DNA of 64,000 bases from Tubiluchus corallicola. Lineage: Eukaryota > Priapulida > Priapulimorpha > Priapulimorphida > Tubiluchidae. The notes under the pieces were generated by a model. That model was not told the origin of the DNA, did no database searches, and saw only the letters and a program-made list of their open reading frames with translations. Shown here in pieces: positions 1-64,000 of the stretch; the stretch's first letter is position 1; each line of letters opens with the position of its first letter. The stretch lies in contig JAQGDQ010000236.1 of NCBI GenBank assembly GCA_030141605.1, positions 30,001 to 94,000 on the forward strand, given 5' to 3'. The position numbers and the translations under genes are program-made.

Positions 1-130
1 AGAGAGAGAGAGAGGAGAGAATAGGCAGTATGTTCGCATAAAGCAAAAAAAGTTACCTCGACGCGAGGTCCCCCTGGAGGGTGAGGCCACGGGGAAGTAT
101 CCCCCCTTCCCCTCCTTGAAATAGGGCCTG
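1..130. mobile_element. hAT-like non-autonomous element, partial copy 1 of 3
   Basis: This is the right half of a GC-rich element also present at 19448-19897 and 21652-21891. It starts inside a (GA)n tract at the window edge. It then has the shared core motif CAGTATGTTCGCATAAAGC and the C-rich arm, and ends in the inverted terminus TGAAATAGGGCCTG. The left half lies outside the window. Confidence 0.7.
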
Positions 131-261
131 CTTCCAGGTTAAGGCTTAAATACTAAGTTCATCTGATTGCGGTATACTACTTTACAAAAACATTTCTTTG
201 TTAATTTTATATGGTATGACTTTTGAACTTGACACGCGTAGAATGTTTACTTAAAACTTAC

Positions 262-3200
262 CAGGTACATGAGGTAAACAGACAGATCAGCATAATTTCC
301 ACCGAATTCTGGGCTGACAGTCTGAACAACATACCAGTCAGCAAAGCCAGCACTTGTGGACCAAGATCCAAACTTGAGCAATTGAGTGTCGCCATCACTA
401 CACACGCGAGTTTTTGAACTAAGTGGAAACCAGTAATGGCCTCCTGCAAATTACAGAATCTAAATCTAAATGCTAGCAAAATGTTGCAAAATGCTCACAT
501 CATCAAAGTTGATAACATTTCAGCATCTAAAACATTCTAGAGGCAGATTTCAAATGATACTCAAAGTAAAAACTCCTGGATGTAAAGCCAAACCACTTAG
601 AGTAAACGACGTGAGAAAGCTTTTATTACATTTTTCTTGGTAAGTCTATTGTCCATCTAGTTCACCATCCAACGTACTGGAACAGGTAAAGATAACTAGG
701 TTGTTGGAAAAGGTAGATTAGTATATACACAGGTATGCTCATTGCATAATCTTATGATCGAAAGGGGGCGTTGGCTTCGAATACCTTGAGAATAACGTTA
801 CGTTTGTGGACCTGTGGCATGGCTAGAATTCAGGCAGAGGAACATATACTGTGTAAGCATCTGAAAACATCGCATCACATACACGCTTATTCAAAGTGCT
901 TAGCTTTTACTAATGTTACTGGGCGTACATGCAATAAACAATGTTTTCACGCTCTGAAAAGTTCATATACTTGTTATTTATAGCACTGTCATCCTGCAAC
1001 TGCTAATATAACTTTGTCTAACTGTTTGGACCTGTCAATAAATGTAGTCCCACTGCTGTACTGTTAATCCCACGGAAAGATAAACAACTTGATCAGAGCC
1101 TGCATCCTGGTCCCATGTGGTGAGAGAAGCCCACCACAAAACCACGTCCGAGTTAAAGGATTATATTGGTCATCCCACTTGAAACTCGGATTTCCTTTTT
1201 CAAACTTAATAACTTGGGAAATTTAGACGACAATGTTGTTACATGTACATGTACTACACAGTACACAGCGCCAGAAGAGTTTTTCAAACACGGACACAGT
1301 TTCCATTCTGATCACAGATAGTAAGGTAAGCCATTATTTTGTCAAGCTTAAACCATCATTTTGTCATCTACAAAGTGCACAATTTGATGTCAGAGAGGCC
1401 ACTTTCTGATAGGCATAGAGTGCCAGCTGCTATTCTTAAAGTCATCGTTTCCAAGTTTACTATTTCTTAAAAAAGATTTCAACAGTGATTGCAAATTTTG
1501 AGACATCTGTGTTTTAAGATAACATTATGGCTTAGCTTGTTAGAATGGCAAATTTTTTTGCCCTTATCTAAACACTTACTAGTACTTGTATAGAACAATC
1601 GTTATATTTGAAATAAATTGGAATTTCAATAACTTATATGCAAATGATAAGCAAATTCTGAAGACAGAAGCGTAATTAAATGGCAAACAAGTTTAAAAAA
1701 TACAAACCAAGAAACAAAATAATAATCGTAATTGCTTCGCATTTGGAAGCCCAGTCGCCAAGCACTTCGAAATTACAGAATTTTCGTTTATTTCAGATAC
1801 TGCGATGTTTTCAACATTGGAAACTTGAAAATCTGCTCAGGAAACTTTAGGAAATAAACTTGTCTTATCACAGCAACAAACAAACTTTCGTCAACGAGCG
1901 TTTGAAGTTAGTTTTTATCGAATGTTTCGTTTGCTTTCCCCCAATAGTTGACTACACGTGTGAAAGTCATGTTGAAGTTGTTGTTCAGTCACTTTGTTAT
2001 GATTGAGTTTAGACACAGAGAAGTAAGCAAAAATCTATAATAAATACTTGCACTGCACACAACAGAAAGTGTTTATTTAGTGTTTATTGAGAAAACATGA
2101 GTAGCAAAACTGCTGCACTGAACATTGAGCAAAAACTAGAAAGCAAAAACAGTCAGTAAAATCTGTTTCACAGCCAGTATATACAGGTATAGAACTTGAC
2201 CTATGCAGACTTGCACAGGCTTCACAACAACCATTAATTTTAGATAGGGAGAGGACCAGTGTATATGTATTCACTGGACCATACAATTATACTGAAGGTA
2301 AGTCAGCTGGTAGAATGTAACAAGATTAGCACATAGATGGCAGCACCCAACTATAATGTACAGTTCCAACTTCCACAATACGGTCAAGTATATAATATTA
2401 TATGCAGTTAAATTCTGTTTTAAAGTGCTATTTTAACTATTTTTATGGTTTTTAACATAGAACTAGCATAAAGCAATTTTTGCATTATTTGTTGAAAGAT
2501 TACACCTTTCTTGGCAGAGGCGTTGAATATCTGTTACTGGTGTGCAGTCACCACGGCTATAGAAGATTTTTGTGTGGAAGCAAAATATCTTGACAGACAC
2601 AGTGACTAGGGATATAAATAAATTTACAGTATCAGCTAGTTACCTGTGGCGGGGTCGCTGTAAACGAGCGTTCCAACAAGAACTTGTTTGTCAATGCGCG
2701 ATAACACGTCTTGAATGTGAGGATTTTTGTGGTATCGGAAGCACAAGCAAGCCACGGCTCCAGAATGCATGACTGCATATAAAAACAAATTATCAAAATG
2801 AACATTAGCATAACAGATGCACGGCTACAGGTCGACTTTATTAATATGGCATTTAATATGAAATAACCTAAAATAATAATGTCTTTAATAGAAATCATTC
2901 ATTCTGCAGCGAAAGAATCACCAAAATTAGCTTAAAAATTCCTTGTTTTAAGTGAACAAGAACTGAGTTGCAAAAATGGTGATGCCTATAATCAGATGAC
3001 TATTATCGATCACAAGGAGGCAGTGAAAGATGCCTATAAAAAGTCCGTAAACCACCTTAATACAGGAAGAGGTGTGCCATGGGTAAGTTTTAAAACTGCT
3101 AGTAAACTGCAGCGATTTCGTACCATTCTTTTTAACTTTTCTTAGAATACGTTTCATGATTGCTGATTTATGTCAACTGTAAATACTAATAAAGGGCTTC

Positions 3201-4657
3201 CGGAAGAAAAGCCAAAATTTATGATTTGCTTTTCATATGCTGACTTACCATACACCATGGCAGTACTAGGGCAACCGTAGCGTGCAATGGTCTCAGCTAC
3301 CATCGCTGCACATACGTGGTTTTCCCCCATTCCACCCAAATGCTTGGGCACCAGTAAACCCAGCAGACCTTGACTGGCGAGCGCAGTCATGTTCTTCCTA
3401 GGATATTCATAGGTATCATCCGAAATCACCTGCAAATTGTTTAAAATATATATATTATGTATAGTGAAAATTCATGTTTAGTGATAAATCTGTTCAGTAC
3501 ACAGGTTAATCATATAACTATTCATTATTTGCTATTTGTTTCTACTTATACAAAGTAACTATTATAACTTCTAAAATAATGTTTATATTGATTTACCAAC
3601 AGTTGTTACATTTACTAAGGGGGGAATGCCCGGGCAAAAGTTTAAAAGTTTCTGGTACGAACCGCGTAATAACTAATAAAGTTATTTTCATAATCAAATA
3701 ATAACTTGTAGAATAATATTAATGGCAAAAACGTTGGCGTTATGATTATGGCGACGACGACGGGTGATGATGATGACGAAAATGACGATGATAATAATAT
3801 AAATTAGATCAATACATACATATGTACACAATTGCACATAGACTAACAACTTGAAACTCGTAGCAGCTGAGATGAACAAGTGGCTAGCATAATTTCACGT
3901 GAATAAAATTATTGTATTATAACGGTATAGATTTGCATAAACATAAAGTTTTTAAATTGTCAGTCTATTATGTGAAAGTACTATAACATTCGGACATTAA
4001 AGGTATATGATTGTTTAAACTGCAAAATGTTACGTCGCATAGCTCATTGACACACGCTTAACTTCGGTCATTTAACTAATGAAGTTAAACCATTAGTAAA
4101 AGCATATTGTGTTGAAAAAACAAAAAGAATACTTTATTCAGTTATTCTTGTGAAGTGGCGAGTCCACTGAAAAAGCTATAATCAAGTGAACGCTCTATCA
4201 GCAACTGCTTTGCTACTTCACCTGGGTTGACTGAAATCGTGCGCGTGTCAGCCTCATTCAGAACTTCCTAACCTAACTATCAATTGCATCATCGTCATAC
4301 GTGGTCTTGGTACCATATACATTTATACATCTGAGTTGTTGAGCTTTTCTGTGACACCCACATTACAAGCATTAAGTTGTTCAGCTACACCGTGACTCCT
4401 GTTTTACAAGAGTATCATAACCTCTTTCGATTGAATTGATACAAAAATTGGCATTTTGCCAATAATTTTAGCTATATGACTGTAATTGAATTTACTTATG
4501 TTACCGCATTTGGTCGAAGCGTTGTTCTACATAGTTCTATAAGATTCCGTTGAATTTCTTTATGCCGTTCGGTTAGGAGAGTTCTTTGATCGTATTCGAA
4601 TCCTAAACCAAAATATTTGCTCTTTCCCCATTTCTTCGTTTCCGTTTCCTGCGTCAT
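262..4657 (-). CDS. acyl-CoA dehydrogenase-like protein, 5' part (four exons; 3' end beyond window)
   Basis: Exons on the minus strand are 4505-4657 (ATG at 4657, in-frame TAA four codons upstream), 3249-3429, 2644-2772 and 262-443. All have AG acceptors and GT donors, and the phases (0, 1, 1, 0) join into one 215-codon open frame. Exons 1-2 give the helical N-terminal domain, with LTERHKEIQRNLIELCR and LASQGLLGLLVPKHLGGMGE. Exon 3 has VMHSGAV and ends LVYSDPATG, the start of the middle beta domain. Exon 4 continues GGHYWFPLSSKTR to FADWYVVQTV. This order is that of the flavoprotein acyl-CoA dehydrogenase superfamily, which oxidises acyl-CoA to enoyl-CoA using FAD. The C-terminal helical domain with the catalytic base would lie left of position 262, so substrate and subfamily cannot be assigned. 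No mitochondrial leader is obvious. Introns hold no recognisable gene. Confidence 0.85.
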
Positions 4658-5833
4658 TGTGTCTGATGGTTACTAAAAGAACAAATGTATTTTTATTAGT
4701 TACTGACTGGCACTTTCAGACTATGGCTAGCAACTTTATTGTGAGCTGATATGCCAAATATTTATCTTACTTATATTAACGATCAATTGTAAAATAGTGG
4801 CAGATTGGTGATGATTAGACAAAGACAAAAGCCTAAACTCTGAAATTCTAGTTTACATATTTCATTATCAACGAAGCTTATAATTAATTGAAGACTGTGA
4901 CACGTGACAATAAGTCCTACCTACAGACTCTATACTGCTCCCTGCACAACTAGTCTGCAAAACACGAATGCATTTCCATCTTCCTTGATTTTATTGACAG
5001 TTTTAAAATCATTGATTATAATGACGATCTATAATTTTCACAGAATCCTTGTTGCTTCGTCGTTGTCATTTTATTACAATATATGTAAACTAACATTGTA
5101 ACTTATGAACAGAAGGGTATAGACTCAGACCGACTGCAAATTCCATTTTTGAACTGCCAGGTAACGTTTAGAAGTGTAAACTCGTTGATCTCTAGCTTGC
5201 CGAAAGAATTTCCTCTGGGAGAAGTTGCATAGATGAACGAACTTTCGTATCAAGTTTCACGTTTTTTTTTCAAAAAAGTTTACCAAAGACGCAAGCTGGT
5301 ACGCTAATACTACTTGGACGGTTAATAAAAATTGTTGAACCGAGCACCTTGAACGAATGCTTGCAAGTTAAAGGCAAGGTACGATATTAATCATGTCAAA
5401 CTTCGTATTGCAAAAAAGTTCGATGAATGAAATTATGACTAGTAAATATAGGCCATATTGAGAGTAGGCCATTTAGCGGCCTTACAAACTTATATAGCAA
5501 AAATTTCAATCCTATTATAACAACAGAGCTACACTTGAAGAATTCTGCACCACATACACTGAGCTTTCCAGGCTAATTTATGCATATCTGTAAGTAATTT
5601 GTTTATCTTGCCGTCAGTATTCCGTTGATATCGATTATTTGTATTGTTATCTAGGCCTTACTGCATCTTGGAAAACTGCCCTAAAGGTTACATTGTGGCA
5701 ATGGAATATTTCACTTTTCTCCTTTTTACTGTCCTCTTTTGTTTATTTTTTTTAATTTCTTAATTATACGAGTTCAGCTCAAACGACCAACTCCCATAGC
5801 TTAACCACAGTTTGTGCACCCATATTACAAGAA
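4658..5833. other. Intergenic stretch upstream of the dehydrogenase gene
   Basis: AT-rich sequence between the minus-strand dehydrogenase start and the next plus-strand frame. It should contain the dehydrogenase promoter and 5' UTR. I see no clear TATA box or repeat here. Confidence 0.4.
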
Positions 5834-6277
5834 ATGCAACAACCAAGGTTGATGATAATAACTTTTGTCATAGACAAAACTGAGGTGTTTTGGGAAGGGT
5901 GTTTTGCCGATAATGAACATTTAAATAATTATTTTGAGCTAACTAAACATGGTCAATATAGAGTAGCCGTTTTCTTTCGTAATACACATTCTCAGAGCAT
6001 TTGCAAAACTGTTCAGTGCAGTATACAGCGTAGATCAGGACATAAATTTGAAACCAAATATGCTAGTCGGGGTGATGGTCTACTATATTTAACCATGATT
6101 CCAGGATGGAACGATCTAATAAATTTATGCGCGATGAAGCGAGGTCTTTATTTGCTTTCTAGGTCAGTCAGGGCGAGTCCAGACATGGGTAGCTCATTTC
6201 GAATACAGTTCGTGAATGTAAGCCTCAGTAAGAAACCATTAAAACGTACGACTTTAAGGAGAATGACAGGTAAATGA
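5834..6277 (+). CDS. Hypothetical protein or first coding exon, unrecognised
   Basis: An open frame of 147 codons from ATG at 5834, long for such AT-rich DNA. I do not recognise the family. The protein is basic at the C-terminus (KKPLKRTTLRRMTGK) and has mixed hydrophobic stretches such as GDGLLYLTMIPGW and FRIQFVNVSLSKK. There is no signal peptide, repeat or low-complexity run. The frame ends with ACAG followed by GTAAATGA, so it could be a coding exon spliced at 6271 rather than a complete gene. It lies head to head with the dehydrogenase gene. No obvious downstream exon was found before the LINE at 6944. The amino-acid mix looks protein-like, but function is unknown. Confidence 0.4.
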   Translation: MQQPRLMIITFVIDKTEVFWEGCFADNEHLNNYFELTKHGQYRVAVFFRNTHSQSICKTVQCSIQRRSGHKFETKYASRGDGLLYLTMIPGWNDLINLCAMKRGLYLLSRSVRASPDMGSSFRIQFVNVSLSKKPLKRTTLRRMTGK

Positions 6278-6943
6278 TTATAATCAAACTTATATATGCC
6301 TACATAATTTTGTTTAATTTGTTTTTTTAATTTTGTTTACTAACATTCAGTTTAGCAGTGGCGTCTTTTTACTGTTATGTGAAATTAGCTATGTAAACAA
6401 CTTGCTGTGTGATATAATTATGCTGTGTAGCGAACATTAATGGGGTATGTATGTACCTATAGTACCGTAAACCTACATGTTGATTTTGTAATAGCATGTA
6501 TATACACAATACATATACATATATACATTAACTGCTCCAGCCTATAGTTAACATATCTTCGAGAAAAATCCACAAAACTTCAGATGCACAAATCTACAAA
6601 ACTCAAAAAGGCTGACCTGTTTAATTCTCACAAAGAATCCGTGTTATTTATTAGTAGCTATGACAAACGTAAAAAATAAACAAGTCACTACTCACCAAAG
6701 TTGTCTGTTCAGGTATAGGGCGTAGGTCGCACAAAATATGCAGCTATGTGTTTACTCTGTTCTGGGGATCTAGGTGTTGCACACAAAATATGCGCACATG
6801 CATAGCCAGATTTAGTTTCTAAAAATCCCCTTTCGAACACGTTGGCCTGGACAATCTCAAGGTCGCCGTCAATGCGAAAGTGAAAAAACTAGGACAGCAG
6901 TAGCTTTGTAGTGTAAAGTCTAATGCGCGTGCGCGCGTGTGTT
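6278..6943. other. Stretch without recognisable gene
   Basis: AT-rich sequence with short (TATACA) runs near 6500 and a GCGCGTGCGCGCGTGTG run just before the (TA)n tail of the LINE at 6944. I see nothing coding. Confidence 0.35.
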
Positions 6944-6944
6944 G

Positions 6945-6979
<35 letters not shown>

Positions 6980-7740
6980 ATCTTTATTTGCCATTAAAAA
7001 CATTGATAATCACTGATAAAAACTTTACAGAGATAATCAATCAGTGTTAGTTAATAAAAACTTACACTGCTGAAGGCAAATGCGTCTGTGCAATCTAAAC
7101 TACTGTGCAGTAATGGAAAGTAACGACGAATAAAATCAAACATATTTACAACTATGCACAAAAAATGAAAAAACTATGATTTAATTAATATGGCCGTGGA
7201 TATATGAATTCTGAATTAGTGTGTATGTTGTCGTACTGGTGTGATGGTATTTCATATCTGGTTAATATTAGTGATTTTAATTTTGTTTTAAATGCTGATA
7301 GGGACTTGATTTGTTTAACCTGTAATGGTAGAGAATTCCAAAGTAAAATTGCTTGTTTGATTACAGAGTTCGTTCCATAGTGGGTATTTGTCCTAATTTG
7401 TTTTAGATTGCTTGCTCTGTAAGCGATAGGATTAGGAAAAAAGGTAAATGTGTTATTCTGGAATGGTTTGCTAATGTTGTTAATGTATTTAAATATAAAA
7501 AGCAGAGTAAAATATTCTTTGTGTGCTTCAATGAATGGGAATTTTAAAGTTTTTCTCAGGTTAGTTGTTGAAGCTTTGAATTTTTGTCTACCTGCCTAAT
7601 GTTTGTATGAGTATGACAAGATTATTGTGTACTTGTATGCCCAGGAATTTAAGGTCTTCTATTGACACAGGAACTAGATCTTGCGTCACTTTTCAAGCTT
7701 TTTTTCTTCTTGACTCTCATAGTTATTTATATAATCCTTT
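6944..7740 (-). mobile_element. LINE 3' end, copy 1 (degenerate RT C-terminus with (TA)n tail)
   Basis: It is nearly identical over about 650 bp to 17437-18130. The minus-strand element ends in GGCAAATAAAGATTATTA plus a (TA)n tail at 6948-6976. The matching part of copy 2 encodes the C-terminal region of a non-LTR reverse transcriptase (YGTNSVIKQAILLWNSLP). This copy is frame-broken. The two copies diverge at about 7605, so it is 5'-truncated at a different point from copy 2. Confidence 0.75.
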
Positions 7741-8093
7741 ATTCTCCTGCTAACAATTCACTCAGTGCCTAGTTAGGCATGCAAGCTACGGTCACAAAAT
7801 TCGGCGGGGGAAGATATCAGTATGGGTGCCTCTGACCTCTGCTCAAGAGCTAAAAGGAAGTGCGGGGTGGTCTGTTTTTCGATTAGGTCGCAAATCCTCC
7901 TGGGGCTTCAGTTATTTTTCAATTTTTTCATTTAACATTGTGGTATAGTTATGCGTCTCGGTTTTTAAAAATGCAGGGAAGCTATAAATGTCCGAGAGGA
8001 GCAAAATGCAAAAAACGGGCTTACCTATTTTTTTCTGATTTTTTACCCGCAAAGTACACGAACTCACAAGGCGAAGACGTCAGGTAACAATTT
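7741..8093. other. Stretch without recognisable gene
   Basis: Mixed sequence between the LINE fragment and the small reading frame at 8094. I see nothing I can name. Confidence 0.3.
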
Positions 8094-8264
8094 TTATTTG
8101 TGGCTAGGGGCTAAGTGAGGTCGAGATATTGTGCATCCTGAACATGTGTCATTTGGGTAGTGGCAAAAATTTCCGCTAGGCGGCAAATTTGTGAATTCAT
8201 CGTGAAGTGCATTTCCTATGTAATCAAGCAATGCGAATCCAAGTAAAATCAAAATTATAACTTT
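8094..8264 (-). CDS. Possible small secreted protein or signal-peptide exon
   Basis: From an internal ATG near 8272 the frame reads MKTKVIILILLGFALLD. This is a good signal-peptide core, followed by about 35 residues with three cysteines (FCHYPNDTCSGC), then a stop. The stop overlaps an AATAAA-like string near 8094. It could be a short secreted peptide or the first exon of a larger gene, since a GT donor inside it cannot be excluded. There is no homology I recognise. It lies just downstream of the pentraxin-like gene A on the same strand, but the two do not align. Confidence 0.25.
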   Translation of the reverse strand, partial: KVIILILLGFALLDYIGNALHDEFTNLPPSGNFCHYPNDTCSGCTISRPHLAPSHK

Positions 8265-8504
8265 GGTCTTCATTGAAAAGGCTGACGTCTTTTCAAGGCC
8301 TAATTCTACAACTGGTTTTTGCAAAATCTACAGTTTCTGAGCACGCCAGAACTATTATCAACTTGTTTATATTTCAGTAAATGGTTCTTTTGTAAATGCT
8401 GTAATTGTAATTCTCATGTTTCGAAACTTTGAGTTTAGTTTCCCTGGTTGGATTGATGTTTTAATTATTTGGAAAAGCATTAAACGGTGAAAATGAAATA
8501 TCTA

Positions 8505-8765
8505 AAAGTTGTATCAATGTGTTTATTGGATTGATTGTTTTGGGTCCTTTTAAAGTGTTTATTGTATTGATTGTGTTGGGTCGATTTAAAATGTTTATTG
8601 TATTGATTGTATTGAGTCGACTTTGTGTTTATTGTATTGATTGTATTAGGTCGATTTAAAATGTTTATTGTCATGATTGTATTGAGTACTTTGTGTTTAC
8701 TGTATTGATTGTATTGGATCGATATAAAGTGTTTGTTGTATCGATTAGTTCGTTTTTGTCCAATT
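8505..8765. repeat. AT-rich minisatellite
   Basis: Imperfect tandem copies of a unit built on GTTTATTGTATTGATTGTAT and GGGTCGATTTAAA, with a period near 60 bp. At least four diverged units are visible. The asparagine- and isoleucine-rich frame read from it on the minus strand is a by-product of the repeat. Confidence 0.75.
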
Positions 8766-9175
8766 GTAAATTTAAGAGAAAGAAATAATATAAAACAACA
8801 ACAACACACGACTAAATGCCATAGTAAATACCTCATATTTATGATAACAAGAATGAGTCAAGAAAATCGACTTCAACTACAACAGTTAATAAACAACGCT
8901 ACATTGTCGTAAGTATTGCGACGTCTTTAATAAGACGTCGAGAGAATTATATTTTAACCTAACATTTTGACTATATCTTAATCGTTTTACTAACGATAAC
9001 TTTTTAACTGCAGTTAGATGCACTTAAGTGGAAATGGAAGGTATAGAGGGTATGTTATCAATTTTAATGGGAAAAATTTCATTTATATTTCAGTAGGGAA
9101 AAATTGTTTTCACATAATGCAAAAACATATTGTCGCATAATGTAATTAATTTAAAATACAATGTGTAGAAATATA
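8766..9175. other. Stretch without recognisable gene
   Basis: AT-rich. It contains a short palindromic AAGACGTC-type motif near 8920-8940. I see nothing coding that I can support. Confidence 0.3.
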
Positions 9176-9270
9176 TATAAAGTATATACATATACTTTAT
9201 TTGCCATAAAATGATTTACAATAAAATCACAATCTTCGGTAATCACTATTAAAGGCAAATGCGTCTGGTG
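9176..9270 (-). mobile_element. LINE 3'-terminal fragment, related to the copies at 6944 and 17437
   Basis: It carries the same 3' signature (ACTTTATTTGCCAT, GGTAATCACT, AAAGGCAAATGCGTCTG) next to a TATATACATATA tail. Only the last 100 bp or so align, so this is a very short 5'-truncated insertion. Confidence 0.55.
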
Positions 9271-10217
9271 AAAACTATGAACCACTAGTACATAAAAATT
9301 AAAACTAAAAGCAACTACACACATAGTTATAATATGTTCACAGTACTACACATAGGCACGATATGATAAGTAAAGTACATAATAATAAACGTAAGATCAA
9401 ATTTATATCAATTTATTACAATAGACACGTAATACGTAACACAATACATAAGTATAGCACAATAAGTCAAACACATAATCCACGTAAGACAAAATTTTCA
9501 TCAATTATCACATAATACACATTAGATTCGTATATAATACGGTTCGGCCGTCTGGTTCTAGCCGCCAGGATCTTAGCAATCACTTTTGGACGGTTTGAAC
9601 CGGTGCTATCGGTGGGCGAGAGGCCACACATAGTATAATTTTGTATGAAAATTTCTTTTAGACATACTTTGAAATTTCCTTTTCTTCCCCTTTAAAGATA
9701 TTCAATACAGTATGTAGTTGTACTTCCACACTGTAGTGCACAGTTACAGCAAAAGAGAAAAAAGTTTGTTGTTTAAATTCGTGTTGCCTTCGAGTTCTGA
9801 CATCATGTTTGTGGTTTCCTTGCACGATTTATACGACATTCAATTTTGTGAATATAAAAAACGAATTGGGTTGAATTGAATTGAATTTTAAATCTTTCTT
9901 TTTGTTTTAGTGGTGATGTTTTCCATATACCAGCAACATTGTCTGGAAGGCGAGAAAAATAAAAAGAAACAATCGTGTATATCAATAATGTATTATTAAG
10001 AAACAATAATGAGAGCATTATCCACTTATCTTGGTGTGTAAATGCTAACAATTGACGTTATATATATTTGCTGTATGCTGATATCAATATAATTTTAATG
10101 CATTATGAAAAATAGTTGAATTCATTACTACTGTATATCATATTATATACATGTATTATGGAAACAATATTATTGCTGTCACATATATACTGGAAAAAGC
10201 TTTCTGTTGATACTATT
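9271..10217. other. AT-rich stretch downstream of pentraxin-like gene A
   Basis: It contains runs rich in ACACATAATA and ACGTAA between 9300 and 9530, and a (TTGAA)n tract near 9870. It probably includes the 3' UTR of gene A. I see no further exon. Confidence 0.35.
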
Positions 10218-12879
10218 TCAATGTTGCCGCCTGGTTTCATACAAATACTTTATCTTATCATAGTTTTGCTTGACCTTAGCAGACAGATAAGCTATTTCAT
10301 TACGGTTTTGCTTTACCTTACTAGAGAAAACGCGCATGAGCTGAGATGTTTGCTTGGCGTTATAAATTATGAAGTCCAAAAGAGTGCTGAACTGTGCTTC
10401 AGTCAATGCACAGACTGTTTCTGTTGTCGGTTCTGTAGCAGTTAAACAGGTAGAAGCATCTAGTTGAAGACCTACAAGCATCATCTTAGCTACATCTACA
10501 AGCCACGTAAAGGCATATGATCCTTCAGGTACACAGGACGTCATTAATGTGGCTGGAAATGAAAGCTTTTTAAGTAAACTGTTCCAGTTGTGCCATAATG
10601 CGTAAAAAATGAAATTTCTGCTAACACGTGAGGCGTGATACTGTTCTGTACTAGACTTTCTGAATTAGAGATTCAAATTTTAAGATCAGAAAAACTATGA
10701 ACTGTTTTCACTACTAAAATGATATGTGGCGACATTAACAAAAATTTTAACTTGTACAAATGCGATGTTCTTGTAACATAAACAATTCGAACGTTCTCTT
10801 ATTTCACACTAAATGCAAACGGCAGAGAAAAGAGAGGATCAATAAAAATAACCAATGGAACACAGGAGTAGAAATAAACAGCTGAACGCAGACGACAACA
10901 GGAAGTTATAGTTAAACAGGAAAAGCGGAGAGATTTCGTTTTCGAGTAAAAAGATTTTAGTTGAAATCATACTTACCTATAGTGCTGTCATCAAGAATGC
11001 TGTTGTCTACTATGATGCCAGTAACCATTCCTGAGAAGCTGTACTCGCCTGGATCATCATGGTCTTGCCCAATTAGAAATGCCCCACCCCCTGGTATTGG
11101 TCCCGGATTGGAGTTAAAGAATCCAGCTAAATTTGAAAAAATTGAACGTTAACATTGCACATCTGAACGCATACAAGGTCAGGTGATCAGCATGAACAGA
11201 AGTGCCTATGCAACAAACCAATCAGAAGTTTCCCTCTAGGCTCTGGTCAAAGATACAACTCGCATTATGTATAATTAAAAATTTTATATGGAGTAACTCA
11301 GTACATTCTTTATTTTGTGTTCCAAACCTAATAAGTAACCTAGCAATTCTGACCTAAAATCTTTGATCTTAACATTGTCTTTAACATGTATATATTAATT
11401 AGTTTTATGTGAGCCTAAAATAATGCATTCTGATTTTCATTTTATTTTATTCCACAGCGTATGTAAACAATGTACTGCTTTTGGATCCTGACAAAGTGTA
11501 AGATCACTAAAGCTCGGCCTGTTGTTGTTGCCGATGGTGGTGTTGCACATTTATCTTTAAAAACTATCACAGGCCACACTTGTCATCGTAGGAGGCTGAA
11601 CTTTACATGAAGATAATATGACAACGCTAAACGCTTCTCATGATTTTCTCATGGAAACTATTAACTTTTACAAGAAATGAGCAGTAGGATGTGCTGGATC
11701 CAAGTACATTAGTGCTTCCATTCTAGTTCTCATGAAGTGCTCTGAGTTTTTGTGAATTGTTGCTTTTGTGTTCAATGTTTTCATGTGTTATTTTTTCACG
11801 TATTGATTTTCTATTCTACTTATGTATTGTTTCCATATATTGCCTTTTTAGTTCTTATTTCTTGTTCGGTTATTCCTATGCTCTTTTGCGCTTGCAAACT
11901 TTCTTGCTTATTAGGTATACAGATGCATTAGTATTCTTATATAATCAATATTTTAATATTGGCTTATTCGAAGTAAGACAATAAAAATAATATTATCGAG
12001 GTCACACATGTATGGCTCAACCAGAATAATTTTGAACAGTACAGCGTCTTTTCCATAGGCAGTGACTGGAATTTTTCGGAAATACCAACAAGACTTATAA
12101 CTCCTGAACGTTCATTTATGTAAACATGTTCTAATGCACATCTTACGTTGATTGTTTTTTACAATTTTTTAAGTTCATTGATAAATGATCTGGGTTGTGC
12201 TACCGATCTAAAATATAAGGACACTTCAATACATAATCTGTTATTCTGCTAACTCGGGAATTCGCTTAAAAGTTAAAATTCTAAACCCTGATTTAAATTA
12301 GTAAGTGATTACACTTATAACTGATTTTGCAAAAATGGTGATACTTCTTGTTATTAATAGGTTTGATTTTACAGTTTAGAGAAGTGGTCAAAAACCTGAT
12401 GTACTATGTATTACTTTGGAATTGTTCATCCACGTAAAATTTCCATTCGCCGTTGCCTGAAGTAGAATCGTAAGAACTACAAACCAAATGCCAGTTACCA
12501 TCCCTGATAGTTGTGCACAAAGTATTAGGGGGCTCCCTAAAAAGATAATAATGACGTAAGATAATAAAGATAATAATGATATAGTATAATAAAGGTAATA
12601 ACGGATGACGTAGTAGCGTAGTTTGTTTCACATACAACCCTATTCAATGTTTTCCACGAATTATAGCATTTTTAATTGTTTATTTTTTCGCGGAAAGAGC
12701 ATGCTATCGAAAAAATACATCACAATTGTTGATGAATTTAGTGATACTATTTTTGATCAAAATGATTTACTTATGCGAAAAATGTGTGCATAGTACTAGG
12801 AAGGACAGGCCAGTCTGGCAGATGTATTGATGACCAGAGATGCGGATTGAGAGAGGGAAATGTGGGTGAATTCGAATTT

Positions 12880-13370
12880 AATGAAGTAAAAACTTTTGAA
12901 GCGTAAGAAAATGCTCCTAAATAAATAATAAAATTCGTCTTGAAATTTTGAATCATGCGGTTTTAATGCATAAGAGCTTGCATTAGCAGCAACGTTGTAT
13001 AAAACTAGCAAATTTAAACTTTCGCGATGACGTTAGTCGCAGCCATTTTAACGGCAATAAGTTTAGATAACATTTGCGTAAAGTTCGTAAAAATAATCAG
13101 AGCATTTGCAACGTATATTTCACTGACTAGGCAAAAGTATAAATTACTTTATTTTGTCAATAAAACCAATAATTTTTTTTTGGTGAACCAGTAATGTATT
13201 TTGATGCACCCTGGGTTAGTGAAACAGTGACGTTTTACTTGCTGACGCAAAACATTTTAAATTATTAAGAACTTCAGTTACATGTGTTTTTCAAATAGGT
13301 AAGTGTAATGTGAAATAATGTATAACTTTGTATGGAAAGTTTCGACACATACTTTTCATTTAAGTTTACT
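12880..13370. repeat. Dispersed repeat copy, pair with 18390-18790
   Basis: It shares an ordered series of motifs with 18390-18790 in the same orientation: CTTG(C/T)ATTAGCAG(C/T)AACG, AATAATCAGAGCATTT, AAATTACTTT, TTGTCAATAA, AAATTATTAAG and ATGGAAAGTTT. The two are clearly diverged. Both lie in introns of gene A, flanking the intron that holds exon 3. I do not recognise the element. Confidence 0.65.
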
Positions 13371-14299
13371 TGCTTAGATCTTTTTCCTTAAACTAATTAG
13401 ATTTCACAGCTGGGAAGTTAACAACTCCTGTTATCACTTACGTTTTTCGGCCCTAAATGACATAATGCAGAGAATTGGTTTCATCACAGGCAAGAACATA
13501 TTGATTTCCGTCATTACCTCCACCCTGTGTGGCATAACCTATGAGGGCAAATTTCATAGTATCAGTCGTCTTTACCCACTGAAATAAATATGAAAGCCAA
13601 TAATATATTTTAAATGGTGACGGATGACCGTTAATTGGTAAAATACGTCAGATAATATATCTAGAATGAGCCTTTACAAGTAAGATGTCGGGCAAAATTG
13701 CCTCAAAGAAATATTCTTTGCGGTTTTGCGGAACATACTGGATTTTATCGACATCCCCATAGTTTTCCAAGTGAGGAGTTCTGCCACCAGCCAAAGGCTA
13801 TTCATCGTCTTCACGAAGAAGTTTGTCACTTAAACGTCCTATGACACTATTTTTTATGTTATCTCTTTTATAGCCTAGGCGGAATATACACTTCCTAATT
13901 TTTTAAACAGTTCAGATGCATACTTTCATGTGATATGGTAATTTAAATTAAGCGCCGTTAGTACTGTAACAAAATATTATCGCCCGCCATGACACTCAGT
14001 GCTATGACGTCACGTAAGGAAGAGCCATTTAATAGCTGCAGTGCAGTAGACATCCAGCGGCCCCAGCAAGCAAAGCACTATGAACAGAGCGGTTATTGCT
14101 GATTAATGATATATCTATTAATAAAAATGTTTCTTTCAATATTATTTATTTATTTATAGTAAATAAACTTATAAGAGCCAGTCTTCAATTTACAAACCTG
14201 CAAGGAACAGCAAATTTATAGTACATTGTACAACGCAGTATGATGTTACTGTACTATTATTTAAACTGTGTGTAGGCTGTATATTACAAAACTTTTAAC

Positions 14300-15115
14300 C
14301 AAACAAGAAAATCATAGTTCAAGACAATGATGGACTGATTACTGACCCATATCAACAGGCGCAGGTCATTGCAGTTTTTTTTTCAAAATGTATTCAATGA
14401 TAAAAAAATTGCATGAAAAATTAACAAAGTTGAAGCTCATCGCATGAACACACCTTTTACAACGGATGAAGGTAAATCTGCAGCTAGGTCACTAAGGAAC
14501 AGCAAGAGTCCAGGGATTGATGAAATAAATGCAGAATTACTTAAATGCAGAACAGATGCACTTTATAAATCAATTTCAACGATATTAAATAATATTGCTG
14601 AAACAGGAATATTTCCAAAGGATCATCAAATAGACATTCTTATGCCGCTGTCAAAACCTGGAAAAAAGAGAAAGCCAATAGTAAATCTAAGACAGAGTTG
14701 ATGCTGTTAATCATAATAAGAAAAATTCTAGCGAATGTAGGTCAGCAGAATGTATGACACACTGCATCAGTGTATTCCTAAAAGTCAAGCAGCTTTCCGG
14801 CCTGATAGAAATACAACTTGTTCAGACTTGAAAGACACTAGTAGAAAAGGCCATCTCTTCAGCAGATTATTCAATATCAATATCTATATATATATTACTC
14901 ATGGACATGTCCAAAGCATTTGACTCAGTTCGAAGAAAGAGACTGCTCCACCACTTACAAGAAATACTTAATCCTGACGAAATTCATATGATATCAATAT
15001 TATTGGAAGATTTTCTAACTAGTGTTAGATGTGAAGGCAGATTGAAGGATCCATTTTCCACGAATAAGGGAATACCTCAAGGACACTGCCTAATGTTTGA
15101 CCAATATGTTTGACG
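14300..15115 (+). mobile_element. LINE reverse transcriptase fragment, frame-broken
   Basis: Broken frames spell the front half of a non-LTR reverse transcriptase: NDGLITDPYQQAQVIAVFF, then KSPGIDEINAELLK (14510 onwards), PLSKPGKKRKPIVNLR, MDMSKAFDSVRRKRLLHHL (14901 onwards) and NKGIPQGHCL. These match RT blocks up to the PQG motif. The catalytic YADD block is missing because the copy stops near 15115. Stops and frame changes (near 14416 and 14700-14900) show it is dead. It sits antisense in an intron of gene A. Confidence 0.85.
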
Positions 15116-17039
15116 TCAATTCGATTGCACAAGACTTATATGCACGTCGAGCAGCAGTCAATCTGTAGACTATGAGAATGTTCTTGACTTCAAGATTTAA
15201 AGGTTCTCTGAAACCCCCATTCGCACATTCGAAAAAAATGCCACAAAGGTTTTCCTAAGTGTCTAAAAATGAAGCGCTCTTTCAATGAGTTAAAATGTTG
15301 TCTGAAAGGCATCTCTTCCTAGTTTTTAGTTTTCTTTTACTTTTGAAACTAACAAAGTGCAGACAATATACCCGGTGTGCACAGGTTCGTCGGTAAAGCC
15401 CAGGGAGCAAAATCTGTCATTACTGCCTTACTGTCTAGTTCTTTTCTCGTCGATCGTACCTGGGAATCAACAATTTCATGTGCTGGAAAGCGTAAAAACG
15501 ATCACTCTTTGTCAGAAGCATAGTCTGAACGGCACTACGGGCAAAAGATAACGTGGCAGTGAGACATTTATACAGCAGAAATCATCAGAAAACAGAAAAT
15601 TAACTGCAACAAGAAAGCAGCCCAGCGCGAAATAATAGCGACGTCACCCTAATACTTTTAAACATTGCACCTCGATACTAATATTTTTTCATCTATAAAA
15701 TATAGTACATTAAAGTACGTGTGGTGGACAAAGCTGTGATTTGAGTTGAACATAAAAATACTTCAGCGAGCGCCCCAGTCTTTCCATTACCGGTGTACAA
15801 CCTGACTTTGACCACATGTAAATACAATGAGAGTCACACATGCGCAGTGTCGTTCCTTACGGGGCATCACTTCCGCTTTCTTCCCCGATTTTTCGTTTTT
15901 CACAAGATTTCTATGCAGCGCTAAGTTTGAAGTCTTTCAATGCTAACCAAAGCGAAACGCGCAAGTTTCGAAAGAAGTAAACCCGCTTTTTTGTATCATG
16001 CTAGTCAGTAGAGAATTTTGACAGCAAGTGTCTACCAGGGTGTCAGTGAACCTTTAATTTACCTGCTTAATTGCTTCTTTCTTGTTTAGCGAGTAACAAA
16101 TAATGTATTTCAATAAAAAGGTGAAGTTCTTTATCTATCTTTATTATATTAAGCAGTGAAAGCGAAAGAGAAGCGAATGAGAAATGTGTGCCCTACCTCA
16201 TAATCCCTGTACGGGAACACTCTATGAGCTTTGACTTTGCGCTTTCAGGTACATGTAAATTGATCTGTCTAGGCCTAGGGAGTGTGTTTTGTGAATTTTG
16301 TGTTCATAGCCCTGTGCATACAAAAAGTCACCAAAGTGGGTGCTCCTCTCTGTAGTTTACAGCATTTAAACTTCTTAAGACCCCAAATGCATATCTAGCC
16401 CGTAGTAACTAAAAGGAGACTTGTTTTTGAAAATACTTTAAATTTAGCTCAAAGCCCCAGGAGCAGCTCTGAATGACAATCGAATAACTGGCCGATGTTC
16501 AGTGCCTTTGACCCTTGACTCAAGATCGCCGGTCACTAACCATTGTCTAAAAAACTGCCCAGGTGTCCTGCAAGTTTCGTAACTCCAGGTTTAGTGCTAC
16601 TCGAGACACTTAGTGTCATAGCGGAAAAACAAGATTGTAAAAAATCTATAATCACTCGCAGAATTTTAGTTTTAGTGCTAGTGCTGTGCCGAATTTTCGG
16701 ATACACCTATCCGGTGGTTAGTAGTGGTGTTTCTACACCGCAACCGACTGGTCGTTTAAAAAACTTTCATACATTTAAGAAGCTAAGTAGTTTACTGGTA
16801 CGTCCAATAAATCGTATGGTATTCAGGCAAACTTTTCTTATCTGTTTCTGAGATACGATGTATTGTGACAAACAGATTTTTGGATTTACCACCGCCCCGA
16901 TTTTTTTCAAAAGCCTCGTTGTTTAACAGTTGAAAACTTAAAGGCATCTCGTGCCATATAAGTGTTACTAATTAGTAGCTTGCTAGAATTGTGATGTTCT
17001 TCTAAATGACCTTATAGAACTTAGACCAGCTGCACCTAC
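15116..17039. other. Intron sequence of gene A, no feature recognised
   Basis: Unique-looking sequence of moderate GC content, somewhat richer in C and G than its surroundings. Short open frames occur at 15357-15551 and 16543-16851. I found no family pattern in them and treat them as chance. Confidence 0.3.
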
Positions 17040-17436
17040 CAGACATGATGTTATCTGGGGCCAGTCAACAATGATGACATCGTTCAGCTCTAAATACGTT
17101 GTTGGGTCACGTGTTGGATAGTTGACCATCATACCTTGCGGTTACGGGTCATCTTCTTCCAATTCGACATCAAAGCAAACTGCTGTTAAATCTAGAACGC
17201 AAGTTAAATTTTTGCAAGATTAAGAGCTAAATTCGTTTGTGGGGAATTGTAAACTTTAGCCCTTACATTTAGTTAATAGTTTATAGCCACGGTTTATCCA
17301 AAAAACTGTCCATGACAAAAGCATTCGTGTGAGTTTGTGCGAGAGAACGTTTATTTAACCTATATGAAAAATCAGTAGAAATACATTTTACTCATTTTAA
17401 AAAGCTTGATGAAGGCTTCGATTTCGAACAATGATT

Positions 17437-18130
17437 ATTATATATATATATATATAATAATCTTTATTTGCCATTAAAATACATTGATAATCACTGATAA
17501 AAACTTTACAGAGATAATCAATCAGTGTTAGTTAATAAAAACTTACACTGCTGAAGGCAAATGCGTCAGTGCAATCTAAACTACTGTGCAGTAATGGAAA
17601 GTAAGGACGAATAAAATCAAACATATTTACAACTATGCACAAAAAAATGAAAAAAACTATGATTTAATTAATATGGCCGTGGGTATATGAATTCTGAATT
17701 AGTGTGTATGTTGTCTGTGATGGTATTTCATATCTGGTTAATATTAGTGATTTTAATTTTGTTTTAAATGCCGATAGGGACTTGATTTGTTTAACCTGTA
17801 ATGGTAGAGAATTCCAAAGTAGAATTGCTTGTTTGATTACAGAGTTCGTTCCATAGCGGGTATTTGTCCTAATTTGTTTTAGATTGCTTGTTCTGGAATT
17901 GATGATAGGATTTGGAAAAAAAGGTAAATCTGTTATTCTGGAATGGTTTGCTGATGTTGTTAATGTATTTAAATATAAAAAGCAGAGTAAAATACTCTTT
18001 GTGTGCTTCAATGATTGGGAATTTTAAAGTTTTTCTCAGGTTAGTTGTTGAAGCTTTGAATTTTCGTCTACCTGCCTTATGTTTGTATGAGTACCCAGCT
18101 ATCAATCTCAACGCATAGTTCTGAAGGTGA
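17437..18130 (-). mobile_element. LINE 3' end, copy 2 (RT C-terminus with (TA)n tail)
   Basis: Overlapping minus-strand frames give NYALRLIAGYSYKHKAGRRK, then YGTNSVIKQAILLWNSLP and a lysine-rich end, stopping at 17664. This is the usual ending of a non-LTR reverse transcriptase polyprotein (RLI, then LWNSLP). A frame shift near 17900 breaks it. The 3' end carries AATAAAG and a (TA)n tail at 17437-17456. It is close in sequence to 6944-7605, pointing to one fairly recent family. Confidence 0.8.
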
Positions 18131-18389
18131 TTAATTAAAAACTTTTTAAATTAAATGCCTGCAGCAATTTTTTCTTAGGTTGCTAAATTGGTAAAAATGC
18201 AAGTAAATCGTTAGAATCAAAATTCGACTAATGACTAATGATTAATAACTAATTACATTCGACATTTAGTTAATCAATTGTCAATCCCAGACAAAGACAA
18301 CATACTTATAGGAGCTTAAACTGACTATCCCCGTATAGTTGTGTCATGCCTCACTTTGACGAGAACTTGAAGACTTCGCTTTAGGAAAA

Positions 18390-18790
18390 CCATTCGTTTA
18401 CATAAAACTTAAAAAAATTGTCTTGAGATTTTATACCACTCACACATGGTCTTACTGCATACAAAGCTTGTATTAGCAGTAACGCTGTATAAAACATTTG
18501 AAACAAGTTTAGATAGTATTTGAGTAAAGTTTGAAAAAAATAATCAGAGCATTTATAGCACACTCTTTACTACTAAGCAAAAGTGTAAATTACTTTGTAT
18601 TGTCAATAAGATAAACAATGTGTTTTTTGGTTAGCGAGTCAACAACATTTTACCAATTGGCAAGAGTACTTTAAATTATTAAGTTTTTTCTTTTCTAGTT
18701 ACCCAAGTCTTTTAAACAGAAGAGCAAGTAATACAATTTTGCATGGAAAGTTTTTTTTGGGACACAGTTTAACATTGCCCTTTTCTTTGC
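18390..18790. repeat. Dispersed repeat copy, pair with 12880-13370
   Basis: Second copy of the repeat described at 12880-13370, in the same orientation and diverged by substitutions and small indels. Confidence 0.65.
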
Positions 18791-19447
18791 CTGATTTACG
18801 TCGTGCGTAGGTAACGTCCTGTAATGGCGCGGCCGAAACAATATCGCGGGTGATTAAAATGAAAACAAATGAAAATTCCTTTTTAACAAAAGTACAATAT
18901 ACGCTTAAAATTGCTATAAACTAATATAATTTTTAATACCATTTCTCTGAATTCTACTTCAGGAATCCATTTTCTTGTCCTTTAAACATTTAATACAATT
19001 AATCAATTGAGTTTCAATTCACTGTTCAGTTACCTTCGATCTGCATGGATCCACTATGCACGTGCCGTCTGTACTCGGCAATAAGATTCTTAAAGCGTCG
19101 ACCCAGAGGTGCTAAATAAACGTAGTACAAAGGGCTATACAAAAATTGAAATACAACAAATTTATGATTTACACACAATTACAGAAAACGAAACGGATTT
19201 CACTGAGCTGTAAAGCAAAACAAACACTCTTTCCGAATATCGAACTCTGTATCGAATTCCACATATTTACCACTTTTTGTTACGTTATGTACGAAAGCTC
19301 GAATTATGAAACATCGTTTAAGCGAAATAAAACTGTTTTATTAATCACATTTTAATTTTGGGTTTTTGTTCAGTATTTTCTCACGAAGTCTTGAACTTAT
19401 ATAATTCTTAATATAAATCACTGTCCAGCATATAAAGCAGGTACAGC

Positions 19448-19738
19448 CAGGGCCTATTTCAGCCTAGGCGAGGCCCGGGGGAAGTGGGGCGTGTGAGGCC
19501 TCATCGGGGGGGGGGGGGGCGAGCGCTACCATGGTTGGCGCCCAGAAAATTTTTGAACTGCTAGAACGCCGGAGAAGCATTTTCGAAGAGAAAATATGGA
19601 GTTATACAGTTGTTAAAGGAAAGAACAATTGAAAAAAGAACTGCTTCATTCTCAACACCAGTTCTTAATACTTGTCAATACTGGCAAACGGTAAGGCAAG
19701 AGAGAGAGAGAGGGAGAGAGAGAGAGGGGGGAGGAAGA

Positions 19739-19806
<68 letters not shown>

Positions 19807-19897
19807 GCAGTATGTTCGCATAAAGCAAAAAAATGTTACCTTGGCACGAGGCCCCGGGCAAGTATCCCCACTCCCCCCCCCCTTGAAATAGGCCCTG
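19448..19897. mobile_element. hAT-like non-autonomous element with (GA)n expansion, copy 2
   Basis: It begins CAGGGCCTATTTCA and ends TGAAATAGGCCCTG, an inverted terminal repeat. It is flanked by a perfect 8-bp direct repeat GGTACAGC at 19440-19447 and 19898-19905. Eight-base duplications and CAGGG termini are typical of hAT transposons. There is no transposase inside. A (GA)n tract at 19698-19803 has expanded within it. The arms match copy 3 (21652-21891) in the opposite orientation. It lies in an intron of gene A. Confidence 0.85.
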
Positions 19898-21651
19898 GGT
19901 ACAGCACTCGAGTGTGTGACACGCCTACACATATTCATACTTAAAAGTTTGATGGTACTATAATCGTACTTCTGACCTTTAAAATTCGTTACAATTGCTT
20001 ATTAATTATTTGTCCATAATAGTCAGATGAACCCTTGGTCTGCATGAACGCTTTGGTACAAATGAGGCGAACAATGATAAAAAACCATTTGACGCTCACC
20101 ATATTCTGTAGCTCCTGCTAACGCTATTCCAGCAAGAATTCCAGCAAGTAAAAACTGTAAAGTAAAAATTTCAGCGCGATTAAAAATACTGACCCAATTT
20201 TTCATAGAGCGATAGTTATTATTTATTGAGACATTTTCAAAAATTTTCAGACTTTTCCAAATAGTGAGCTTGGCGTTGAGCCCATCACGGGTTTTAACTT
20301 AACTGTAATTATTATATTGTGCCCTGAAAATGTTATACACTGTCATCACATGTATCTGCAAAGCCAAGGAAGACCTAAAACCAAATTTAAAACTACGACC
20401 TGGACAGGGGAAGGTCACGTGTTTATTCTAAGTAGATTGATGTAAGCTGTACAAGTATACTTGTTAAAGATTTCTTGACCATTTTATATGACAACCTAAT
20501 AACAATGAAAACAGAGAAAGTTAATACAAAAGCATTACTTTTATTAAACAATTATGCCTTGCAACAAGAATAATTACAAAAAGAATAAAATCATCAGATA
20601 AGATCATTTAAATCGGATTTTCTAACTATTTCCACCCATCTGTTGGTTTGAATAAATGAAACGAACGCATTCGAAATGGTTTAGTTTGAACCACAGTCGT
20701 CATTGTGATAGTCCAATTTTTGACAGAAAACTTTTCTGTTTGGATAAAGCAAACATTCAATTTAGTCAGTGTTAAATTGTTAACAATTATGCTTGCACTT
20801 GTCGAAACGTGAATAAAATGTCTTATAATAAATGTATATTAAATGCCTTACCTATTAACAATTTTTGCAATTTAAACAGTATTTGCACCATATGCACATA
20901 CAAAATAAATTTCGCTGGTCACGATTTAAAAATATTTGGTATTTAATGATCTTTGCACTTTTAAAACATTGTACAATAAATCTCCTTAATGAATATTCAG
21001 TGACTAGTTGCTTAGCATATGGAAATATCAAGTCTAGGGGAAGAAACTGTTAGTTCTGTGAACCGCTGCCTATAGTTAGTAGTTAGGTTTGTATTGATGC
21101 GCGATTTAAATCCAACGTGTGAACACACTTCCGCTGACATGCAAACAGGCTTTGACTTACCTCGAAAACTGACCATTTTGAAGCATAATTTGGAAAACTA
21201 AACAAATTTTTCACTTTGTAAAAATACTTACAATTTTGATTTTTAGCGTTAATGCCATGATTTGCAACACGTATATATACTGGTAAAAGAACAGTGATGC
21301 ATATAAGTTTGAAAATCAGTTCGATGATATTTATAGGTCAGCCATCCTCGATAAGACCTAGATGTTATTAATATTATTATAAATCCGAAAACAGTAACGA
21401 CCAATAAGTGCCGCGTGACACAAAGATTTCAGTTTTCGACGTTTAGTTAGCAAAACAAACACGTAGCGTTAACAATTGTCAGAACCAAGTCGCTTATAAA
21501 CTTTCTCTGTTAGCACGATTAGCGTAAGCTCATAAACCAAAAACCGCCTTACCATAAAGTTTTATGAACGAAGTCCTGCATAAATGCAAGATTGTAGTGC
21601 TGCAAAGAGCACTTTCCTCATTTCTTCTAATCAATTTGCTTCACGATCAAG

Positions 21652-21891
21652 CAGGGCCTATTTCAAGGGGGGGGGGAGTGGGGATACTTCCCCGGGGCCT
21701 CACCCTCCAGGGGGGTCTCGCGCCAAGGTAACATTATTTTTTTTTGCTTTATGCGAACATACTGTATAACTCCATATTTTCTCTTCGAAAAAGCTTCTCC
21801 GGCATTCTAGCAGTTCAAAAATTTTGTGGGCGCCGAGGGGGCCTCACACACCCCACTTCCCCGGGCCTCGCTTAGGCTGAAATAGCCCCCT
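21652..21891. mobile_element. hAT-like non-autonomous element, copy 3, without the (GA)n insert
   Basis: It starts CAGGGCCTATTTCA and ends TGAAATAGCCCCCT. The flanks are CGATCAAG (21644-21651) and TGATCAAG (21892-21899), a 7-of-8 target duplication. The core reads straight through ATGCGAACATACTG to TATAACTCCATATT, so it shows where the extra (GA)n-bearing sequence of copy 2 sits. Confidence 0.8.
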
Positions 21892-21899
21892 TGATCAAG

Positions 21900-22860
21900 T
21901 AACACTGCGACTAAGATGAAACAAGAACATGCTCAAAAAAGTCATATTTATTTATCTATATAATTAAAACTCATATTGCAAGGAATTTAATCAAACTGCG
22001 CGTATGTAACAAACGTGTAGACCTATATACCAACAATAAACGTTATTCTGTTAAAAATTACAGTTTAGCAACCCCGTCTGAAATGAAAAATTACGTCGCT
22101 TAGCTCATTACCCCTGCATGTCACTCATTTTTGTATTTCATCTATAATTATGTATAACGATAGCTGACGTAGACGACTTTTTGATCGACTGTCGTTTCTT
22201 TCTTCTTTTACTGCCATTATTGTTATTATCTTCTCTGTATCAACAATTGTTATTATGGACGCGCTGAAGAAAAATAATTAATAAATTTTGTTTGGTGTTA
22301 AACTTTTATGTTGTTCTTTTTCGATTTATAGTAGGCGGGAAAGCAAACATTGGGCGAAAACAACGTCTGCCCATATAATTTGCTACTTCGGCACTAAAAA
22401 GTAATTATATTAATACCACAAACTTTTGCCCGTCAAGTCTATAAAGAATAAATAAATTAGTCAAACAAAAAATCAAACAATCAAATAACTTGTCCATTAG
22501 ACATTATCTTAAAGTATAACATTCAAACACAACAATTACAAATATAAACATGCAACACAACAATAACAATAAATAAAAATAATGCTAGCATAACTTCATA
22601 TGGGCTAGCATGTGACTCTACATGTGTCATAGATCAAAACCATTTCAAAACATCACATACACAGCAGAACGCATTTAAATAAATAATCAAAACATCACAT
22701 ACACAGCAGAACGCATTTAAATAAATAATCAAATCAGTCAAACATTTCCGACATTATCAAACTACAGCAAAGAATTAATATTAGTCTGCAGAGAAAAACC
22801 ATTATTATTGCTATAAAAGAAAGTTTTAGTTTATACAACATTTAGGACAACGAAAAGCTA
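21900..22860. other. AT-rich stretch with a 42-bp tandem duplication
   Basis: No gene seen. At 22647-22730 a 42-bp unit containing CATCACATACACAGCAGAAC is present twice in tandem and is identical over the part checked. The rest is AT-rich. Confidence 0.5.
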
Positions 22861-22879
22861 ATGTAATCACTAACATGAT

Positions 22880-23980
22880 TTTTTAGTAATATGTGTTCAA
22901 AAGTCTTAAATCCGTAACGAAACTGATTTATCTACTTATCAAGTTCGTGGTTACGATCTTATAAGGAAAACAGCTACTGAACTTGGGGTCTTGCAATTTA
23001 CGTGTCCGAAAATTTAAATTGGAGACATGTTATTATTCCTAACGTGAATAACTTACTTTGGGAAATCCAATTTATAGATATTTCTGGTTTTGATTCAGGC
23101 CAAAAGGTATGTCTAGGGACTTCTTATCGACCACCGTTCGCAATTAAAGCTGACCGTGATACATTTATAAATGAATTCTCTACTGTTCTTTCATTTGCTT
23201 GTAAATTATATGGCTGCATTTTACTTTCTGGAGATTATAATTTCGATTTTTTACGACTCGTCCAACGTCCGATTATTAGATCTTTTTTGCCTAAAATTAC
23301 TCGCCCAACGAGCATTACACCTCACAGAAAGACTTTGGTTGACAACTTTTTTAGTCACTTCAGTGCTATCGATGATCAAATTTCTGCCGGTATCAATTCT
23401 CTGATATTCTCTTGTAGGCTATTCTTCTAAAGAATTGCTCCGCGGCACGAATTCCTGCACATATTATGGGGCGGGCATTACACAAATATATTTCACTTCG
23501 TATGTCATACTAAACCAGCCCCGGGTAAGAGAGGTATTTCAGCTAATAAAATAATCTTTATAGAATTTAACATCTTAGAAAACACGAACCTGCCCAGACT
23601 GACTGACTGCGGTTAACTGGCTGATTGGCTACTTGAAAGACTGATGCGCAGATTGACTAACTCTAAGCTAACTGACAGATTGACACGGCTTATTTTGTCA
23701 CCTTTAAACTTAGAACGTCTAAACGCAAACCAATAAAATACGTTGAGTATAGAAAAATGTCAGATGAGAACATTTTATCATTTTCGCGTTCACTGAGAAA
23801 TGTTGATGTCGCTGACTATTTAAATTGTGAAGACGTTAATGATAATTATCAAATTTTTAATAATTTCATTAAAAATGCTAGAGATACTCACCTTCCCTGG
23901 TTCCAATATTACATGAGTGACAATCATTGCAATCATTTCTGTATACAATTGATTGTCATTCAATTGCTGATCATTTAGTT
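22880..23980 (+). mobile_element. LINE endonuclease-domain fragment, frame-broken
   Basis: The frames give YQVRGYDLIRKTATELG, then after a one-base shift near 22990 LAIYVSENLNWR and CLGTSYRPP. LLSGDYNFDFL, LPKITRPTSIT and KTLVDNFFSHF follow. This is the apurinic endonuclease (exonuclease/endonuclease/phosphatase fold) of a non-LTR retrotransposon, with the SGDYNFD block visible. A later frame (23757-23978) has RKMSDENILSF and the linker that precedes the reverse transcriptase. No RT follows. The copy is broken by stops at about 23430 and 23978. Confidence 0.8.
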
Positions 23981-25059
23981 GATCTAGGATCATCTGGACG
24001 TCAAAGTATTAAAGTGGTGGTTAGTTCAGTTTTTTTCAGTTATTACTATTGCCGCTGTGAGTGACTAAAAACTATCCATTGACCCATTCATATCTGCTTA
24101 ATAGAAAGAATGTTTATGGTTTAATGATTTATCGTAAGAGGTTGTGAAACATAATATTTGATGATTTGTTGTATGATGTTATGAAAACGGTTGTCATTTT
24201 CCCATTTGTAGACACCAAACAGGAATAACTGGTGAATTTAAAAATTTAATAAAGAGATAAATATTTAAGTGTTGATCTGATTATTCTTGAATAACTGTAA
24301 CTCACACGATTGCGTTATACAATTCAGCATTCTGTCAGCATCCAAGGTTCAGTGGCAGGACCTAATTAATATTGTATGGCTATGTGGTGGGAATAGAACT
24401 TAGAATAGAATTGCCAAGGATAATTCTTTAAAATGAGATGATTTTGAGCGATCATTAGGACATTATCAAATATCTGTTATTCCAGTCAGATAGGCAGGGA
24501 AACACGGTATACTCGATGCTGGATTCCTGGTATTGGCAACGAATTTAACTAGAACAAACTGCTCTTTTATCGTGACACGAGCTCCACGTAGCAAACAAAT
24601 GAAAGCATATAACACGCAAACTGTGCAGGAACCTCTCTGTCTGACGGACATTAAAATTAATGAAAGGAAAGCACTAAAACACTTTTTCAGCGAGCCATGA
24701 TTTTTAGTGGCAAAATGGTTGATTGCAAGTAACGAAATTCGTGTTTCAAAGCCACATTTGCCGAACAATCCACTAATATAAAATGCGGGCTTTCTCAATA
24801 ACGCCCTTAACTCCTTGTATTCTACGTAATTTTGACGTTCTGACAACTAGACACTTGACTTATAATAATCCAAAAATTTCATTTCTATCTCTACTATCTA
24901 AGGGAACTATTCTCTTTTTTAATGACACACCCCAAGATGTTTTTACTATGTGGGCTGCAGTAAACGCGCAGGTGCAAATCACGTGACCATTTTTGCACAT
25001 CCAGGGCTGAAAAACAGGAATGTAGTCACTGTAGCCTAGTAGCCTAGTTGACGTGTGAG
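23981..25059. other. Stretch upstream of the DHRS4-like gene
   Basis: AT-rich up to about 24460, then more balanced. A minus-strand frame (24466-24846) is open but has no family pattern I know. I see no exon that I can support. Confidence 0.3.
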
Positions 25060-25068
25060 TATATATTA
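25060..25068 (+). promoter_or_regulatory. Possible TATA box of the DHRS4-like gene
   Basis: TATATATTA lies 63 bp before the ATG at 25123. That distance would place a transcription start near 25090 with a short 5' UTR. Such strings are common in AT-rich DNA, so this rests on position alone. Confidence 0.3.
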
Positions 25069-25122
25069 TTGCTCGGTGTTTGTGTGAACTGATCAATAAA
25101 CGCTTTCAAGGAAGTAAATAAT

Positions 25123-25914
25123 ATGAGCTCTTCTGGGAAGAAATTCGCAGGAAAGGTGGCCCTTGTTACGGGTTCATCTTACGGGATCGGCTACTGCATT
25201 GCAAGACGCTTGGCTCAAGATGGCGCCCATGTCATGCTCAGCAGCAGCGTCAAGGAGAATCTGGACAAAGCGGTGAATACTCTGAAAGCTGAAGGGTTGT
25301 CAGTAAGTGGTACCTTGTGTAACGTGTTGAACGAAGACGAGTGGCAGCCGCTGATCGATGCTACAGTAGCGAAGTATGGCGGTATCGACTTCTTTATCTC
25401 AAACGCCGGTAGTCTGGGTGGTGAAGGCGTGCAAGGACCCGTCCTGGGCGTGACACAGGAAGGCTGGGATAGAGTTTGGAAATTCAACGTTAAATCTGGC
25501 TTCTTTCTGGCAAAGGCAGCTGCCGCTAACATGGAGAAAAGAGGAGGAGGTTGTATAGTATTCGTTACATCTCAAGTGGGATACAGTGCTTGCGCTGGTT
25601 GCGAAATACTTCCTGGCATTGGCATGTATTCTGTGACCAAGACGGCATTGATTGGGCTCATAGATGCCATGGCGCCCCAGTGCGCAGAGAAGGGCATTCG
25701 AGTCACGGGGCTAGCACCTGGATTGATCAGGACAAATATGGCTAAGGGTTACCCACCAGAGGTATTTGATAATTTTCTGGAGAGGTGTCCAATTAAACGA
25801 ATCGCAGGTCCTGAAGAGATGGCGGGAACTGTGTCGTTTCTGTGCTCAGAAGACGCTAGCTACATTACTGGAGAAACTATTGTGGTCAACGGCGGGTTTC
25901 CAGTCCGACATTAG
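25123..25914 (+). CDS. DHRS4-like short-chain dehydrogenase/reductase, intronless
   Basis: A 263-aa classical SDR on one exon, using NAD(P)(H) to reduce or oxidise carbonyl or alcohol substrates. Residues 16-23 are TGSSYGIG (Rossmann glycine motif), 94-96 NAG and N122 lies in FNVKSG. Catalytic S150, Y169 and K173 lie in YSVTK. The C-terminal LCSEDASYITGETIVVNGG and the early KAEGLSVSGT closely follow the DHRS4 pattern. Differences from DHRS4 are three. The arginine after strand 2 that helps bind NADPH is serine (SSS at 40-42). The S150-to-Y169 spacing is about six residues longer than the usual 13. The protein ends VRH, not a peroxisomal SRL tail. The start is chosen because it gives the normal SDR N-terminus and sits after a stop-rich leader. 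The GC content is higher than its surroundings. Lack of introns suggests a retrocopy or transfer. Confidence 0.9.
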   Translation: MSSSGKKFAGKVALVTGSSYGIGYCIARRLAQDGAHVMLSSSVKENLDKAVNTLKAEGLSVSGTLCNVLNEDEWQPLIDATVAKYGGIDFFISNAGSLGGEGVQGPVLGVTQEGWDRVWKFNVKSGFFLAKAAAANMEKRGGGCIVFVTSQVGYSACAGCEILPGIGMYSVTKTALIGLIDAMAPQCAEKGIRVTGLAPGLIRTNMAKGYPPEVFDNFLERCPIKRIAGPEEMAGTVSFLCSEDASYITGETIVVNGGFPVRH

Positions 25915-27000
25915 AAAACCAGTGGTCACTATAAATGTCACAGCTTTTTCAATTCTGACATTGTGCTTAATGTGCTTAATTTGCTCATTATTATTAATAC
26001 CAGGGGCAGTGCACTGAAATTTTTAAATTAGTTTAAACAGCGCATAGCATATTATTTAAATCATAATGCTCGATGAAAAACAAGTAAGTAGGCACTATTA
26101 GAAATATAGATAAACAATGAACCTATACTTTTTTGTGAGTAATACGTTCGTAGCAATTTTCACGTTTTTGAAACGTTTTTGTTATAATTTATGCATAGTT
26201 TGCATCTTGTAGATTTTCTTGTACAGTTTAAGTCGTTAAGGGAAAGTCTGTTAAACTGGCATTAGTTTTGTAAACATTCATCAGTGTCATTCATCTGTGA
26301 TTAAAATTCGTCCATTGTTTCAGTACTCATTTTTCACGAATTTATTAAAATACAATCAAAATACATGCTTTTCAGAATATAAATTTGTTAGATTAAACTT
26401 CTCAGGTGTAATGTGTTATTTCACCTTTTCAATTTTACTACATTATAGTGCAGTGAATCTATTCAGGTGCAGATACCATTTAACCGGTTTACTATAAACT
26501 GCTACATGCCTATGAGCAAAATATACATAAACTCATTTCTTCACGAGGGCGCCTCAAAATTTGTATTTTTTCAATATAATTCTGTGCCAGCTGTCTGAAA
26601 GCCTGCTGTACCCTGCCTGTCCGTCAATGGCATGCATAAATGTTCTATTGTCCAAGGTCGAAATAGTTCCAGTTCACTGCATTCTATAATTCCCATGGAA
26701 GTAAGCCCGTAGAAAAAGCGTGAGCTGTACAGACTGCAGTATTCAGTTTGCATGTACATGGTCTAAAGGGATCGATATAAGCGCAGTATTACGACTTGTA
26801 CTTTGTATTGGGTATCTGTGCCGGGAGATAAATAGATTATGCGCTTTAATGATTGTCAAAAAAACTAGGCTGGTGTTTATTACGAAGTCATAAGTTTAAG
26901 ATTCTGGATTACGACCAAAACTGTAAATGCTGACTGCAAAAAATCTTTGCTGACTTGATCTTTGTTTCAACATCATAATTTTGCTATGCTTGATTACCTG
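25915..27000. other. Stretch downstream of the DHRS4-like gene
   Basis: AT-rich. It probably starts with the gene's 3' UTR, but I see no canonical AATAAA close by. No other feature recognised. Confidence 0.3.
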
Positions 27001-27370
27001 GAAAATCCATTTTATTGCAACCCCATTTTAACCCTTTTGCCCATGGCACGTGACCTGACCTCGCCCACTTTTTGAAGTCTTACTGCACATTTACCCTTGC
27101 CAACCTACCCCATTCAAAAACATAGGCTTCTAGTCAAATAGTGTATGTAGATAAAGCCACTCGCCCTAATTTTTACATTTTGGCCCTGCTGCTGTGACCT
27201 TGGACCTGTCATGATCCCCATGCCGTTTTGTGATTGTCTTTGCCAGTTACCTACCCTGCAACTTTGGTGGTACCTTTATTGCACCTATGGAGTTATTGGC
27301 AATACCCCGTTTTAACATTTTCACCCATGTCACGTGACCTGACCATGCCCACTTCGAAAAATGCTTTGTT
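27001..27370. repeat. Local duplicated motif (two diverged units)
   Basis: A segment around CCCATTTTAACCC, CCCATGGCACGTGACCTGAC and GCCCACTT at 27021-27075 recurs at 27305-27358 as CCCGTTTTAACA, CACGTGACCTGACC and GCCCACTT. The spacing is about 285 bp. It may be a diverged satellite-like or transposon-internal repeat. Confidence 0.45.
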
Positions 27371-27899
27371 TACGCCTACACTCGCCCACCTATCCATACT
27401 TGCATAAACATTCAGTGACTCTAAGTCCAATACTGTAAGCATAGTGTATGTGCAATACAATATCCAATACAGTGCATAAGCATGGATGAACTTAAAAAGC
27501 GTATTAAGGTTTTAGTGAATTGAATGTGGTACACTACAATTATTATTAACTTTAAAATTATTAAAAACTAAAAACAATTTGCTGAATCAGAAACACTTTA
27601 ACTGCAGTGACTAACGGGTGCTAATATATATTCGCTAACGGGTGGTAATACATCACTATACCACTGCCTGAGCCCCCACCCCAGTATATGCATAATTGCA
27701 TATATCATGTAAATTCAATACAATTTGGCTAGAAAAATCTGCACTGGATTTAAAAGAAACCATGTTGTGTGAGTTATGCCAATACCTCATTAAACAAAAT
27801 ATAGAATTACCCTGTAGAAATAATTTTCGAAGGGTATAATGTTAGCTTTATCACAAGAAGAGAATGAATTATGAAAAGGAAAAACAAAGAAAGAGAAAG

Positions 27900-28145
27900 A
27901 CCAAAATGAGAACCATTAATTGCTAACATATACATTTTAACTATTAGCGTACACAAAACAACAGTACAATCAAACAAACAATATTAATCAGTGTAATCAA
28001 AAACTAATCATCTATATAAACTAATCAAATCTATAAATAAGCCGTCTAAAACGAGAGTAATGTGTGTGCAATCTACGACACTGTATCTACACATTCCCAA
28101 TGAGAGTTTGGGCGGCAGAAGTCTTTTATAGCAATGTGTTCTGCC
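27900..28145. repeat. Dispersed repeat copy, pair with 44020-44222
   Basis: It shares AACAAACAATATTAATCAG, ATCATCTAT(A/G)TAAACTAATC, ATAAGCCG(T/G)CTAA, CTATCTACACATT-like and CAATGAG motifs in the same order and orientation with 44020-44222. Unknown family, probably an old retroelement 3' region. Confidence 0.6.
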
Positions 28146-28767
28146 TATAAATACATATCTTCCGTTGTTCAAGCTTTTCTGCTTTGGTAATTAAAAAATT
28201 AAGGGCAATTTAGGAACCTCGGCCATTCAGCGCTTTTCCCCTTTAAAGTATGAAATTTTTCCAATCTTCCACCTTTCCTTTACAGAATTATAAATTATTG
28301 GTCCCTCAGAACTGCTAACATCACTGTTCACGTGGGAGGGGGCGATCCTCCCTCTCCTCTCGCATAACTCGGTAAATGAGTGCGCCCAAAACGCTCCATC
28401 ATTTTTTCTTCACTAAGTCTTACTACCATCAACATCAATTACTGTATTCATATTCATAACATACAAAATTTTGCTCGTGTCGTCTGTTAAGTGCAAGCGG
28501 CAAGGTGTCGTCAGGATAGTCAATCTTTCAAAGCCCTGGCAGACTGCATGTTTCGGGGGTGGAAAAACATCGTCAAAACATTATCAAAATTCAAGCTAAA
28601 ACAATGGTAGAAACATGTTAAAACTCATAGCTCCTCTTGTCCCACGGACAGCTGCGCTTTGCATAGTGCCGTCGTGAATATACATCCACTAAGGACCTCC
28701 TTCCCGTCTATTACTCATCAAAGATAATCTACACAAAGCCATTTTCACTAGATGTCAAAGTAAGATA

Positions 28768-29425
28768 CCGTAAAACGGGGTGAGTTCGCCACCCGAGGGT
28801 GAGTTCGCCACCCCTTACGTAATGGCCATTGTAGGTTTGCTGTAACTGTTGTTCAGTGTTTAATGAACAGATATCATAATCACCGTCATTATAAGCAGTT
28901 TGCGATAGTTATCTTCTTTCAATTCGCACTAGAAGTATTCCATTCTGCGCTACATATTATTTGTCTACTATTTCTTGCTACTTAACATGCCACGCACCTG
29001 CACCCCTGTACCGGGTCATAGATACCAAAATTATACCCCAGAAGCTCTGGAAGCTGCCCTACGTGCCGTCAAGAATACCAACAGGACAATCAACGCAGCG
29101 GCGAGGCAATTCGGAGTTCCAAGAAATACCCTTTCTGACAAACTCTCAGGAAGTCATCCGCGGAAGACCGGAGGTCAGCCAGTGTTCTCCGCCGCCGAGG
29201 AGCACGAAATCGCCAACACTCCAAGTGGCCGCTGAATGGGGGTTCCCAATGACTGTCATCGATCTCCGACTACTGATTAAGAGCGTTCTTGACGCGAAGG
29301 GAATCCAGGAACGACGATTCAAGGCAAACACCCCTGGAATAGACTTTGTCAAATCATTCGCCCGAAGGAACAATCTGGTTTTCAGAGTGGCTGGCAACAT
29401 CAAGGGCGCCCGTCTTACGGTATTA
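28768..29425 (+). pseudogene. pogo-like (Tc1/mariner superfamily) transposase remnant
   Basis: From ATG at 28987 the frame has TPEALEAALRAVK, then INAAARQFGVPRNTLSDKL, the Psq/pogo helix-turn-helix. A one-base shift near 29220 moves into a second frame with VAAEWGFPMTVIDLRLLIKS and TPGIDFVKSFARRNNLVFR, the CENP-B-type second helix-turn-helix. The DDE catalytic domain is absent because a (CT)n tract starts at 29438. Upstream at 28766, TA is followed by CCGTAAAACGGGGTGAG and a doubled GTGAGTTCGCCACC. That is a plausible left terminal repeat beside its TA target. No matching right terminus was seen. Confidence 0.75.
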
Positions 29426-29435
29426 ATAATATATT

Positions 29436-29579
<144 letters not shown>

Positions 29580-31773
29580 CCAAATAGCGGTAAGGGAGGG
29601 CACTGTGAAGAGTCCTGTACCATTTATTAACATTGCCCATCAAGAACCACTTTCTCATTTACATCATCGTCATTTAAAACAACTTTAATATTTCGCTACG
29701 GTCATATGGCTTTGTGTAATGCATTTTCATTCAGATTTCATTTACAAATTTGTAAACTTAATAGGGACATACTCACAGGAGACCCAATCTCCGGGCTGCC
29801 TTCAATTCCTCCATCTCACTGTTGCAAAGTATACCGAGCCATGCTTTCGGTTCATATTTTTACGTTGCATAATATTTTCAATATAATATTATCTTCATTC
29901 ACGTATGTTTATATTTTGAAATGATGTAATTACGTTAGCATATTACTTACCTCATCTACAATCTCGTATATCTTTTAGGATTATTAATTGCGTCATACTT
30001 CTCTAATGACGTCATCTTTAAGTTCATGTTTTTTCAATTTGTTATATAGTAAACCTATTAATTGGTATTTAAATATTTATTAAGTAATTAACTTAAAGTT
30101 AATGAGCCTTTTATTAAATAATTTAACAATCAGTATTTCTGTCCACTGTATATACCAACTTTCTTGTTGTTATAATTGTCATTTGAATAATTAATTGTTT
30201 GCTTGCAAAGTGACATTTTGTTACTAATACATTTAATTTTTGTTGTATATACATTGACAGTTCAACATTTTCTCATTATACTACGTATAATTTGTCATTA
30301 TTATACCCACAGTTTTGTAAATTAGTATTTTTGTATACCCTATAGACATGTTTTGTTAACAGAATTATTTTTTCACATAATTATTTTTTCCCAATGCTCT
30401 TTGTAAATATTTCGTTATATCTTTGATATTCCATTGTTGTATTATATGCCATCAACTATTTTTTCGTATTTCGTTTTTCCGATACATTATAGTTTTTGAT
30501 ATTCCATAAATATAATGTCTTTAACTGACATCGTCAGCTGTTAGTTAATGATACAATAATAATAATTATAAAAAATTTCATGATTTTTATGATTTTTATT
30601 ATTGTATCTCTACCTTACAGCTGACGAAGTCTGTGACGGACGAAAGTTCCCGGAAAAATAAAAGTTACTTGAGATTTAAAGGGCACTTTGCCTTCTTTAT
30701 GACTGTGCCTGCATTTATTAACAATAAGCATTTAAGCTGGCAACCAAGTACCATGGCAAGTCTCAGAAGAGCACTATCTTATTTAAACGCAGGCACCCCT
30801 AACACGAAGCAATACGTGACGTTTTATTGAGGTGACGGAGTACTGGTTTCTATATTCATAATACACGTAGCATACGACAACATTAATGAAGAACAAGTTT
30901 GCATTCTAAACTGTTCTAAACTTATTTAAAACAACCGCACGTTTCGAGCTAGGCTGAAACACAAATCCAAATTACTCAGTGATGAAATTATATTCATATC
31001 CTTCAACTTTTGCGTTTAGTACAAAAGTGCCTCGTGGTTATGCAGTATAATTAATTGATTTTTTGTTAAATATCATTTACTAGCTTTTGTTCATAATTGT
31101 GGTGGTTGTCATTTTAATTTTTCGATCTAATCTTTAATTATTGTCTTTCTCGACCAACACCAAATAATAAACAAATTTGTTCTACAAATATAATTTATTC
31201 ATTTCAACCACTTTTGGACACCGACAATAAAATAATTATAATTCTATTGTTTTAGACCCATTTATCATTTTGTGGGAAGATGATTTTTTAAGCCATCTCA
31301 TCTTGCTCTTTACACATGATTGCATTCATTCAGCCCTTTCTGTTCACCTTACTTTGAATCATGGACGAAACACGCTAACCATGGGAAATTACTTGTGCTT
31401 AAAAACTACAAATAGAATAATCAATTAGAACTCAATCAACAATCAATCGATAATCAATAATCAATAAATACTTTATAAAATAAAAATAAGACACTTAAAT
31501 ATAAATAACTGATATTTCATTGCCCACACCTGTAGTGCATCATAAAAATGAATTGGGAATTTAAAAAATAAAAAATGTCACCTCAAATAAGATTACTGTC
31601 AGCAAACATCAGAATCTCAAGATTACACGGCATGTGACTTTCATTTTTTCTGAACTCTCTATTTCCAAAAAATGATTAGGTAAGTTGTAAGCTTTGAAAA
31701 AGTCCAGTACCGCCGCACCGCTACGTACAACTGATATAAAAGTTAATATTATGTAAAATAGCAGTATACAAGT
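29580..31773. other. AT-rich stretch without recognisable gene
   Basis: Highly AT-rich, with TTATTTTTTC-like runs near 30370-30400 and TGATTTTTATGATTTTTAT near 30582. I found no coding pattern and no obvious transposon ends. Confidence 0.3.
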
Positions 31774-43565
<11,792 letters not shown>

Positions 43566-44019
43566 TGTGCTGCAGTTTAATCAAGGCAAAAACAAACCAG
43601 CAAGAAACGAACACTTAACAGGAACAACAGTACATATCTACTCAATCAGTGACACTTCTGCTTACCTACTTAAAACAGTAATTAATCTTAGCGCTAATGT
43701 GTTCAATTGTATACAGGTACCGCATGCTTTTTGTTCCGGCATGTAGCGCCTGTAAACATTCCAATCATTTCAACAGGTATTTTTGTCCTCCGTTGACAAT
43801 GTTGAAGTGATGACTTATTGACACCAAGTGTAAAGAAAGAGCGGAAATTTGAGGAAACGTTTGTCACTTTAAAGGAGGAGAATCGATGAATGTCCGAGGT
43901 TCCTAAATTACCGTTTCTTTAGTAACCAAAACCGAAAAAGCTTGAATAAAAAGAGATACGTATCTATATGTAAGCCACTGTACTTACTTGTGTTTAATAA
44001 CTGCCAAAAAAGAGAAACG

Positions 44020-44222
44020 ATATAAATATGCCAACATATATATTTTACAATATTTACATACACAAACAACATTAACAATAGTGCAACAAACAAACAATAT
44101 TAATCAGCATAATCATCTATGTAAACTAATCCGTATATAAGCCGGCTAATGTTCTGTATTCTCTGCGAAACAGTATCTACACATTACCAATGAGTTAGTT
44201 TGACAGAAGGCTTTTATGACAT
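44020..44222. repeat. Dispersed repeat copy, pair with 27900-28145
   Basis: Second copy of the repeat described at 27900-28145, same orientation. It lies upstream of gene B. Confidence 0.6.
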
Positions 44223-44347
44223 TCGATATCCATTAGATCTAAAAATAGGTTAGGTACAAGTTTAAGATCACGTATGCCATGTTACCTTTACAAGGTCAAA
44301 CCACCTATGAATGCAACAAGTGTTTGAAATCGCGACTGTTTTACACT

Positions 44348-44440
44348 TGCAACAGTCCGCTACTGCAACTAACCTTTAACCCCTAAGCCTGGTGCAACAG
44401 TCCGCTACTGCAACTAACCTTTAAGCCCTAAGCCTGGCGC
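44348..44440. repeat. 45-bp tandem duplication
   Basis: A unit starting TGCAACAGTCCGCTACTGCA and running through CTAACCTTTAA and CCCTAAGCCTGG occurs twice, at 44348 and 44393, almost identical. A recent local duplication. Confidence 0.9.
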
Positions 44441-45325
44441 AACTTTTAAAGTTCGCAACCCACACAGAATTTTCTTGCCAAAATTTCACTAAATCTAGAA
44501 AAATATCATACTAAAGGAGCAGCCTTTTTGGAAAATGATTACAATCAGTCTCAACACAGGTTCATAAATTCATATTGTTTATAATTATGATCATAGTCAC
44601 TACATTTTTATCGTCGTCACCACCGTCATTTTTATCGTATACGTCATCATCATCATGAACAACAACGACGCTGACGTGAACAACGACAACAACAACAACA
44701 ACTTTAGTTGCAAAATCTGTAAATAGGCCTAACTGAAGTCAGTGTGAGCGCGCAGACATATGAAAATAAAATTTGCGCAACAAAAAGTTGCAATTCGGGT
44801 TCAAACTTAGTTGCGTAACTGTTTTGAAATGCACTATTTTCAATGAAAGCTCGCAGATATGCAGTTTTTAATTTCACAACTTTAACCCAAATGCAATACT
44901 TAAGCGCAAGAAGAAGGCAGCGTATTGTGAAGAGGCATCGTTAAACATACAAAACACAGAAATGAAAAATAAATTAAAGAAGGTAACACATTCTTACAGT
45001 CTTGGCAACCATCTTATAAAAGACTTTGTGCATATTCTTATATGTGTGTATCTTACATGCGATCACTTCTCAATACAATATACACATTTCCTGCTGCCCA
45101 CTGCTAATTTTTTCGTGCGCGTCTCTCCCAGGAATTAAACGAACTGTAAATTGTACAAAATTCGCGCGATTAAATAATTTAACCTCTGTTGGTAAACAGC
45201 ATTTGGATTTCACTGGTGCTTCTTCCGTTCATTCATTTTTATGCAGTTCTTGTTCTTGATGATAATGTTTGCCAGTACATTACAGCTGCTACACGAGTGA
45301 TTCTAGGCAGCGTTTCCACTGCGTC
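44441..45325. other. Intergenic stretch
   Basis: It contains short CAACAACAACA and CATCATCATCA runs near 44640-44700. No gene recognised. Confidence 0.35.
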
Positions 45326-45546
45326 CGCACAGACACGCACATACACGCACAGACACGCACATATACACACAGACACGCACATATGCGCACATACACGCAC
45401 AGACACGCACAGTCACGCACATACGCGTACAGACACGCACATACACGCACATACGCGACAAACACGCACATACGCGCACATACGCGTACATACACGCACA
45501 TACACGCACAGACACGCACAGACACACACAGACACACACACAGGCA
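45326..45546. repeat. CA-rich minisatellite (CACGCACAGA / CACGCACATA units)
   Basis: About 220 bp of imperfect 6- and 10-bp units of the type ACACGCACAGACACGCACAT. It is open in several frames on both strands (Thr-His-rich and Cys-Val-rich), as expected of a simple repeat. Confidence 0.9.
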
Positions 45547-46019
45547 CGTACATACACCGACTTTTCGGTCCGCACGTTTTACGTCTGCGAAAGTTGTTTC
45601 CACTGCTCCCGTACTCACTCTATACAATACGTCACGAATGCGGCAAAAACTTTAGCAAGAAATTATAGACATGAGACTTTTTAGAAGAAAGAATATTTTA
45701 TTTTGCTGTGCTGGTTAAGCAAATTGGCAAGAAGGTGATATAGGAGGCGACATCATCGTTTTTAGGTTCACCCAATTTTTGAAAACCATGAACACCGAGG
45801 CGAATTGCAATAAGTTGTGATGGATGAAGAAAAGTGCTTAAGTTATTTGAGAATGAAGCCTGCACCATTCCGAATTTTACTTGATTAAATGTTCCGTGTT
45901 GTATTTCAAATGAACAGCGTCTTGTTGTTACGTTAAAATAAACAAAGCCAACAACTAATTAGCTCTACCACAGCATGAAATTATTACAATACATGTATTT
46001 AAAATTTTGATAATAATTA

Positions 46020-46602
46020 TTATTATTATACGTAATTATATTATAATATTAAACGCTTTATTTTACAAAGCATGAACACAAATACAATTAACAAATCACA
46101 CACTTAAATAAACAACGCATACAGGAACACGTCCCTACAAATACAAGGCTCTTTTTAAGCGTATTTGATTAAAAAACACCATAATTTATAACAAACACAC
46201 CTACATTCATATCACATTGCTGATTGAATACATTAATTCTTAACAAAATTAATTCGCACCTCTTAATTTATAATCACTTATTGTAGAAATTTTATGCACA
46301 ATCAACAATTTCTTAACTTCCACATCTCCACTTTTGTTTAAAAATATAAATTTATCAATATCACACATGGATGAGAATTCTGGAAAGATATCTGATATTT
46401 GTTTGCAATCCTTTCTAGACAATAAACATTGCATTGCATAATAAAGTGAAATTCATCTTCCGTGCTCCCATTCTTACATAAAATACATTTTCTCATATGA
46501 ACAGCTGTTTTAGGTCTGGTATATCGACCAGCTTCAATTTGTAATCTGTGCGCGCTAACACGGAATTTTGTGTAGGTTTCCTTATGTGCTCTAGGAACAC
46601 CA
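46020..46602 (-). mobile_element. LINE 3' end (RT C-terminus with zinc-knuckle-like motif)
   Basis: The minus-strand frame reads FRVSAHRLQIEAGRYTR, then MRKCILCKNGSTEDEFHFIM. This is the CxxC...DEFHF C-terminal motif of CR1/Jockey-type and related LINEs. A small ATGCA duplication near 46436 shifts the frame, and the ending LLIVHKISTISDYKLRGAN continues in the next one. The 3' tail at 46015-46030 is ATT-rich. The 5' side is cut off by the hexanucleotide array at 46602. Confidence 0.8.
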
Positions 46603-46968
46603 TTACTATTACTGTTACTGTTACTGTTACTGTTACTGTTACTGTTACTGTTACTGTTACTGTTACTGTTACTGTTACTGTTACTGTTACTGTTACTGTT
46701 ACTGTTACTGTTACTGTTACTGTTACTGTTACTGTTACTGTTACTGTTACTGTTACTGTTACTGTTACTGTTACTGTTACTGTTACTGTTACTGTTACTG
46801 TTACTGTTACTGTTACTGTTACTGTTACTGTTACTGTTACTGTTACTGTTACTGTTACTGTTACTGTTACTATTACTATTACTATTACTATTACTATTAC
46901 TATTACTATTACTATTACTATTACTATTACTATTACTATTACTATTACTATTACTATTACTATTACTA
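46602..46968. repeat. (TTACTG)n passing into (TTACTA)n hexanucleotide array
   Basis: About 265 bp of near-perfect TTACTG repeats, then about 105 bp of near-perfect TTACTA repeats, with a single sharp switch near 46868. It follows directly on a LINE fragment. The alternating Thr-Val and Ile-Thr frames read from it are by-products. Confidence 0.95.
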
Positions 46969-47560
46969 AATACACTAATACTATAATATTACTATAATGT
47001 AATATTACTATATCACATGTAATTAATATCTAATTGTAATTATTAATAAGACTTGCAATAAAAATCTGGATAGCGTACAGTGGATTCAATATTGAGTACT
47101 AGGCAAGCTTTCATGAATTACTTTATTTCTCCTGTTGGTTCAGTGCCCTGGCAGCATCAAATAACTTTATTAAACAACTAACAATGTTTTGAAGCTTATA
47201 TTTTTATCCATTGTAACAGCACATCTATGTAAGGACATTTGCAGGACAAAGTCGATACATTTTTGCAATAAGGCGTGTGTAAACATGTATTATAAATTTA
47301 AAGAAATTCGTGGATCACAGAATCGCCAAATCAGACCTAAATTTACAGAAACGTAAATTTTATAACAAAAACTAGATATATTCTATCTTCACTATATTGA
47401 CTTCAAAGGTTACTTCGACCCACCGCAGCCGTGCAAAATCTCTGTGACTTCATTTGATATTAATTTTGTCGTACAAATCAGGTCTAATCTATACAGCACG
47501 TGTGATTTGTTCGTTCTCCATTACGAAAATGAACTTGTCCGTCCGCAGAAAAATGGTTAA
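46969..47560. other. Intergenic stretch
   Basis: AT-rich, with a short ACTATAATATTACTATAATG motif right after the hexanucleotide array. No gene recognised. Confidence 0.3.
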
Positions 47561-47568
47561 ACAATTAG

Positions 47569-47656
47569 TGCGGGTCCGTGTGAGTACGTGGCTTTCTGTG
47601 CGGATGCAGTTTGTGCGGATCCGTGTGAGTAAGTGGCTTTCCGTGCGGATGCAGTG
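47569..47656. repeat. 44-bp tandem duplication
   Basis: A unit built on GTGCGGATCCGTGTGAGTA and GTGGCTTTC(T/C)GTGCGGAT occurs twice, at 47569 and 47613, with a few substitutions. Confidence 0.85.
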
Positions 47657-48234
47657 GAAACGGCAAAGACGTAAAACAATGATTTGCAAAGGCGCGCTGC
47701 TGCTTCAATTTTTTTCCGTGTGAGTCATACAGAATAAATCCGTGTCTGTGTCTGTATGTATCGTTGTATTGGATATCATGTATAATATTTTGAAATTATT
47801 TTGAAGGTACGAAAATCAATATACAGATTACGCGATTACTATCCGTGCCAATACTCTATAATCTGCTATCTACCGACGTGTGCGTATTGTCTGCGCCAGA
47901 TGGCGCCACGCTCCCAGTGCAAGATTTCTCATGACTTTGCTATGCATGTTTTATGTATTTAATCTTATGTATTTCATTCTATATAGTAAGCAAACATTTA
48001 ATCTTATGTATTTAATTCTTATAGTATGCACCACGTGTATAGCCAAATATGTATCTATGTAATATATATGCATTAGTAAAGTGCTTTGATTCAGGTAGAA
48101 CCAGCCCTACCGTAGAAAGCTCTCTTTATTATGAAGAAAGGAGTAAATGAAAGCTGTTTAGAATGGTGATGTAAGATTAAAGCATCAATTCAATTATTAA
48201 ATTAAGAAAGACTAAATACTTGATGATGCAAGAC

Positions 48235-48540
48235 TAAATTATCGTCTTGGCTAGAAGCCCAGTTAGGTGTGGCATATGACGTGATGATCAGCTGAGGTTC
48301 GACCGGCTGAGTCAGAAATAAAGATTGATGATGTAATACTTATGCGCAGAAGCTCATGGCGCATTAGGTAGTTAGACAAAAGTGTTTTGAGGCCCGCACC
48401 TCGAGCAGATTAGGAACTGTCTTGAAGACGGAGGGCTGGCATTACTATCCTCTTACGTATTCTGTATTGTGTTTGATCTTTAATAAACGTGTAGTTTGCT
48501 AAATTAAGTCTTGATAGTTTGCCATGCCCATCGTGGCTGT
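48235..48540 (+). repeat. LTR-like dispersed repeat, pair with 35640-35965
   Basis: Second copy of the repeat described at 35640-35965, same orientation. Its conserved end is TATTGTGTTTGATCTTTAA then TAAACGTGTAGTTT. Diverged, with indels. Confidence 0.5.
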
Positions 48541-49478
48541 TCCACACGCAATCTTCACGAGCCACAGCCACCAACACAATAAACAACAACAAGCAGCTAT
48601 AGCCACTATCATAAACAGACTTTAATTCATCAGAAGCTATTATTTTACTATTAGTAATGCACAAATACATGCATCCTCTTCAAGCTCCATCGCATGTCTA
48701 TGCGCACGATTTTGGTACACATGTAAAATTGCATGACTGCGCGCCGCCTTACCGTATTACTGCCGCCGTTACCGTTTCTTGAATGTGGACTTATTCACTA
48801 ATTTCTTTTGTAGTATATCAACATGCGTCAGTAGTTACACCGTCTGACTTTTTGAATATTCAAAAATTTATGTTATAAGTGAAGATTTTTCTGGCACCCT
48901 TTACCCACAATTTATCTAATAGTCTTTTTACTGGCCATTAACTAAGCTTTCGTTGTCTTGATACAAGAATAGCATTCATGGGACATTTTTGTCAGGAAGT
49001 TCTAAACCCATTAGCTTTTTATGGATGTATTTTTGAAAAGCATGACTGCATGAGTTATTTGTTTTACGTCAGCACCCTATGTTACACTAAGCCATTGTGA
49101 CATTTAATAATTGTGCCAGCGTTAATTTCGACTCGAAACGTTTACGTAAAATTCTGTTTTGTGTTTGCTTTCATGGTAATCAATAGATAACAAATTTTCT
49201 GGTACAACGCTACTACCTTTTGGCAAATTGATGCTTTGTATTTCATTAATCCATTTTGTTGCTGGGTAGCTTCACAAATCTTTGAATATCTCGCTGCCAT
49301 AGTCACTAATATCTTCCTTTGTGGGTATTTCATCAATCTAATTTATGTCTAAACTGGTAGTTTGACAGCATCACCTTCTAATTTTTCACGTTGAACTATT
49401 CTAATTATTAATAAAATACAACTGCAGTTTTTATGTTAAATTTTGTCAACTTTTCACGATTGAAATCAAAGTTTGGTC
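48541..49478. other. Stretch upstream of the PAN-lectin gene
   Basis: AT-rich. It presumably holds the promoter and 5' UTR of the plus-strand gene at 49479. No clear TATA box close enough to be convincing. Confidence 0.3.
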
Positions 49479-51581
49479 ATGGAAATTTGGTTGCTACTGT
49501 TCGCACTCTTTTGCGTAGAATCTTACAAGTTTGAAAAGAAAGAAGATGACAAAGTGATAAGAGATTGCCCTCTTGGAGCTTTCAATGTGAAATCAGCAGT
49601 ACATTGTGCTCACGTTTGTGCTACTGTGTTGAGCTGTGTTGGCTTCAACGTTGGTGACGGAACTAATATTTGTGAACTAAGCGCTTGTGGATTAGATGAT
49701 AAAGCCCCAACTTCATTAAACAATTTCGATTTCTATGAAAGAGGTATTTTTTGCTTTGGCCTATATAATAATCCATACTGTGTAATTGCAAACGAAATTT
49801 CGGAACAGGTTCTTAAACAATGTTGGACAACAAGCACCTGCATGCGGCGCCAGCTTAGTTTAAACATGGGTTATTCTGACAGAAAATTATTATTAATTAA
49901 ACGAGGATTTTTCGTGTTTTAGTATGATTTTTGACCCATATGTCACACATACGGTGCTTAGTTACCAAAACACTTGAATATGAGGCTGACACTTAATTTG
50001 ATAAGTAGGTCAAATGACACGTGAAATGACCATGATTTTGTCCTGCCTGTAGTTAATAATAAAACGTTATAATGGTTATAGCGAATCAGACACATGTCCA
50101 GAGATCATGCAGGCGCATGCCACGTCACATAAACATGCCTCAATTACCACTGGCTATATAATTTGCCGCAAAACACAGGAATTTTTTGGCGCAGTTTGTA
50201 GAAAATTTTCGATTGTCGCAAAAAAGTCACCACCCTGTGAAACTTTGGCTAAACCCCACACGCACGTAGGCTTACATTTTGCTGGCATGTAAAACTTACA
50301 AACTTACATTTGTCAGCATTTAAATAGCTTGCATGCTACGCTGCTGTCAGTTTTTTTAAATTACGACACCATTTACTCTTGATATTATCCGAAAAAATCG
50401 CAAAAATTTAGAATACGGAAAACTCTGTTGTGAAGCTACAATATAAAAATTAGATAAAATATTGCATAAACGAGACCAGCATCCCGGCGAAATAGACTTC
50501 TTTATAAAGTTAGTACTTAAGAGAAGAATAAAAAATGCACTTAGAACGTTATTAAGAATCTAAATTATACGTTATACTGTAAGGACCTGTGTAAAACCTA
50601 CATGACTGCTCATCTTTAACGTTTTGTCAGGTAAGCGAATCCACGGAAAAAAGTGACAGGAAAAAGAAATAACCCAAATCCCAAGACATTGAGCAAAATG
50701 TGATTTTTTGCTTATCATAATGTTGATGATATATCATGATGTTATCATAATAAAATATAGTTTTGTCAATGTACAGTTAATAAACTGATCCAAAATATTT
50801 TTTGTTTTATCATTTTAACACTTTATGGTACTTACACTGTGATTGATTGGAATATTTTTGTTTGGATACCTGACTTTCTTTCCATGCCAAAATTATGACT
50901 TTTTCCTATGACTTTATTAAAAGGTCACCAGGTAAAAGTGTTCAGTTGTTTTTAAATCTATGTTCTGACTTGAAGTATCAGCTGTGCGGTTATGCAATAT
51001 TGGCACTAACACTGTATAACAGCTACACGTATGTACTTCCAAATTAGTTCGTGTAGGTCAGACACCGCAGAATGTTGCAAGACGAATGTTTACAACAAAC
51101 AAGCAAACAAAAAACAATGGACATACAGCACAGTGTTTTTATAATTGTTAAAATAATCATTGTTGTAGGCAACAGTGGTACATGTTCAGATGGTTTCGAA
51201 GAATTCAGAGGAGCTTGTTACTTCTTCAGCCCTGATCCATGCACAGGATGGAACAACGCACGCCAGACTTGTATTAGCAAAGGTGCCGACCTTGTCAGCA
51301 TAGAATCAGTGGCAGAATTCTCTTTTTTAAGCAGCAAGATAAAAGATAATGGATTTTACTACACTAGCGGAACAGATCTCGCAACAGAAGGTACTTTTGT
51401 ATGGGAAGCTACTGGACAACCGATTTACCAATACGGCGACATCTTCATGTGGGGTTCGGGGCAGCCTGACAATTCTGACGGAACGGAACACTACCTTGAA
51501 ATGACAGTGGAGGGTGTGCTCAACGATGCACCCGAAAGCCACGCTCATCCACGCCATTTTGTTTGCGAACGGCAGCCGTAA
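49479..51581 (+). CDS. Secreted PAN/Apple plus C-type lectin protein (two exons)
   Basis: Exon 1 is 49479-49743 (donor GAG|GTATTT) and exon 2 is 51169-51581 (acceptor TTGTTGTAG). Both are phase 1 and join into an unbroken 225-aa frame. MEIWLLLFALFCVES is a signal peptide. Exon 1 then encodes a PAN/Apple-like module of about 65 residues with paired cysteines (DCPLGAF, HCAHVCATVLSCVGFNV, CELSACG, NFDFYERG). Exon 2 is a C-type lectin domain: GFEEFRGACYFF, GWNNARQTCISKGADLVSI, WGSGQPDN, and the last cysteine in RHFVCERQ. QPD is the galactose-type triplet, but the usual WND is LND. The usual third and fourth cysteines around them are absent (EHYLEM, SHAHPRHF), so one disulfide is lost and sugar binding is uncertain. 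I started at 49479 because it gives a clean signal peptide. Confidence 0.85.
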
Positions 51582-51741
51582 AATTTAATGCACAAACGTA
51601 ATAGATCAATTTTCAAACTAAAGGTAGAAGGTATTTCGTAATCTTGAATGTTTTAAATCATGAAATGTTTGCTATTAAAGAATCCGAAAGATTTGCAGAA
51701 GAAACCATAACGAATTTGTGTATGGAAGCTTGGAAAACGCT

Positions 51742-52127
51742 TATGGCCGGATTATCCTACAGGCTAGTGTAAGCTGCACCCTAGGCAAAAAGGGCCCCTC
51801 AAACGTGGGAGCTCCCAAGTTTGAGGGTCCCCGCTAAAAGATTTTCAAATATCAATTTGTTAGAAAATGGGTATAATATTTTTATATTTTGCTTCGCTGA
51901 AAAATTCATTTAACTTAAAATAAAATTTAACCTTTAGGAGGACCGGGAGTCTTAAAATCCCATTTTATTCTAGTCTAGTTTATTTAAAGAGTTTGCAGTA
52001 AGTTTACTTCAAGCTATGTTAATGTCGGTAAAATATAACGTGAGTAAAGATATTCAACACGGGTAGAGGCGAGTTAGACGGTGGCTCCATTAGCCGATGG
52101 TCCCCAAAAGGTCATAATCCGGCCCCG
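51742..52127. mobile_element. DNA-transposon-like element with GGCCGGATTAT termini
   Basis: The left end is TATGGCCGGATTATCC and the right end GGTCATAATCCGGCCCCG, an inverted pair. The interior matches 40575-40783. Length is about 386 bp with no transposase. The flanking 8-mers (51734-51741 and 52128-52135) do not match well, so superfamily is not certain. The termini resemble those of hAT elements. Confidence 0.65.
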
Positions 52128-54164
52128 ATGATGCAGTTCTCGTGGTTTCTTAAATGGAATTGGAGAAGAAACTGAAATTTACACAAACTTTTTCAATTTG
52201 ATAGGTAGCTACTGCTGCAGCAGTCTCTTGACCGACCAAGGTGGGGTAAAAATTACCCCAGCTGTGTTTGCTCAATTTTTTATACTGATGCATGCAACGA
52301 AAAATTATCAAACTACACGTAATAGTGATCAAACATTTTTCAATTTGTTATGCAACCATACCTTGGCTTTGTTGCAAACTATTACTCTGACTTTTTTCAA
52401 AGCACAAGTGCCAGATACCACCCGACGTGGGGCAACGCATTACCCAGCTTCGTCTTTTATGTAAGCAAAAACAATATAGCATAAACACCATAATACAGCG
52501 GTGGAACGCCTCTTTCTACCTCATATAGCTACAATGATTTGACTCAGAACTTAGTATTGCATTACCAGATGCACATCGATTGCTAGTTGGTCATCTGTCA
52601 GTTAGTGATACACATTAAACAAAATGTTCATCGGATAATTTGCTACCTCGCTTGGTCTTTATTGTAATATAAAAACCCCTTGGTCAGCTGTAAGACATCT
52701 ATACAGTGTTGACACTACCCTAAAATCGTCTCACGATGGCTCATAGAAGTGAAGCACTTTAGAAATTTATTAATGCGAAAATGAAGCAAAAAAACTTCAC
52801 AATGATGGTGATAATGAAGAATTGATTAAAAAAGTAAAAGCAAATTACTACAAGATTTTGTTGCACTTAAATCTGTATTCTTCTGTTCAAGACTGTAACA
52901 AACTACTACAAAAAATGGTATGTAGTACAGGAATATACTGATAATATTAAGAGTGCATTTGAATACTGAGAATAACAAAGGTACCGCGTAGGTGGTAATA
53001 CTTCATAAATAAAAACGAACAAAAAGCTACAAAACAAATTATTATCATTTGCATATTATGTAAATTATTATGTAAACTAATTACATGTCCATGTTAGAAA
53101 AAATCTGCAAAAATCAGCAGTACTCAGTTAAACAAGCCTATATTGACACAACTTTTACCAGTTTTATCTGCTTGCTTAGACAATACGCAATAATTTAACA
53201 AGAAAATTATCTGGAATGCACTTAATGTATGCACCGGGAAAACTAAACTACAACTATTTAAAAAAAAAATCTAGTTTACTGTTTCAAGCATCAATTTAAA
53301 TTTAAATTAGGCTAATGTAATCATAATAAAGCAATAACAAAAACATACAAGAATGTAAATACAGCGCATCATAATTTTATTCTAACCGTTTTGAATGCTT
53401 TATTATGTTACTTATAAAGTAATTTATTATTTATTTTAATTCAATCCAGTCTACCAAAAGCGTGTTTTCCCTGGATTCCTCCTGTATTATTTTCATACTG
53501 ACTGGATTGATTTGATCCGATTAAAAATGCCCTGATTCACTATTCTACATGTAAATTGAAGATGGCGCCTCACAAGTTGAAACTTTCTAATAATTATCAA
53601 CTGTATTACCACATTCTTGTATCGTATGTGATACATATTAGTACCTATTATTAGTAGTTCATGCCATGTAAATAGTACTATGGTAACTGTTACACAATAT
53701 TGTTACACAATTACACACCTGCAATATTATAAAATGTAAAGCAAAGTTAAAGTACTGTACAATATTTCAAGTCATTTACACATTGCTATTGAACAGTAAT
53801 TAAGAACATGCAAATGGTGGTTGTTTAGTTTAAAATTACCAGTAAAAAATGATGAATATATTTGTGCTGGTATGTTTTATATTACTCGTACTTTTAGAAA
53901 CTGAGACGGCAATGGTTTTCTTGAAGGATATACATCAGTCGAACCTCCACAAGCAGGAAAGTTAACTAAATAATGAGCTGTGAATTATAGCAGGCACTAT
54001 TTCCTTTTTGAAATAAATGAGAAAAACATGGACAAATTCTTGGTAGTAAGTGAACACTAAGTAGCTTCAGTGTGTTATGTAGCCAGTGAAATGCTTTAAT
54101 TACACAGTTTTCCAACTTTAAACTGCATTCTTACACTGAACACCTAAACCTTGTGTGTTAGTAC
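52128..54164. other. AT-rich intergenic stretch
   Basis: No gene recognised. A frame at 52198-52464 is open but has no family pattern. The interval 53000-54150 is strongly AT-rich with no clear repeat ends. Confidence 0.3.
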
Positions 54165-55395
54165 CAGTGGCGGCTCGTGAGTGGATACTGTGGAACTGCA
54201 GCACCCCCTATTTTCACTCGATATTGTAGATAACTTTCAATATAATAAGAGTTTTTCCTTTAAAAGAATCTTTACACTTGTGCAGAATCAGAGCATGGTA
54301 CAGTGAGTGTAGTACTGTTTGCTTCACAGCCCAGCATGGTACAGTGAGTGTAGTACTGTTTGCTTCACAGCCCAGCATGGTACAGTGAGTGTAGTACTGT
54401 TTGCTTCACAGCCCAGCATGGTACAGTGAGTGTAGTACTGTTTGCTTCACAGCCCAGCATGGTACACTCCAGAAATGAGGTGTTTGGCTATTGCGTACAT
54501 GCAGAGCACGGTACAGTGAGTGTAGTACTGTTTGCTTCACAGCCCAGCACAGTGCACGCCAGCAATGAGGTGTTTGGCTATTGCGTGCATGCAGAGCATG
54601 GTACAGTGAGTGTAGCACTGTTTGCTTCACAGCCCAGCACAGTGCACGCCAGCAATGAGGTGTTTGGCTATTGCGTGCATGTGGCGCATGGTACAGTGAG
54701 TGTAGTACTGTTTGCTTCACAGCCCAGCATGGTACACTCCAGAAATGAGGTGTTTGGCTATTGCGTGCATGCAGAGCATGGTACAGTGAGTGTAGTACTG
54801 TTTGTTTCACAGCCCAGCACAGTGCACGCCAGCAATGAAGTGTTTGGCTATTGGGAGCATGCGGAGCATGGTACAGTGAGTGTAGTGCTGTTTGCTTAAC
54901 AGTCCAGCACAGTGCACTCCAGCAATGAAGTGTTTGGCTATTGGGAGTATGCGGAGCATGGTACAGTGAATGTAGTACTGTTTGCTTCACAGCCCAGCAT
55001 GGTACAGTGAGTGTAGTACTGTTTGCTTCACAGCCCAGCACAGTGCACTCCAGCAATGAGGTGTTTGGCTATTGCGCGCATGCGGCCATGCACACACGTC
55101 TGAGTCTTGGTAGACAAAGTACTGTCACTCACACAGTTTGTTGTCAGTTGTCACGTGCTGAACGCGAATGGATTAAGCTTGAACTGCAACAATTTAGGCT
55201 ATTAGTAAGCAAAAAATATTTTTCTTGTTTAGGATTTTATCAAGTTTATGTATAAACTTTTGTATGTTTGATTGTTTAAAATTATAATTACAATTACAAA
55301 TTAGATACATTTGCTTCCTTTTACACAGTATTAAAACAATGGCTAATAACTTTCTGAAGCAGCACCCCACTAATTTTAGCTAGGAGCCGCCATTG
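54165..55395. mobile_element. hAT-like element carrying a 90-bp minisatellite
   Basis: It starts CAGTGGCGGCTCGTGAG and ends CTAGGAGCCGCCATTG, an inverted terminal pair. The flanks are GTTAGTAC (54157-54164) and ATTAGTAC (55396-55403), a 7-of-8 target duplication. The subterminal parts GCAGCACCCC and GCAGCACCCC (near 54200 and 55360) also recur. There is no transposase. Most of the interior is the tandem array at 54290-55085. Confidence 0.8.
54290..55085. repeat. Composite minisatellite: 41-bp units grading into a 90-bp higher-order unit
   Basis: At 54294-54460 a 41-bp unit (GCATGGTACAGTGAGTGTAG then TACTGTTTGCTTCACAGCCCA) is repeated about four times. From about 54460 it alternates with a 49-bp unit (ACTCCAGAAATGAGGTG, then TTTGGCTATTGCGTGCAT) to give 90-bp repeats. 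The GAGCATGGTACAG phase point recurs at 54503, 54593, 54683, 54773, 54863 and 54953. Because 90 is divisible by three, long frames stay open on both strands. I do not consider them genes. Confidence 0.95.
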
Positions 55396-55403
55396 ATTAG
55401 TAC

Positions 55404-57039
55404 TAAATATGTGTAAGTATTTCTCCCAGGAATGAGTAGATGCACTGAACGCAAATATGCAATTAGATAAAATCAAATGACAAACAAATTAAATACTTAT
55501 CAACTTATTAGAATGTCATACTTCATCTACACCATAAAGAGAAATCCAATGGAAAGAAAACTCGTTAATTAAACACTTTTTTGATTTGTTAAGCAAAGAA
55601 ATATATCCTAAAGCATAAACAAAAATCTGCCTGCCTCGGAGGAGAAGGCAAAACATTCTTCTCTTCACTTTTTTATGCTCTTTAGATACTTTAAGATGAA
55701 AAAAAGGATACGCTAAATCTGGACTAAAAACTGTGGAACCAAAAATTTCTTCATATTCTTCCACTTATTATTTTTTAGCTAAAGATGTGAAAAACATCAT
55801 GAAATCGAGTGTCACACGCTAGGCACTGATAACATAAAACTTAAAAGCAATTTAGTTGCTGCACAGGAAAATATCTAAGTTCAGTGATTACACATTAATA
55901 TACCATTACCTAGCAACAAGATTATACAATGATGCTCCATAAGGTAACAAATCATTAATTTGCATTATGTATAGAACCATCAACACACCTATGTAGGTAT
56001 AATAATATAAACAGCTTAAATTCGTCTTTCAGTATCACAGTATGACATGGAAATATAAATATGATGCAGATGGCATATGTCAGCAGAGAGTTAAAGGTTC
56101 ATGTAAACCGCCAGTAACAATCTTCGGTTTCGCTTTTTATCAAAGGGTTAAAAAGTTCATCATCAAAAAGAACTTGTAAAGTGTTCATTCTAATAATAAG
56201 AAACTTAGGACAGTTTAAAATCATGTTGACATATTTTGTTTTAAGTGACCTTTTCTACTAAGTAATGTGAAATATGCTCTTTGATGCTCATATGCTCACC
56301 AGAACTGCTCATTGAAAATACGAAAGTGAGATGACTAAATAAAATTGGCATCTATTGATTACCTTCTCTGGTTTTACAAATTTTTATTTCATCTGAAGTA
56401 ATAAAGGCAATGCAGAAGTTAGTACTTTGCTATTAGTCTCAGTAAGTAATTAGCAAAAAGATGTTTCAGGTTCAGTGACTCAGATGTGTAAGAGGTGTTT
56501 TGTTTACATGAGCTGCAATGACCACAGGGCAGTCAGCTGATTTTGGTTGGAGCCAAGGCAGAGTTTGCAAAAGGTTAATTAAAATTAAACAACAATAGAC
56601 ATCTATCTAGCGATCCAGCTGAAGGCACCTAGTTGTGGACAACAGTAAGACAACAAGGTAACAGCTGTAACAAATCAGTATTTTTTTAACACAAGGAAGG
56701 AAAAAATTACATCTTGAAACTGGCAGAACACATCAACCTTAGTTACAGGCAAGCCAACCTGCATAACAATTCCCTTTAAACATTAACACCATAACAATTG
56801 ACAATCTAATTGCCAATCTGTAACATGTTATACACATCAGATGCAATTGGCATAATTTGTCATCGAAGGAATTAATACTAATTTATTGCATATTTCAATG
56901 ATAACAAATTTAAATACTCTATGTGAAAAAGACCAGGCTGTAGCAGTGAACATAACACAGCTAAAAAGGCCATCTAAACATTGATGGACAAGCCTTCTCA
57001 AACAACTTGTCATCTCAGTCGTAAACTGTGATGAAACTT
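55404..57039. other. Stretch downstream of the capping-protein gene
   Basis: AT-rich. The part near 57039 should be the 3' UTR of the minus-strand capping-protein gene. I see no gene in it. Confidence 0.35.
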
Positions 57040-62642
<5,603 letters not shown>

Positions 62643-63962
62643 TTTCTTGTGCACCTGACACGCCGAAGCTTCGTGTAACTAAGATTTTAATGTTTAAAGT
62701 TTATTTTACAAAATGTATGAAGCAAAACACAGAATTTCTTCAAATAAACGAAACTTAACAAAACCACAATTACAATATCCGGCACTTGGCATCAACGAGA
62801 ACAAACTGGATTTTCTTTCCAGTTTTAATTACACATTTTGTCGTTAGGTGACGCGACAAAACCGATGATGACTAGCGAGAGTTTGAAAAAATAAAATAAA
62901 AAACAATACTATACATATAGCGATAAAACATATTTTAAAAATAAAAGAAAAATGCGTAATTATTTTGTGTCTTAAAGTTTAGATATTAATGTTAAATTTG
63001 CAATTTCTGAACGATGACTTGCCCATTTTGAGAAATTTGTGATTTTGTGTGTTGCATGTAAACGCTCAGCCGCAAGGCCGAGAGGTGTAAACATGGTGCG
63101 TGTCTTGTCTTTCTCAGCCGTGTTTTGTTATTTATTTTTTATTTAGCTTTATCGCTGTTTCGGTTTTTCTGTTTTTAGCTGTATATTTCCTTGCTACATA
63201 AATATTATCAGCTTCCTTCCGATAAATGTTTACCGTTATCATATGTAACTGATACATGATCATTTTTAGGTACTTCCTATGTTTATTTGCTCGGAAGTGG
63301 TGCTGACAGGTGTCTACTTTTTTGCTGAGTTAACTGTTGCCACTCTGGGCAGATTTATTTTATTTTAGAAATCTGCCTGACCAGTATAATTGGGGTTACC
63401 CTTACTTAAATTATTGAAGTTATGCTTAAATCCAGTAGCTGGCTCTTCCTGACGAAGGTCTGGGCTTGGCAACATAAAAAAACTCGAAGCAAAATTACTG
63501 TTTTCACGAGCTACTATTGGAATTTAAAAATACGAGTTTTAACAATTACATTATTTGTTTCTAGCACAAAAAATTTTACTGGGTTATAAAATTAGATTTT
63601 TATTATTTTTTGAAGATTTTCTTGATAATTTGATGTTAGAATATAAAAGTCCAACATATTTAGCGTTTGTTATCATAAAAAACAAAAAATTGATGTTTGA
63701 CCAAATTTTGGTACATTCTCCTTTGAAGCATCATAACGAAGTTTTAAGTATGTCGACTTATGGACGGTTTTGGTTTGCAAGCACATAATTGAATTGAATT
63801 GAATTATAATGCTTGTATAAATAATGCTGCATTAGAATGTTACTAGTAATTTTTTGTGATTGTGTTATCAATTTTAAGTAATTAGGAAAACTTTGTTTCT
63901 TGTAAATCTCCATTTCTTGTAAACCAACAAGTTAAACAAATATTTTTTGTTTCTTTTCTCAG
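62643..63962. promoter_or_regulatory. Interval between CAPZB and a possible divergent gene
   Basis: It should contain the CAPZB 5' UTR and promoter (minus strand) and perhaps a promoter for the plus-strand exon at 63963. I see no reliable TATA box. A (TTGAA)n tract lies at 63790-63806. Confidence 0.3.
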
Positions 63963-64000
63963 ATGCCTACTCCGTCCGGAACTCCCATTATGTTCAATAA
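63963..64000 (+). CDS. Possible first coding exon of a divergent gene, cut by window end
   Basis: A pyrimidine-rich acceptor (TTTCTTTTCTCAG) is followed directly by ATG and a frame reading MPTPSGTPIMFN to the window edge. The clean acceptor and the codon mix suggest a coding exon after a 5' UTR intron. Only 12 codons are visible, so no family can be named. Confidence 0.4.
   Translation, partial: MPTPSGTPIMFN

Follow-up and report, generated by a model that had tools for sequence, protein, structure and literature searches.

Pentraxin-like genes with a putative C-terminal cysteine-helix module in the priapulid Tubiluchus corallicola

Two neighbouring genes, A and B, in the window analysed here (the whole stretch of 64,000 nucleotides, C1822:30001-94000 within a 343.5-Mb assembly of 2344 contigs) encode pentraxin-like sequences that run on beyond the pentraxin domain into a C-terminal tail, and dozens of other sites in this genome carry tails of this kind. 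With moderate confidence we interpret the two genes as members of a lineage-expanded family of secreted pentraxin-like proteins, in which a C-terminal module made of a conserved cysteine and a predicted helix would serve assembly or the docking of a partner.

Genes A (21258 to 10218) and B (43565 to 31774) lie on the minus strand and were assembled exon by exon from the genomic sequence alone (Table 1). Each fits seven exons with the phases 0,1,0,2,1,1 after exons 1-6, and GT-AG borders were found at all 12 introns; the two pentraxin-like genes with seven exons and shared intron phases that had originally been predicted were hereby borne out at the level of sequence. Exon 1 of gene A was picked among several candidates by its phase and donor, not by similarity. 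A hydrophobic leader, judged by eye, is present in each gene in agreement with the signal peptides proposed before, and gene B has an open frame of 298 residues across its seven exons without any stop.

Table 1. Exons and tail features of genes A and B (positions within the window).
Feature	Position	Strand	Remarks
Gene A exon 1	21232..21258	-	MALTLKIKI, proposed signal peptide start; 27 nt, same length as exon 1 of B
Gene A exon 2	20100..20154	-	Remainder of leader
Gene A exon 3	17040..17191	-	N-terminal cysteine, pentraxin domain start; in-frame TAA 17144-17142
Gene A exon 4	13442..13578	-	Pentraxin domain; in-frame TAG 13455-13453
Gene A exon 5	12415..12536	-	Pentraxin domain; second cysteine of core pair
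Gene A exon 6	10977..11126	-	Pentraxin domain; GQDHDD motif, calcium-site-like
Gene A exon 7	10218..10552	-	Pentraxin domain end, then tail
Gene A tail proper, residues 251-325	10221..10445	-	Cysteine 262 at 10412-10410, then predicted 59-residue helix
Gene A tail tandem duplication, 42 nt	10242..10325	-	30/42 identical; two 14-residue units V-x2-N-x3-I-x2-L
Gene B exon 1	43539..43565	-	Leader start
Gene B exon 2	42077..42143	-	
Gene B exon 3	40893..41032	-	N-terminal cysteine, pentraxin domain start
Gene B exon 4	39517..39656	-	
Gene B exon 5	36124..36230	-	Second cysteine of core pair
Gene B exon 6	33743..33886	-	Without GQDxD motif
Gene B exon 7	31774..32045	-	Pentraxin domain end, then tail
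Gene B tail proper, residues 245-298	31777..31938	-	Cysteine 255 at 31908-31906, then low-confidence predicted helix

Gene A had been taken for a working gene, with no mention of its two in-frame stops, a TAA in exon 3 and a TAG in exon 4. Among the in-frame splicing alternatives for these two exons no option was found that scored near the used sites: around exon 3 the acceptors scored only -12.7 and -0.8 (used acceptors: 9.4-16.9), around exon 4 the donors scored -2.4 to 4.6 (used donors: 6.0-12.6) and the acceptors -10.3 or 1.6, and skipping of exon 4 would rely on the acceptor scoring 1.6, the used sites being high by construction since the scores were derived from these same 12 introns. 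The equivalents of exons 3 and 4 are open in a paralogue of gene A on contig C155, as is that of exon 4 in a second paralogue on C176. A second allele of exon 4 was also looked for and discarded as a candidate; the search of the own genome returned the exon itself and three partial matches (86-88 bases, 75-80%), with no further copy at >80% identity. Because of the two stops, the lack of a well-scoring splice bypass and the open exons of the paralogues, gene A as assembled here is most likely a pseudogene; sequencing error at both stop sites is possible but less likely. Gene B is plausibly a working member of the family.

Judged from its genes and repeats the window consists of animal-type genomic DNA, with a G+C content of 32-39% as measured per 4-kb step. 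No third copy of the genes was present among the best 60 tblastn matches in the window, and scans of the window for Rfam families (gathering threshold) and tRNAs gave no match. A search of the assembly for COX1 did not find the gene. The interval separating genes A and B contains, on the plus strand (25117-25914), a short-chain dehydrogenase in one open frame of 265 aa (adh_short_C2, 6.2e-53), and an exon-like stretch on the minus strand (3154-3471) matches the N-terminal domain of acyl-CoA dehydrogenases (E 6.9e-11). Two open stretches on the plus strand resemble a PAN domain (49464-49922, weakly, E 0.073) and a C-type lectin domain (51057-51581, E 2.2e-8), and these may be neighbouring recognition genes. 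Transposon-like remnants were recognised in a Psq-type HTH (28933-29235, plus strand, 1e-7) and a reverse transcriptase fragment (14832-15113, plus strand, 3.5e-6, slightly below the cut-off). Repeats comprise a 90-bp minisatellite of ~6.5 copies with long open stretches on either strand (54333-55006) and a TTACTG unit repeated ~61 times (46603-46967).

The similarity of A and B to each other exceeded that of all 500 shuffles (z 7.0). In Pfam, with curated cut-offs of 27.6 bits for PF13385 (Laminin-G-like / concanavalin A-like superfamily) and 25 bits for PF00354 (Pentaxin), the former was passed by both genes (Laminin_G_3; A: 3.6e-9, 37.4 bits; B: 2.9e-9, 37.7 bits) and the latter by gene A (2.9e-8, 34.1 bits) and by all seven relatives tested (54.1-75.3 bits); gene B gave no match to PF00354 at E<=1 and did not reach its cut-off. 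One recognised domain was found in each gene, the Pfam match starting at residue 51 in A and residue 69 in B (profile position 14) with the leader counted, and a long N-terminal region as in long pentraxins is not present in either. Searches of the PDB at E<=10 retrieved pentraxins without exception (eight distinct sequences for gene A, one for gene B), neuronal pentraxin-2 being matched at 2.5e-6 by A alone and at 0.0022 by B alone. A profile of A and B matched nine distinct sequences at E<=0.01, belonging to NPTX2 (5.7e-7), PTX3 (5.8e-6), a SAP-like pentraxin (5.3e-5) and NPTX1. The cysteine pair of the core disulfide, which had been claimed for both genes, was confirmed as C77/C143 in A and C77/C142 in B and aligns with NPTX2 and PTX3. 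Gene A contains GQDHDD and all four aligned intronless relatives GQDQD, a calcium-site-like type of motif (GQDxD) whose residues may be calcium-binding positions; the motif is absent from gene B. The classical pentraxin signature, given as H-x-C-x-S/T-W-x-S in a passage of PMC10598717, was absent from A (WHLVCSSYDS) and B (WHHFCIVQSF), even with a pattern that also allowed Thr in the last position.

The extent of the tail needed to be redrawn. Since the NPTX2 alignment of the A+B profile continues into exon 7, reaching residue 244 of B, the first ~36 residues of this exon form the end of the pentraxin fold; they show a C...W...C pattern, with two cysteines for gene A and three for gene B. The 90-110 residues with several cysteines that the original prediction had assigned to the tail therefore correspond to the whole of exon 7, and the tail proper measures 75 residues for gene A and 54 for gene B, each with one cysteine. 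Compared over their full length the two tails show no significant similarity (219 of 2000 shuffles scored equally well), but the stretch of 18-20 residues that follows the last cysteine does (8 of 5000 shuffles).

That the tail resembles nothing recognised so far, as had been supposed, held up in profile searches with the tail, which gave no convincing match in Pfam or the PDB. No tail of A, B or their relatives reached a curated Pfam cut-off, the best being Homeodomain for gene A (E 0.0043, 17.3 bits against a cut-off of 22.9), which was rejected as a chance match of a charged helix, and RPN5_C in one of 13 tails (0.046). In the PDB the tail profile found no convincing solved structure (best E 0.49) and the tail no match to PTX3; a covalently connected trimer of cytochrome c555 was dismissed, its whole-chain value of 0.0018 being composed of three weak repeats of which none was significant singly. 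The open-licence literature, searched by title and the start of the abstract, yielded no pentraxin with such a C-terminal tail among the matches listed, and the opening of the one paper retrieved for pentraxin and 'C-terminal coiled-coil' concerns activity-dependent alternative splicing. In view of these results it is very improbable that the tail is a known domain or pentraxin feature missed by the libraries, the room for this explanation lying in the search scope of Pfam, the PDB and open-licence papers. A and B hence represent a family of pentraxin-like proteins whose C-terminal module could not be named from Pfam, the PDB or the literature searched.

Structure prediction with AlphaFold2 was performed on single exon-7 sequences, and the pentraxin part of these fragments is unreliable. 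For gene A a helix of 59 residues (H52-110) was predicted with a block mean pLDDT of up to 97, and for gene B a weaker helix of 37 residues with a pLDDT of only ~47-63, so that the helical end expected for both tails is well predicted in A and of low confidence in B. A 14-residue unit occurs twice in the helix of A; its close relative L024 seems in the alignment to have one. The hydrophobic peak of the gene A tail lies at a period of 3.53, with N and L at the heptad core places, and the N at such a place is reminiscent of trimeric autotransporters, a resemblance that was set aside.

Hydrophobic periodicity was further analysed in four groups of related exon-7 rows (A-like, 18 rows; B-like, 6; intermediate, 9; single-frame, 8), 7 of the 48 aligned rows being left out. 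Of 2000 column permutations per group, 1 reached the period of 3.6 in the A-like group, 0 did so in the B-like and 7 in the intermediate group; in the intronless single-frame group 96 did, and there the period is not significant. For the heptad period of 3.5 the corresponding numbers were 6, 26, 98 and 352 of 2000, i.e., it is weaker than 3.6 in the first three groups. A periodicity of 3.6 suits an amphipathic helix that packs against a second helix, against a partner or against a membrane. The last of these would make the tail a membrane- or surface-anchoring or lipid-binding helix that presents the pentraxin domain on a membrane or matrix, an explanation that we consider unlikely: the excess of the plain amphipathic period over 3.5, long hydrophobic stretches in several A-like tails (e.g., SSLIYIIF) and the membrane binding and pore making reported for Limulus CRP in a part of PMC6503050 are in line with it, but the 3.53 peak and the heptad core N and L of gene A speak against it, as does the strong charge of B-like tails. 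Assembly is in our view the most likely role of the tail, by analogy with PTX3, whose N-terminal regions form tetrameric coiled coils according to a section of PMC10598717.

The genome-wide recurrence of the family was evident from sequence searches. At least 110 matches to PF00354 at E<=0.001 were counted in the own genome, exon by exon, with repeated contigs included and 150 of 170 candidates scored. Exon 7 of gene A had 53 matches at E<=1 and 45 at E<=0.001 (itself and repeated contigs included), and exon 7 of gene B 38 and 9, respectively (itself included). On each of six contigs (C1752, C1831, C1974, C2072, C2074, and C2107) four exon-7 places occur with equal scores, which suggests a duplicated region or a redundant assembly. 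Other tailed genes consist of a single open frame of ~300-420 residues, e.g., IRNVCTLPQHDFEALIDL, and are therefore apparently intronless. An exon 5- or 6-like stretch was located in the 1.5-kb flanks of 17 of the 40 loci L021-L060, gene A included. At three further loci (L061, L062, and L064) nearly every exon end examined carries a plausible splice site in the phase of A and B (exon 3 and exon 4 ends in L062 and L064; exon 5 ends in L062 and, for the acceptor only, L061; exon 6 ends and exon 7 start in L061 and L062), although sites in other phases are present at several ends too and the fitting one was taken. Searching IMG/VR for relatives of gene B returned none.

The alignment of 48 exon-7 rows was built from genes A and B, 12 single-frame loci, and 34 of the remaining 38 loci in L022-L040 and L042-L060. 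Left out were L037 and L040 (translations identical to L036 and L039), L053 (incomplete), L054 (stop before the usual start), and the matches without a fetched locus (33 from the exon-7 search with A, 18 from that with B); near-identical pairs such as L049/L051 and L043/L045 may be alleles. The tail cysteine, the third conserved one, is kept in all 48 rows and a leucine after it in 41 (absent from L016, L042, L044, L056, L057, L058, and L060), counts that are partly so by construction because rows were chosen by their exon-7 similarity or a visible tail. A strict LTExQ is found in 19 of the 48 rows and an LPQH-like motif in 11; the remaining 18, gene B among them, have neither. Of the new family of secreted recognition proteins first proposed, the family itself stands with its tail in dozens of places of the own genome; the role in recognition is presumed, and so is the oligomerisation or partner binding first suggested for the tail.

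Several pentraxin genes of the same genome were recorded alongside. No tail was found in the exon examined of L003, L004, L007, L008, and L018-L020, for which a further exon is possible, or in the exons read on C2060, C1385, C1639, and C1992, contigs with multiple pentraxin matches each. Loci L001, L002, L005, L006, L009-L012, and L014 are apparently intronless; most encode a hydrophobic leader and, ahead of the domain, a basic linker rich in G/Y or G/N, and L012 contains long GNGGNGYGNQN repeats; these intronless genes look like multiplied retrocopies and possibly encode matrix or adhesive proteins. The tailed pentraxin L016 (271-1431, minus strand) has a cysteine-rich, somatomedin B-like insert inside the domain (Pfam E 0.036, below the cut-off).

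In the tree of the 48 rows A and B fall into two deep groups on either side of the midpoint root (100/99), A clustering with L022-L024 (96/92) and B with L042-L046 (96/87), the exact place of B being unsure owing to long branches. By this placement the neighbouring genes A and B did not arise from a recent duplication, and the idea of a recent paralogous pair had to be given up. Pooled over 17 pairs, dN/dS was 0.59 in the tail and 0.42 in the adjoining domain part. Two of the 17 pairs exceeded 1 in the tail (L010/L014, 1.29; L052/L059, 8.15; adjoining domain part, 0.51 and 0.99); the sequences are short, and either chance or a rapidly changing tail could lie behind these values. Values above those of the domain part and the two pairs above 1 imply that the tail is only loosely held. 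The tail might accordingly be a loosely constrained extension in which the cysteine only is kept, as a third disulfide capping the fold, and the helix has no partner. This we judge to have a small chance of being correct: it would accommodate the invariant cysteine in the face of post-cysteine lengths ranging from 19 to 69 residues as well as the higher dN/dS, but the leucine after the cysteine is mostly retained and A-like tails are alike well into the helix.

On the favoured reading of an assembly or docking module the protein would be secreted, and its pentraxin/laminin-G sandwich presumably binds glycans or other surface ligands. In the C-terminal module an amphipathic helix would come after the third conserved cysteine; this helix most likely joins subunits or docks a partner and could be the C-end counterpart of the N-terminal coiled coil of long pentraxins. 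The tail cysteine would anchor the base of the helix through a disulfide bond, in which the N-terminal cysteine encoded by exon 3 may be the partner; such a bond is possible because, as described in a part of PMC10687090, the N and C ends of laminin-G domains lie on the same side. The exon-3 cysteine as an obligate partner of the tail cysteine is unsupported, as a cysteine directly preceding the domain is also present in tail-less pentraxin exons of the own genome and is thus not tied to the tail.

If this reading is true, the C-terminal cysteine-helix module would represent a separate way of assembling pentraxins, those known so far either carrying an assembly region N-terminally or lacking one, and an invertebrate would appear to use pentraxins as a many-gene recognition set. 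C-type lectins and fibrinogen-related proteins form such sets in other invertebrates. A more far-reaching scenario, which we regard as possible though doubtful, is a large, hitherto undescribed and still diversifying repertoire of secreted pentraxin-like recognition proteins confined to one animal lineage, comprising dozens of genes of which some spread as intronless copies, in which the new module builds variable heads into oligomers or mixed hetero-oligomers. The tail module is small and can be tested by deletion.

Among known systems the short pentraxins (CRP, SAP, and the SAP-like pentraxin 3flp of Limulus) resemble A and B in having one pentraxin domain, and we know of none with such a tail. 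They differ in carrying the signature specified in the excerpt of PMC10598717 mentioned above, which is absent from A and B. Polydom/SVEP1, in cnidarians as well, is secreted and contains a pentraxin domain (PMC12549020, in part), but has many added domains in contrast to the one recognised domain of A and B. According to the part of PMC10687090 used here, the second disulfide of the ADGRG4 pentraxin-like domain, C200-C228, ties to the C-terminal residues, a link that the cysteines in the first part of exon 7 would likewise make, and a second cysteine pair near the C end is found in ADGRG4 and NP1 and missing from CRP and SAP; the ADGRG4 domain however is part of an adhesion GPCR, and no tail of the A/B kind is described for it in that part of the source. 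NPTX1 and NPTX2 share with A and B the core cysteine pair and, following the same portion of PMC10687090, the second pair near the C end, and among solved structures NPTX2 is the best match to the A+B profile. The match to NPTX2 stops at residue 203 of its 219-residue chain, whereas B extends 54 residues further and A 75, and neuronal pentraxins carry a long additional region N-terminally rather than C-terminally, as stated in a section of PMC10598717. PTX3, like A and B, combines a pentraxin domain with a helical region, which is N-terminal in PTX3 and, by prediction, C-terminal in A and B.
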